Source: Phycomyces nitens | Lineage: Eukaryota > Mucoromycota > Mucoromycetes > Mucorales > Phycomycetaceae | Length of the DNA stretch: 64,000 nt | Reading direction: 5' to 3' | Assembly: GCA_022702545.1 (NCBI GenBank) | Contig: JAHRBC010000002.1 | Span: 8,556,001 to 8,620,000, forward strand | Shown: piece by piece, positions 1 to 64,000 of the stretch | Layout of the letters: each line of letters begins with the position of its first letter | Position numbering within the stretch: position 1 is the stretch's first letter | Notes under the pieces: model-generated | What the model was told of the DNA's origin: nothing | The model's input: only the letters and a program-made list of their open reading frames with translations | The model's database searches: none | Program-made: the position numbers and the translations under genes

Positions 1-1
1 G

Positions 2-646
2 CCTCCCTACTGTCGATACTGCCGGAAAGAGGGCCATTTTAAGGCCAAATGTCCTACTCGTCCCAAGCCTGCCGTACGATGCTATAGCTGTGGTGAGGCC
101 GGTCATATTTCCAAGGATCCAACTTGTGTCAATTTCGACCAACTTAATGATGATAAACCCAAGGAGCCCACTGTAGAGGAACTGTTAGCTGAACGCACAG
201 TCATGATTGAGGAGGCAAAGAGACAAGCCCTTACCAAAAAAGTGTCTCAATTGGCAGAAAAACGACGAGCAGATCTACTGGCTGCCGCCAATCCTGAATT
301 TGTTGATTTTCACATGAGAGATTTGAAAGGCACTGCAATTGACAGTAACCACAATCCCGCAAATTCGGCAAACCAACCCAGCACTGAAAATCAGAACCTA
401 CCCAACGACGACGTGGAAATGCAGAAATCCGGAATGGGTAGTTCTTCCCAAGATAGCATTTGGGAATCCAAACGACAACGTGAAATGGAAGCTGGACGCC
501 TGCGGGAGAGGGATATAGTAAAGATATCGACAGTGGAGAGCACGATCAAACAACTAGAAAACGACAAAGATACACTGATGAACGACGAGACTGACACTGG
601 ACATCCACCCGGACCCGGCGACAACGCCACCCCCAAACATTTATGA
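2..646 (+). CDS. LINE ORF1 protein, C-terminal part (zinc-knuckle nucleic-acid binding)
   Basis: The reading frame is open from base 2 and is the C-terminal half of a 443-aa protein seen complete in the copy at 20345-21676. It starts within two CCHC knuckles (CRYCRKEGHFKAKC, then CYSCGEAGHISKDPTC), followed by a charged, probably helical region rich in Lys, Glu and Arg. Proteins of this kind coat LINE RNA in the ribonucleoprotein particle. The stop TGA at 644-646 overlaps the ORF2 start ATG at 643 as ATGA. That arrangement suggests ORF2 is translated by termination-reinitiation. The N-terminus lies outside the window. Confidence 0.88.
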   Translation, partial: PPYCRYCRKEGHFKAKCPTRPKPAVRCYSCGEAGHISKDPTCVNFDQLNDDKPKEPTVEELLAERTVMIEEAKRQALTKKVSQLAEKRRADLLAAANPEFVDFHMRDLKGTAIDSNHNPANSANQPSTENQNLPNDDVEMQKSGMGSSSQDSIWESKRQREMEAGRLRERDIVKISTVESTIKQLENDKDTLMNDETDTGHPPGPGDNATPKHL

Positions 647-3600
647 ATAAACCATCTATAACAATAGGGACTCTCAATGTGAGAGGTCTCAAACGCTCTG
701 CTTCTAATATAAACTCGTCAAAACACCTACTATTCCGTCACCTCCGCAACCTCCAGACCCCAATTTCTCTTCTCGCTCTCCAGGAAACTCACGCACATCC
801 TGATCAATACGACTCGCTCAAAATCTGTTTTCAAGCTCATAACTGCTTGTGGACACCACACTGTGGCCTAGTATCCTTCAATCCTCTTCTTAACCTTTCA
901 CACATTTACACTTCTCTTGACAATAGAGTCCTTATTGTAGACGTCTCTCATGTCGATCTGCGAGTAGACCCATTCACAGTGATAGTTGTATACGCTCCCA
1001 GTCAACCCAACGAACGCCCAACCTTCTATTCTAATCTCACTACGGATTTGTCAGCTCGCAACTTTGATAAGCCAGTCATCCTTCTTGGAGACTTCAATTG
1101 CAATTTTCATATACACTCCTCTCATCCTATCCAATGGCAGCAATATCTTCAAGATAATTTTGTAGATGCCATCACTCCTCCCACCTCCCCTCCCTTGCCC
1201 ACATTTTCTAATGGAAGACAACGCACTGTGATAGACTTTATTTTCACCTCGCCTACGCTCCCTATATCTGCTCCGGAAGTCCAGTTTGTCAACCCTGTGT
1301 GGACGGATCATAGTCTCCTCACCATATCGATCCCTTTTTCTCGTCAATCTGGTCCGGGGGTTTGGCGTTTTAACACTAGATACCTGGCAGACGATGATTT
1401 TAAGACTGACCTTGACCAAGTCCTTGACGCAGCCGAATCTTCTCTATCGAATATACAGGACCCAACCCTCAAGTGGGACTCTTTAAAGCATACGATTAAG
1501 CTACTCGCACTCTCGTATGCAGCCAAGTATCATCGGCGCATAGTGCACAACGAAAGAAACCTGCAACGGGAACGCTCCCGGCTTATACTCAATGATAATA
1601 CTTCAGAGGTTCCTAGGCTTGAGGCCGCACTGTCTCGAGTGCAACACCACCGGACTGAAACCTTAGCCCTTCGGGCTGGTATTCGGTGGTTTGAACAGGG
1701 TGAGACCTCGTCTAAATACTTCTTCCGAGTTATCCGCCATCGCAACTCCTCACGTTCTCTCACATCGCTCCGTGATCCTGAATCAGGAGAAGACTTCCCT
1801 ACTACTGCGGGAATGTTAGGACACGTTCGAGAGTTCTACACCACTTTATACACAGCCGACCCTATTGATGATGGAGCTGCAGACATTCTTTTCAGAAACG
1901 TTCCCTCGGACACCAAAATCTCAGCCAAACAGGGTAAACGACTGGAAGCTGATATTAAAATAGACTGTCTACTCGACATACTGGCTACATGCCCCGGAGG
2001 CTCTAGTCCTGGATTAGATGGACTTCCATATTCTCTTCTTGCCAATATTTTGGACCACAAATACGTTGGACAACTGGCCGTCTCCGTATATCAACAGGCT
2101 CTAACAGGAACATTTCCCCGTCGTGGTTGAATACTGTGCTGGTGCTTTTACCTAAATCTGGAGACACATCGAATCTTAAGAATTGGAGACCCATATCTTT
2201 GATCAACTGTGATGCAAAGATATTTACTAAACTTTTGACCTCTCGCCTTCGGGCCTGCATACCTCGATGCATTAACACCTTTCAAACAGGCTTCATGGCA
2301 CATAGATTTATTGCTGATAACGGTCTCCTCGCTAGACTTTCTATGTACCATGCACAGCTCGCCAAACACCCTGGAGTCGCACTCTTGCTGGATCAAGAGA
2401 AGGCCTACGATAGGGTTCATCCACACTACCTACGGCGCGTTTTTTCTCTGTTCGGTATTCCTGAATCGATTGCTAACACCATCTGCTCTCTTTTCTTCTC
2501 TACCAATATACATGTCAATGTGGATGGCCACTTGTCCGCACCTATTAAGCAAGGTCGTGGATTACGACAAGGCGACCCTCTTTCTCCACTCTTGTTTAAC
2601 CTGGCCTTCGAACCGCTTTTGCGCACTATTTTGGCTTCTCCCCGATTGCCTGGCTTTCAATTCGACTACCTGCCCTTCCTTCCACCGCCGGTGCCATCTT
2701 GCTCTCCTATGCCTCTCAAAGTGCTGGCATACGCAGACGATTTACTGGTATACCTCTCGGCTCCCCGTGATCTAGACCCTCTCCTTCATCTGCTCGAGAT
2801 TTTTGGACGGGCATCCAACGCAAAAGTCAATATAAGCAAGACAGTTGCCATAGCTCTATCAGGGACTTTTGTTCCTGACTGGGGTCCTGTTTTTGACGAA
2901 GCCCACATTACATGTCTTCATGACAAGAATTCTGCTAATGCTGTACGGTATCTGGGTTTTCCGCTGCACTCTCACCCACGCCAACTCGAAATATTCCGAC
3001 AGGGCATCCTCGGAAAGATCCAAAGACATGCTCAATCCCTTGCACAGAGACGCCTCTCTATTCGGGGAAAGAGCCTAGTCATCAACTCTCTGCTTCTTAG
3101 CTCACTATGGCATGTTTTGTACGTGCTACCTACTGACGAACGTTTTTTCAATACTGTCAAGAAACACTGCCGCACCTACTTGTCCTTGGGATTTCGGAGC
3201 CCTAGTTGGGCTGCCCTGTGTTTGTCCAAAGGAGTAGGTGGACTAGGATTGATTGATCCCCAATCGCAACAACGAGCGCTTCAGCTGCGATGGATTGACC
3301 CTCTGTTACATCGACGCACGCAAGCAAACAAGTCCTTCATATTTCCATACTTACAATTCATGCTCACTACACATCTCCAATCTCCTTCTGCTGCAACTGC
3401 CCTACTCTTCCCCGGGCCAGTTACTTCTTGCCCATCTCCACTGCGACCTCTATTACAGGCTTCCGCCCTCATACTCCCTTCGTCACTCAACCTAGACTTT
3501 AGTCTACATCCATCTACCAGCCTCAGCTTCCCCTCTCATCGACATGTTCGTCCTCAGTGAGTACCGATGTAGAAACCGTCAACGTTGCTCAACTCTCCAT

Positions 3601-4360
3601 CGCGGATGCCTTCTCTCTCTCCCCAAGCGGTTTTTTGATCTCCAAGTCAAACAGCGAACTTCAGGGACGGGGAAAGAACAAAATACGAAGATACCAGAGA
3701 AAGATCGCTGACAAAACCATACAATACCAGCCATGGTTTGTACACCTTCTTGACAATCCCTTACAGAACAATGATCTACCACCGGTACCCCCTCTCGACC
3801 TCTCTCCTCTCACAAGAAGTATAACTATGGGCAAAAGATCTCTATATAACGCCGCAACATCCGACTTCCGTCGCTACATACAGCCCCAAACACAGACACC
3901 CAACCTCTCCCGTGCTGCGTGGAAACGTTTCTGGAAACTTAACATTCCTCACGACAGCCGTACAGTCTGGTGGAAAGCCCTGTGGGGGCGATTGCCTACC
4001 AGAGCCTTTGTCTTTCAGAAGACCAATAATTTCGTCGAGGATGATCTCTGTGCTATTTGTCAGATGGAAGTAGACACACCAGAGCACTTCCTCATTACTT
4101 GTCCTCGGAAGAGGCTCGTATGGAGTGTAGTCCTATCCAAAGTGTGTCCGCGCTGGTCGCTAACACACCTAAACACTCTTCTTACCGCTTTGGAATACAC
4201 TGACCCAACTAGTCCTAGAGAAACACAAGCTCTCATTGTTGGATCTACCCTACACGCAATCTGGCGTGCTCACTGGGCCTTCGTTATAGATAATCAACCT
4301 TTTCTCCCGGGTGTGATTGCAGCCAAGGCACTAGTTGTCATCCAACGTTTTACAGACTAG
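643..4360 (+). pseudogene. LINE ORF2: endonuclease-reverse transcriptase-zinc finger, broken
   Basis: Read in three successive frames (643-2130, 2127-3560, 3557-4360). The first holds an APE-type endonuclease (NVRGL, LALQETH, LLGDFN, TDHSLL). The second holds the reverse transcriptase (NWRPISLINCDAK, LDQEKAYDRV, GLRQGDPLSP, catalytic YADD). The third holds a CCHC zinc-binding tail (CAICQMEVDTPEHFLITC). The first break is a private one-base loss in a C run near 2115: four C here, five in the 16.5-kb copy. The second break at about 3557 is shared by both copies. It starts with a strong GTGAGT donor-like sequence and may be a 71-nt intron (3557-3627) rather than damage. The related LINE at 28347-32132 encodes all domains in one frame. 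Confidence 0.9.
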
Positions 4361-4492
4361 ATTTCTCTCTTTACCCTCTTTCGTTTTCTACTTGTCATAC
4401 ATAGTATCCCCATAAGTTTTTCTTTGGCATAAAAAGCCAATTGCTCAGTACCAGTTGCTGAAGCCGACCAATAAATACAAAAAAAAAAAAAA

Positions 4493-4617
4493 GGATTTTT
4501 CATGTTCAAATTTTTACGTTTTGTTCAAATACTTTTTGAGACTTTTTGACGAACATATCCAATGATGCTTATTAAAAAAATTGAACAAAGCGCAATATTT
4601 TACGGTTGACCAGGCCT
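4493..4617. other. Unassigned spacer between LINE and chromovirus
   Basis: About 125 AT-rich bases lie between the LINE poly(A) and the first recognisable LTR base. A full LTR of this family would need 128 more bases here, but the sequence does not resemble the U3 start of the other LTR copies. No gene or motif was recognised. Confidence 0.4.
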
Positions 4618-4777
4618 ATTATATTTAGACACATCTTTATCCTAGCTAGAAAACATATAAATACCAGTAGAGCTTGATCGTAGAAAGATCAAGCGAACAA
4701 CGTCTTTTATTAAATAACTTATCCTTGAACCTCCTGTTTCTGTCTCTTGCCTTGTCTGCTTGGATCAGTTCCTGACA
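4618..4777 (+). repeat. 5' LTR, 5'-truncated (160 bp)
   Basis: It matches the 3' LTR at 9568-9727 with a few substitutions and ends in CCTGACA. It contains a TATA-like ATATAAAT, a short hairpin (CTTGATC..GATCAAG) and AAGCGAACAA at 4691-4700. The first 128 bp of the LTR are missing. Confidence 0.92.
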
Positions 4778-4779
4778 GT

Positions 4780-4789
4780 TTGTTCGCTT
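4780..4789 (+). promoter_or_regulatory. Putative self-priming primer-binding site
   Basis: TTGTTCGCTT begins two bases after the LTR end. It is the exact reverse complement of AAGCGAACAA at 4691-4700, which lies about 30-40 bases downstream of the LTR TATA-like box, near the expected RNA start. In Tf1/sushi-type chromoviruses the RNA 5' end folds back and primes reverse transcription in this way. No tRNA-like TGG start is present here. Confidence 0.7.
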
Positions 4790-4869
4790 CACAACTCTTG
4801 TATCCCGCCCTGGATTCCCTGTACTCCGACCCTCTGCTCTCCCCTCTCTCTGCTTCCTCATTTTATACC

Positions 4870-5856
4870 ATGCCTGAATCTAACGAATCATCCATGGAAC
4901 AAATGGTGACCGAAATGATGGCCATGCGCCTCGAAATTGAAGAGCTTCGTGCTCGAACTGCCAAATCTGAACCTCACCCTGAACCTGATCACCAAAATGT
5001 ACAACTTGCACCTGAACCCAGAATTGGCGACCCTGAATTCTTCTATGGGGACCATCGTAGGTCAAACGACTTCTTGATGCAACTCCAGATTCTGTTTACC
5101 TGTCAACCTTCTCGATATGTCAGTGAGGGCACCAAGGTTGCCTATGCTGCCTCCTGTCTCCATGGTATTGCTTTCTCCTGAGTATCACCATACCTTAGCC
5201 AGAACAACACCGAGTTCATGAACAACTACTCTACCTTTTGCCATGAATTCAGAATTGCATTTGGCGATCCTGATATGTCCCGAGATGCCCAACGTAAACT
5301 CCTGACAATGAAACAAGGCCGCCAATCCATAGCAATGATGGCTGGTGAATTCCGGCGTTTGGCTGCCCATGTGTCATGGAACGAATCGGCGCTGTGCTCT
5401 GCCTTTTACCAGGCATTAAACGAAGACATTAAAGACGAAGTTTCCCGGTTTGAAACACCCGAGAAACTTAACAGACTCATTGAAATATGCACACGTATTG
5501 ACAATCGCTTCCAAGTACGTCGTTTGGAACGTTCTCGCACTTCCCGACCCCACCCGACCAATTTCCAGTACAACCACAACCAGCCTATACCTCTGTCTGC
5601 TCCTGCTCCTCGTCCCACAATGCCAAACCCCGCTTACTACTCTGGTCCCACCCCAATGGAACTCGACGCCACTCGGGCAATGCCAAAGGGTCCTTTGTCC
5701 CCAGAAGAAAAGGATCGTCGCCGTGCCCAAGGTCTGTGCTTGTACTGTGGTCTCCATGGCCACATGGCCCGTAACTGTCCTGCCAAATCTGGTGCTCCCA
5801 TGGCCGTCCACGCTGTTACTGACCAGGGAAAAGGCCAAGTCCAGACTTACCAGTAA
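4870..5856 (+). pseudogene. gag: Chromovirus gag, one premature stop
   Basis: The likely start is ATG 4870 (MPESNESSMEQ), followed by a short acidic helical segment. A TGA at 5179-5181 interrupts an otherwise continuous frame that resumes at once and runs to TAA 5854-5856. The capsid-like region is followed by a proline-rich linker and one CCHC knuckle, CLYCGLHGHMARNC, near the C-terminus. Gag forms the particle that packages the element RNA. A single G-to-A or C-to-T change could explain the stop. Pol lies in the -1 frame and its open frame overlaps the end of gag, which fits the frameshift expression common in Ty3 elements. Confidence 0.88.
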
Positions 5857-5903
5857 GGGGTAATACCCTGGACGATCAACCCCTACCACTGGATCCCTTA
5901 CCT

Positions 5904-8900
5904 TTGACCCAATCCGAAGAACACCTTGTCTTGCCCGTATCCATAAAACTTGATGATAGAATAATTCACACCAAAGCTCTAATTGACTCTGGTGCCCATA
6001 GTAGCTTTATTAGCGCTGATTTGGTAAATACGTATAATATCCCAACCAAGAATAAAAACCTTCCTTTGCCAATCTATGTAGTTGATGGTCGAGAATTGGC
6101 GGGTGGAGCTATTACTAAGGAAACCACTAAACTTAACTTTTCTGTTGATGGTTATCCCGAACTTGCAAGCTTCCATGTACTCCCCTTCTCGACCTATCCT
6201 GTTATCCTTGGAACCAGTTGGTGTGCTAGCCACGATCCCGTAATTTTATCATGGAAAAAGAAATCCGTCTCCTTTTGTCCCAATGTAACTTCCTTGTCCT
6301 CTGTCTCTGTTCCTGTTCCTGTCTCTATAAAATCAATTTCCACCTCTGTCTCCCAAGTATCTCTCTCGTCTATTCCTACTCCTTCGCCTGTCTCTGTCCT
6401 CGTTCCTTCGCCTGTCTCTGTTTCTGCCCCTGTCCCAGTCTCTGTTTCCGCCTCTGTCCTCAAACCTCCCGACTCCCAATCCGTTCCTGTACCACCTTTC
6501 CCAGTCTCTGTCTCGTCTTCCCCGCCCCCAATTGTCATTCCTTCAAAGTACTCTGATCTTGCTCCCGTATTTAGTAAGGCTAACGCCGATCTATTACCTG
6601 AGCACCGAAAGTATGATATAGAAATCAAGCTTCAAGAAGGTACGACTCCACCTTGGGGTCCTATATACAACCTTGACGAGCCTGAACTGAAAGCCCTTCG
6701 CGAGTACCTTGACGAGAACCTGAAAAAGGGTTTCATCCGCCACTCCAAGTCTCCTGCTGGTGCCCCCATACTCTTTGTCAAGAAAAAGGATGGTTCTCTT
6801 CGTCTTTGTTCTGATTACCGTGGACTGAATAAGATTATTGTGAAGAACCAATACCTACTGCCACTCATCAACGAACTTCTTGACCGCCTTGGAAATGCGA
6901 AAGTGTTTTCGAAAGTGGATCTTCGTGGTGCATATAATCTTGTCCGAGTCAAGCCTGGTGACGAGTGGAAAACAGCCTTCAGAACACGCTACGACCATTT
7001 TGAATACACTGTTATGCCATTCGGTCTCAGTAATGCTCCTGCCACTTTCCAGCACATGATGAATGATGTTTTCCGCGATATGCTCGATAACTTTGTTGTT
7101 GTGTACCTCGATGATATCCTCATCTTCTCAGCCAATCAAGAAGACCATGATCGACATGTCCGCCAAGTTCTGAAGCGCCTCCTCAAACATGGGATTTATG
7201 CCAAGTTGGAGAAGTGCGCCTTTGACCAGTCCCAAATCGAGTTCCTTGGCTATGAAATCTCCCCTACCGGTGTGTCCATGGACCCTGCCAAAGTTAAAAC
7301 CATCCAGGAATGGAAGCCTCCTCATTCGGTTCATGCTCTGCAAGTGTTCCTTGGCTTTGCCAACTACTACCGCCGATTTATCAAAGGATTTTCCCATGCT
7401 GTGTTGCCAATGACCAAGCTTCTGTCAAAGAAAGTTCCCTTCGTCTGGTCCACAGAAGCCCAGAATTCCTTTGAGTACCTCAAGTCTCAGTTTTGCTCTG
7501 CCCCCATCCTTGCTCATGCCGACTTCTCCCGCCCATTTGTCCTTGAAACCGATGCTTCTGACTTTGTCCTTGGTGCTGTCCTCTCCCAAGTTGGTCCCGA
7601 CGAAATTCTCCATCCAATTGCCTTCTTTTCCCGAAAGCTTTTGCCTGCTGAAATCAACTATGAGATCTATGATAAAGAAATGCTCGCTATTGTTGATGCT
7701 TTTGAGATTTGGCGCCATCACTTGGTTGGATCACAACACACGATCACTGTCTTCACCGATCATAAGAACCTTGAGTATTTCACTACCACCCGCCGGCTCA
7801 ACCGCCGTCAAGTTCGTTGGTCGCTCTTCCTTGCTGACTTTGACTTTTGCATATACTATCGCCCTGGCCACATGCAAGGCAAGCCTGATGCTCTGTCCCG
7901 CCGCCCCGAATTTGAGCCTAAAGGAGGAGATGAAGTCTATGACATCCAGAATCAAGTGCTTCTTAAGCCAAAACAGCTTATTCTGGGTGCCATTTCAACC
8001 CGCTCCAAGACCACATCACTCATCCAAGCCATCAAGCAAGACATCCAGTCCGATTCCACTGCCCAAGAACTCATAAAAAATCTTGATTCACAACCAGATT
8101 AAACATTGACAAATGGCATCCTGCAAAAGAACAACCGTACTTATGTCCCTAAAGAGAATTGCCGTATTGAAGTTCTCTGATCTCGTCACGATGCTCTCCT
8201 TGCTGGCCATTTCGGTGTTGCTCGCACATTTGATCTTGTTGCTAGAGCATACTGGTGGCTTGGCATGCGTAAGTATGTAAAAGCCTATGTTGCGACTTGT
8301 GAGACCTGTTCCCGAAGCAAGACCTCTAGACATGCCAAGCATGGTAATCTGATGCCGCTATCTGTCCCTGAACAACCTTGGTCCTCAGTATCCCTTGACT
8401 TCATTACTGATCTTCCCCAGTCTGGTTCCTTTGATAGCATCATGGTGGTAGTCGACCGACTATCCAAGATGGCCCATTTCATCCCGTGTAACAAGACAGT
8501 AACTGCCCCCGAAACTGTAGATCTATTTATTGCCAACATTGTCCGTCTCCATGGTGTCCCCCTTGACATCGTTTCTGACCGCGGTCCCCAGTTTGTCTCT
8601 CGCTTTTGGCGCTCCTTTCACAAGGCCCTTGGCACTACTACCTCTCTATCTTCTGCATTTCACCCTGAGTCAGATGGCCAAACTGAACGGGTAAATCAGA
8701 TATTAGAACAACACCTTCACTGCTACACAAACTATGCTCAGAATGATTGGTTACAACTCCTTCCCTTGGCCGAGTTCGTGTATAATAATTCAACACATAC
8801 TGCAAAAAAACACTCTCCATTCCTAGCCAACTATGGTTTTCATCCACGCCTAGATTTCTCTTGCACCCAAGATATTGATATTCCCACAGTAGAAGAAAAA

Positions 8901-9439
8901 TCAAGGAAATGCAAGAAGTCTTCAAGAGGATCAAAATCAACATGAAGCAAGCACAAGACACTTACTCTCGGCACACCAACAAGCACCGCAAAGAAATTCT
9001 TTCTCTGGCTCCTGGTTCACAAGTATGGCTCTCCAGTAGCAACATCAGAACTTCACGTCCAAGCAACAAACTGGATTATAAGCATCTGGGTCCATTTATT
9101 ATTGAAGAACAGATCAACCCAGTAGCGTACCGAATAAAACTTCCTGGATCCATGAAAGTCCACAATGTTTTCCATGTTTCTCTGTTGGAACCAGTTGTCA
9201 GAAATGATTTATCAGCAAGATACCAAGATCCACCGCCTCCAGTCATAGTGAACAACGAGCAAGAATACGAAGTCAAAGAGATCTTAGCAAAAAGGGTACA
9301 CCGTAGGAAGACCCAGTATCTGGTAGACTGGAAAGGGTACGGCCCAGAAGAGCGTACTTAGGAACCTTTGGAGAATCTTGCCAATGCTGCCATCAAGATC
9401 CAAGAATTCAAGAGTAGTTCAGCCTTGAGAGGGAGGTAA
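5904..9439 (+). pseudogene. pol: Chromovirus pol: protease, RT, RNase H, integrase, chromodomain; interrupted
   Basis: Domains in order are an aspartic protease (LIDSGAHSSFIS), a Ser/Val/Pro-rich linker at about 6290-6540, RT (catalytic YLDD, near 7107), RNase H (ETDASDFVLG, then FTDHKNLEYF), integrase (zinc site around CETC; catalytic core LDFITDLPQSG, DRGPQF and DGQTERVNQ) and a chromodomain ([20 protein letters not shown]). The frame is stopped at 8100-8102 (TAA), 8178-8180 (TGA) and 9359-9361 (TAG, where chromodomains have Trp), and shifts near 8895 at an A run. The natural stop at 9437-9439 abuts the 3' LTR. The open frame extends upstream of 5904 into gag. Confidence 0.9.
9427..9436 (+). 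promoter_or_regulatory. Polypurine tract of the chromovirus
   Basis: GAGAGGGAGG lies three bases upstream of the 3' LTR start TGTTAGG. This is the position and composition of the plus-strand primer in Ty3/gypsy elements, and it fixes the LTR left edge at 9440. Confidence 0.8.
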
Positions 9440-9727
9440 TGTTAGGATTGGTTCCTAACAACCTTCGCGCCATACTCCTGAAATAGATACTAGCTAGAAG
9501 ACCAAATACATCATAGCTATCTTTAGGCTTTCCTTTCTTGTACACCCACCCTCCACAGTTACCAATCATTATATTTAGACATATCTTTATCCTAGCTAGA
9601 AAACATATAAATACCAGTAGAGCTTGATTGTAGAAAGATCAAGCGAACAACGTCTTTTATTAAATAACTTATCCTTGAACCTCCTGTTTCTGTCTCTTGC
9701 CTTGTCTGCTTGGATCAGTTCTTGACA
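9440..9727 (+). repeat. 3' LTR, complete (288 bp)
   Basis: It starts TGTTAGGATTGG and ends TTCTTGACA. It has the same length and layout as the solo LTR at 62213-62500. It carries the TATA-like ATATAAAT, the CTTGATT..GATCAAG hairpin and the AAGCGAACAA primer sequence. Confidence 0.95.
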
Positions 9728-9764
9728 ATTAGGAGAAAGGAGCAATTAGTAAAAATTAATAGAG

Positions 9765-10254
9765 AAGGGCCCAGAAACAGACGCTTACATGGTACCAACA
9801 GAGGAGTTGCACACTGCACTCTGCTAGATTCCTTCTGCTCAAATAAATAAATAAAATAGTAATAATGAATAGAAAAAGATGGAGAGAAGAAGGGCCCAGA
9901 AACAGATGCTTACATGGTACCAACAGAGGAGTTGCACACTGCACTCTGCTAGATTCCTTCTGCTCAAATAAATAAATAAAATAGTAATAATGAATAGAAA
10001 AAGATGGAGAGAAGAAGGGCCCAGAAACAGATGCTTACATGGTACCAACAGAGGAGTTGCACACTGCACTCTGCTAGATTCCTTCTGCTCAAATAAATAA
10101 ATAAAATAGTAATAATGAATAGAAAAAGATGGAGAGAAGAAGGGCCCAGAAACAGATGCTTACATGGTACCAACAGAGGAGTTGCACACTGCACTCTGCT
10201 AGATTCCTTCTGCTCAAATAAATAAATAAAATAGTAATAATGAATAGAAAAAGG
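9765..10254 (+). repeat. 125-bp tandem repeat, about four copies
   Basis: AGGGCCCAG recurs at exact 125-bp spacing (about 9767, 9892, 10017, 10142). Units are almost identical and include GGTACCAACAGAGG and AAATAAATAAATAAAATAG. No coding sense is expected: open frames on the minus strand only reflect a unit that happens to lack stops. It begins about 40 bp after the chromovirus LTR. Confidence 0.93.
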
Positions 10255-10261
10255 TAATGAC

Positions 10262-10301
<40 letters not shown>
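10262..10301 (+). repeat. (AAT)n microsatellite
   Basis: About thirteen uninterrupted AAT/TAA units directly after the 125-bp repeat. Confidence 0.95.
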
Positions 10302-10413
10302 GTGATGACGTTATCTTTTGTGGCTTTTTCTGACTTTAAACAACGCTGGGTTAGTTTTAAGTTGGATAAATGTGAAACAATCTCATCCAGCTATTTTGCA
10401 GGAAACACTCAAT

Positions 10414-12861
10414 ATGTCTGATGTACTGACTCGTAAGTACATCACCTTTTTTGTGTCGAGCTTTGGAATGAAAAAATTATATGTTTTTAGTTATGGAAGA
10501 CTTTATTAAGGCTGAAAGATACCCCAGCTTGGTCAAATTCTGTGCTGCTCACGAGAATCCTATTAAGGCATACATTAGTCATTTCGAAAACGCAGTAGCG
10601 GCAAAAAAAAATCTACAAGTTAAAATGAAATTAGCTTTTAATAATGTGCACGGAAAAAAGAAAAGAGGCCCAGGAGTTGAGATAAACCTGGAATCATTAT
10701 ATGCTGAAGCAAAAGCTGTGGATGCCATCACTATAGCTGGTTGGGAAAGCTTGGCTATCTCTGTTCAACAAGCAAAAGAAAAGCTTATTTCAAATCAGGT
10801 CAGCTTATAAAATATGCAAAAATACAAAATTGCACCTACTAATAATGTTTAATAGAGAACTGAGGGTCATGAACATAATAATGCTGATGTTGAAAGCGCG
10901 AGCAGCACCCAAGAAAAAATCGTTGATACTTCCAGTGAACAGAGTTATGATGAGCAGGATGATTCTAGTATACTACAGCAATACTATAAATATAAAAAGG
11001 CAACTGAAGTTTCAGCAAAAAAACGAGGTTTTTATGTTGATGGTAACCTCCATGAAATCCTGTAAGTTTAATACTCCTAGTTGCAAAAAGATCAGCATTA
11101 ACATTAATTGTATAGTTGCTTATCGGACGTTCTATTTTTGAAAGAAAATGAATATAGCGATGAGCAAATCAGTCATTTTGGGGCTACAAATTTGGATAGA
11201 CTACGAAGTACTTTAGCCACAAAATACATGGATTCGAAGGTGAAATTTGATACCAATTTATATAACCAAGTATCAGAAATATTACGGGTAAGACTTGGTG
11301 AAAAGATAGTTTTTATGCATTATTTAAGCGTTGATAATTGTTTTTTGTTTCTCCATAGGATTTCCGTTCCCAAGATGGCACACGGAAAACAAAAGAGAAA
11401 CTCAACGAGTTGCTAAAAGAAGCTAGCGATGATGACTACAAATTAATCGAAATTATAATCAACTGGTGAGTTCTCAAAATAATTCGATAAAAGTAAATGA
11501 CTCACATTGTACTTTTCATTATGGTAAGAATAGCTTCAATAAGCTCCCTCTTTTTACCCGGATGAATGAAGAGATTGGTGAAGCAGAGTTGCAAGGAAAC
11601 TACATTGATCCCATAGTATATCCCATGTTTCACAATCCACAGGAGAACATATATTTTCGATGGTATATGAATACGTTGCACTGTTAAAAATTACATTCTT
11701 GACTAATAGTTTATTGTATGTATTTTCCTACTAAATAGAGAGGTTTGGGGATTTTATCTTCACATTCACATTGCGTGTAACTGTGACGCGATATTCTTTA
11801 TCTTCGCTTTATCTTCACTTTATATCTTCACATTCGCTCTTTAGAAAATGTGTTTAAAGTATGACAAACATCAGACACATAGTATCTTTCTTTCTTCAAT
11901 TGAAAACACTTTATTCTATTAAAGATGTCTTGTATTATTTATTTGCAAAGGACTAGGATCGTTTAAAATAACGTACAAAACGCATTTCCTAAATATTTTT
12001 GCGTTTTGAACTTGTTATAAACCCTTTTTTTATTAATTGTATCTGTCAATATTGAATCACAAAACTAACTCAGCACGTATTGTGTTCATATTTTTGCGAT
12101 ATTATTGGATAATGAAGTGACACAACAAAGCGAAAATAACGAAGTTATCTTCACAAAATGTGAAAATATCTGAGTTATCTTTGCGTTTTGGTACGACTCT
12201 AGAGACTAAACCTTAAAATAGATCGCCTTTTATGGAAATGTGAAAGTGAATATAACGGCCCCAAACCTCTCTAATTAGGTTAAATAGGCAAACCCCAGAT
12301 ACGGAAACACGAAGAACGGATGGTCACATTTACAAAATGAAGCAAAGAAGAATTGATAGCTCAATAGGTTTCGTTGAAGTTAAACCTGAAAAAAGTGATT
12401 CAGTCAAGAGACATGAAGATATGATTCGGCTGGTCGCCTTTTGTAAAGATGCATTGGAAAAGCAAAGTAGAAAAACTATGATTGCAGTCCAAGTTGTTGG
12501 TAAGAGTTTACAGGCTGATGAGATGTGTCAAGTGATTTTCAAACTTTCATAACTTTACTGCACCATTTCTCATGTTGTAGGATTTTATATTTCATTCTAT
12601 ATCTTTGTTTCCGTAGATGGATTACATTTAATGGTTGAGCTTTATTCCTTCGAAATGGCAAAATATCTTGATCAACTTTCTCACTTACTCAGCTCGTTCG
12701 ATAAATTAAAGCAAGTTATAATTTGCAGCAGGGATAACTGTGTTGAATCTCAAGGTAGTGCCAGGAAAAGAAATTCTAGTCTAGATATATCAGAACTTCA
12801 TCGGATTATCAACATTAAGAAACCAAAAGGTTTAAGAACATCCCTGTCGTTCAAAAAATAA
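10414..12861 (+). CDS. Eight-exon host-like gene, 477 aa, unknown function
   Basis: Model: exons 10414-10432, 10491-10798, 10856-11061, 11116-11287, 11359-11465, 11534-11662, 12288-12499, 12581-12861. All junctions are GT..AG and total 478 codons with no internal stop. Intron 2 carries a TACTAAT branch-like site. Introns are 54-89 nt once the MITE in intron 6 is ignored. The product has a helical N-terminus, an acidic middle, and a C-terminal part with TDGHIYK followed by GFVEVKPE and then a long helix. The spaced D and E-x-K could be a PD-(D/E)XK-like nuclease core of the kind seen in large families of fungal orphan proteins. I do not recognise a specific family. It is the only gene here not obviously inside a mobile element, but it could belong to an unseen one. 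Confidence 0.72.
11738..12271. mobile_element. MITE (534 bp) with GAGAGGTTTGGGG terminal repeats in intron 6
   Basis: The ends GAGAGGTTTGGGG and CCCCAAACCTCTC are perfect 13-bp inverted repeats. Similarity continues further in (TTATCTTCACATTCACA against TTATATTCACTTTCACA). TA is duplicated on both sides (11736-11737 and 12272-12273), as for Tc1/mariner elements. No coding capacity is seen. Removing it leaves an 89-nt intron. Confidence 0.87.
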
Positions 12862-13316
12862 TTTATATTTTCAAGCAGAAAATGTTTCACATGTTACTAC
12901 GCTGTATACCGAGTTTTTATATAATTACTTATTTGCTTTTATACCAAGTTTTTATATAATTCTCTCTCTTTATCATTATTTTATCCATATTCATATTCAT
13001 AGTATTATTTTTATATATTATAGGTACAAAAAAATTATAAAGAATAAAGAACAAACATTGCTGTAAGCTCCACATAAACATCAGCACCGGATCTTTGGTT
13101 TGTATATTTGTTGCTCTGGAATCTCACCAACTTTACGATATGGTTCACTTTTGTTCCAGGCGTGCGCGAATTGGTTCTCAAATTTTCGGTAATACAGTCA
13201 GGATTATTGAAATTGGCATTTTCTCAAAAATAATTGGCCTAAAGCCAGAAATAAATGTCTACTTTAGAAAAATAAATGTCACAAGTTTAGATTATTTTTA
13301 TCATTCTGTCTAAAAA
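12862..13316. other. Gene-free AT-rich interval
   Basis: It contains a short direct duplication (ATACCGAGTTTTTATATAAT and ATACCAAGTTTTTATATAAT, about 12908 and 12942) and an unconvincing 72-codon open frame at 13095-13313. Nothing else was recognised. Confidence 0.5.
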
Positions 13317-13318
13317 TA

Positions 13319-14995
13319 CAGTCGTTACGGAAATCATTGTCGTTTTAAGAAAGGTTATATTGTCGTTTTTAGTTATCTGTATTTTCGTCTTAATTTTCAA
13401 CTTTGATGACAGCAGTATATCTCTAAAAAACAGGAAATGGAACGATTACATAGGGGTCTTATTAAAACAATTTCTAATTTGATGTTTAGAGTGATTAGCG
13501 AAACCGTAAAGGTCACTAATCAAAACTTGATTACATGCATCGGCAATTCTACTGGATAGGTTCTCTTCACTCATCATACGATCTCGTTTAAGTTTTCTCT
13601 TAACTAAAGCCCAAAATTGCTCTATAGGATTTAGCTCTGGTGAATAGGGCGGTAAATGCATCAATTTGTATCCTCTCTTCTCAATCTTCCGCTTCATCGG
13701 CTGCGATTTATGAATTGATGCGTTGTCTAGTACCAGATAACATCCTTTTAACTTCTCATCCAAGTCCATTACATCAAGTAACTCGTTTATAAACTTAATG
13801 AAGTGAGCGGTAGTAGTACCTTTAGGGGGATTAGCTTTATTCTCTGGTGGTGGTGAGGCAGCTCTCTTTACCCCTTTATTAGTTGTTTTCCGCTTTTTAG
13901 GGGTTTGTTGACCCAGTAGTTCCTTCTTAGAAGGAGGCTTTCTTAACTGAACAAGAAGGACACTGTCTGAGTGAATGGCACCAATGATTATATGCAAAGG
14001 TGATCTAGTTTTTCGGTTTTAACACGGGAACGAGTTCCAGCAGCAGATCTTGCATAATTAAATCGCATATTAACATGAAAGCCGGTTTCATCTATGAAGA
14101 CACAATTTCTTGTGAAGTCGAGATCAGAGTCTTTCCATTTCATAAACCAATCGAATCTTTCCTGCAAGTTTTCTGGTGAATTTCTTGCTTCTGCTTCGAG
14201 GGTAGTTTTCTTCATGGTGAGGCATAAATCATTTTTCAAATGATGGTTAAGTTGAGAGTTAGAAATGCTGAAGCCCTCAAATTCTACAATCAACATCTCC
14301 ATAATATCACTGACAATGATTTGGGGATCGTTGTCTATCAATTCGAGGAGGAAACTATCATGCTCCTCGGTAAAATTACTAGGACGACCTTTCATTTCAC
14401 TGTTTTTTTTTTGTATGGCATGGTGCCGTCTTCTCTGTACTGTTTCCACCATCTTTGTGCATTTCGAACATTAATTCCCATACTGCGTGCAACCCTGGCT
14501 GCTGCTCCCTTTTCTTGTGCACACTCAATCATTTTATCAATAAACTGTTCTCTTTCTTTATCGCTATAATTCGTGTAAACGGAGACTGTAGTTGTACGAT
14601 TTTCTGATTTAACACCATTTGTTACTTTGTCTACAACTAGCTTCTCGAGAGGCTTTTGATCAAGGTACGTCTTCTGATTAGTTAGTGTTTCCAAGACAAT
14701 GTTGGGGTCATTGACTTTAGTCAGGACATCTTCCATGGGATCATCTACTTTCATCCCATTCTCATCGTAAAGATTATCTTGTCCATCTTCATAATAAAAA
14801 ACACTTGACATTGTAATTTGAATAAAAGAAAAATACGATCCAGTAAAAGGCAGAAACAAAAACGACAATATAACCTTTCTTAAAACGACAATTTAACCAA
14901 CTCATAACGACAAATCAAAATTATAAAACGACAATTTATATTCAATCAGCGACAATGTATTTTTAAAAGAACAACAATGATTTCCGTAACGACTG
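13319..14995 (-). mobile_element. Tc1/mariner-type element, 1.68 kb
   Basis: Terminal inverted repeats CAGTCGTTACGGAAATCATT are perfect at both ends and flanked by TA (13317-13318 and 14996-14997). Further in, both ends carry GTCGTTTTAAGAAAGGTTAT, but on the right about 85 extra bases separate it from the tip. Short GTCGTT/AACGAC motifs are repeated within both ends. The enclosed transposase is frame-broken. Confidence 0.92.
13446..14811 (-). pseudogene. Tc1/mariner (DDE_3-type) transposase, two frame breaks
   Basis: Read from ATG 14811 leftwards. The N-terminal part has a helix-turn-helix-like segment (GAAARVARSMGINVRNAQRW). A frame break falls in a run of ten T (A on the coding strand) near 14402. 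The middle part has FIDETGFHVNM (first catalytic Asp). A second break lies near 13990. The C-terminal part has LVLDNASIHK (second Asp) and LPPYSPELNPIEQFWALVK (final Glu). Such enzymes cut and paste at TA. The homopolymer break could be a sequencing artefact. Confidence 0.88.
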
Positions 14996-14997
14996 TA

Positions 14998-15743
14998 TCA
15001 ACTTGGCTATCATATCGGGAAAAAGGAAAAAGGATTCCCCACTGAACGAATTGATTGACAGGGACAATTAAGGTTAAGAATCAGATATACCATTCATCTT
15101 GTTGATTACACCATGTAGTTGAGCCTCAGTGACGTCCAGATGACAATTTTTATTCAGTCTTTTTTTTCAGGACCATCTTTGTCAATCACAAGAGGTGTTT
15201 TGTTGTCATGGTAGCAAGATAACCCAGGACCACCTTTTTCAAGATATCAAATGAGCCCTAGAAACGATTGTGCTTTAAACAGTGCCTCTTTATGTATGCC
15301 ATGGCCAGTTTGCCAATAAAAAAAGCACATTGGTTATACTTGGCATAATTATACACTTATCCTTGCTGTCATTGTATGGTCAATCTACCAAGCAAACAAA
15401 AAAAACTCTTGTAAAAGATGGATCCACTCTACTGTAGCCTATCATGGCCGTCTTCAACTTTAATTTTAGCTGTAAAAACACAATTAAAGCAGGACAACAA
15501 AATGGTGGATAGTCTAGTAAAGGTTATATGTTGTATTTGATATCCTACACATCTAGGGTCCTTTTTGTGAATAGCCTACAAAAGGATATCTTCAAATATC
15601 AAGACATTGTCCCAAACGCACTTTATATGTTACAACAAATGGTAGCCAACACTCGATAGCGTTTACATACTAGAGCTTAATGACAATAAAGCATAGTCTA
15701 AACAGATTACTTTTTTCTTTTGATAAAATACAACGCTAATGAT
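14998..15743. other. Gene-free interval
   Basis: About 750 bp of mixed composition with no open frame above 60 codons and no repeat shared with the rest of the window. It may be old transposon debris. Confidence 0.4.
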
Positions 15744-15799
15744 TCGAACACGACGTTTCCGCTCTCGTACACGACGTTTCTCTCGTACACGACGTTTTT
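15744..15799 (-). repeat. Inverse block of the AACGTCGTG repeat
   Basis: Three units of CACGACGTTT separated by CCGCTCTCGTA and CTCTCGTA. It faces the direct array at 16057-16238 in opposite orientation, so the two form a large imperfect inverted repeat around a 257-bp centre. Confidence 0.85.
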
Positions 15800-16056
15800 A
15801 AAGCGCCTATTTAATATATTTTACCGGACTCATGAAAAGTGACTTATTGTCCGGCGTTGAGTAATACTATCTGGTCCCTAGCAGTTCAAAAATGCAAATA
15901 AATAAAATCAATTGAATATGTGTTAATTCCTACTAGATAGTACTGAAACATAGATATGGTGCAGCAGAAATATATATATATAGTATCATAATTATTTTTC
16001 ATACTTTTATACAAGTAATACATATAAAATATGTCAATTGAAAAAGCCGTGCACCA

Positions 16057-16238
16057 GAGAAACGTCGTGTACGAGAGCGAAAACGTCGGGTCCGAAAAAA
16101 CGTCGTGAACGAGAGAAACGTCGTGTCCGAAAAAACGTCGTGTACGAGAGCGAAAACGTCGTGTCCGGGAAAACGTCGTGTACGAGAGCGAAAACGTGGT
16201 GAACGAGAGAAACGTCGTGTCCGGAAAAACGTCGGGTT
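16057..16238 (+). repeat. AACGTCGTG array, about nine units
   Basis: Units such as GAAACGTCGTGTACGAGAGC and AAAACGTCGTGTCCG alternate irregularly every 16-22 bp. The same core appears at 32547-32780 and 37509-37545. There are no unique spacers, so it is not a CRISPR array. Confidence 0.88.
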
Positions 16239-16500
16239 TCACAAGAAAAGTTGTGCTTTAGTGGAAAATATGATGATGCTGTTTATATAAGCCAAATTCA
16301 CTGAAATGCAAATTTATATAATATATTAGACATGTATGTCAACTTTAAAGCACATTATCTACTATCTATTTAACGAGCAAATACAATCATAGCAAATATA
16401 AATAAAGTATTATGTATCACAAACAATTATGTGATTAAAATCAGTCTTACTTAATATCGTAAATATATCTTATCATAATTAGTTCAAAAAATAAACTTAA
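16239..16500. other. AT-rich spacer left of LINE copy 2
   Basis: No gene, repeat or recognisable motif was found. Confidence 0.4.
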
Positions 16501-16630
16501 TTTTTTTTTTTTGTATTTATTGGTCGGCTTCAGCAACTGGTACTGAGCAATTGGCTTTTTATGCCAAAGAAAAACTTATGGGGATACTATGTATGACAAG
16601 TAGAAAACGAAAGAGGGTAAAGAGAGAAAT

Positions 16631-19600
16631 CTAGTCTGTAAAACGTTGGATGACAACTAGTGCCTTGGCTGCAATCACACCCGGGAGAAAAGGTTGATTA
16701 TCTATAACGAAGGCCCAGTGAGCACGCCAGATTGCGTGTAGGGTAGATCCAACAATGAGAGCTTGTGTTTCTCTAGGACTAGTTGGGTCAGTGTATTCCA
16801 AAGCGGTAAGAAGAGTGTTTAGGTGTGTTAGCGACCAGCGCGGACACACTTTGGATAGGACTACACTCCATACGAGCCTCTTCCGAGGACAAGTAATGAG
16901 GAAGTGCTCTGGTGTGTCTACTTCCATCTGACAAATAGCACAGAGATCATCCTCGACGAAATTATTGGTCTTCTGAAAGACAAAGGCTCTGGTAGGCAAT
17001 CGCCCCCACAGGGCTTTCCACCAGACTGTACGGCTGTCGTGAGGAATGTTAAGTTTCCAGAAACGTTTCCACGCAGCACGGGAGAGGTTGGGTGTCTGTG
17101 TTTGGGGCTGTATGTAGCGACGGAAGTCGGATGTTGCGGCGTTATATAGAGATCTTTTGCCCATAGTTATACTTCTTGTGAGAGGAGAGAGGTCGAGAGG
17201 GGGTACCGGTGGTAGATCATTGTTCTGTAAGGGATTGTCAAGAAGGTGTACAAACCATGGCTGGTATTGTATGGTTTTGTCAGCGATCTTTCTCTGGTAT
17301 CTTCGTATTTTGTTCTTTCCCCGTCCCTGAAGTTCGCTGTTTGACTTGGAGATCAAAAAACCGCTTGGGGAGAGAGAGAAGGCATCCGCGATGGAGAGTT
17401 GAGCAACGTTGACGGTTTCTACATCGGTACTCACTGAGGACGAACATGTCGATGAGAGGGGAAGCTGAGGCTGGTAGATGGATGTAGACTAAAGTCTAGG
17501 TTGAGTGACGAAGGGAGTATGAGGGCGGAAGCCTGTAATAGAGGTCGCAGTGGAGATGGGCAAGAAGTAACTGGCCCGGGGAAGAGTAGGGCAGTTGCAG
17601 CAGAAGGAGATTGGAGATGTGTAGTGAGCATGAATTGTAAGTATGGAAATATGAAGGACTTGTTTGCTTGCGTGCGTCGATGTAACAGAGGGTCAATCCA
17701 TCGCAGCTGAAGCGCTCGTTGTTGCGATTGGGGATCAATCAATCCTAGTCCACCTACTCCTTTGGACAAACACAGGGCAGCCCAACTAGGGCTCCGAAAT
17801 CCCAAGGACAAGTAGGTGCGGCAGTGTTTCTTGACAGTATTGAAAAAACGTTCGTCAGTAGGTAGCACGTACAAAACATGCCATAGTGAGCTAAGAAGCA
17901 GAGAGTTGATGACTAGGCTCTTTCCCCGAATAGAGAGGCGTCTCTGTGCAAGGGATTGAGCATGTCTTTGGATCTTTCCGAGGATGCCCTGTCGGAATAT
18001 TTCGAGTTGGCGTGGGTGAGAGTGCAGCGGAAAACCCAGATACCGTACAGCATTAGCAGAATTCTTGTCATGAAGACATGTAATGTGGGCTTCGTCAAAA
18101 ACAGGACCCCAGTCAGGAACAAAAGTCCCTGATAGAGCTATGGCAACTGTCTTGCTTATATTGACTTTTGCGTTGGATGCCCGTCCAAAAATCTCGAGCA
18201 GATGAAGGAGAGGGTCTAGATCACGGGGAGCCGAGAGGTATACCAGTAAATCGTCTGCGTATGCCAGCACTTTGAGAGGCATAGGAGAGCAAGATGGCAC
18301 CGGCGGTGGAAGGAAGGGCAGGTAGTCGAATTGAAAGCCAGGCAATCGGGGAGAAGCCAAAATAGTGCGCAAAAGCGGTTCGAAGGCCAGGTTAAACAAG
18401 AGTGGAGAAAGAGGGTCGCCTTGTCGTAATCCACGACCTTGCTTAATAGGTGCGGACAAGTGGCCATCCACATTGACATGTATATTGGTAGAGAAGAAAA
18501 GAGAGCAGATGGTGTTAGCAATCGATTCAGGAATACCGAACAGAGAAAAACGCGCCGTAGGTAGTGTGGATGAACCCTATCGTAGGCCTTCTCTTGATCC
18601 AGCAAGAGTGCGACTCCAGGGTGTTTGGCGAGCTGTGCATGGTACATAGAAAGTCTAGCGAGGAGACCGTTATCAGCAATAAATCTATGTGCCATGAAGC
18701 CTGTTTGAAAGGTGTTAATGCATCGAGGTATGCAGGCCCGAAGGCGAGAGGTCAAAAGTTTAGTAAATATCTTTGCATCACAGTTGATCAAAGATATGGG
18801 TCTCCAATTCTTAAGATTCGATGTGTCTCCAGATTTAGGTAAAAGCACCAGCACAGTATTCAACCACGACGGGGGAAATGTTCCTGTTAGAGCCTGTTGA
18901 TATACGGAGACGGCCAGTTGTCCAACGTATTTGTGGTCCAAAATATTGGCAAGAAGAGAATATGGAAGTCCATCTAATCCAGGACTAGAGCCTCCGGGGC
19001 ATGTAGCCAGTATGTCGAGTAGACAGTCTATTTTAATATCAGCTTCCAGTCGTTTACCCTGTTTGGCTGAGATTTTGGTGTCCGAGGGAACGTTTCTGAA
19101 AAGAATGTCTGCAGCTCCATCATCAATAGGGTCGGCTGTGTATAAAGTGGTGTAGAACTCTCGAACGTGTCCTAACATTCCCGCAGTAGTAGGGAAGTCT
19201 TCTCCTGATTCAGGATCACGGAGCGATGTGAGAGAACGTGAGGAGTTGCGATGGCGGATAACTCGGAAGAAGTATTTAGACGAGGTCTCACCCTGTTCAA
19301 ACCACCGAATACCAGCCCGAAGGGCTAAGGTTTCAGTCCGGTGGTGTTGCACTCGAGACAGTGCGGCCTCAAGCCTAGGAACCTCTGAAGTATTATCATT
19401 GAGTATAAGCCGGGAGCGTTCCCGTTGCAGGTTTCTTTCGTTGTGCACTATGCGCCGATGATACTTGGCTGCATACGAGAGTGCGAGTAGCTTAATCGTA
19501 TGCTTTAAAGAGTCCCACTTGAGGGTTGGGTCCTGTATATTCGATAGAGAAGATTCGGCTGCGTCAAGGACTTGGTCAAGGTCAGTCTTAAAATCATCGT

Positions 19601-20348
19601 CTGCCAGGTATCTAGTGTTAAAACGCCAAACCCCCGGACCAGATTGACGAGAAAAAGGGATCGATATGGTGAGGAGACTATGATCCGTCCACACAGGGTT
19701 GACAAACTGGACTTCCGGAGCAGATATAGGGAGCGTAGGCGAGGTGAAAATAAAGTCTATCACAGTGCGTTGTCTTCCATTAGAAAATGTGGGCAAGGGA
19801 GGGGAGGTGGGAGGAGTGATGGCATCTACAAAATTATCTTGAAGATATTGCTGCCATTGGATAGGATGAGAGGAGTGTATATGAAAATTGCAATTGAAGT
19901 CTCCAAGAAGGATGACTGGCTTATCAAAGTTGCGAGCTGACAAATCCGTAGTGAGATTAGAATAGAAGGTTGGGCGTTCGTTGGGTTGACTGGGAGCGTA
20001 TACAACTATCACTGTGAATGGGTCTACTCGCAGATCGACATGAGAGACGTCTACAATAAGGACTCTATTTTCAAGAGAAGTGTAAATGTGTGAAAGGTTA
20101 AGAAGAGGATTGAAGGATACTAGGCCACAGTGTGGTGTCCACAAGCAGTTATGAGCTTGAAAACAGATTTTGAGCGAGTCGTATTGATCAGGATGTGCGT
20201 GAGTTTCCTGGAGAGCGAGAAGAGAAATTGGGGTCTGGAGGTTGCGGAGGTGACGGAATAGTAGGTGTTTTGACGAGTTTATATTAGAAGCAGAGCGTTT
20301 GAGACCTCTCACATTGAGAGTCCCTATTGTTATAGATGGTTTATTCAT
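16631..20348 (-). pseudogene. LINE copy 2 ORF2, broken
   Basis: Same domain order as copy 1: endonuclease and RT N-terminus from ATG 20348, RT core and YADD (on 18471-17431), zinc tail (17434-16631). The C run that is broken in copy 1 is intact here. Instead there is a private one-base loss in a T run near 18550 (five T against six). The break at 17434 is shared with copy 1, as is the GTGAGT sequence there. The two private breaks lie in homopolymers and complement each other, so the ancestral element was readable up to the shared junction. Confidence 0.9.
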
Positions 20349-21676
20349 AAATGTTTGGGGGTGGCGTTGTCGCCGGGTCCGGGTGGATGTCCAGTGTCAG
20401 TCTCGTCGTTCATCAGTGTATCTTTGTCGTTTTCTAGTTGTTTGATCGTGCTCTCCACTGTCGATATCTTTACTATATCCCTCTCCCGCAGGCGTCCAGC
20501 TTCCATTTCACGTTGTCGTTTGGATTCCCAAATGCTATCTTGGGAAGAACTACCCATTCCGGATTTCTGCATTTCCACGTCGTCGTTGGGTAGGTTCTGA
20601 TTTTCAGTGCTGGGTCGGTTTGCCGAATTTGCGGGATTGTGGTTACTGTCAATTGCAGTGCCTTTCAAATCTCTCATGTGAAAATCAACAAATTCAGGAT
20701 TGGCGGCAGCCAGTAGATCTGCTCGTCGTTTTTCTGCCAATTGAGACACTTTTTTGGCAAGGGCTTGTCTCTTTGCCTCCTCAATCATGACTGTGCGTTC
20801 AGCTAACAGTTCCTCTACAGTGGGCTCCTTGGGTTTATCATCATTAAGTTGGTCGAAATTGACACAAGTTGGATCCTTGGAAATATGACCGGCCTCACCA
20901 CAGCTATAGCATCGTACGGCAGGCTTGGGACGAGTAGGACATTTGGCCTTAAAATGGCCCTCTTTCCGGCAGTATCGACAGTAGGGAGGCATAGATTTCG
21001 ATCGAGTTTCGATCTTACAGTCTCCAAAAGTACCAGAAAGGTGCACCTCTCTTGTAATTGGAAGTGGATCCGGTATAGCAGTGGGGTCTATCAATACCAT
21101 AGCTTCTCCGCGGAAAAGCTTGTTGATGGTGTGATACACCCGGATGTGAGCAACTTTGCCAAAGGAGCGAAAAGCCTGCTCAATCGGAGTTTGAAGCTCT
21201 GTGTTTGTGCGGCACAGGGGAATGTTGTAGAGGTTTACTCTAATGAGGGGATTGTCTGTTGAGATCCCAGGCGATCCCAAGATCGTTTCGTTTTTAACCA
21301 CGATCCCGGTGGTTATAGCTTTAAGCCGACTTTGCTCGGTGTCTAGAAGCACCTCGGCAAGAAGATCTCCAGTTTTGGAGAATTTGGTGATCAAACCCAT
21401 TGCATCTGGGAATTGAGATGTCAAGATCTTCTCAAATTCATGATCGTTGACGATCTTCCGAAGATTAAAAACTACACATTCAGGGTTGAGAGAACGTGCC
21501 CAAATGGCAGCAGCATGGTCTTGAGTGACCAGCGATTCATATTCTGGTGCAGTAAAAAGTGTTGTTGGGACGTTTCGGGGTCTTAGCTTCCCTTTAGCAG
21601 GTACAGTTTTTGCTGCTACCTGGCTCCACTGAAGCACATCGCCTTCTCGGCGTGGTGTACTGTCAGTAGTCGACAT
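20345..21676 (-). CDS. LINE copy 2 ORF1 protein, 443 aa, complete
   Basis: Starts at ATG 21676 (MSTTDSTPRREGDVL). Residues of about 50-230 form the probable RNA-binding domain. Two CCHC knuckles follow (CRYCRKEGHFKAKC, CYSCGEAGHISKDPTC), then a long charged helical region. It differs from copy 1 at only a few residues (for example Ala for Thr in QALAKKVSQ). Its TGA stop overlaps the ORF2 ATG (ATGA), as in copy 1. The role is LINE RNA packaging. Confidence 0.9.
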   Translation of the reverse strand: MSTTDSTPRREGDVLQWSQVAAKTVPAKGKLRPRNVPTTLFTAPEYESLVTQDHAAAIWARSLNPECVVFNLRKIVNDHEFEKILTSQFPDAMGLITKFSKTGDLLAEVLLDTEQSRLKAITTGIVVKNETILGSPGISTDNPLIRVNLYNIPLCRTNTELQTPIEQAFRSFGKVAHIRVYHTINKLFRGEAMVLIDPTAIPDPLPITREVHLSGTFGDCKIETRSKSMPPYCRYCRKEGHFKAKCPTRPKPAVRCYSCGEAGHISKDPTCVNFDQLNDDKPKEPTVEELLAERTVMIEEAKRQALAKKVSQLAEKRRADLLAAANPEFVDFHMRDLKGTAIDSNHNPANSANRPSTENQNLPNDDVEMQKSGMGSSSQDSIWESKRQREMEAGRLRERDIVKISTVESTIKQLENDKDTLMNDETDTGHPPGPGDNATPKHL

Positions 21677-21833
21677 AGTTAAATTCAGGGCAATAATGTC
21701 CTGTATGTTTGTTTTATAACCGCTGTATATTCTTTTTGTGAATAATTTGGTTGCGGAGAAAGATGTGTTTTAATTCATAATGCACATTTATATTGTATGT
21801 ATAAAATGAGAAAACTCAAAGACTTTGTCAATA

Positions 21834-22388
21834 GAGACATTTGGGGATTAAACCCAGATAGCGTCAACTACTATAAAAGGAAATTTGCGCCGAATGTTAC
21901 ACGAAAATAGCGACAATTCGAGCAGATTTCATCGCTAATAGCGACAGTACAGGCGTTATTCTGCTTTTTGAAATAAACCAATCAGATATGTTATAGTCTG
22001 GCTTGTATATCGCCGAATATAATGCAAGTTTGAAAGTTTGCTCATTAAGTGGTGTATCGTCTTCTATAACATGTTGATTCTCATTATTAAAGACTCTGGT
22101 ATTACCAAAGATGTTACCAAGACGTTCTACATTGAATCGGTAGAGATTTTTGCAAAATTTGTTTCCATATCCTGACATTTTTGTATATGTATAAAACGCA
22201 AAAGAGGAAGAACTATAATCTCAGAATGTATTTTTTAAATTACAGTCACTATATTATCAAATTACATTGCCTAAAAAATTTCTTAAAACGGATAGCGATT
22301 GAAAGTTATGACGACGTCTCATATTTCTAAAATAAGGATTGCGATAAATCTGAAATTTGGGTGTCTGGGTTTAATTCCCAAATGTCTC
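21834..22388. mobile_element. MITE (555 bp) with GAGACATTTGGG terminal repeats
   Basis: Its ends read GAGACATTTGGGGATTAAAC and, inverted, GAGACATTTGGGAATTAAAC, with the match continuing to CCCAGA. TA flanks both sides (21832-21833 and 22389-22390). The tips share the GAGA and TTTGGGG pattern with the MITE at 11738-12271 but belong to another family. A 93-codon minus-strand frame inside (21897-22178) has no recognised product. It lies at the left edge of MULE A. Confidence 0.82.
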
Positions 22389-23397
22389 TAATCTTTTCCT
22401 ACGGCTTTATCTTGAAAAAAATCTAATATTTGCAGATATTGCGATGTGTTCAAATTCCGTAGACAAATGAAATACATTTATGGGTTGATGAGTAAGCATT
22501 TTGTGGTTAACCTGAACTTAGAATCATATATTTATCATTTTCTGCGATTTATGTATAAAATAAAATAATCCATGCAAACTAGACATTTTCTGAAAACTTT
22601 GATGATGAGCAGGATGCCATTGATGGCTTGCAGGTCTATAAAAGTTTACACGGTTATAGATATATTTTTTTTACATAACATACCTGTTTTTATTTTTTAT
22701 TTTTTATTTTGATTCTTGTTTTAAAAATGTCTTTCTTGTATTTCATTGCAATATGTTCAAGAGATATTTCATCAAAAATATAAAAAATAAAAAAAATATC
22801 TAAAAATTGTCAAACAAATTAGAAATTCAAAAATATATAAGTAATATATAGATAATGCAAAAGTTTGATAAAAAATGAATGAGAAAAAAGTGATTCTACA
22901 ACCAAATACATTTTATTTTTTCATTGAAAAAATCCAAAATTTTCACATATTATAATCATTTTCTCATAATTGAGTGATTATAATCAAATGAAAATTACTT
23001 TGTACATTTTACTATTTTATCGCTACCTTTACTTAAAATTACATTAATATATCTCTTGAAATGATTGAATAATAACTTGAATACTCAATGTCTTGCATGT
23101 CTCAAAGAGATTTGGATCGATCAGTGTAACATAAATCTTAATTTATGAGCTGTGATTTGTTGATTGTGTTTGTAATTAGCAGGGTAAACGAATTCCCACG
23201 AATAGTTTTCATGCAAAGGCAGTACAGAGAATCATTAAGCTTGTGAGCGATGGACTTGATTAATACAAAGAAACAAATTGATATAATTGATATATTCAAG
23301 GTAAATTCAACAAAAAAGGTGGAGGATATGTATGATATTGATAATAAAAAGAAATAATAAAAGAAATACAAAAATAAGAGAGATAAGTATAGAAAAA

Positions 23398-26300
23398 TTA
23401 AATGATATCAGTAAGATCAATGGTTTCTTCTGAACACGGAGCAAGAGAAAGCATTGCATTTCTGCGATCATGCTTGTTGAACTCTTTATACTTGTTCCAG
23501 TAATTGTCGAAGTTGTCAGGGATGTTGTTCCGGTGACACCCAAGAAAGAATAGCTCTGATATTGTTGGCCATTTTCTGGATGTATTTCTTGATAACTCGA
23601 CTGTTGTCCAGTGGTTGTTATGAACATAATTCAGGATCAGAGGTTGTTTCGTTATTTGTTTGTTTTTTGGAATTTCAAAGGGTAAGAAAGAGGCAGAAGC
23701 AATTAACGGATTGTCTGAATAGACACAGACTGGTCTTTGGTATGTGTCGGCAGCTAGTTGAGCACAGTCGGGCGTGCTAAACCACATACTGGCATTTGTG
23801 CATCCTGGGATCGTTGTATCGTTGTTGTTGTTGCTGTCAAGATTGGAGCCGTGTTTCACGATTTCCTCCAATTGTTTAACATCAGTGCCAAAAGTATTGG
23901 CGTAAGCTACACTGTGCTGAGGAAGGGTAGCAAGCATGTCCCTTTTTATAAGCGGGAATTTGTTTTGATCCTTGTAGATCAAGTGTGCAAGCACACGAAA
24001 TCCACACCATCCATCAGGAATTGGGTTGAACCCACCCTTAATATCATCTGATATCTCGTTTGAGACAGGAAAGTCTGGTTCATACTTGGCCCTTTTGCCA
24101 ACAGATGTCCGATGGTCGTATTCGTACTCATCTTGAGCTGTGGCAGGTCTCTTGAATCCTTTTTTTAATGGAGCATCGACTAAACATATGGCTATTAATC
24201 ACTATTGTTTTTGGAAGCAAAATAACGTTGAAAATAATAAAAGTTCTTACCTGGGTCGAGAGGCTCTTGCTTGATAGTTTTAATATCATTTTCAGTTTTT
24301 TTTCATATTTGGAACAATGTTGTTCTTACGAGCCAGTTTTCTGACTTCCAGCTTAACCATACCCTTAAGGCCAGCCTATAATTTTAGAAAACTGTTAATA
24401 TCATCTCTTATATCAATATGTATATATATATATCTTACCCGTCCTGACAAAACACTGGTCTTTCTCCAGATTGCCCGACCAAAGTCCTTTGGTAAGTATT
24501 TTGGGCGACTGCTGCCCTTACGCCTTCCAGGAAACTTTACATCCTCTGGGGCTTGGAGCTTGATAACAGGGTGGGCAGTTCTACCATCAAAGCCAGCTGT
24601 AGCTTCCCTTATTTTCTTGACAAGGTCAGCAGCTTGTTGGCTACCCTCACAAGAACGAAAGAGGTTTTCCAATCTGACGATCTCGCTCATCCATTCCTCG
24701 GGTTTTTCAGCCATTGGAAAACATGGGTTATTTTTGATTTGTTTGATCTCGGCATAAGGATCAATAATCCATCTTGTTGGCACATCTGAAATCTGTAGAT
24801 TTCTTCCAATTGGTAAGGAATGATGGCAAGGTATATTGTACTGGTACTTGTTGATACACTGGCAATCATTGTTATTGTTGTCTTTGAGCCGAAGTTCTTG
24901 GTCAATCACAAGTAAGGCTCGTTTGTATATCTTTGTATATATATCAGAAAGAAATTTGTTTCGAACTACAATAGGGTCAACTGTAGTTGTCTCTCTGATC
25001 TCGATGTTTCGAAAGTCTTTTTCTAGTCTCTCTGCGTAAGTGGCCACGTTGTCAAAAGCAAGCTCAAGGGAAGAAATTGCAGAAATGCCTTTTTTTAAAG
25101 CTTGATGTGCGCTTTCTACTCTTTGAGAAGTTGTGCATCCAAAATGCTTCACTTTACAAGTTAAATATCCTGCCCACTTTTCCTGGCAGTTGAGCCACCT
25201 GGTGTCAAAGTAGTCCGATGCAGCCATCTTTAACTTTCCTTCTTCGACTTCAGCACCAGCAGAAACACAATAGAATTGTGCAAGGGCCAAGTCAAAAGTC
25301 TCTTTGGTTTTGCTGTGGATCATACGGATCACATATTCCATCAGCATCTCCTTTGTTTTCACCGACCCGAGCTTTCCAGAGAAGGCCTTTTCAACACTGT
25401 TTATCATATGCCAGTAGCACAGCAACTTTTTGTTAAAAGGAAATATAATATCTAATGCATTTATAAGTGCAGCACATTTATCTGTTACAAAAACAGTGCC
25501 AAAGGTTCTTTCCTCAAAAACATCGCCAGAGATTGTTGAATCAAAAACAGTGTCAGAGGTTGTTGTCTCAAAAACATTGTCAGAGGCTGTTGCCTCAAAA
25601 ACATTGCCAGAGGTTGTTGTCTCAAAAACATTGCCAGAGGTTGTTGCCTCAAAAACATTGCCAGAGATTGTTGTATCAAAAATATTGCCAGAGGTTGGTT
25701 CCTCAACAAAAGTACTGGGGGTCTTTTCCTTAAAAACAAAGGATTTTAATTGTTCCAAGAACCAGACATAAGTACCTTGTTTCTCGTTTGAGACCCAAGC
25801 AAAAGCAATTGGGAAAGATTTGAGGGTTTCTCCTCCAAGGCTATGTATACCTTCCACACAGATAAGAGGCATTTCCAAGTTGTTAGTGGAATAGGTGGCA
25901 TCTATCACCATAACATCTGAGAAGCGACGAGCTCTCTCCAGCATTTTTTCGGTTGTGAAAAATATTTTTTCAAGAGAACCGTTCTCATTAATGTTATACC
26001 TTACTTGAAATCCTCTTGACTCCATGGCTTTCACAAGCCTTGTGCCTGCCTCTTGAATTACTGGGGCACTAAGGCGAGCAAAAGCAGCCTTAATATTGTT
26101 AATATCGCTGACATACAGCTTATGTCCAGCATCTCCATCCTGAGTTATGGCTCTTTGAATTTCGCGAGTCTTTGTCTTTGACTCAATTAATTTAGCTATG
26201 TTCTTAGCATCTTCGACAGTAACTTTTGACATTCTGCCCTTCAATGTTGATTCCAAGCATTTATCGTCGAGGGGGTGGTTGTGGTATCCCTCGATTTCGT

Positions 26301-26646
26301 GAGTAGCTTTCAATGGAAGATACCCTTTAATCCCCTTCTTGTACGAGATCTTCAAGAGATAAGGGCATCCAGTTGTTGATCCAGGACGAATCTTTACATG
26401 ATCGCAATCTTCGAGCTTGTGAACGTTTCTGTAATGACCGCCTCTAGTGCACTTTAGGTAAACTCTAGTTGGCTTTCGATCTTTAGTTGAAAGAGCAAAG
26501 TTGTTAGCAAGTGCGTATTGCTGCATCGTAGCAATTGCTATTGTCATGTTGGCATATCCACCGGCTGGTGGAATAGGAAGATCTTGTTGTACAGGATAGT
26601 GTTTATTTCCATTGATAACGACAGTTTCTTTATTGGTAGAGTTCAT
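23398..26646 (-). CDS. FAR1-like/MULE transposase/SWIM/OTU fusion protein, 1037 aa
   Basis: Exons 26646-24439, 24375-24252 and 24179-23398; both introns are GT..AG and the frame is kept. The order is a FAR1/WRKY-GCM1-type Cys-His domain (CTRGGHYRNV..CPYLL..HNHPLD, about residues 55-125), a MULE DDE domain with VIDATYSTNN and FVTDKCAAL..LLCYWHM, a SWIM zinc finger (CQCINKYQYNIPCHH), a basic linker, and an OTU-like cysteine-protease domain starting DGWCGFRVLAHL with a later NNHW. MULE enzymes cut DNA at terminal repeats; OTU domains cleave ubiquitin-like conjugates. Inserted just before the second catalytic Asp are about eight 9-residue repeats absent from copy B. No stop or frame break was seen. 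Confidence 0.85.
25488..25705 (-). repeat. 27-bp in-frame tandem repeat in MULE A
   Basis: Units around GTTGTTGTCTCAAAAACATT recur about eight times and encode variants of GNVFETTTS. The copies degrade toward both edges. The last unit grades into the conserved TVFVTDK of the catalytic core. Copy B has only a short linker here, which accounts for the 71-residue length difference. Confidence 0.92.
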
Positions 26647-26877
26647 CTTGAAGTGATTTCTATTGAATGATTGTCAATGATGTTATGTTTAAAAGTTCTG
26701 ATTTGTAATCACAAAGTAATATTCTCGTTTGTTCTCAAGAAATTATTTGATTTAAATATTAGATGACTAATTCTTACTTGATGAGTTTGTAAAAGAAGTG
26801 AGTTTTATAAACAAGTACTGAATATCTTTTTAGGACACAACATTTTCTTTCAAGGTACTCAATGTAGTTGTCGGGTC

Positions 26878-28344
26878 ATGGCTTCCTCCGCTACTATATC
26901 CGATCCGCCTGAACAAGGCACACCGTATCAAAGAAAAACACCTACCAAGTCTGATACCCTTTGGTCTCGAATTGTTTCTTCAGAACGAGTATCGTTAACC
27001 CACAACAGTCAACCCATTCAGAGCAATGAGAACAATGTTATTGTCATGCCATCTCATGTATGGCGTAATGGCCGTTCACCTGGCAGTGTCATCTTCGATG
27101 TCACTGGCCGTAAGTCGATTGCCCAAGAAGGGCTCATTGAATTGGTCCACGACCAATATCCGTCTCGCCGCTGTATTCTTTTCCACAAGGATGGTCCCCG
27201 TCGCCTCCTTGAGATAAACTTCTCCCCTCAGAACGACATGGACATCCAACGAGCATGTCAAACTGGACTCCACTTCCCCAACGAGAACACTACTGTCCTT
27301 GCCACTTCTGGCTTAGAAACTGGGGCTATCATTCAGCGTGTTCGCCTCTCACGCTTGCCTATTTTTGATCTTCCTGACCTACTTTACGGTCTACGAGCTA
27401 GTCTCGTCCCCTTTGGCCGTGTTCTTGACGTTGGTATTTGTCGTGAACCCAAGTTCCAAACATTTTTAGGTACAGGATACGCCATTCTTGATATCCGCCC
27501 AACCGAGTCTGGAGAGGAATATCCTCGCATGCCCCACAACATTCAGTGGATGGATACCACTGACGGATTCCGCGCAACCACGAGCTCCATGCCAATCTGG
27601 TGCCGATACTGCCATGCAGACGGCCATGACCGCCAAAGCTGCCCTGAAAGCCCAGCAAACAAAAGGCAATGCTGGAACTGTAACCAGAGTGGACATGTCC
27701 GTGACCAGTGCCCACGCGGTCAGTCAAAGAACTCTCGTCCCCGGAAAACCTTCCCTACGACAACCCACCACCATCCAGATGTTGAAATGTCTGAGGCTTC
27801 CACCCTTCGCAACCAGGACACACCTAATGACGATGCCCTTGATGCCGAGATTGCTCGCATTGCGGCACAAGAGGCTGCTGACATTGAAATTGCTGCATGT
27901 GAGGCCGTCGCCAAGGAAACCGCTGCCCGAGAATTAGAAACTCGGTTGACCGCCGAAAGAGAAGCGGTCGCCCTCATTGCTGATTATGCAGCTAATATTG
28001 CTGCCAAAGAGGTTGAAATTTCTGCCTTGAATGCTGCGCTTGCACGCGTAGCTGATTCCGCAACCCTGGCCACACAGACCAACCTAGAAAATACCCGCAA
28101 AGATCTTGCCACACAAGCCTCCCTTTCTGTCCCACTTGGTGACCAAGTTGTACATTCTGCAAGTTCTTTGGTTCTGCCTGCTCTTAGCAAGAATGGACAA
28201 TACCTTAAAGACCTTGAACTCTCCCGTAAAGGTAAGACGGCGCAAACCAAAATCGGGAAAGTTGTTTCCACTCGCTCGAAAGCTGCTGCTCCACCGCCCA
28301 CTGACCCTCCACAGGGTAGTACTAACCCACAATTAACCCAATAA
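26878..28344 (+). CDS. LINE copy 3 ORF1 protein, 488 aa
   Basis: Starts at ATG 26878 (MASSATISDPPEQ), only about 25 bp after the MULE A end. Residues of about 50-230 probably form the nucleic-acid binding domain. They are followed by two CCHC knuckles (CRYCHADGHDRQSC, CWNCNQSGHVRDQC) and a long Ala/Glu-rich region (about residues 310-400) predicted to be coiled coil. It resembles the ORF1 at 20345-21676 in layout. The stop TAA at 28342-28344 is followed two bases later by the ORF2 ATG, so reinitiation is plausible. Confidence 0.9.
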   Translation: MASSATISDPPEQGTPYQRKTPTKSDTLWSRIVSSERVSLTHNSQPIQSNENNVIVMPSHVWRNGRSPGSVIFDVTGRKSIAQEGLIELVHDQYPSRRCILFHKDGPRRLLEINFSPQNDMDIQRACQTGLHFPNENTTVLATSGLETGAIIQRVRLSRLPIFDLPDLLYGLRASLVPFGRVLDVGICREPKFQTFLGTGYAILDIRPTESGEEYPRMPHNIQWMDTTDGFRATTSSMPIWCRYCHADGHDRQSCPESPANKRQCWNCNQSGHVRDQCPRGQSKNSRPRKTFPTTTHHHPDVEMSEASTLRNQDTPNDDALDAEIARIAAQEAADIEIAACEAVAKETAARELETRLTAEREAVALIADYAANIAAKEVEISALNAALARVADSATLATQTNLENTRKDLATQASLSVPLGDQVVHSASSLVLPALSKNGQYLKDLELSRKGKTAQTKIGKVVSTRSKAAAPPPTDPPQGSTNPQLTQ

Positions 28345-28346
28345 TT

Positions 28347-31300
28347 ATGTCGGCCCTTGCCCTTAATGTCAGCATTGCAACTCTTAATTGTAATAGCCTG
28401 GCAAAAATATCAGATCCCACCCGTCGTTCAGACCTTATCCGCTTCCTGCGTCAAACCTCCTCAGATATCATTGCGCTACAAGAAACATATGCCTCAACTT
28501 CCTTAACTCAAATTATACATACTCAATTTCGTGCCAGCAGTTCGCTCTGGACATATCGATGTGGATTAGTCTCTCTTTCTCCCCTCCTTTCCCTTGAACG
28601 CATTCCAATTCCTGAAGATGATCGAGCTATTCTTGCAAAGGTAACTCATGTGTCTTCTAGCTTTGACCCCTTTTATGTTCTTGTTTTATATGCTCCTGCC
28701 ACTCCAGCTGCCCGGCACGCCTTTTATACCGACCTACACTCTTTTTCTGCCCTCCATAATCCCACCATCCGGGACCGATTATTTATCCTTGGAGACTTTA
28801 ATTTCTCTTTCCTCCAACCTACTTCTTTACGCACAGCACCTGTTTCTTGGCAACAATACCTTGGCTCGTTTTTCGTCAACTGTGAAACATCTCTTGACTC
28901 TACTCCACTCCCTACCTTTAGCCGTCGTTCTTCTACATCCACCATAGACTATATATTTGCCCCTTACTCTATGTCTTCTTCTATTACCAACCATGATGTC
29001 CAGTTTATTTCTCCTCTGTGGACAGATCATGCTCTGCTTCAAACCACTATCTCTCTTGGTATATCTGAGAAAGGACGTGGTCTTTGGCGCGCTCATCCTG
29101 CCCTTGCCTCTAATCCCGTATTCCTTTCTGCCCTCAACTCCTCACTCACTCGCCTCTTTCCTCTCCTTTCCTTGGATGATCCACAATGTCAGTGGGAGAA
29201 AGTTAAAGCTACAATGATAAAGACAGCGAAAAAGTTCAGTGGTCGGTATGTTGCGTATCGCACCAAACTTCTCAAATCACTTCAGAGCAAACGTAGCCGA
29301 TTCTTGCGCTCTAAGCCCATTCTAGCTGCCCGCCTTCACCTCCTTCCAAAATATGATCAACAAATTGCTGCTATTCAACAAGAAATTGTTGATACTGCTG
29401 CCCTTCGAGCTGGACTTAAGTGGAGAGAACATGGGGAGAAATCTGCAGGTTATCTCAAGAGAGCCATTGCCACTCGAACACAGCAACAAAATATGCCTCC
29501 CCTCCAACATCCTGATACAAACGTACTATGCACCACACCCGATACTATGATGGATGCCACCACAGCATTCTATTCATCCCTCTTTTCACCAGATCCCATT
29601 GACGAATTAGCTGTAGATCAGCTACTATCCTCCATCTCTCCTTCCCGCAAAATTACATCCGAACAACAAGACCAACTCACCACTCCTTTTGCTTTAGATG
29701 AAATTCAGTATAGTGTCTCTCGGGCTCCACAACCTAGTAGCCCTGGTCCAGATGGTTTGCCTTACGTTCTTTTAGCTATTCTTTTCCAACATCCTCTTTA
29801 TGCTTCCTTAATTACACGAGTATACAACGATGCTCTCATCCACTCTATCTTTCCCTCCTCCTGGACAGATACTTGTGTGCGGCTCTTGCCAAAGAAAGGT
29901 GATCTGTCCCTCCTCCGTAACTGGCGCCCGATTGCTCTCATTAACTGCGATGCCAAAGTATTTACTCGGATCCTTAATGCTCGCATGGCACCAGTTGCAC
30001 ATACTGTCCTTAACCCATACCAAACTGGATTCCTTCCTTCTCGATTCATTGCTGACAATGGTCTCTTGGTCAAATTGGTTATGGAACAAGCTTCCAAGAA
30101 CTCCTCAACCGCTATTGGTGTCCTTCTCGATCAGGAAAAAGCCTATGACCGCGTCCATCCCCAATACCTTCACCAAGTCCTCCTTCGATATGGCTTTCCA
30201 CCATCCTTTGTCACTTCTATCACCTCTCTATTCTTCACGACCCGTGTACGTTTCAATGTCAACGGACATATATCTTCTCCTGTCCTTCAATCTCGCGGTT
30301 TACGTCAAGGAGACCCACTCTCACCTGTCCTTTTCAACTTTGTCCTTGAGCCTTTACTTCTTCGTATACTGGATGATCCTCTTTTCCAAGGATATACTAT
30401 TCCACGCTCCGCCCCTTCAACGTGTCTCAAAGTGCTCGCATATGCTGATGATTTCCTCGCCTTTCTCAAGGATCCCGATGATCTCTACCGGCTGAGCGCA
30501 CATCTCCATACTTACGGCCTAGCATCTAATGCCAAGGTCAATATGCACAAAACTCATGCTCTCTCTCTATCAGGTTCGCCACTTCCAGAATGGAAGATCC
30601 CCCTCCAGTCCGTTGGGATCTCCTCCTGGTATGATCGTACATCTCCTTCACCTGCCATTTATTTAGGTTACCCTCTAATTCACACCATTGCTCAACGCGA
30701 TGCCTTTGGCGCCAAACTCCTCAATGCTGTACGCTCATCTACACATATACACTCGCAGCGTTATCTTTCTATCCGTGGGCGCGCCACAATTATTAATTCT
30801 CTTTTGCTTTCTCGCCTATGGCATGTCCTACGTCTTGTCTGGTTCCCCCTATCCTTTTTTACATCTCTCCGGTCCATTATCGGTAAGTTTGTCATGCACC
30901 GCATGTTTCCACGGGTAAAGTATGCTACATTATGTCTCCCTCGGTCTGCTGGCGGACTCGGTCTTCTTGACCCTGCTGCCCAACAATATACTCTCCAACT
31001 GCGTTGGCTTCTTCCTCTCCTTCGTTCTGCACCTACCACTCTCTCCATCCCTAGTCGTTGGTTGCGAGCCCATATTTCTATGTATTCTTTCGATTCGCCT
31101 TTCCGGACACTTGATCCCACTTTCTTTTTCTTTTTTCCTAATAGTAGAAAAGGTACTTTTCCTTACCCTTCTGCACTCTCTTTACTTTTCTCTGCTTATA
31201 ATAAACTACCTTCATTCGACATACCTTCTTCTCTCTCTTTTGCTACATGTATTTCTTTCCCTCTCAACGCTGTATGTCTCCCTATACCCCATACTACGTT

Positions 31301-32132
31301 CCTTCCTACTTCTCGCTTTCACCAGCTGCTGGTCTCTGATGCCTTTCTCTACGATCCCATCATCCGTTGTTTCTCTCGGCGCCTGCCATCCAACCGCCCA
31401 AACAATCCTGTCATCGTCAACAAATTCTTCCGATATATTGACACGCACACTGATGTTCTACGCCCTTTTTTTTCCACTCTATGTCTCCCCCCCTCCCATC
31501 CGGATGCTTCCCATGACGGTTCTTATGGCGAGTTTGATCTTATGCCCATTTCCATGTCCTTTTCCTGTTCCCTCCGAGAACTAAAGCTCTCCACACGCTC
31601 CTTTCGACTTCTATGCCCACCTCCAGACCCACGCCCTCGCCATACTGCCTCTCGTTTATCACCTTCTCAATGGAAATTCTTTTGGTCTTTAACCTTGTCT
31701 ACTGCCACCCGCAACATATGGTATCGTATCCTTCATAACTCCCTTTCCTCTGCGTCCGTCCTACATGCCATTAGCCCTGACCTTGTTGTGTCTCCCGAGT
31801 GCCGTCTATGTGGCCACCCTAATCAAACTACCGACCACCTACTTGCCGAATGTCCTCTTGTTTGGCGGGTTTGGACCTTGACATTGCCACGATGGCTGCC
31901 CCAACCTCCTAACAGTCCATCTACACTCCTTCGCGCCTTATATGCCCTCGATCTCCCTCCATCCTCCCCTTCTATTGACTCTTACCATGTACTGGATGGA
32001 GTCTTGGCTGCAGTCTGGAAAGCCTACTGGAGACAAGTTTTTGACAACATTCCTTTTACTCCTGTCCACGTGAGTGACTCGGTGGACAAGACCCTCCATT
32101 CCTTGTTTTCTTCATCCCACCTTCTTGACTAG
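28347..32132 (+). CDS. LINE copy 3 ORF2: endonuclease-RT-zinc finger, 1261 aa, intact
   Basis: One uninterrupted frame. The N-terminal APE-type endonuclease has ATLNCNSLA, IALQETYAS, ILGDFNFSF, STIDYIFA and WTDHALL. The RT spans about residues 510-800 with NWRPIALINCDAK, LDQEKAYDRV, GLRQGDPLSP and catalytic YADD. A long thumb/linker leads to a C-terminal CCHC zinc-binding domain (CRLCGHPNQTTDHLLAEC). The protein nicks the target and copies the LINE RNA in place. All catalytic motifs seen are intact. Confidence 0.93.
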   Translation: MSALALNVSIATLNCNSLAKISDPTRRSDLIRFLRQTSSDIIALQETYASTSLTQIIHTQFRASSSLWTYRCGLVSLSPLLSLERIPIPEDDRAILAKVTHVSSSFDPFYVLVLYAPATPAARHAFYTDLHSFSALHNPTIRDRLFILGDFNFSFLQPTSLRTAPVSWQQYLGSFFVNCETSLDSTPLPTFSRRSSTSTIDYIFAPYSMSSSITNHDVQFISPLWTDHALLQTTISLGISEKGRGLWRAHPALASNPVFLSALNSSLTRLFPLLSLDDPQCQWEKVKATMIKTAKKFSGRYVAYRTKLLKSLQSKRSRFLRSKPILAARLHLLPKYDQQIAAIQQEIVDTAALRAGLKWREHGEKSAGYLKRAIATRTQQQNMPPLQHPDTNVLCTTPDTMMDATTAFYSSLFSPDPIDELAVDQLLSSISPSRKITSEQQDQLTTPFALDEIQYSVSRAPQPSSPGPDGLPYVLLAILFQHPLYASLITRVYNDALIHSIFPSSWTDTCVRLLPKKGDLSLLRNWRPIALINCDAKVFTRILNARMAPVAHTVLNPYQTGFLPSRFIADNGLLVKLVMEQASKNSSTAIGVLLDQEKAYDRVHPQYLHQVLLRYGFPPSFVTSITSLFFTTRVRFNVNGHISSPVLQSRGLRQGDPLSPVLFNFVLEPLLLRILDDPLFQGYTIPRSAPSTCLKVLAYADDFLAFLKDPDDLYRLSAHLHTYGLASNAKVNMHKTHALSLSGSPLPEWKIPLQSVGISSWYDRTSPSPAIYLGYPLIHTIAQRDAFGAKLLNAVRSSTHIHSQRYLSIRGRATIINSLLLSRLWHVLRLVWFPLSFFTSLRSIIGKFVMHRMFPRVKYATLCLPRSAGGLGLLDPAAQQYTLQLRWLLPLLRSAPTTLSIPSRWLRAHISMYSFDSPFRTLDPTFFFFFPNSRKGTFPYPSALSLLFSAYNKLPSFDIPSSLSFATCISFPLNAVCLPIPHTTFLPTSRFHQLLVSDAFLYDPIIRCFSRRLPSNRPNNPVIVNKFFRYIDTHTDVLRPFFSTLCLPPSHPDASHDGSYGEFDLMPISMSFSCSLRELKLSTRSFRLLCPPPDPRPRHTASRLSPSQWKFFWSLTLSTATRNIWYRILHNSLSSASVLHAISPDLVVSPECRLCGHPNQTTDHLLAECPLVWRVWTLTLPRWLPQPPNSPSTLLRALYALDLPPSSPSIDSYHVLDGVLAAVWKAYWRQVFDNIPFTPVHVSDSVDKTLHSLFSSSHLLD

Positions 32133-32544
32133 TCCTCTCCACCTCTCGATTTTATGCCTATGATATACTTTCTTCTTATGCCTCCTAACTTTTTCCTCAT
32201 ATAACCCTTATGTAAATTTCCTACCGTATATACTTGCATTAGCTTCCCACACATTTATGTGTGCATCAATATCTCCCCAGGCACCTACCTCTCCTCCATA
32301 GGAAGTAAGACCTGTTTTTTTTTGGGCAATCCAATAAATCTTGTCTCATACAAAAAAAAAAAAAAGCAATATTTCTTCTATAAATGACATGCGTTAAAAA
32401 GGATTCTAATTCATAATGGAGGTGCAATATTAACTTTAGTTTGTATTCTCAATGTATATTTGTGCCATTGAGTGTATATTGTGGTAAAAAACTTTTGAGA
32501 ATATCCAAACACCATGATATCTAAAGATTGTATATCCTATCAAG

Positions 32545-32790
32545 AAACGTCGTGTCCTGAGAAACGTCGTGCCCGCTTAAAATGTCGTGTCCCAAGAAAC
32601 GTCGTGCCCGCTTAAAATGTCGTGTCCTGAGAAACGTCGTGCCCGCTTAAAATGTCGTGTCCCGAGAAACGTCGTGCCCGCTTACAATGTCGTGTCCCGA
32701 GAAACGTCGTGCCCGCTTAAAATGTCGTGTCCCGAGAAACGTCGTGCCCGCTTACAATGTCGTGTCCCGAGAAACGTCTGCTCCCATCCA
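32545..32790 (+). repeat. 35-bp tandem array of the AACGTCGTG family
   Basis: GAAACGTCGTGCCCGC recurs at 32561, 32596, 32631, 32666, 32701 and 32736, exactly 35 bp apart. Each unit also holds AATGTCGTGTCC. Variation is limited to one or two bases per unit. A lone AATGTCGTGCCC lies at about 32817. The 84-codon open frame through it has no coding meaning. Confidence 0.93.
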
Positions 32791-32829
32791 GAGTTATCTG
32801 AGTTAAAAAAATTCAAAATGTCGTGCCCA

Positions 32830-33219
32830 ACAACGAAATGATCTTACTCGTTATTTTTATTAAAAATAAATTTTAAGATAGTGTATATCTTTTTAAAACA
32901 TATTCAACTATTATAATAGCTGCTTTATTCTTAAATATGAATTTTTTTCATAGTATTTATGAAAAAGCAAAGTCTAATGAGATATGTTGTGTAGCATCAA
33001 AAAATATGTGGTGTCACAGTAAACCACGAAAAACAGCAAAAAAATATCAATTAGTTTCGCAAATATTTTCAATGAATTTGATAATCAAGAATAAATATGT
33101 ATTGCACTTCACATTTACATTTAGAGCATTTAAAAGAATTATTTTATTATATTATAATAATTTGGTATATTATACTTTTTTATACTATATATTCTCACTG
33201 TAACTATCAAGTGAAAGAA
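32830..33219. other. Gene-free AT-rich interval
   Basis: Very AT-rich with short meaningless frames only; nothing recognised before the left edge of MULE B. Confidence 0.45.
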
Positions 33220-36200
33220 TCAAAGACTTTGTCTGAAGAAAATCTAATATTTGCGAATATTGTGATGTGTTCAAATTCCGTAGACAAATGAAATACATTT
33301 ATGGGTTGATGAGTAAGCATTTTGTGGCTTAACCTGAACTTGGAATCATATATTTATCATTTTCTGCGATTTATGTATAAAATAAAATAATCCATGCAAA
33401 CTAGACATTTTCTGAAAACTTTGATGATGAACAGGTTGCCATTGATGGCTTGCAGGTCTATAAAAGTTTACACGATTATAGATATATTTTTTTTACATAA
33501 CATACCTGTTTTTATTTTTTATTTTTTTATTTTAATTCTTGTTTTAAAATGTCTTTCTTGTATTTCATTACAATATGTTCAAGAGATATTTCATCAAAAA
33601 TATAAAAAATAAAAAAATATCTAAAAATTGTCAAACAAATTAGAAATTCAAAAATATATAAGTAATATATAGATACTGCAAAAGTTTGATAAAAAATAAA
33701 TGAGAAAAATGTGATTCTACAACCAAATACATTTTATTTTTTCATTGAAAAAATCCAAAATTTTCACATATTATAATCATTTCCTAATAATTGAGTGATT
33801 AGAATCAAATGAAAATTACTTTGTACATTTTACTATCTTATCGCTACCTTTACTTAAAATTACATTGTTATATCTGTTGAAATGATTGATTAATCACTTG
33901 AATATTCAAGGTATCGCATATCTCAAAGAGATTTGGATCGATCAGTGTAACATAAATCTTAATTTATGAGCTGTGATTTGTTGATTGTGTTTGTAATTAG
34001 CAGGGTAAACGAATTCCCATGAATAGTTTTCATGCAAAGGCAGTACAGAGGATCATTAAACTTGTGAGCGATGGACTTGGATTAATACAAAGAAACAAAT
34101 TGATATAATGGATATATTTAAGAGAAGTCTAGCTAATAAAGTGAACGATAAGTATGATAATAATAATAGAAGTAAAGAATAAAAGAAATACAAAAATAGG
34201 AGAGATAAACATAGAAAAATTAATTAATATTAGTAAGATCAATGGTTTCTTCTGAACACGGAGCAAGAGAAAGCATTGCATTTCTGCGATCATGCTTGTT
34301 GAACTCTTTATACTTGTTCCAGTAATTGTCGAAGTTGTCAGGGATATTGTTCCGGTGACACCCAAGAAAGAATAGCTCTGATATTGTTGGCCATTTTCTG
34401 GATGCATTTCTTGATAAATCGACTGTTGTCCAGTGATTGTTGTTAACATGATTCAAGATCAGAGGTTGTTTGTTTGATTGTTTTGTTTTTGGAAGGCAGA
34501 AAGGCAGGAAAGAGGCGGAGGGAATTGAAGGGTTGTCTGAATAGACACAGACTGGTCTTTGGTAAGTATCCGCAGCTAACTGAGCACAGTCGGGTGTGCT
34601 AAACCACATACTGGCATTTGTGCATCCTGGGATTGTTGTATCGTTGTTGTTGTTGCTGTCAAGATTGGAGCCGTGTTTCACAATTTCCTCCAATTGTTTG
34701 ACATCCGTGCCAAAGGTACTGGCATAAAGCATGCTGTGCTGAGGAAGTGCAGCAAGCATGTCCCTTTTTACAAGCGGGAACTTGTTTTGATCCTTGTAGA
34801 TCAAGTGTGCCAGCACACGAAATCCACACCATCCATCAGGAATTGGGTTAAACCCACCCTTGATATCATTTGATATCTCTTTCGAGACAGGAAAGGTTGG
34901 CTCATACTTGGCCCTTTTTCCAACAGATGTACGACAGTCGTACTCATACTCATCTTGGGCCGTGGCAGGTTTCTTGAACCCTTTTTTGAATGGAGCATCG
35001 ACTAAATATATGGCTATTAATCAATATTGTTTTTGGCAGTAAATTATCCTTGAAAAACAATTCTTACCTGGGTCGAGAGGCTCTTGTTTAATTTTTTTAA
35101 TATTTTTTTGTGTTTTCTTCACATTTGCAACTTCTGCGTTCTTATGAGCCCTCTTCCTTGCCTCCAGCTTAATCATGGCCTTAAGGCCAGCCTATAATTT
35201 TAGAAAACTGTTAGTATAATCTCTTATTTCGATATATATATATGCGTGTGTATCTATCTTACCCGTCCTGACAAAATGCTGGTCTTTCTCCAAATTGCGC
35301 GACCAAAGTCCTTTGGCAAGTACTTTGGGCGACTGCTACCCTTGCGCCTTCCGGGGAACTTGACGTCTTCTGGGGCCTGGAGCTCGATAGGAGGGTGGCT
35401 TTGTTTATTGTGGTAGCCAGCCACAACAGACCTGATCTTCTCCAAAAGCTCATGGACTTGTTGGCCACCTTCGCACGAACGAAAAAGGTTCTCCAGTTGA
35501 ATTACTTCTTTCATCCATGGCTCTGCCTCTTCAAAAGCCGGAGTAGTCGCCTTGATTCCATTGGAAGAGGTATCTAGCGTACCTGGATTTATAATCCATC
35601 TCTCTGGAATATCAGAGATTTGCAGATCTCTTCCAACAGGCAATGTATGTCGACAGGGTAGACCATACTGGATCTTTGCCTTGCATTGGCAATCTCCATC
35701 ATTATTCTCCTGCAAGCGAACTTCTTGATCGATCACAAGTAAGGCTCGCTTGTTCACTTTCATGAATAGTTGGGTCAGCAATCGGTTTCTTCCAACAAGA
35801 GCATCAATCCTGTTGGTTTCTCTTATTTTGGTGGCCCGGAAATCCATTTCCAACCGCTCAACATATTTGGCTATGTTCTCAAAAGCCAACTCAAGAGAAG
35901 AGATTGAGGATATGCCTTTCTTTAAAGCCTGATGGCCACTTTCCACTCGTTGGGTAGTGGTACATCCAAAGTGCATATACTGAGATGTCAGATAGCCCGC
36001 CCACTTCTCACGGCATTTGATCCACCTGTTGGTAAAGTATACCGACACTGGAACACTGTCTTTCCCATCTTCAATATCCACGCCAGCAGAAATGTTGTCA
36101 AACTTTTTATGCGCCAGGTCAAAATCCTCTTTTGTTGTACTATGGATCATGCTGCTGACATGCTCCATTAGCATTTCCTTGGTCTTTACAGACCCGAACC

Positions 36201-37446
36201 TCCCAGAGACTGCCTTCTCAACACTGTTCAGCATGTGCCAGTAGCATAACAGCTTGATGTTCTCCGGAAACACGATGTCAAGAGAGTTCATCAATGCAGC
36301 ACATTTATCTGTTACAAACAGAGTGGCTGACTTGTTGCCTTCAAAAACAAGCGATTTGACCTGTTCGAGGAACCAGAGATATGAAGCCTGTTGTTCATTC
36401 GAAACCCAGGCAAAAGCAATAGGAAAAGATTTAAGGGTCTCCCCTCCAAGACTATGGATTCCTTCCACACAAATGAGCGGCATCCCGAGATTGTTGGTGG
36501 AGTAAGTTGCGTCTACAACCATTACCTCAGAGAAACGACGGGCTCTCTCCAGCATCTTTGGATGGGCAAACATAATCCTCTCGAGGGACCCGTTCTTGCT
36601 CACATCGTAGCGAACTTGATATCCCTTTGCTTCCATGGCATTCACAAGTTTTGTTCCAGCATTCTCAACAACGGGAGCAGAAACCCGAGCAAATGCAGCC
36701 TTCATGTTGTCAATGTCACTTATGTACAACTTATGGCCAGGGGTGGTGTCATCGTTAATTGCTTTTTGGATCTCACGAGAAGTTGTTTTTGCTCCAATAA
36801 GCTTCAGAATATCTCTGGCATCGTCCACAGTCACCTTCGACAATCTGCCTTTCAGTGTCGATTCCAGACACTCATCATCAAGAGGATGATTGTGATATGC
36901 CTCAATATCATGAGTGGCTTTCAAAGGAAGATATCCTTTGATGCCCTTCTTGTAGGAAACCTTCAAGAGATAAGGGCAGCCAGTCATTCCACTCGATGGA
37001 ATTCTTACTCTGTCTTCGTCTTTGATTTTGCGGGTGTTCTTATACTGTCCACCCTTGGAACATTTCAAGTAAACTCGAGTTGGTTTACGGTCTTTGATTG
37101 TCAGGCTAAAGTTATTAGCAAGGGCATACTTTTGCATCTTTCCAATTGCCATGGTCATGTCATGGTAGCCATTAGCAGGTGGGGTTGGGAGGGCTTGCTG
37201 AACAGGATAGTATTCCTTTCCGTCAATAAAAATAGTTTCTTTATTGGTAGGGTTCATAATGAAGCGAGTTCTATAAAGTATTTGTAATTTCAAGTTGGTC
37301 ATGAGAAAAGTGATCTTGTTGTAATCTCCGGTGAAATGACTAATGGAGACAATAGATGATTAGTTCTTACGAGATGAGTATACAAAAGAAGAGAAAGTTT
37401 TATTTAAAGTCTTTAAATATCTTTTTCAGGACACAACATTTTATTC
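33220..37446 (-). mobile_element. MULE copy B with OTU-protease fusion gene
   Basis: Same orientation and layout as copy A, 10.8 kb away. The 3' flank (33240-34200) matches 22440-23400 at roughly 95% or better by eye, whereas exon 1 is far more diverged. The right edge is taken at GGACACAACATTTT (about 37433-37446). Confidence 0.82.
34220..37257 (-). CDS. FAR1-like/MULE transposase/SWIM/OTU fusion protein, 966 aa
   Basis: Exons 37257-35263, 35191-35068 and 35001-34220 join in frame through two GT..AG introns (71 and 66 nt) to give 966 residues with no stop. The start MNPTNKET is chosen because it aligns with MNSTNKET of copy A; an upstream in-frame ATG at 37302 also exists. Domains are a FAR1-like Cys-His fold, the MULE DDE core (VVDATYSTNN, LFVTDKCAAL, LLCYWHM), a SWIM finger (CQCKAKIQYGLPCRH), a basic linker and an OTU-like protease (DGWCGFRVLAHL, then NNHW). 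It lacks the 9-residue repeats of copy A. It is probably a functional transposase; the protease target is unknown. Confidence 0.87.
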
Positions 37447-37504
37447 CGTAAACTGGGAAAAGGCACTAGATGCCGGACCACAAGTCACTTTCAGAAAGTC
37501 CGGT

Positions 37505-37550
37505 AAAACAGAAACGTCGTGCCCCATCTGAAAACGTCGTGCCCTTAAGA
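37505..37550 (+). repeat. Two AACGTCGTGCCC units beside MULE B
   Basis: AGAAACGTCGTGCCCC and AAAACGTCGTGCCC lie between the right end of MULE B and the 43-bp satellite. This is the third locus of this motif in the window. Confidence 0.75.
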
Positions 37551-38160
37551 TCGCTGAAACATATAAGTTGCGAAGTCTACGACTGAGCCAAACGGGTAGA
37601 AACATATAAGTTGCGAAGTCTACGACTGAGCCAAACCGGTAGAAACGTATAAGTAGCGAAGTCAACGACTGAACCTAACCAGTAGAAACGTATAAGTAGC
37701 GAAGTCTACGACTGAGCCAAACCGGTAGAAATGTATAAGTTGCGAAGTCTACGACTGAGCCAAACCGGTAGAAACGTATAAGTAGCGAAGTCAACGACTG
37801 AGCCAAACCGGTCGAAACGTATAAGTTGCGAAGTCTACGACTGAGCCAAACCGGTCGAAACGTATAAGTTGCGAAGTCTACGACTGAACCAAACCGGTCG
37901 AAACATATAAAATGCGAAGTCTACGACTGAGCCATACCGGTCGAAACGTATAAGTTGCGAAGTCTACGACTGAGCCAAACCGGTAGAAACGTATAAGTTG
38001 CGAAGTCTGCGACTGAGCCAAACCGGTCGAAACATTTAAACTGCGAAGTCTGCGACTGAGCTTAATCAGTAAAAACATTTAAACTGCGAAGTCTACGACT
38101 GAGCCAAACTAGTAAACGTATAATTAGCGAAGTCTACGACTGAGCAAAACCAGTAGACCT
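37550..38160 (+). repeat. 43-bp satellite, about 14 copies
   Basis: Units of the type AAACGTATAAGTTGCGAAGT plus CTACGACTGAGCCAAACCGG repeat every 43 bp, with drift towards the right end (ACTGAGCAAAACCAGTAGACC). A single diverged copy in opposite orientation lies at about 50868-50912. Confidence 0.93.
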
Positions 38161-38339
38161 CTTATATAAAATCATATAATTAGGGTTTTATAGTAGAACC
38201 AGATATTTCTTTCTGTCTGTAGTTGGGAGTGTAGTATTTAAATAAATGTATAGTTCAGGGGAAGGAAAGTTTATTTAAAAAAAAAAACAATACAAAAAGA
38301 GAGAAAGTATTAACAGTCACTTTTATCGGATAATCCTTT

Positions 38340-38997
38340 ACCATCTATCAGGAAATATAGACTTTCGAGGAACGACTTGATTGGGTTTGTAAGTGGGAAA
38401 ATACAGAAATGAACTTCATGACGAATCTGCTTTTGGTATAAACATGAAACGTTCAAGAGCTTGGTCCAAAAAAGGTACCCGTGCTATTGTTATCAGGCTT
38501 AATACGAGAGCAAACACACCGTCTATATTGAATTCTATCTCTGTCGCAGGTTTGATCACTATTGGCATAAAAATAAACCAAGACCTGCCAAGAAGCGTAA
38601 GGCTTATGGATATATAAGATCAGGGACTGTAGCAGGCCATTACACTAGTTTCTTAAAAACGATACTTGATGAAATGGATAAACATCCACATATTAAAGGT
38701 CACTATATAATTATGGATAATTCACCCATTCACACTAATGAAAACATAAAGAAATACATTGAGTATCGTGGTTATCAATGTGTGCATCTGCCCACTTGCT
38801 CTCCTGAGCTTAACCCAATAAAACAATTCTGGCCAGTGCCAAAAATTAAAGTTGAGTGCCACAGGTTTTTGCAGGAAGACACTTTATCAAAAAGAATCAC
38901 AGAATCCTGCAAAAGTGTGGAAAAGGGTCATTTCAATGGTTTCGTTTCAGATTCTTACAAGTGTTGGGATAAATGCCGAAACAAAATGACCATGTAA
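38340..38997 (+). pseudogene. Tc1/mariner transposase relic
   Basis: Two pieces of a DDE_3-type transposase lie in different frames. The first (about 38400-38617) has ESAFGINMKRSRAWSKKGTR, the region after the first catalytic Asp. The second (38674-38997) has YIIMDNSPIHTN (second Asp) and CSPELNPIKQFWPVPK, where the final catalytic Glu of the usual NPIEQFW is replaced by Lys. The region upstream is too decayed to read. No terminal repeats were found, so it is an old, inactive copy of a family other than the two Tc1 elements elsewhere in the window. Confidence 0.85.
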
Positions 38998-39988
38998 TGG
39001 CCAATATCGAATTTATTAAAAGCCAAACGATTACGCCATAAGAATAAGGTAAGCAACAAACACGAGGCAAAAAAAAAGATTGAAAATGGTCAGAGTATCA
39101 ATGTGAGTGTCAATACCAAGGACTCACAATCTAAAATGAGTGACCATCCTGAAAATAATCTCCACCCTCATACTCTGGTGGTGATCCATGGCTGCGACAA
39201 GCAAATGCAAAAACAACAGAAAAAGTGGAAAACTCATCGAGAGGGAAAATGGATCGAGCTCAGCAAGTGTGGACAAGTTTGACTTTGGTCTTCTTGTCTC
39301 TTGTTCTGCCCTGTTCTGCCTTGTCCTGTGAAAAGCACCTCGCACATTTACTTGTCTGCCTTTCCCTTGTCCCGCCTTGTCCAACTCTTACACTCGGTCT
39401 GGCATGGAGAGATTGCATTTGGAGTGTAAATTGGGTGCAGGCAGTAGTTAGAAGTACAATTGAGGCTCTGACCTTCCTCTTTTTTTTTGTCTTTTGTCCC
39501 TTGGAATTTTTTTCCTTCGCCTTTTGCACTTGAGATGCAACATAATCTATAGATTGCCAGCAACATATCTCGTAATAAAAATAATCTTTAACCTGAGGCC
39601 CTGACCTTATAATCATAACACAAGCAACATGAATAAAACAACTCTCTTCCCACAATAAGCCTGTATTTGTCGCAGGAGACATAGGTCGCTCTGGTCATCT
39701 AGTATTGTTTGTGTCGTTTGGAGAACATCTTTGATTACGATCTTCTGCTCTTTCCCAACTCTTATCTCCTTTTGCCTCATCCCCACTCCCCTCTCAAATC
39801 TGTGCGTGTAACTTCTCTTCTACCTCGAAGAACCTCTCGTTCACCTCGCACAATATCAAAATATCCGCCTATCATCCCAATATTACACAGCCAACAATAT
39901 TGTTGGTAATTTTACACATAAAAATGTGAACAGATGAAAGAACAATTTTCAACATTCCAAGAGGTTAAGGTAAAAGAAAAGTAGTGAC
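38998..39988. other. Gene-free interval
   Basis: Mixed sequence with CT-rich stretches (39290-39400, 39730-39850) and only short overlapping frames on both strands. No gene or mobile element was recognised. Confidence 0.45.
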
Positions 39989-41509
39989 CTACGATGAAAA
40001 TAATTTGGAAATATATTTCTTCGTATTATTGTTTGCTTTGGCAAGAGACGAGGTGGCAACTATGGCCAATTTGCGAAGGTGCTTGTCAAGCTTTTGGTTG
40101 TGGATGACTGGCAATGGCTCGGTTTCATTCTTGAACATGGCCACAATTGCTTGAATGCTTGTCGTCGTCGTCGTAGGTTTCTTGCTGTCGCAAGCATGAA
40201 TCAGATGGCGAAGATCATCAAGGTACAGCGACTGATTATCCCTTGTCAGAACGCCAATGGCCACTGCTTGCAGTGTTTGGGATGCCAACTTCACATCGTT
40301 CGTTCGTGATCCACTGTCATCACAGTCAGCAACCGTCCAAATCGTGAAAGGGCGACACTTGAGGTTGTTCATCAAGCTGCTTGTGGCCCTGCATGGCAGA
40401 TAGGTGCTGATGGAGTCAAATTTGGATCTTACTTGACGTAATTGCGACAATGTGTCTCCAAATTCAAATATTCGCATCTGTTTTTTTTCGATGATTTTGT
40501 TGGCAGCATCAATGGCATTTTCGGAGAAAAAGATCCGGGTTTGCGATGACGGACCAAAATTGGTCGTCGTGGGACCAAGTTCAGGGCCACAGTTTCGATC
40601 CAGGCGCATGCTTGATACGACAAGGAAAGTGGCTATTTGAGTCGACATAACCAGCTTTTCCGAATTATCGTCCTTGAGCTTGGTCACGCAAACATTTTCA
40701 TAGATCGACCCATCTTGAAACATTGTTGACATAATGTCAAATCGCTCAAAGTGGGAGTCGAGTGTTGGCAAACGATTGTATGGCTCAATGCCATTTACGT
40801 ACAAAAGTTGCTGATCATCCATTAGGATGGCACCAGCAAACAAAGCAGATGTGGCGAATCGTGCAGCTGGTTGGATACGCCAGTCGGAATTCAAGAGACG
40901 AACTAATTCTGTGTTCATCTCTTGAAACAGAACATGTTGCACTTTGCTATAAAATGGGGATCTTGCAAGTGCTCGTTGCAGACGTGCGTTATGGTTTTCA
41001 TCCGTGGCAGGGATGTTTGTTGTCGTTGCTTTTACTGGAAGACAAGAAGAGAATTTTATTCCAGGAGATTTATGGTCCAACATAAACGCCAGATTTTCTG
41101 TATTGGTCACTGCGCAGATATCGCGACCTGAAAGATGAATTGTAAATGGTTCCATATCGCAGCTCTGCAACGCTGCCTTCACAAGACCTTGATGTTTTTG
41201 ACTGACATCCTCGGTACCACATGCAAGCATGATTCCCTCATCAAAAGGAATGCGATGATCCATGACAGGGCTGTCAGTCTTGCTCGACTTCAATCGCAAA
41301 GCTGGAGGTGTTATATGTGCAATAACAGATGCATCTTCGATTGATTCTTCCAGGTCGCTTGCCACCCTCTTCAACGCGCGGTTTTCCACTTTTTTGCCTC
41401 TTCCGTAACATCTTCGACATAAACTGGTTCTATTCTTTCGTGATAATAATTCATTACAATCTTTACAATGAAGAGAAAACTCATAATTGGTGCAGGAAGT
41501 CATTGCCAA
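39989..41509 (-). CDS. Orphan protein, 506 aa, N-terminal zinc-ribbon-like
   Basis: One uninterrupted frame starting at ATG 41509. Residues of about 14-35 carry two Cys pairs (CKDC, then CRRC about 17 residues later), a likely zinc-binding motif. The rest is a soluble alpha/beta-looking protein with no signal peptide or membrane helix, and no catalytic motif I can name. Codon use and composition resemble the Plavaka genes at 44995-50698. It could be a third, divergently oriented gene of that transposon, now separated by inserted elements, or an independent host gene. The function is unknown. Confidence 0.65.
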   Translation of the reverse strand: MAMTSCTNYEFSLHCKDCNELLSRKNRTSLCRRCYGRGKKVENRALKRVASDLEESIEDASVIAHITPPALRLKSSKTDSPVMDHRIPFDEGIMLACGTEDVSQKHQGLVKAALQSCDMEPFTIHLSGRDICAVTNTENLAFMLDHKSPGIKFSSCLPVKATTTNIPATDENHNARLQRALARSPFYSKVQHVLFQEMNTELVRLLNSDWRIQPAARFATSALFAGAILMDDQQLLYVNGIEPYNRLPTLDSHFERFDIMSTMFQDGSIYENVCVTKLKDDNSEKLVMSTQIATFLVVSSMRLDRNCGPELGPTTTNFGPSSQTRIFFSENAIDAANKIIEKKQMRIFEFGDTLSQLRQVRSKFDSISTYLPCRATSSLMNNLKCRPFTIWTVADCDDSGSRTNDVKLASQTLQAVAIGVLTRDNQSLYLDDLRHLIHACDSKKPTTTTTSIQAIVAMFKNETEPLPVIHNQKLDKHLRKLAIVATSSLAKANNNTKKYISKLFSS

Positions 41510-41815
41510 ACTACAAGATCAAAGTTGTCGTGGCAATATAAATTTGTTTAAACTGAAAAGATACAAAAAGACGGAAACAGATGGAAACAGCCAAGGACAA
41601 GCGAATTATAAAAGATGGGTCATTATGGTAACAGAACAGATATCAAATAAAAGATGTCCATGCAATAAAAACAAAATATTTAAAGATAAGAAAAACTTTG
41701 ATCTTATGTGACACCTACAAAGTACAGGATTATGAAAGTATACTTGAAGGGAATAACCTCTGAGTTTATTATGCTTTTGTTCCAATTTCATCAATTATTC
41801 ACATTATAAAGATTA

Positions 41816-43143
41816 GGGGTATTCAGGTAAAAGTATTTTGTTTATTTTTCGGGTGTGTCAAGGCCTGGCGCCTGTAGGCATATAGGCCACCCATGAGAAC
41901 GAAAAGAATAATTGAAAATATAGAAATAAATAATAAAAAGAAACCCCTAAATACTGGGGGAAAAGAAATAAGGTATAAGAACGAAAGAAAAAAGTTTTTG
42001 TGTTTGACACGGCATGACAGAGAGAGAAGTCAGCGAGAAGGAAAAGAGAGCACGGAAAAAACCCCCAGTGGGGGAAAACGGCTTTTAAGAAAGTAAATAG
42101 ATACATACAGCGGGTAAGAATACAGGCGAAATAAATATATAGAGAAAGAAAAAGAATGAGACGTCAAGAATCGAGAATAACTAGGTACTGACAGCACCAA
42201 GATTGGGAACGGATTTCAGCAAGGATCAGAACTCTAAAGAGGGATCCCCAGTTAGGGGTATTCAGACGTAAAAGTAGAAAACTAAAATCAATTTACGTAA
42301 TCAAATTGGATAAAAGTGATTACGTAAATTGATTTTAGTTTTCTACTTTTACGTCTGAATACCCCTATTCGTGGTGCGATTGATGGCCATACTTACTTGT
42401 TTTGCTACGTGCTATAGATCAAACCACTTCTCAATACCCCTTCCCTCCCGAACCACATCCTGGTCAAATCCTCATTGACCTTGCAACCGCTTACCGCTCC
42501 AAAAAACTCTCATCCAAACCAAAAACTCCTCGACGACAGAGAGAGCCTGTCCCCGGCGATCCTTTCCCCTGGCTTACGTCCGAAATTTCCACCGTCCCCC
42601 GTCAACCCCTCCCGTCTGCGTCCTCCCGAAGCTGTGCTTAGTACGGTCAAGATTTCTTGGCTCTGTTGTGCGATCAGATTCATAAATGGATTGTCCGAGT
42701 TTCAAAAGGGGATCCCTCTTTAGAGTTCTGATCCTTGTGGAAATCCGTTCCCAATCTTGGTGCTGTCAGTACCTAGTTATTCTCGATTCTTGACGTCTCA
42801 TTCTTTTTCTTTCTCTATATATTTATTTCGCCTGTATTCTTACCCGCTGTATGTATCTATTTACTTTCTTAAAAGCCGTTTTCCCCCACTGGGGGTTTTT
42901 TCCGTGCTCTCTTTTCCTTCTCGCTGACTTCTCTCTCTGTCATGCCGTGTCAAACACAAAAACTTTTTCTTTTCGTTCTTATACTTTATTTCTTTTCCCC
43001 CAGTATTTAGGGGTTTCTTTTTTTATTATTTATTTTTATATTTTCAATTATTCTTTTCGTTCTCATGGGTGGCCTATATGCCTACAGGCGCCAGGCCTTG
43101 ACACACCCGAAAAAATAAACAAATACTTTTACCTGAATACCCC
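41816..43143. mobile_element. Foldback element, 1.33 kb, with about 434-bp inverted arms
   Basis: The arms 41816-42249 and about 42711-43143 are inverted copies beginning GGGGTATTCAGGTAAAAGTA. The ends are flanked by TA (41814-41815 and 43144-43145). The arms include GGCGCCTGTAGGC and a TA-rich stretch. The loop holds another hairpin MITE and about 340 bp of unique DNA with an 79-codon open frame (42402-42641) of unknown meaning. It is probably non-autonomous. Confidence 0.88.
42255..42365. mobile_element. Hairpin MITE (111 bp) nested in the foldback element
   Basis: Arms of 49 bp (GGGGTATTCAGACGTAAAAG..) are perfect inverted repeats around a 13-bp loop. TA is duplicated at both edges (42253-42254 and 42366-42367). 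It shares the tip GGGGTATTCAG with the surrounding element, so both may be mobilised by the same transposase. Confidence 0.92.
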
Positions 43144-43155
43144 TATTCTGTACGT

Positions 43156-43381
43156 TGTTACATGAAGTATATTCTATTTTCTATCAAATTACCTATATTC
43201 TTAATTCTCGTATATCTTATCTTCCCTCCCTTTTCCCCGTCCCAGAACAATTCTTATACTCTTTTAACTAACCACCAATCTGTATTTTGGTACGTATTCT
43301 CTTACTTTCGCCACAAATCCTAACAGTGATTTAGGTAGTTTTTATTATTAGGTTTCAATAAAGTTATCTGTTCCCGTAACA
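43156..43381 (+). repeat. 5' LTR of a second Ty3/gypsy family (226 bp)
   Basis: It starts TGTTACATGAAG and ends TTCCCGTAACA, so the tips TGTTAC/GTAACA are inverted repeats. It contains AATAAAG near its 3' end. A gag gene follows at the expected distance. No matching 3' LTR lies in the window. Confidence 0.78.
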
Positions 43382-43384
43382 TTT

Positions 43385-43401
43385 TGGTGCCTTCTGCCAG
43401 G
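43385..43401 (+). promoter_or_regulatory. tRNA-type primer-binding site
   Basis: TGGTGCCTTCTGCCAGG begins three bases after the LTR end. The TGG start pairs with a tRNA 3' CCA. I cannot name the tRNA with certainty. This contrasts with the self-priming site at 4780-4789. Confidence 0.6.
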
Positions 43402-43490
43402 AGATTGGAATTAGCCTGAAAGCTGAAGAAACGACTGAAAGGATCTAATTTCTCAACAATAAGCAAGTCAAGTAAACCCAACCTCAACTC

Positions 43491-44735
43491 ATGTCACTAG
43501 CAATGATCAAGTGTCCAGAGTTTAAGAGAGGAAAGGACCCAGAGCTATGGCTACGTCAGTATGAAAAGTATGCCACTCACAACAAATGGGACGATAGTAC
43601 CAAGCTTTTATGTGTTGAATCTTTCCTTCGAGGAAGTGTATTGAAATGGGCTGTTTATGAAGACTTTAAAACATGGAGCGATTTCAAGGATAATCTTTTC
43701 GGGGAATACGGCAAAAATATCGGTTTGAGAAAGACAGTTGATGCAATACTGTCCTACAAGATGAAACACAAGGAAACAGCTCGAAAGTATGCTTCAAGTT
43801 TTGAGAATCTACGCCAATCATACGAACACGAGAAGACTAAGTCTATCAAAAGAGCACAGGAAGACTTATCCGAAGAAGAGGAAGTTCAGGGCACTTCCAA
43901 GGACAAAAGAACAGTTAATTCTGCGATAGTTGCTGATCTCACTATTTCGGAACGAGGACTCATCAACGCATTCATCAAAGGAATAAAGTCCAAAACTATG
44001 AGGATGTATCTCAAAGACCAAAGACTGGAATCCATCAAGGAGGTCTATAGTCTCCTGAAGAAGTACACAGACTCAGACGATGAAAGCAATTCAGAGGATT
44101 CTGATTCTGATGACTCCTCTTGCCAAGAAGAAGAAGACTCTGAAGAGCAGGAAGATAGTTCTGAGGAGGAAGTAAAAAAAGCAACAAAATCAAAGAAAAC
44201 GAAGAAGCTTGCGAAGGAGAAAGAGACCAAGACTACTAAAAACAACAAAAATACAAAGTACAAAGTCAAGAACACGGACATCGAGATGCTGGTCCAAGGA
44301 TTCAAGGACATGACCCTAATGCTAGGAGAGTTAAAGAACTCTCGTGAACAACCAAGACCCAAGCCCAAGCCCAAGACTACTTTTACTTGTTATAATCATC
44401 GGCAAGAGGATCATATGGTTTCACATTGTACCAATCCTTGTGGTCTGTGTCAGGACTCAGTCCATAAGTATTATCAGTGTTCCCTTTACAAACCCAAAGC
44501 TCCAAAAGTCTCTGCAGCAATGCTAGTCGAAGGGGTTGACGAAGTTTTCCTTGGTGAAATGCGAAGAACTGATGAAATTGATATTGATGTCGATATGGAA
44601 CCAGTTCCTAAGAAATCTCAAGCATCTAAGATCGTCATTAGAAAATCGACTGGAGCAAGCTCTCACAAGGGTCCAGTGTCAGGAACTGATTCAAGCAGAC
44701 AAGGCAAGAGACAGAAACAGGAGGTTCAAGGATAA
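43491..44735 (+). pseudogene. gag: Gag of the second gypsy family, 3'-truncated
   Basis: A 414-codon frame from ATG 43491. The capsid-like region (about residues 1-130, with WLRQYEKYATH and FLRGSVLKWAV) is followed by a very acidic Ser/Asp/Glu stretch, a Lys-rich stretch and an aberrant Cys-His cluster (CYNHRQEDHMVSHC, then CGLCQDSVHKYYQC). The last 19 codons and the stop come from an inverted fragment of the chromovirus LTR inserted at 44677. The native C-terminus and all of pol are therefore missing. The remaining protein could still be translated. Confidence 0.85.
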
Positions 44736-44758
44736 GTTATTTAATAAAAGACATTGTT
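44677..44758 (-). repeat. Inverted fragment of the chromovirus LTR (82 bp)
   Basis: TGTCAGGAACTGATTCAAGC onward is the reverse complement of the LTR 3' end (compare 9647-9727). It runs to about ACATTGTT, then the match stops. Confidence 0.9.
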
Positions 44759-44994
44759 TATACACTGCAAAAATGGTGTTAAATCAATGATTAATTGTGG
44801 GGTGTTATTATCAATAACAGTATATGAAAAATTGCAACTCAGGGAAAATCCTTTGGTTAGTATCATTGACAGATATAAGCATGTCTTATTGGTTAGATAG
44901 ATTACGGAGTACCTGAAAGTAATAATAAAACTATAAGAACTGACAATAAACTACTGCTATTATATATTCTCTTTTGATATAAACCCAAAAAAAA

Positions 44995-47900
44995 ATGTTT
45001 GCCATTCCCAATGCTAATGAAGTTGAATGCCGATGCTCGAAATGTGTTTGCAATCCTGCTGGCTACATGATCACTGCCAAAAGAACTGCCAAGCGTCATG
45101 CTCAGAGTGACAAAGACAGAGAATTGGATAGAAATATCAATCGTAAATAAAATGGCTATTATATAGTGTGGGCTGTAATATTAATAATATTTTAAATAGT
45201 CTTGCCCGTCCAACAAAGCAGTGCTGATGTGGACATGGAAGCAATTCAATTTGAAGAGGACATTGAATGTACATAGTATTTTATTTTTTATACTCAATAT
45301 ACACTTTACTTATGCTCGGTTTCAATAGATGACAGTTACTCTAATGATGTGCCGTCATCCATGGAATATCCCGATGGGGTCTTACCTCTTTCAGCCAAAG
45401 ATTTTTTTGTAATAGATGAGCTCAATGAAGAATATTCATCCGAGCATGAATCATCTGATGAAGATGCCGAGGAAGAAGAGGCCGAGCAGAGTGAAGGTCA
45501 GCAATAAACAAAAATGTTGATAGTGCCTTTGAATAAAGAAAGATATTAATATTTAATTATTATTAATACTCACAGAGAGTTCAGCCAATCTTCCTGAAGA
45601 TCCATGGCACAGATTGATAGCCATTTTCCTTGTCATGTTTATTTCTTCCTTTGTTGTTGATGAGGGTGCCGTGATATTGATCTCTTTTATTAATGCAATC
45701 CTTGAGCATTATGGGGAAAGCTTCAGACTCCCAACAAGTATTCCCGGTTTAAAGACGATGACTGGGTATAGTGCTATGACAAGTGGTGTGTCAACATTTG
45801 TTGCTTGCAGTGATTGTCACACTTTGTATAAAAGCAATAGTGAAGTACCTACTTGTTGCACTGGAAAAAAGCTTGGCTGCCAGAACAAATGTGGAAACAG
45901 TCTGTTTAAGTCTGGAATTAGTAATGGATTGACTGCAAAGCGCACATTTGTGTATAACTCGCTGAAAACGGCCTTGGCAAAGCTTTTCAAGCGACCCAAT
46001 TTCGAAACTGCCATCAACATGTGGAATCGTGGTCCAAAGGTTCCTGGCACCATGTTTGATGTATATGACGGAAAGATGTGGAAGGAGTTTGTGGATGAGG
46101 ATGGCATGCAGTTTGTTGCTAGAGAGAGATCGTTGTTGCTGGCTCTTAACATCGATTGGTTCCAGCCTTTTGATGGGGTAACTTATTCTTGCGGTGCAAT
46201 ATATCTTACCATCAACAATTTGCCAAGAGACGAGCGCAATAAGATGGAAAACGTGATTCTCGTTGGGCTCATGCCAGGTCCCAAAGAAGCAAGCACAACC
46301 GAAATCAACAACTACCTGCGCCCCCTTGTTGATGAGCTCAAGGAGCTGTATACTGGTATCAAACTTGATACGTACAGTCGTTCTGGTGCTTTGGTTCGTG
46401 CTGCTCTGCTCATGGTTGCATGCGACATACCTGCTGCAAGAAAGACCTGTGGCTTCACTTCCCACAACAGCAGAAACGCATGTCATAAGTGCAATCGTCA
46501 CTTTTTCCGTTTTGAAGGGACCTCAATTGTTAACTATTCTGGATTCAACTCTTCAGAGTGGATTGGCTGCACAAAAGAGGAGAACCACCAGCATGCCATC
46601 ATGTGGAAAAATGCGAGAACTTTGGTGGAGAGAAAGCAGCTGGAAGTTGAGAATGGAGTGCGGTGGTCCGAGCTTCATAGACTCGCATATTTTGAACCAG
46701 TCAGGGCAACAATTGTAGACCCAATGCACAACCTTTTCCTTGGAACAGCCAAGCGAATGATGGAAAAGTGGATCCTGTGCGGTCATCTTGACGACAACGA
46801 CCTTTGTGAGATGCAAGTTGAGGCAAACACCATCATATTGCCTTCGGAATATGCCACTCTCACCACCAAAATTGCAAAGGGATTTCCATTCATGAAGGCA
46901 GATGAATGGAAATCATGGTGCTTGATTTACTCGCCTGTTGTGCTGAAGGGACGGTTGGAAGATGATCTGTTTGCCAACTGGATCGAGTTTGTTGATGCCT
47001 GCCGATTATTGACGAAGCCAACAATCAGTGAAGAAGAGATTGAGCTTGCTCATGGTAGTCTCGAGAGATTCTGCAGTGGGTGTGAAGAATTGTACGAGCA
47101 TGACGTCCTGTCTCCAAACATGCACCTTCACCTCCATTTGAAAGAGACAATCCAAGATTTCGGGCCCATTTATGGATATTGGTTGTTTAGCTTTGAACGC
47201 TACAACGGGCTTGTCAAAGGCTTTAACACCAATCGTAAAGCTGGTTTTGAGAAGACATACATGAATAAGTTCGTTCAAAGTGGTTCAAAAGGCGACTTTT
47301 ACCAAGCTCATCTCGCCACCATCACCAGCCCAACTCATCTTGCTCTGTTTAACAGACTGTCTCCCACCACTGTATTTGCGCCTCAGCAAAATAGGCTGTC
47401 GATTTTTTCTCTCCCTGCCTTTTTGGAATCAGCAATGAATCCAACAAAGCAAACGTTTGGCAATGAACCCCTCCCACCATCCGCCCTGCCATTGGTCTTG
47501 AAAACGCCAACAACAATGAGGAAGTCTGAGTACGACTGTCTTCTGAAGTACTACAAGATGGAGTATGCCGATGACAATCTTTGCAGTGCAAAGAACATCA
47601 TTAGAAGCGCAAACTTTGTTAATGACAGAATCCAGAAGTTTACCTCGATAAATCTTCTTGGACAAGTCTATAAAGGCAGTGAGGGGGCAAACGGAAGAGG
47701 TTCGTACATCCAGGCAATGTATATTGAGAAAAATGGTGATTCTGGGGAGATATACGCTGGTCGTATTAAATATCTTTTCGCCCACAATTTCTTGCCAATG
47801 CCTACTCCTGACAACTTTCTTGCGCGCCTTAATCCCCAGCATGTTTTTGCTTTTGTTGAGTGGTATTAAATCCCTTACCATCAACCAAGAATCAACCAGG

Positions 47901-48058
47901 GTATCGAGCTGTATAAGCCGACTTTCCAAAAGTACAACTATGATAACATTCTGCCCGTCCATTGCATCCTTTCGCCAATTGCAATCGGCAATCAAGCTTC
48001 TGGTCGTGGGGCAGCCAAAGTTCTTGTCATTCCCTTGCCTAGAAAGCTTTATGCTTAG
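44995..48058 (+). pseudogene. Plavaka-type (CACTA superfamily) transposase, four exons, one late stop
   Basis: Exons 44995-45142, 45200-45268, 45329-45496 and 45576 onward, all GT..AG and in frame. Exon 1 has a Cys-rich start (ECRCSKCVCNP). The main exon has a second Cys cluster (CSDCHTLYK..CCTGKKLGC), then LNIDWFQPFD, CDIPAARKTCGF, IVDPMHNLFLG and LFSFERYNG, which fit the D, D and E regions of Plavaka transposases. TAA at 47867-47869 follows FVEWY. However, 62 further codons up to TAG 48056-48058 remain in frame and match the C-terminus of the second copy at 63796-63999 (VLVIPLPRKLYA against MLVIPLPKKMYA). Without the late stop the protein would be about 955 aa. It converges on the accessory gene 122 bp further on. 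Confidence 0.87.
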
Positions 48059-48180
48059 ACTTCTTTTTCATTTTTTCTATTATTATTATTATCTTTCACT
48101 ATCTTATATAAAACATACAATACTTGTGTATTCAAAACAATATTAATGAAAGTATAGGAATGAGAGATGCAAGTAATTGT
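48059..48180. other. 122-bp spacer between convergent genes
   Basis: AT-rich; it separates the transposase stop from the accessory-gene stop. The second unit has about 132 bp in the same place once its 8-kb insertion is removed. Confidence 0.7.
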
Positions 48181-50698
48181 TTATTCACGTTTTGTCCATG
48201 CGGGCATTTTGGCTACTAAGCCACGAGGAATTGCTTTTGATACAACTACGTGATGGCGAGCCTTCAGCTGGCCCGCTCTCTTTCCCAAATCACTTATTGC
48301 AAGAGTATCGAGAAAGTCAAAGAACTCATTCAACTATCCAAATACAGACTCCTAATGTGCCCGTTTGGTCAGTTTCAACTCCGCCATAGTTAAAGAAGTA
48401 CATCACTTTTTATTAACACCTAATAGTGCTCAAAGAAATATTGTTGGAACGTAATAAATGAGGAGGACAAACCTTGATAGACGAAGATAAATGTCATAAA
48501 AATAATAGTATATTTCAATAAGGTATATGACCACCACGCTTCTTTCTAACTTCAGAGACCCGATTCTTGATACTCAGGCAATATTTCATACAAGTTTCGT
48601 GTGAGATATTTGCCCACTCTTCTACTAAAGCTGCCTCTAACTGGGACAGAGTAGTGGGGAGAGGTCTTCTATCTCTGACTCTGTTGTCAAGATGACTCCA
48701 AATATTTTCAATTGGATTGAGATCTGGACTTTTTGCAGGCCATGGCAAAACTGCAACATCATTCTCTTCTTTCCACTCTATTGCCAGTTTACTCTTATGC
48801 GGGGTAGCATTATCTTCTTGCAGAATATAGTCCGTAGTGTCTATATCAGATAAACCATAAATGAATGGCAGATAGTGTTCTCTCAAGGTGGCAACATATC
48901 TTTCTTTTGTCATGTTACCATCCAAGATTACAAGAGGTCCGACACCTCCTGCCCAAATGCATCCCCATACTGAGACAGAGCCACCATAACCTTGGACTTT
49001 TGGCACCAGGCAGTCATCGTCATACTTTTCATTGGGCTCTATCCAGACATGCTGCTTTCCACCTTTCTGAAAAAGAGTGAACTTTGATTCATCACTCCAG
49101 ATGACAGATGCCCATTCATCATCCCAGTCATTTCTTTCAAGTGCCCATTTATAACGGGCAGTCTTATGCTCTTTGTCAAGTAGAGGCTTAGATACGGCAA
49201 TACACGAATGAAGATCCAAATCGTGAAGATATTTCCGAACAGTAGATTGACTAATGGAGATGTCATGCAATTCCTCAACATCACGCGTAATCTTGGCTAA
49301 TGTCATATGCCTGTTTTTTTTGGCACATAACTTCAAATAACGCAATGCTCGTGGAGTTAGCTTCTTAGGAGGTCGAGGATGCTTCTTGTCTTTGTAGGTT
49401 CCCTCTTTCTCAAATTTCAAGATTATACGGCTCACAGTTGATTGGGGAATGCCCTCTTCACGAGAAATATCCCTAGTGCTACGTCCTTCCTTGTGTCTTC
49501 CAATAATGATTCATTTTTCAAAATCTGATGCCTTGTAGTAGGTCTTGTGAGGTTTAGCTTCATTGTTCTTTGGCATGGTGATTGTATTGATTATAGAGAT
49601 TGTGGGATTAAAAGAGAAAAAAAATAAGCAAAGATGTGCTTGCATGGAAAATTCTGACCGGAGTTATAAGTGACCCAAAACGAGCCTGAGGCGCCTGTAA
49701 AAGTGGAAATATATGTTATAGCTACCTCATCACTTCGCCAGCTTGGGCGAAGCACTGTTACAGTTGTGTCTGTATCACTTTCGTCATCAGACATGACATC
49801 TCTATAAAAGAAGCCACTGTAGTCTCTCCCAAACTTTTCGATGGAGGCGACCTTGTGTTTGGCAAATGTTCTCTTCCGTCTCTTGAAGAGCTAAAAAATA
49901 TAATGATAAATATATTTATGTTTCTCTTATTTTTTATAGAGCCACCTACGTCTGTCTTGCGATTGCCTCTTCTGTTTGCCTCTTTTTTTGCTAGTTTGCC
50001 TTCCAACGAGAGCTTGCTGTTGGCCATGCAGTTGTAATAGTTATTAACTATCATACCACACAGTTCTTTTGTCGGAACAAAGGCAGACTCACTCTGGCCA
50101 CGCAGATACACTAACAAGTCATCTGCCACACCCTTGTTGACCTCATCAGACAACACAACACTGACATCCCAAGTCATCTTTGCGTCATTCTCACTTATTT
50201 TTTGGGGATCATCAGTGTTGAGATTCATGTTTCTGAGGCGATCACGAATGAGTTTCTAGTTTATATTGATTAATAATGATTCAAGCAGTGTTTACTTTTA
50301 ATATTTACTGAGATCTTTGGGTTTCTGCTATTGCCAACAACATCTTGCAGTTGGATCTCAAAATTACCACTCTGGATAGCCTGTGGACCGGCCAACTGAG
50401 GAGCTTCTTGTCTCTTCATTGCATCCATGACAAGACTATCCACGGAAGTCATCATCTTGCTTCCACTATCCTTGAGTGTGCCGACATCATTGCACATGGT
50501 TGTCATTTTTTTATCCAAGGTGGACAAGAGGTTGACTATGTTATCAACTTCCTCTCTGGAAACCCCAACAACATCTTGTCTAGGAGCAAGAGAAGGACGA
50601 ACAGGTCCTACACGGCCATTGGTGACAGTATTGATCAATGGTCTGGACATTGATCCATTTGCAGATGCATTTCTGGCGGTATTGATTCTTGGTGCCAT
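48181..50698 (-). CDS. Plavaka-unit accessory protein, copy 1, 337 aa (four exons)
   Basis: Exons 50698-50309, 50255-49950, 49890-49726 and 48333-48181; all introns are phase 0 with GT..AG ends. Exon 1 encodes a probable coiled coil (VDNIVNLLSTLDKKMTTM). Exon 2 (102 codons, the same size as in copy 2) has TWDVSV and a basic end. Exon 3 has MSDDES and LRPSWRSDE. Exon 4 has NEFFDFLDTL and MPAWTKRE. Exons 2-4 match 54827-55615 throughout at the protein level. Intron 3 contains a whole Tc1 element. The function is unknown: coiled coil plus basic region suggests an oligomeric DNA-binding partner of the neighbouring transposase. No stop interrupts the exons. Confidence 0.78.
48345..49697 (-). mobile_element. 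Tc1/mariner element in intron 3 of the accessory gene
   Basis: The ends CAGGCGCCTCAGGCTCG and CAGACTCCTAATGTGCC head an imperfect inverted repeat of about 40 bp that ends at AACTCCG on both sides. TA lies at 48343-48344 and 49698-49699. The insertion ends ten bases from the splice acceptor of exon 4 and is on the same strand as its host gene. Confidence 0.87.
48515..49576 (-). pseudogene. Tc1-type transposase, one premature stop, 353 codons
   Basis: Start ATG 49576 (MPKNNEAKPHK). TGA at 49512-49514 interrupts after 20 or so codons, within the first helix-turn-helix. A CGA-to-TGA change would explain it. The rest is open. It has helix-turn-helix segments (RSTRDISREEGIPQSTVSRI), a basic GRPR-like region (HPRPPKKLT), and a DD34E core: WSDESKFTLF, LQEDNATPHKS and SPDLNPIENIWSHL. 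An internal start could give a protein from residue 48 on, lacking part of the DNA-binding domain. Confidence 0.9.
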
Positions 50699-50737
50699 TT
50701 TCTTAATTATTCAATAAATAAATTAGTACGAGCTTCG

Positions 50738-50775
50738 CTCCCCCCCCCCCCCCCCCCGAAGGGAGGGGGGCCCTC
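50738..50775. repeat. C18 homopolymer with GC-rich inverted neighbour
   Basis: GCTTCGCTCC runs into eighteen or so C, then GAAGGGAGGGGGGCCC. CTTCGCTCCC and the following GAAGGGAGG could fold, and the G-rich strand could form a G-quadruplex. It lies about 40 bp upstream of the accessory-gene start. The exact length may be unreliable. Confidence 0.6.
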
Positions 50776-50867
50776 TCAGCCTATGTTTAAGAAAGAATAT
50801 CTTCTTACTACCGGATGTTAGACTATACTATGTTTTACTGCATAGCTTTAATAACTAATTCCAGCAG

Positions 50868-50912
50868 TTTGGTTCAGTCGTAGACTTCACAACTAATAGG
50901 TCTACTGGTATA
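50868..50912 (-). repeat. Single diverged unit of the 43-bp satellite
   Basis: GGTTCAGTCGTAGACTTCAC matches, inverted, the unit core of 37550-38160, and the flank ACTAATAGGTCTACTGGT matches the terminal unit there. Confidence 0.75.
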
Positions 50913-50996
50913 TATATTTAAGATAAAAAAGGCGATTGATAAGATAATTTTATTATTATATAGGTAGAGAAACAATAGAGCTAATAAGAAGTATGA

Positions 50997-52580
50997 TTAC
51001 ACAAATCGGGAAACTTCTTTGAATACAATGTTTTTTGTTTGACATGTTTGAGGGTGTATAGAGCCTGCAGTTGGGATAGTGGGGCTTTCACTTGTATCAA
51101 TCATCACTCTAATAGAGTTCAAGTTACGCACCCGTGATAGAGCTACATACAGCTGGCCATGAGAGAACACTGGACATGGCAGGTATACACCAATCTTGTC
51201 TAATGTTTGACCCTGTGCTTTGTTGATCGTCATACTAAATGCTAGGCGAAGAGGGAACTGGGTCCGGTTGAATGGAATTTGCCCTTCAGTGCTTGATAGG
51301 CTTAGTTTAATCCTTGGGATAAAGGCATCTTTGCCTGCAAATGTTCCGTTCAGAATCTTCCCTTTGATGACATATCGATCAAGTGATTCGCAGATTAAAC
51401 GGGTTCCATTGCATTGTCAGAAACCACCAATCGGATTCCTGAAACAATACAATCAGATTCATATCTATGTATTGCTCTCAAAGAACCAATATCATTAATG
51501 AAACATAACTATGTTTCATTCTGCAACAACACTAATCTCTTCTTAATTGTCTCAAACATAGCTAGAACTAAAAAGTATATAAATGACCTTAGAGCTTGAT
51601 CAATAGAAAGATCAAGCGAACAACATCTTTAATAAAGGAATCTTTCTATAACTCTCTGCCTGTTTCTCCTGTCCTATTCCTTGTATAGATAGGTTCCTGA
51701 CATGCATAGTCCATTTGCCGGATCCAAATTTCTTAGAAGCATTACTGGACATCCAACCTTGAGCTTCAATTTATGAAGAGGAAGACTTGAGGACTCGAAT
51801 GAATTGAGAAACTCAATGGGGTATGAAACCTGGTCTTCTTCTGATTGCCCTTCATCAATGCTGCGGTATTCAACCAATTGGCCAGGAAATGACTCCAAAA
51901 GAATATCATTTATCTTTCTGACATCTGAGTTCTTGGGAGTAAGAATTGCATGGCCAGCAAGAAACTCATTACTGGGATTAGCAGAGTGTAGGTCTGGGAA
52001 GATCTTACTTGTCAGATTGTAAAGATTGGAGCCTTTTTCTATCATCGACTCTGGGAGCTGAATGGTCTCAGCATCACCAAGTGTGGCCTCACGCCCTTCT
52101 CCAACCTGCAAAAGGTAATCTGCAAAATCTTGCAATTGGGTTGCCTGGTTTGGGTCAGTAGATTGAGCTACACGCATGTTTGTAGTCAAGCGGAGAGATT
52201 TGACATGTTGCCAGACAGGAGAACGGTTGATACATTGATCCACAATCTGACTTCTCGTTCCACCAGGAATCACAGGAAGTACTTGCCTAAAGTCTCCTCC
52301 AAAGACAATAAGCTTTCCACCGAAAGGAACTTGAGACAATTCTTGGTCTTCCAGCCGCATTATATCCCTGAACATTCTGTCTACAGCTTCAAAGACATGA
52401 CGGCTAACCATGGATGCCTCATCCCATACAATCAACTTTGCCATCTTCAGAAGTTTTCCAGCAGATGATCGGGGTGTAATTGAACATGTTGACGTGGCAT
52501 CAACTCTAAGTGGAATCTTAAAGCGTGAGTGGGCAGTTCTTCCACCATTCAGCAGCAACGCCGCACACTGGAAAAATGGG
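50997..52580 (-). pseudogene. PIF1/Helitron-type helicase, 5'-truncated and split by a solo LTR
   Basis: Coding runs 52580-51708, then a 288-bp LTR, then 51414-50997. The first part has LLNGGRTAHSRFKIPL, LIVWDEASMVSRH (Walker B-like DEAS), FGGDFRQVLPV and LTTNMRV. The second has PRIKLSLS, TINKAQGQTL and HGQLYVALSRV. These are the conserved helicase motifs of PIF1-like enzymes and of Helitron Rep-helicases, where GGRTAHSRF is common. The Walker A region and everything upstream are missing. Without the LTR and one copy of its target duplication the two parts join in frame (NGLC-NGT). Neither a Rep domain nor Helitron ends were seen, so either origin is possible. Confidence 0.87.
51415..51702 (+). 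mobile_element. Solo LTR (288 bp) in the helicase gene, TSD TGCAT
   Basis: It begins TGTCAGAAACC and ends TTCCTGACA. It is flanked by TGCAT at 51410-51414 and 51703-51707. It has the same length as the chromovirus LTR and shares its right half, including AGCTTGATC..GATCAAGCGAACAAC, but the left half is diverged, so it is a related subfamily. Confidence 0.9.
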
Positions 52581-52599
52581 TCTGAATACTCATGTGTAA

Positions 52600-54500
52600 A
52601 AGTGCGGTTACTAAGGGGTAAAATTAAGATTTATTAGATACGCTGTATGGGTTTCTGTATGTGCCAAAGCCAAGTTTTACACAATGAGTTATGACCTGGT
52701 TTCTGCATGAGTATTTACTTCATGGGCTGACCAAGTGGGGGTTGTTAGTATGAGCAGGTCATTAATTTGACCTGATGTACAGAATAAAAGTCTATTTGAA
52801 ACCAAGTTTCGTTGTTGTACACTCTTTATATAAGAGGAAAGTTGAAAGCAAAAGAACCTCTTGACATGATTAAAATCCGATTATACTCAGGTGGATTGAA
52901 GGCTTTCTTAATTTTTAACCAATATTTGAAGGCTATTACTGTGTAATCAAGCATTGAATGCTCCCCCATTATTTTATATCCCGTACTTATTAGGTTGTTT
53001 ATGGTTTATATTTGTGTTTATTGGAAAGAATAGAATGGTTCTATACACGAGTTCTAATACTATTACTGTCTATCCTTGCCGCTTCTACCGGCCTACTTGA
53101 TACTACTTGGATCGGGTGCTTCTCTACTGAACAATACCTGAAAATAAGGTCCGACGGCGATTTGGGTGGTTGCGGTAGTGTTCTTATATAATAAAGGTAG
53201 TATTAGTGACATATATTCAAGAGTGCGGGTATTGTTCAAGATGCGAGATATATTATACTTACATTGTAAGGGATGGACAAGAATGGACAAAGAGGGGCTG
53301 AGTTGTGCGGCATGGCATCTTGTATGATTAGATTGACTAGAGATGTGGTAAAATAAATTAATATGGGTGAATTGAGTGATAAAATAATTAATTTACATAC
53401 CAGAAGCAGAGTTGGCGATTAAAGTAGAGGGATGGTATATGGCGGCCAACAATAGCTTCTTATTAAGAGTATAAAAAATTATTAGTAAATAGCCAGAATA
53501 ATATTATGGAAAAGCACAAAGACCAAGAAACAGCATTAACATTATGATAACCAGTCGTAGATGATGAGGGAGGCAGATGGGGTAGACAGTGATGGTGGCG
53601 GCCTATTGTAGAATAAGAAACGTTAGAAAAGAAAATTATTATTTTTTTGATACAAAAAGATTTTTTTTACCATAGCACCAATGACGATACCATATAATAG
53701 ACCATGCCAGTAGAGGAGGTCTATAAGATCAAAAGAGATAGTCAGAATAAATATATAAAAAAGTATAAAAGCTAAAAGACAGCATTACCATTATGATGAC
53801 AGTTGTAGATGATAGAAGACGCAGATGGGGTATAGGGTGATTGATGGCGGCGGCCTATAGGAGAATAAGAAGCATTAGAGAAAAAAAAAGTTTGACACGA
53901 AAATATTTTTTTACACTGGGACTGATGACGTTATCATATAATAGGCTATGAAAGTGGAAGAGGTCTATAAAATAGAAAGAGAGAATCAGAATAGTTTGCA
54001 AGATGGCACCGGCACATTTAACTGACCATGATTAGTTTGGAGGAGCAATGCAGGCAGGATGTATTGGATGAGTGCGTGTTTATAAAGAAGCCGCCAATTT
54101 TTTAGTCTAAAGAGGTGTAAAAAAGAAAGAGAAAATAGGCGCGGATATAAGGAAACAAGAGAAAGGAAAAAAGGCTAAAAAGAAAAAAAAATACAAGGAT
54201 ATATAATTTGAAACAGAGACAGAATAGGTGTAATGGATAGAGTCCAAAAGCAATAATGGTGCCGTTCATTAATGTGTACAAGAAGTCTTTTTGGATTTAT
54301 AAATAAAGCTGTCTTTACTAATATATAATCTGTATTTTATATTATTAAATCCTTTTGACCAACTTGTTCACTCTTCCCACTCAAATCCGATTTTTCTATC
54401 TATCTGTCTCTTGTGCGTTTTAAGTAAAAGATATGTTTAACCTTAAAGTAGTAAACGAGTATTAAATATTGTGTATTTTTGATATAATTTATAATAGAAA
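52600..54500. other. Gene-free AT-rich interval with tandem duplications
   Basis: No coding sequence was recognised. 53400-53990 holds a diverged tandem repeat of about 248 bp, described separately. A second open frame at 54443-54781 is only antisense to the accessory gene. Confidence 0.5.
53400..53990. repeat. Diverged tandem repeat, unit about 248 bp
   Basis: CAGCATTA(A/C)CATTATGAT at 53531 and 53780, and CATATAATAG(A/G)C(C/T)ATG at about 53691 and 53936, each recur about 247-249 bp apart. Also repeated are GCAGATGGGGTA and GGCGGCCTAT. Two full units and a partial third. Confidence 0.75.
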
Positions 54501-55615
54501 ATGTCAAACCAAAGAAGGAATATTGCTCCACGACCTGCTGACGACAATGTCAATATGCAGACGGTCATCACGAATCTCCAAGAGGATCTTGCCTCAATTA
54601 GAGGCGACATGACCACGATGAACAGAAGAATGGGGACTCTTATTGAGTCCAACCTCACCTTCATTGCTGCCACAAGTATTGTGGCTCCAGTACCTGCTCT
54701 TGCCTCTGTTGCTGTCCCAACTGCCGAGGCCACAAATGAATCGATGTCTGATGCAAAGAAACGTGTGTTTGTAGGTGTCACCAGATATAATATCCTATCA
54801 ACTAAATTCTTATTTTGATCAAACAGAAAGATATTCGTGAATATTTGTGGCAGCCAAAGTTGAGGTCAAGGGCGTTGGTTGACATCCAGGCAAATAACAA
54901 CAAGCCAAGGTGGGATGTCCATACTCACTTTGACAAGAGTCCCAACAAGGAGCTGGTAGAACGTCTACTGGCTTACCTTGGGCCAAATTTTGTTGGCTCG
55001 CCCTTGAGAAGAAGTGACATTCGAGAGAAAGTCTACAGAAACTTCTGTAGCCGTCGTCAGGAGCAGAGAAAGTCTTCTGAGAAGAAGGCAGTCTCCAACG
55101 CTCGTTCGAGAAGGGCAAACCGTGAAAAAGATGTAGGTTGTATACTATTCAAACTAGAGACAAATATTAATGAATACATGTTGGATATTTGTTAGCATTT
55201 TGAACGTCGCATGACTGCCTTTCTCAAACATAAGGAGGCCATTGAGCAGGCAATGGGGCAAGTTTGTTCTGGTCTGCTTCAGAAAGAAGCAATATCTGAA
55301 GGAGAATCAGACAACGATACTTCAAAGACTCTTGGCAGGCGTCGGGTCTCCGTTTATCACCCAAGCTGGAGAAGTGATGAGGTAAATTATTCTGTAAACA
55401 ATATATAATAATATATTTATTAAGATATTATTTTTGAAATATTAACAAATGCTATTTAGTTCAACTGGTTTATTGAAATCGTTGACTCATTCGTTTCTCT
55501 TGACTTGGGGATGAATGCTCATCAGATGCTGTCAAGAGATCTCAAAGGAGTCAGAGACTTAGCAGTCCCTGGTGACTTGGCCGCCCGTCTGCCTCCTTGG
55601 GTCATAAGAAATTAA
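54501..55615 (+). CDS. Plavaka-unit accessory protein, copy 2, 305 aa (four exons)
   Basis: Exons 54501-54770, 54827-55132, 55196-55381 and 55460-55615; three phase-0 introns of 56-78 nt give 306 codons with no stop. Exon 1 has a probable coiled coil (VITNLQEDLASIRGDMTTM). Exon 2 (102 codons) has RWDVHT and a basic end with ARSRRANREKD. Exon 3 has EGESDND and HPSWRSDE. Exon 4 has NWFIEIVDS and LPPWVIRN. It is homologous, exon by exon, to the gene at 48181-50698. It converges on the Plavaka transposase at 63796, from which it is separated by an inserted 8-kb element. The function is unknown; a role in transposition is inferred only from the repeated pairing. Confidence 0.82.
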
Positions 55616-55699
55616 ATAAAAAATAAATAAAAAACAATTGTTTTATTTTACTCTTGCTTACGTATTTAATCCCAAAGACCACTACGGCGAGAGGAGTGG

Positions 55700-56010
55700 G
55701 AACAGCTACCGAAACGGTAACATAACTGCCGTTTTTTCTGATTTTAGACTGCTTTTTCTCCGCAGATTGTGGTTGAAAGGTAATGTCATCGATCCCGATT
55801 CATAAAAGTCGCATGGAATCTCTTTTCCTCTGGCAATGAGGTAGTTGTAGTACCATAGAAAGGGCTCGTAAAATTTTAGGTAACGTTGTTTATTGAAATG
55901 AGCATTTTATTTGGTGTTGAAGATGTTGCGCATTCTTGAGAAAAATAATTTTTGTCCTGTGTGAACGAAACGGTAACATAACTACCGTTTTTTGAAACCG
56001 AATTTTTGTT
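55700..56010. repeat. Left subterminal repeats of the CACTA-ended element
   Basis: CGAAACGGTAACATAACTGCCGTTTTTT at about 55720, and nearly the same sequence with TACCG at about 55967, alternate AACGGTA and TACCGTTTT in opposite orientation. They resemble transposase-binding subterminal repeats. Confidence 0.7.
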
Positions 56011-56591
56011 TTTGACATTATTAGCTGCTTTATTTTATTTGGTGTCCGTATAATAATATAAAGAAGTATAGAGAGGGCATTATAAAGAATGAATTATAGA
56101 ATAGAGAGGCTACTCATGGTGACGCGTCAATTATTCTTGAATATGTAGTACAGTGCAATAAAATAGAATTATTTCCGTCTGGTAGGTATTGATTGAGTCG
56201 TTGATGTTGGACGTCATCTACATTAACAACTGCAAATGTCGGTTGTAGTATATAGCCCGTTGTACAAAGTACGGGCTGCTACTTTATTTCTGCTACATAC
56301 AAGTCATCGTTTGCAATGCCGTGCTCCTTCATGAGTTTTTTCTGAAGTAACAAAGTATTGACTAAAGTCTTAATCTCTATATTAAAAGTAGAGATGAACA
56401 ATACTAATGAGCTGGTTTTCATTAGTTATATTGTGATTGCTAGGTAAGCATGTACAAATAGCAAGTGATTCTTACTTTGTGTTTTTACTAATACTATATT
56501 TATTTTCTACAAGGACAAGGGGGTGTTGGGTGGTGATTGTTGGTGCTAATCTTGCCGATTGGGTATTTAAATGAAGAATGCAAAGTTGAAT

Positions 56592-56945
56592 CCGTCCAAT
56601 GATGGACATTAACAATGACAGTGGAAACATCAACCTCCATAGCATTCAAATCAGTATGCCGCAGGTAATAACTAAACAGAACTTCATTTATACTATTTTT
56701 ATGCCGTGTATAACATTAATATTTAAATAGACAAATTGACTGAAAAGCTTACACAGTTGGTCACCACTTCTCCCATTGAAAATATCCCAAAAACGAGCTT
56801 TAGTATATGTATGTGGTTACAAAAGTTTAATATTATGATACATACTCATTGCTATATTGATATAGCCGCGAATTTCAAAGTATCTAATGAGCTTATCCAG
56901 TTTACTTATAATTCTCTCTATGAATTGAGTGGAACAGCTTTGTAA
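56592..56945 (+). CDS. Weak hypothetical gene inside the CACTA-ended element
   Basis: A possible first exon (MMDINNDSGNI) from 56592 ends at CAG/GTAATA at about 56665, and an open frame continues to 56945. A junction at TTACACAG (about 56754) is one option. The product would be under 100 aa, with no motif. The only support is the splice-like signals. Confidence 0.2.
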
Positions 56946-58224
56946 TGGGCCTCGGCGATTTATTATATGAAAAAAGGTGTGTCAGGTAATTTTGAATAGT
57001 TTAAAAGAGACCGAGATATAGTCTTGCCATAAACTTGTTGGGAAAGTAAGTTGCGCAGATTCTTAAAGTGTATCTTATGGAAAAGGTAATAATCGATTGT
57101 AACGATAATAGAATACTATACTATGATTTAACTTGTGATTTTTATTTTATCTAGCAATGCAAAAGCTATATTAAAATACAAGGGCCATTCCTTTGTTCAC
57201 AATCTAAAGGATATGGTTATTATCCATGCTTGGCAAGTATCAGACAGCAAGCTATTTTATTAATATTTTCACCAAAAACCTTTGCAGTCAAATGAAGATT
57301 GATCAACCCAAAGGGACATTCAAAAGTCAATAGTTTGTTAAAGTGTTTGGTTTGCATATATTTTTCATTTATTATAAATGGATATTTGGTATAAAAAGGG
57401 ATCTATTGGACAAATACCTTGATTAGCTTGGTAAGTTAGCAATTGATACAGGTGGTGGTCTCAAAGAAAAGAGTAAACTTCATTTACATAATATGCTTTA
57501 TCATTAAGATCAAAAAATACGGCACAAGAGAACCCATAGAGAATAACTTTTGTTTTTGTTAATATTTTTCTCAAACCATCCTTTGACTATGAATCGCGGC
57601 ATCAACTAAAAGCATGGTCTTATATTATCAAACACTATTTAATTGACAAGAACACTATCCTATGGCCATAAAATAATATAATGGTCCATCACAGAATCAA
57701 TATAAATATTATAGGATGCTGTGCACCAAAAGACTTGGAAAAAGGCTTTACAATCAATAACCAGGCTCATAAATAATTAATAGAGAATAATAAAGTAAGT
57801 TGACTCTTTAATATATGCTTTGAATATGTATTGTAGTTAATATAATATCTTTAATCACAATATAGCAGCAAAGGGCAAGTGGTTCTTTTCTTTTTTGAAG
57901 ATGAGGTGTTGTAACTTGGTGATGGCGTCGAATTAGCAATCATGACAGATGTGCAACGGGTGATTGCTTTGTTGATCATCTATTGCTAATCTAATGCCAA
58001 TATAATATTTCTACTCTTTAATATAGCTCTATACCGCCAAAAACGAGTATTGTGTAAGTGCTAAGCAATAAAACAAGGGTTTAAGATTGTTCTTTTAGGC
58101 AACTCTTATTGGCCCCGTTGCATTTTTAGCATATGCTTAGTGTGCTTTCTTTTTTCTTTTTCTTTTTGCTTCTCTTGTCTTGTCTTTGCAATGACTCTTT
58201 GAATTAAAACCAAATGAGCCTCCT
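56946..58224. other. Gene-free AT-rich interior of the CACTA-ended element
   Basis: No frame of useful length and no family-level signal. A short inverted repeat AGCCCGTTGTACAAAGTACGGGCT-like hairpin occurs just upstream, at about 56255. Confidence 0.4.
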
Positions 58225-58488
58225 TCATGTAAGATCGGCACGGTTATAAACACCTGATTGACATCCCGATTGAACCATCTTTAGCTCGATTACCTTTGAT
58301 TTAGGAATGAAATGCAGCTCGCTCTTTTTTCCCCCAGAAACAAAAGAGCAAAAACTTTTTACGGCCATATTACAATACGGTTTGTCCTTTTTACACTTGG
58401 CAATCTCTGTAAGATATACACTTTTCTTTTCTAATGAGCTGATTACTCTGTTTGCTACAATGAGATTCGAATCTGTTTTGAATCTCAT
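58225..58488 (-). CDS. Hypothetical 87-aa open frame
   Basis: MRFKTDSNLIVANRVISSL.. is a Lys-rich frame with four Cys and no recognised motif. Its 5' end lies only about 50 bp from the DIRS insertion point, so it may be the remains of an exon split by that insertion. It could equally be chance. Confidence 0.25.
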   Translation of the reverse strand: MRFKTDSNLIVANRVISSLEKKSVYLTEIAKCKKDKPYCNMAVKSFCSFVSGGKKSELHFIPKSKVIELKMVQSGCQSGVYNRADLT

Positions 58489-58600
58489 GATTTGAATATC
58501 CCAAAGTTGATTTTCTATGGTAAGACGATTGTCTAATTGTCTATCTACCCCTACGGAGTATCAGACAATCCAGATTGTCCATCGGAGACTCCGTCCCTCC

Positions 58601-58688
58601 AATGAGGTTTTGGCTTCCTAAGCCACGCTTTTTTATTCTTTTTTTTAAAAACAAATTGTATTTCTATTCTAAGAACTCTATCTCTTCC
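58601..58688 (+). repeat. DIRS left inverted terminal repeat core (88 bp)
   Basis: GAGGTTTTGGCTTCC to CTCTATCTCTTCC is the exact-length inverse of 62913-63000 with almost no mismatch. The outer 66 bp (58535-58600) are unique to the left end and are mirrored only in the internal complementary region. Confidence 0.93.
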
Positions 58689-58744
58689 AAGCCACGCATC
58701 GAGGCTATTAAAGTTTACTTTCAGTAACACAACAAGTGATCAAC

Positions 58745-59551
58745 ATGAACAATGCACCCAACATTTCCGCAGAAGAAATCCATGAATTGCTTGCCTTCAA
58801 GAAGCAATGGGAACAAGAGCAGCAACAGCGACTTGTCCAATCCTGTGACCTCCCAGACGAGATCAGAGAAGACCTTGAGCTGCCCAAGACAGCTATCAAG
58901 AAGTTCTGTGGAACGTTCCTCAGGGGTGTCCCTACTTACGAGGGAAGCCGTTTCACTCAGGCTCCATGCCTTAACAAGGCCATTGTCCCTGAGCTCCAGA
59001 AAGCAACGGTATCAACCTATTCTGCGGTCCAGTCCAAGTTCAAGGATGCAGAAAAGCTACGAGCAATGGCAGCGTCCTCTGCCCTTATTTTCGAGGAAAT
59101 GGTCGCAGCCATGGCAGATGACATGGAGGCCAATGACCCGCATAGTGCCCAATTCCAGGCAATTGGCGAGAGAGCAAGGCGAGCAGCAGTCTTTGGATAT
59201 GCTGCAGCCATCCAGATTGAAGAAGACGTCCGAGGTTGGACCGATCGGGCATGTGGTGTCCCTGAGCACCTCCAAGTCCACGACGAAGAAGAGGGTCGAT
59301 CATTGCTCTACAACCCTGAGTTCCTCCGTACTCTCCACCAGACCAAGTTTGAGCAAGCAGTCCTCAGCCGGGCCATGGCCCGTAACCAAGGTGGTAACAT
59401 GGGGTTTACCCCAAGAGGACGAGGAAATGGACGAGCCAGGGGAAGAGGTCGAGGAGGATCTCCCCGACAGTTCCAGTCCCGCCCACAGGAGAAATCCAGC
59501 CAGTCGGGAGCCGAGACAAACCCCCGCCCAGCTCTCAGTGGAGGGCAGTAA
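58745..59551 (+). CDS. gag: DIRS gag-like protein, 268 aa
   Basis: Start ATG 58745 (MNNAPNISAEEIHELL), just inside the left repeat. The first 200 residues are mostly helical. The C-terminus is an Arg/Gly-rich tail (RGRGNGRARGRGRGGS), a typical RNA-binding feature replacing zinc knuckles. No stop was found. The RT frame starts within or next to its end, in a different frame (+1 relation uncertain), and has no obvious ATG before the RT. Confidence 0.85.
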   Translation: MNNAPNISAEEIHELLAFKKQWEQEQQQRLVQSCDLPDEIREDLELPKTAIKKFCGTFLRGVPTYEGSRFTQAPCLNKAIVPELQKATVSTYSAVQSKFKDAEKLRAMAASSALIFEEMVAAMADDMEANDPHSAQFQAIGERARRAAVFGYAAAIQIEEDVRGWTDRACGVPEHLQVHDEEEGRSLLYNPEFLRTLHQTKFEQAVLSRAMARNQGGNMGFTPRGRGNGRARGRGRGGSPRQFQSRPQEKSSQSGAETNPRPALSGGQ

Positions 59552-59574
59552 ATGGGCTATCAGCCCATTCCGAG

Positions 59575-61452
59575 GTGTCCGACAGTCCCTTGCAGTTACC
59601 GAGCGAGGGATGTCTCCCAGGTGGACGCCTCCAACATTTTTCCAAAGCCTGGGACGATCTCACCACCCACAATTGGCCCAGATCAGTGGTGCAACATGGG
59701 TACCAGATCCAGTTCAAGTCGCAGCCAAGACCTTGGTACCTACCTCCACGCCCGATCAACTCCGAAGCGCTCCAGGACATGGACGAAGCAGTGGACAAGT
59801 TTCTGTCTACCGGAGTGGTGGAGGAATCGCCGGACCAGGACGATCGTTTCCTGTCCCCAATGTTTGTTTTGCAGGAGAAGACGAAGAAGCGGCCCATCTT
59901 GGATTGCAAAAGGATCAATTCCTTTGTGCAGGTCCAGCATTTCAAGATGGAAGGTGTCCCAGCATTGAGGGATATCTTAACCAAGGGCGATTATATGACC
60001 AAGATCGACCTGAAAGACGCTTACTTGGTGGTCCCGATCCAAGAATCCAGCCGTTGTTTCCTGAGTTTTCGCCATCGCCAGAAGATCTTCCGATTCAAAG
60101 CTTTGGCATTTGGTCTTTGTGCCGCGCCTTTTGCATTCTCAAAATTAATGAGATATGCAATGGAACCATTGAGAGCACAAGGTATCCAGCTAGTATACTA
60201 TCTGGACGACATTTGCTTGGTTGGGAAGACCCCAGAGGAAACAGTGCGAGCCACCCAATTGACAATAGCCCATCTGAGGTCATTGGGTTTTATCATCAAC
60301 GACAAGAAGAGTGTGGTGACCCCTGCTCAGACTCAAGAGTTTCTTGGTTTCCAGTTCGACTCGAAGACAATGAAATTGTCTGTCCCCAAGGCCAAGATGG
60401 TGAACCTAAGGGACAAGATCAAACAAGTTTTGTCTTGACCGCAGACTTGCCGCCAGTTAGCGTCATTGATAGGCAAGTTTACAGCAATGATCCCAGCAAT
60501 TGGAGAGGCCTTAATCCGAATCCGGTTTCTCCAACAAGACTTGGCGAGGAGTCTCCACCAGACATCCAAGTGGGAGAGCAGGTGCTCCATATCCTTGGAA
60601 GCCAAGAAGGAGCTGGAGTGGTGGTTGAAGAATGCGCAAACCATCAACGGAATGCCGGTGAGAACACCAACACCGAGCAAGCAAGCTCTCAACATCCAGG
60701 TGGATGCGTCGGATTCCGGTTGGGGCATCGCCTCAGAGATAGTGACGACGTCGGGTTTCTGGACGACCGAAGAGAAGGCAACCTCTATAAACGCCAGAGA
60801 ACTGAAGACCGTTCTGTTTGCCCTCCAGTTACATGCCAACAAGACCCACCACAAAGCTTTCCACATCCAAAGCGACAACATCACCGCGATCAAGTATGCG
60901 ATGAGGTGGGGCGGTACAGCGTCTCCACTGCTCCAGGAATTGGCTTTGCTGATATGGAATCTCCATGTGAAGAATGGGATAGAGGTGACGATGTCCCATA
61001 TCACAGGTATAGCGAATGTCACGGCAGATCGTCTGAGCCGAGTGTGGAAACCGGTGCACGAGTGGTCCCTTCCCCGCAGACTGTTCCAGGATATATCCAG
61101 GAGATGGGGGCGAATGATGGTGGACGCATTCGCGTCTCGCGAGAACACAAAGATCAGCCGATTCTGGAGCTATCTTCCAGATCCTGCAGCCGAAGCTCAG
61201 GATGCGTTTCGCCAGAGATGGCCGAGGAAGGGTTTGTACGCCCATCCACCTTGGAGATTGATCCCTCAAGTCCTCCGGAAGATGGTGCAGGACAAGGCAG
61301 TGATAACACTGGTGACTCCTTGGTGGCAGACCCAGTATTGGTGGCCAATGGTAATGGCGCACGCAATGGACGGACCCATACCGCTCAGCTCAACCAGGTT
61401 GAAGTTCCCTCTGGCCACTTGGAGATTATCGCCCAATATCTTCAGGAAGTAG
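59575..61452 (+). pseudogene. DIRS RT-RNase H-methyltransferase-like polyprotein, one premature stop
   Basis: One frame interrupted only by TGA at 60436-60438 (after KQVLS). The RT (about residues 60-280) has DLKDAYLVVPI, FGLCAAPFAF and catalytic YLDD. RNase H has VDASDSGWGI, INARELKT, QSDNITAI and TADRLSR. The end holds MVDAFASRENTKI, AHPPWRLIPQVL and VTPWW, the methyltransferase-like segment usual in DIRS elements. The stop could come from CGA. The start is not defined; the frame is open upstream into gag. Confidence 0.9.
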
Positions 61453-61460
61453 GGAACCTT

Positions 61461-62737
61461 CCCAGTGACCAGGCAAGTTTCTTAGCTCAGGCCAACAGAG
61501 TGCAGACCAACAAGTCGTATGATCTGGCATGGCGATGATGGGTAATTTGGTGTGAGGCCAACCAGTTGGATTGGAGAGAATAAGATTTGGCAGCCATTTG
61601 CCGTTACTTGGCTAGCAGGAATGCCAATGGAGTCTCCCACCAGCAGATGAATGTGGATCAATCCAGTATCGCAAGTGTTTTCCGGGTGATCCACCAAGAC
61701 AAACCGCCAATTGCCCAGCAGTTTATGGTCCAGGCCTTCTTCAGGGCGCTGAAGAATATGAGACCCATAGTGCCAAGAGCAAGAACCCCAGCCTGGGATC
61801 CGCAACAAGTCCTGGCTAAGGTGTTGGAGTGGGGTCTGTCAGACGATTTGTCTTTGCTTCGCCTCCAGCGTAAGACCGCACTGTTACTTTGTCTGGCAAC
61901 AATATGGCGAACAAGCTCGGACATAGGCCGGTTGCTATTTAAGGATGTTTCCCTCCGAGGAAATAGAGGGAATCAAAGGGGTTACGAGACTGTACACTTG
62001 GTCATGCGTAAACCTAAGGAGGCAGCGTTCAAGGAGATGACCTTGGCCGCCTTACCAGATCACCCAGAGTTGTGCCCAGTAGCAACTATGGCCCTATTTG
62101 TCGGAAAGACTGCTCAGGCCCGATTGATTCTCCCGGAAGATCACACTTTCTTCCTTGGGTTTATTGCAGGTAATCAACCGAAGTCCATTAGACCATCCAC
62201 TATGGGGACATGTGTTAGGATTGGTTCCTAACAGCCTTCGCGCCACACTCCCGAAATGGATACTAGCTAGAAGACCAAATACATCATAGCTATCTTTAGA
62301 CTTTCCTTTCTTGTACACCCACCCGCCACAGTTACCAATCATTATATTTAGACATATCTTTACCCTAGCTAGAAAACATATAAATACCAGTAGAGCTTGA
62401 TCATAGAAAGATCAAGCGAACAACGTCTTTTATTAAATAACTTATCCTTGAACCTCCTGTTTCTGTCTCTTGCCTTGTCTGCTTGGATCAGTTCCTGACA
62501 ACATGGATCAAGAAGACACTGGGTGAATGTGGAGTAGACACCTCGCTACATAAAGGCCATTCAACAAGATCAGCAGCCGCAACAGCAGCAAGGAACCAAG
62601 GAGTGTCAGTCGCACGGATCCAGCGACATGCCAACTGGAGTGCTCAAAGCAGAGTCTTTGAGAGGTATTACTGGCGTCCCGAAGTTGAGGATTCAGATGG
62701 TGTAGCAGCGACAATTCTCTTGCCTTCGGACAATTAA
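61461..62737 (+). pseudogene. DIRS tyrosine recombinase, two stops and a solo LTR insertion
   Basis: Core-binding part: TNKSYDLAWR then TGA (61536-61538), WVIWCEANQLDWRE then TAA (61581-61583), then an open frame to the LTR. The catalytic part has RTSSDIGRL (first Arg) before the LTR and, after it, HSTRSAAATAA (His, Arg), HANWS and FERYYWRP (Tyr nucleophile). The LTR at 62213-62500 with its 5-bp duplication shifts the frame. Without them the sequence joins in frame at MGT-WIKK. Stop 62735-62737 touches the internal complementary region. The 5' part lies in the same frame as a long open frame from 58752. Confidence 0.88.
62213..62500 (+). mobile_element. Solo LTR (288 bp) of the chromovirus, TSD ACATG
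   Basis: Starts TGTTAGGATTGG, ends TTCCTGACA, and is flanked by ACATG at 62208-62212 and 62501-62505. It is almost the same as 9440-9727, so the insertion is recent and has lost its internal region by LTR-LTR recombination. Confidence 0.96.
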
Positions 62738-62847
62738 CCTCATTGGAGGGATGGAGTCTCCGATGGACAATCTGGATTGTCTGATACTCCGTAGGGGTAG
62801 ATAGACAATTTAGGTTGTTCGAGGGGACGAAGTCCCGAGAATGAGGT
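62736..62847 (+). repeat. DIRS internal complementary region
   Basis: The first part (to about 62810) is the complement of the left tip 58535-58606. The second (62807-62847) is the complement of the right tip 62993-63032. The two meet at GACAATTTAGG, which is the circle junction read in reverse. Confidence 0.92.
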
Positions 62848-62912
62848 GAGTCCCACCCACCACACCACACACTCCCTCATAGATATATGGCAGTCGAATT
62901 GTTCGGCGTGCC

Positions 62913-63032
62913 GGAAGAGATAGAGTTCTTAGAATAGAAATACAATTTGTTTTTAAAAAAAAGAATAAAAAAGCGTGGCTTAGGAAGCCAAAACCTCATT
63001 CTCGGGACTTCGTCCCCTCGAACAACCTAAAT
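62913..63032 (-). repeat. DIRS right inverted terminal repeat and right tip
   Basis: 62913-63000 is the inverse copy of 58601-58688. 63001-63032 (CTCGGGACTTCGTCCCCTCG..) is the right-specific tip and itself contains a GGGACTTCGTCCC hairpin. Confidence 0.92.
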
Positions 63033-63540
63033 AATTATATTATTCTTCAACTAATTTTTCAGTACATATTCTATTGACCTCCTATTACATATAGTGTTTA
63101 TTTCTGGAGATCCCTTTCAGTATAATCATTCAAAACAAGAGGCATGGTATAGTAATTGACAAGCATAATATATACTTGTAAGCAATACAAAATAATGTAC
63201 TAGGTTTATATGATCGCTTCTTTTTCTAACCACAATGAATTTTTAGCAATTGATGAATGCTAAGGATCATCTAATGTATATCAACGTAGTATTATTATGC
63301 GTGTATAGCTTATAACAAAGGTTTGTACTATATATGTTTTATAATATTAAATAGCATTAGTTTTAAGTATTTTTCTATAATAATTGTGCGCAAAATACGG
63401 TATGAATTAAATCAAGACATTCTATAATAAAGAATAAACCATTCTTTCAAAAGAATGGTCGTAAAAGAATAGCAGAACCCATTATCAAATAGAGTACTAT
63501 AAAAGAGAGGTTATAGTGTATAACGGAAGCATTTTTGGTT
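63033..63540. other. Gene-free AT-rich part of the CACTA-ended element
   Basis: No frame or repeat recognised. It lies between the DIRS right tip and the right subterminal repeats. Confidence 0.4.
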
Positions 63541-63718
63541 GGATAAAAAAAACGGTAGTTATGTTACCAAAACGGTAGTTATCTGCCGATTTTTGCCACT
63601 ATAAAAACAGTAGCTACTACCAAACTCGCCTTACACAGGGTCATATCTACCGTTTTTCCCCACCAAAAAAACGGTAGCAATGTTACCAAAACGGTAGATA
63701 ACTGCCGATTTCTTAGCC
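63540..63718. repeat. Right subterminal repeats of the CACTA-ended element
   Basis: Five or six AACGGTAG units, several as AAAACGGTAGTTATGTTACC and AAAACGGTAGATAACTGCCG, plus inverse TACCGTTTTT. They mirror those at 55700-56010. Confidence 0.8.
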
Positions 63719-63795
63719 GTAGTGGACATGTTTAAAGGCAATGAATGTTTTGTTTTGTTCTTTTTAAAAGAAACAAGTATTTATTTATTAATGCT

Positions 63796-63999
63796 TTAAG
63801 CATACATCTTTTTTGGTAAAGGAATGACCAGCATTTTCACATTAACACCAGACACCAGCTCAGCAGTCGCGACTTCCAAAAGAATACGATGTACTGGCAA
63901 TATACAATGATAATCATCTGGAGAGAAACTTGGCGAGCAGACCTCAACTCCTTTGTATTCACGTGTTCTACTTGGCATGTTGATGAGCCATCTCACGAA
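63796..63999 (-). CDS. Plavaka-type transposase, copy 2, C-terminus only
   Basis: The frame runs off the window edge and ends at 63796-63798. Its 67 residues (FVRWLINMPS.. ILPVHRILLE..VLVIPLPKKMYA-like end) match the last part of the transposase at 44995-48058, including the segment beyond that copy's TAA. It converges on the accessory gene at 54501-55615; without the 8-kb insertion only about 132 bp would separate the two stops. Confidence 0.82.
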   Translation of the reverse strand, partial: FVRWLINMPSRTREYKGVEVCSPSFSPDDYHCILPVHRILLEVATAELVSGVNVKMLVIPLPKKMYA

Positions 64000-64000
64000 A

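Follow-up and report, generated by a model that had tools for sequence, protein, structure and literature searches.

The window, a 64,000-nucleotide stretch of the Phycomyces nitens genome (C4:8556001-8620000), contains two gene pairs, units A and B, in each of which a transposase gene and a four-exon accessory gene on the opposite strand meet tail to tail (Table 1). A preliminary description had reported such pairs at 44995-50698 and at 54501-64000. Our analysis bears them out, with the units spanning 44763-50728 and 54501-64000 and beyond. The stops of the transposase (+) and the accessory gene (-) of unit A are separated by 122 bp, and the two genes of unit B by about 131 bp once an 8045-bp insertion is discounted. 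A third and complete element, unit C, lies just past the window.

Table 1. Features of units A and B, and of unit C just beyond the window. Positions are those of the window unless given on L002.
Feature	Position	Strand	Remarks
Unit A left terminal inverted repeat, transposase side	44763..44773	+	CACTGCAAAAA; boundary common to family A copies with unrelated flanks
Unit A transposase gene	44995..48058	+	PF02992; main frame 45557-47866
Unit A accessory gene, exon 4	48181..48333	-	
Tc1/mariner insertion in unit A accessory intron 3	48345..49697		Transposase frame 48515-49510 (-); PF01498 and PF13358
Unit A accessory gene, exon 3	49726..49890	-	PSWRSDE at its end
Unit A accessory gene, exon 2	49950..50255	-	102 codons
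Unit A accessory gene, exon 1	50309..50698	-	
Unit A right break	50728		blastn match of the 6122-bp copy L008 to the window stops here
Unit B accessory gene, exon 1	54501..54770	+	
Unit B accessory gene, exon 2	54827..55132	+	102 codons
Unit B accessory gene, exon 3	55196..55381	+	PSWRSDE at its end
Unit B accessory gene, exon 4, stop included	55460..55618	+	
Insertion in unit B spacer	55680..63724		8045 bp; ends CACTACGGC...GCCGTAGTG, gac on either side; DIRS-like retroelement within
Unit B transposase, C-terminus	63797..64000	-	Gene runs on past the window
Unit C accessory gene	L002 5019-6250	+	
Unit C transposase	L002 about 6346-9433	-	Small 5' exons judged by eye only

Unit A is a damaged copy. 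An in-frame TAA (47867-47869) lies near the end of its transposase gene, from which the frame continues to a TAG (48056-48058); the start of this gene and its small upstream exons are those called in the preliminary description and were judged by eye only. The Tc1/mariner element sits in intron 3 of the accessory gene, its limits being set where alignment with an intact copy is interrupted (homology break 48344/49698). The right end of the unit has been lost, with about 1.5 kb of element missing beyond the break. Adjoining the lost end is a PIF1-type helicase frame (50997-52630, with PF05970 in 51677-52630), perhaps a Helitron remnant.

Unit B is also a broken copy, with its spacer split by the insertion and unit C nested in its transposase. 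Frames of the DIRS-like retroelement inside the insertion match the Pfam families Dam and Phage_integrase, and the two ends of the insertion are only weakly similar beyond 9 bp. A further CACTACGGC is present at L003 976. Past the window, the transposase gene of unit B is interrupted by the whole of unit C (L002 3525-9684), an element of 6160 bp with perfect 32-bp inverted repeats and TAA on both sides. The accessory model of unit C has 353 aa, and a Mucor saturninus database protein, also of 353 aa, is 99% identical to it over 100% of its length; this record, which agrees with our exon model, is itself a prediction.

Other mobile elements occupy earlier parts of the window. Two retroelement copies in opposite orientation (595-4360 and 16631-20396) have reading frames that are nearly identical by eye. 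Two MULE transposase copies (PF10551; 23398-26673 and 34220-37359) are each followed, just downstream and on the same strand, by a similar 266-aa frame. At E up to 0.01 this frame matches no Pfam family, and on visual inspection it looks like an OTU-like cysteine protease. Whether this frame is another constant partner gene, in this case of the MULE transposase, is a question that we raise here.

The accessory genes of units A, B, and C have a common structure. The common intron phases, the 102-codon second exon and the PSWRSDE motif noted earlier for units A and B recur in unit C: all three genes have four exons and three phase-0 introns, exon 2 is exactly 306 bp long, and PSWRSDE closes exon 3. 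The encoded proteins are 305-353 aa long; identity to the unit A protein amounts to 31% for unit B and 27% for unit C. Their layout comprises a predicted N-terminal long helix (low confidence), a compact helical exon-2 domain, a basic helix, an acidic stretch (with MSDxESD in units A and C), the WRSDE motif, and a C-terminal helix. The predicted fold of one relative, of low overall confidence, has a long N-terminal helix (pLDDT mostly <50), five helices across residues 116-245, and a C-terminal helix at and after WRSDE; exon 2 modelled alone is all-helical and more confident (pLDDT 86.7). The stretch running from the end of exon 2 into exon 3 is basic, with a net charge of +7 to +12 in 66 residues, counted as raw charge without a control.

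No Pfam family was found for three accessory proteins (E up to 5) or 13 database relatives (E up to 1), and no structural match stood out when predicted models were compared. Kinship with plant TNPA was judged via the Pfam model PF03004 (Transposase_24, used for tnpA in the account of PMC8195511), which was absent from the weak matches of the same three proteins and 13 relatives at these thresholds. Database searches, which reach just those proteins that share exact short words, gave 20 and then three relatives, all from Mucor or Phycomyces and mostly labeled hypothetical or uncharacterised; a further search added none. Neither the accessory partner protein nor a convergent two-gene CACTA element in fungi is described in the titles and abstract openings of the papers that our searches of the open-licence PMC literature listed.

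The preliminary description had assigned the elements to Plavaka. The transposase of unit A matches PF02992 (Transposase_21) with E 1.6e-18 and 67.1 bits, against a cut-off of 28.6. By contrast, the Plavaka model PF18759 matches neither the unit A nor the unit C transposase at E up to 5, and its one place in the whole genome is elsewhere than these elements. In unit C, the 557-aa frame starts downstream of the first motif and has no PF02992 match. A pattern search found the motif order D, C(2)C, H(3)H, E kept in units A and C (ACDIPAARK, CHKCN, HLHLH, FERYN), with LNIDWFQPFD in unit A only, as the unit C frame begins later. By analogy, we assign these motifs as a putative catalytic DDE whose second D and E enclose C(2)C and H(3-4)H. 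According to the descriptions in Kojima (2025, PMC12730594), Plavaka termini are TGT..ACA or CATCA..TGATG, and EnSpm elements have CAC..GTG termini and 3-bp duplications. We file the present elements under CACTA/EnSpm: the unit A transposase matches PF02992 and not PF18759, the termini are CACTG...CAGTG with 3-bp duplications, and the motif order is kept. By the two tests run (Pfam models; termini and duplications), the transposase is classified as CACTA/EnSpm and not Plavaka. Plavaka and EnSpm transposases are related in that same account (PMC12730594), but with a different Pfam model and different ends, the idea that these are Plavaka elements with a partner gene is scarcely credible. Nor are units A and B two copies of one unit, as had been proposed. 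They are members of two families, their transposases being 55 and 60% identical over two long stretches and 35-46% over two C-terminal ones.

The ends of the elements were located by comparing copies across the genome (49 Mb in 11 contigs). For family A, 59 transposase places were found, and 58 of 1180 first-look candidates were scored. Family A copies have a sharp common left boundary at CACTGCAAAAA and a right boundary at TTTTTCCAGTG, about 1.5 kb beyond the accessory gene start; the stretch between this start and the right terminus is without a long frame. Among the 11 family A copies with both ends readable, seven have a 3-bp target duplication (L005, L006, L007, L008, L018, L021, L023), two are flanked by 4-bp words (L009, L022), and two have no flanking duplication (L010, L011); in others just one end was matched (the right in L012, the left in L013, L015, L017, and L020). 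Plant CACTA elements likewise produce 3-bp target duplications. The termini fall outside both genes in family A copies and in unit C; termini between the genes, which the preliminary description had named as grounds for rejecting a two-gene unit, were not seen there. In the copies read, a single pair of CACTG termini encloses the transposase gene and the accessory gene, which therefore belong to one mobile unit and move together. Subterminal repeat arrays were not found: 8- and 10-mers in the terminal regions of two elements were not above shuffles, a test that leaves diverged or longer motifs possible.

The two genes are regularly found together across families. In a first pass, which took a partner match downstream, opposed, and within 6 kb among the matches used, 41 of the 59 family A transposase places had a partner. 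Reading the remaining 18 raised this to 57, adding 14 places plus L024, which holds just the last third of the partner, and L016, which holds a 22-residue remnant; no partner was found on reading the slices or loci of L019 and L072. Conversely, 54 of 58 family A accessory places have the transposase tail to tail (40 at once and 14 of the remaining 18), reduced in L053 to its last 79 residues, and four do not (L055, L056, L059, L069). In family B, 122 transposase places were scored. Of the best 52, 49 have a partner that faces the transposase; among 53 accessory places, a transposase accompanies 49 and four lack one. No neighbour in another arrangement occurs within 3.5 kb of these 52 and 53 places. 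The three places unpaired in this scoring are the window's own unit B, split by its insertion, C4:7599522, and C4:60439 (L104); no partner was found at the last of these. First-pass scoring of family C found a partner in 33 of the best 35 transposase places. Over its 78 places in total, 49 have a partner, and one neighbour is arranged differently; 49 of its 71 accessory places have a transposase, and 22 have no scored one. Five sampled relatives of family B, with a 74-76% identical transposase fragment, all carry the partner on the opposite strand (L099-L103). These represent three families, because L099 and L101 are 97% and L100 and L102 are 99% identical in DNA.

The earlier claim of a constant partner is therefore upheld for families A and B, in the form of a regular partner inside the same mobile element, and reaches 49 of 78 places in family C. 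Accessory genes standing mostly alone, which would have spoken against it, are not what we see in families A (4/58) and B (4/53); the family C figure of 22/71 is a first-pass one. The transposase searches gave 59, 78, and 122 places, many with open frames of 829-844 codons that are near identical within a family, and these families look recently active.

Eight of the 16 family A accessory copies are intact, with no frame change or stop and with all six canonical splice dinucleotides (L005, L006, L008, L010, L012, L020, L021, L023). Six of these eight have an open main transposase frame as well, as do 13 of the 16 copies overall. Between L008 and L012, dN is 0.025 and dS 0.120 in the accessory gene, and dN 0.027 and dS 0.148 in the transposase; in comparisons with L008, dN/dS reaches about 0.4 in the accessory gene and about 0.6 in the transposase. 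Judged by these rates, the accessory gene is under purifying selection. Comparison of the copies thus shows selection and a conserved arrangement of the pair, and in units A, B, and C a conserved splice structure as well.

The two proteins also appear to have diverged in step. Across seven families, accessory and transposase identities correlate with r 0.91 (a value reached in 4 of 5040 permutations, including the true order), computed from rounded values with B4 left out; without A' as well, r is 0.88 (15/720 permutations). Each family contributes about 70-105 transposase residues and at most 215 accessory residues to this correlation, and several of the sequences are tblastn stretches and not full gene models. 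An earlier value of r 0.96 (0/5000 permutations) was dropped, as it counted two nearly identical families (B2 and B4) separately. The accessory protein diverges faster than the transposase C-terminus (for example, 63 vs. 82% identity from A to A').

Some family A copies differ along their length. Relative to L008, L018 has a dS of 0.33 in the transposase and 0.095 in the accessory gene, and L007 is 87-93% identical in the transposase core vs. 95-99% in most other parts. Family A copies thus seem to combine two types of transposase with one shared backbone, a mosaic structure that we take as recombination.

The best explanation for these loci is that they are two-gene CACTA/EnSpm cut-and-paste transposons, in which a Transposase_21 DDE transposase is accompanied by a convergent accessory gene. 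Maize En/Spm requires both TNPA and TNPD, of which TNPA acts on the DNA of the element, as outlined in PMC1636069. By analogy, we lean toward the accessory protein being an end-binding or assembly partner, which would correspond to plant TNPA in function without being detectably related to it. Such a protein would be an element-encoded subunit of the transposition complex; it may bind DNA near the element ends, or the transposase, and could bring the two element ends together. The likeness is one of function, and we claim no membership in TNPA, because no subterminal arrays and no Pfam kinship were found. A role outside the cutting complex, as an anti-silencing or regulatory factor that acts on element promoters or host chromatin, seems rather unlikely to us, although several features would suit it. 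Plant TNPA has both roles, including promoter reactivation and repression (in the account of PMC1636069), the frame-poor stretch of about 1.5 kb from the accessory start to the right terminus could be regulatory, and the acidic stretch and WRSDE would fit protein-protein contact. Co-divergence with the transposase fits direct contact slightly better, yet no evidence separates the regulatory role from that of an end-binding or assembly partner.

Two-protein elements are also found elsewhere. In Harbinger elements, a Myb-like protein serves in nuclear import of the transposase, and the accessory protein might similarly act as an adaptor, bringing the transposase into the nucleus and presenting the ends. 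The DNA-binding partner known in such elements (as presented in PMC12730594 and PMC2836001) and the all-helical exon-2 model are compatible with this adaptor role, but we consider it improbable. Myb/SANT has no Pfam match in the three accessory proteins and 13 database relatives, and the fold comparison gave no clear match. Host-gene capture by transposons does occur, and half of the 16 accessory copies are broken, as would suit a captured passenger that hitch-hikes without use in transposition. Such a passenger would hardly be expected to persist across seven diverged families in one genome, with splice structure conserved in units A-C, dN/dS near 0.2 (L008 vs. L012), and co-divergence with the transposase, and we regard this origin as very improbable.

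An end-binding or assembly partner would place these elements beside several known systems. They share with plant CACTA elements (En/Spm TNPD/TNPA, as characterized in PMC1636069 and PMC8195511) the CACT termini, a Transposase_21 transposase, and a second element-encoded protein. There, in the same accounts, alternative splicing of transcripts from one unit yields both proteins, whereas here each protein has its own gene, the two genes being convergent; the present accessory protein also differs in having no match to known protein families, and its elements in having no subterminal repeat arrays that we could find. CNIRT6 of Cryptococcus neoformans, an active element with 24-bp repeats, is likewise fungal and CACTA, with termini beginning CACTG and 3-bp duplications, but has one 6.9-kb gene, and the portions of its description that cover gene content do not mention a convergent partner (PMC12810828). 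SmTRC1 of Schistosoma mansoni is a non-plant CACTA relative with Transposase_21 and a second protein predicted in the part of TNPA, and differs in its 2-bp duplications, CCC termini, and alternative splicing (as portrayed in PMC1636069). The CMCT group, as surveyed in PMC12730594, unites the related transposases of Plavaka and of the fungal EnSpm elements with TET/JBP, which carry the C(2)C and H(3-4)H motifs also seen here. The fungal EnSpm elements share CAC..GTG termini and 3-bp duplications with ours, but their extra gene is TET/JBP, of which none was seen here; the termini and Pfam model of Plavaka do not fit the present elements (PMC12730594). Harbinger and Nuwa, in the same survey, combine a transposase with a separate non-catalytic partner protein, but belong to another transposase superfamily, and their partner has the Myb/SANT domain undetected here (PMC12730594).

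CACTA elements outside plants are thinly studied. DeMarco et al. (2006) described the second protein of SmTRC1 as being without relatives in animal or fungal elements and, in the same account, left open the need for a TNPA-like partner outside plants (PMC1636069). The elements reported here provide a sharply defined candidate: there are many near-identical copies, some of which keep both genes intact, one complete element has perfect ends, and relatives occur in Mucor and Phycomyces. Two genes and one reporter would now suffice for a bench test of the partner question, and annotators gain a handle on a protein family listed mostly as hypothetical or uncharacterised. The accessory family could fill the TNPA-like place in Mucorales. 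It is conceivable, though we would not yet call it probable, that Mucoralean fungi evolved their own CACTA transpososome, whose obligatory second subunit comes from an ancient accessory family that is encoded on the opposite strand, is unrelated to TNPA, and does without the repeat arrays of TNPA. The need for two proteins would then have arisen more than once, or would persist with a partner changed beyond recognition.
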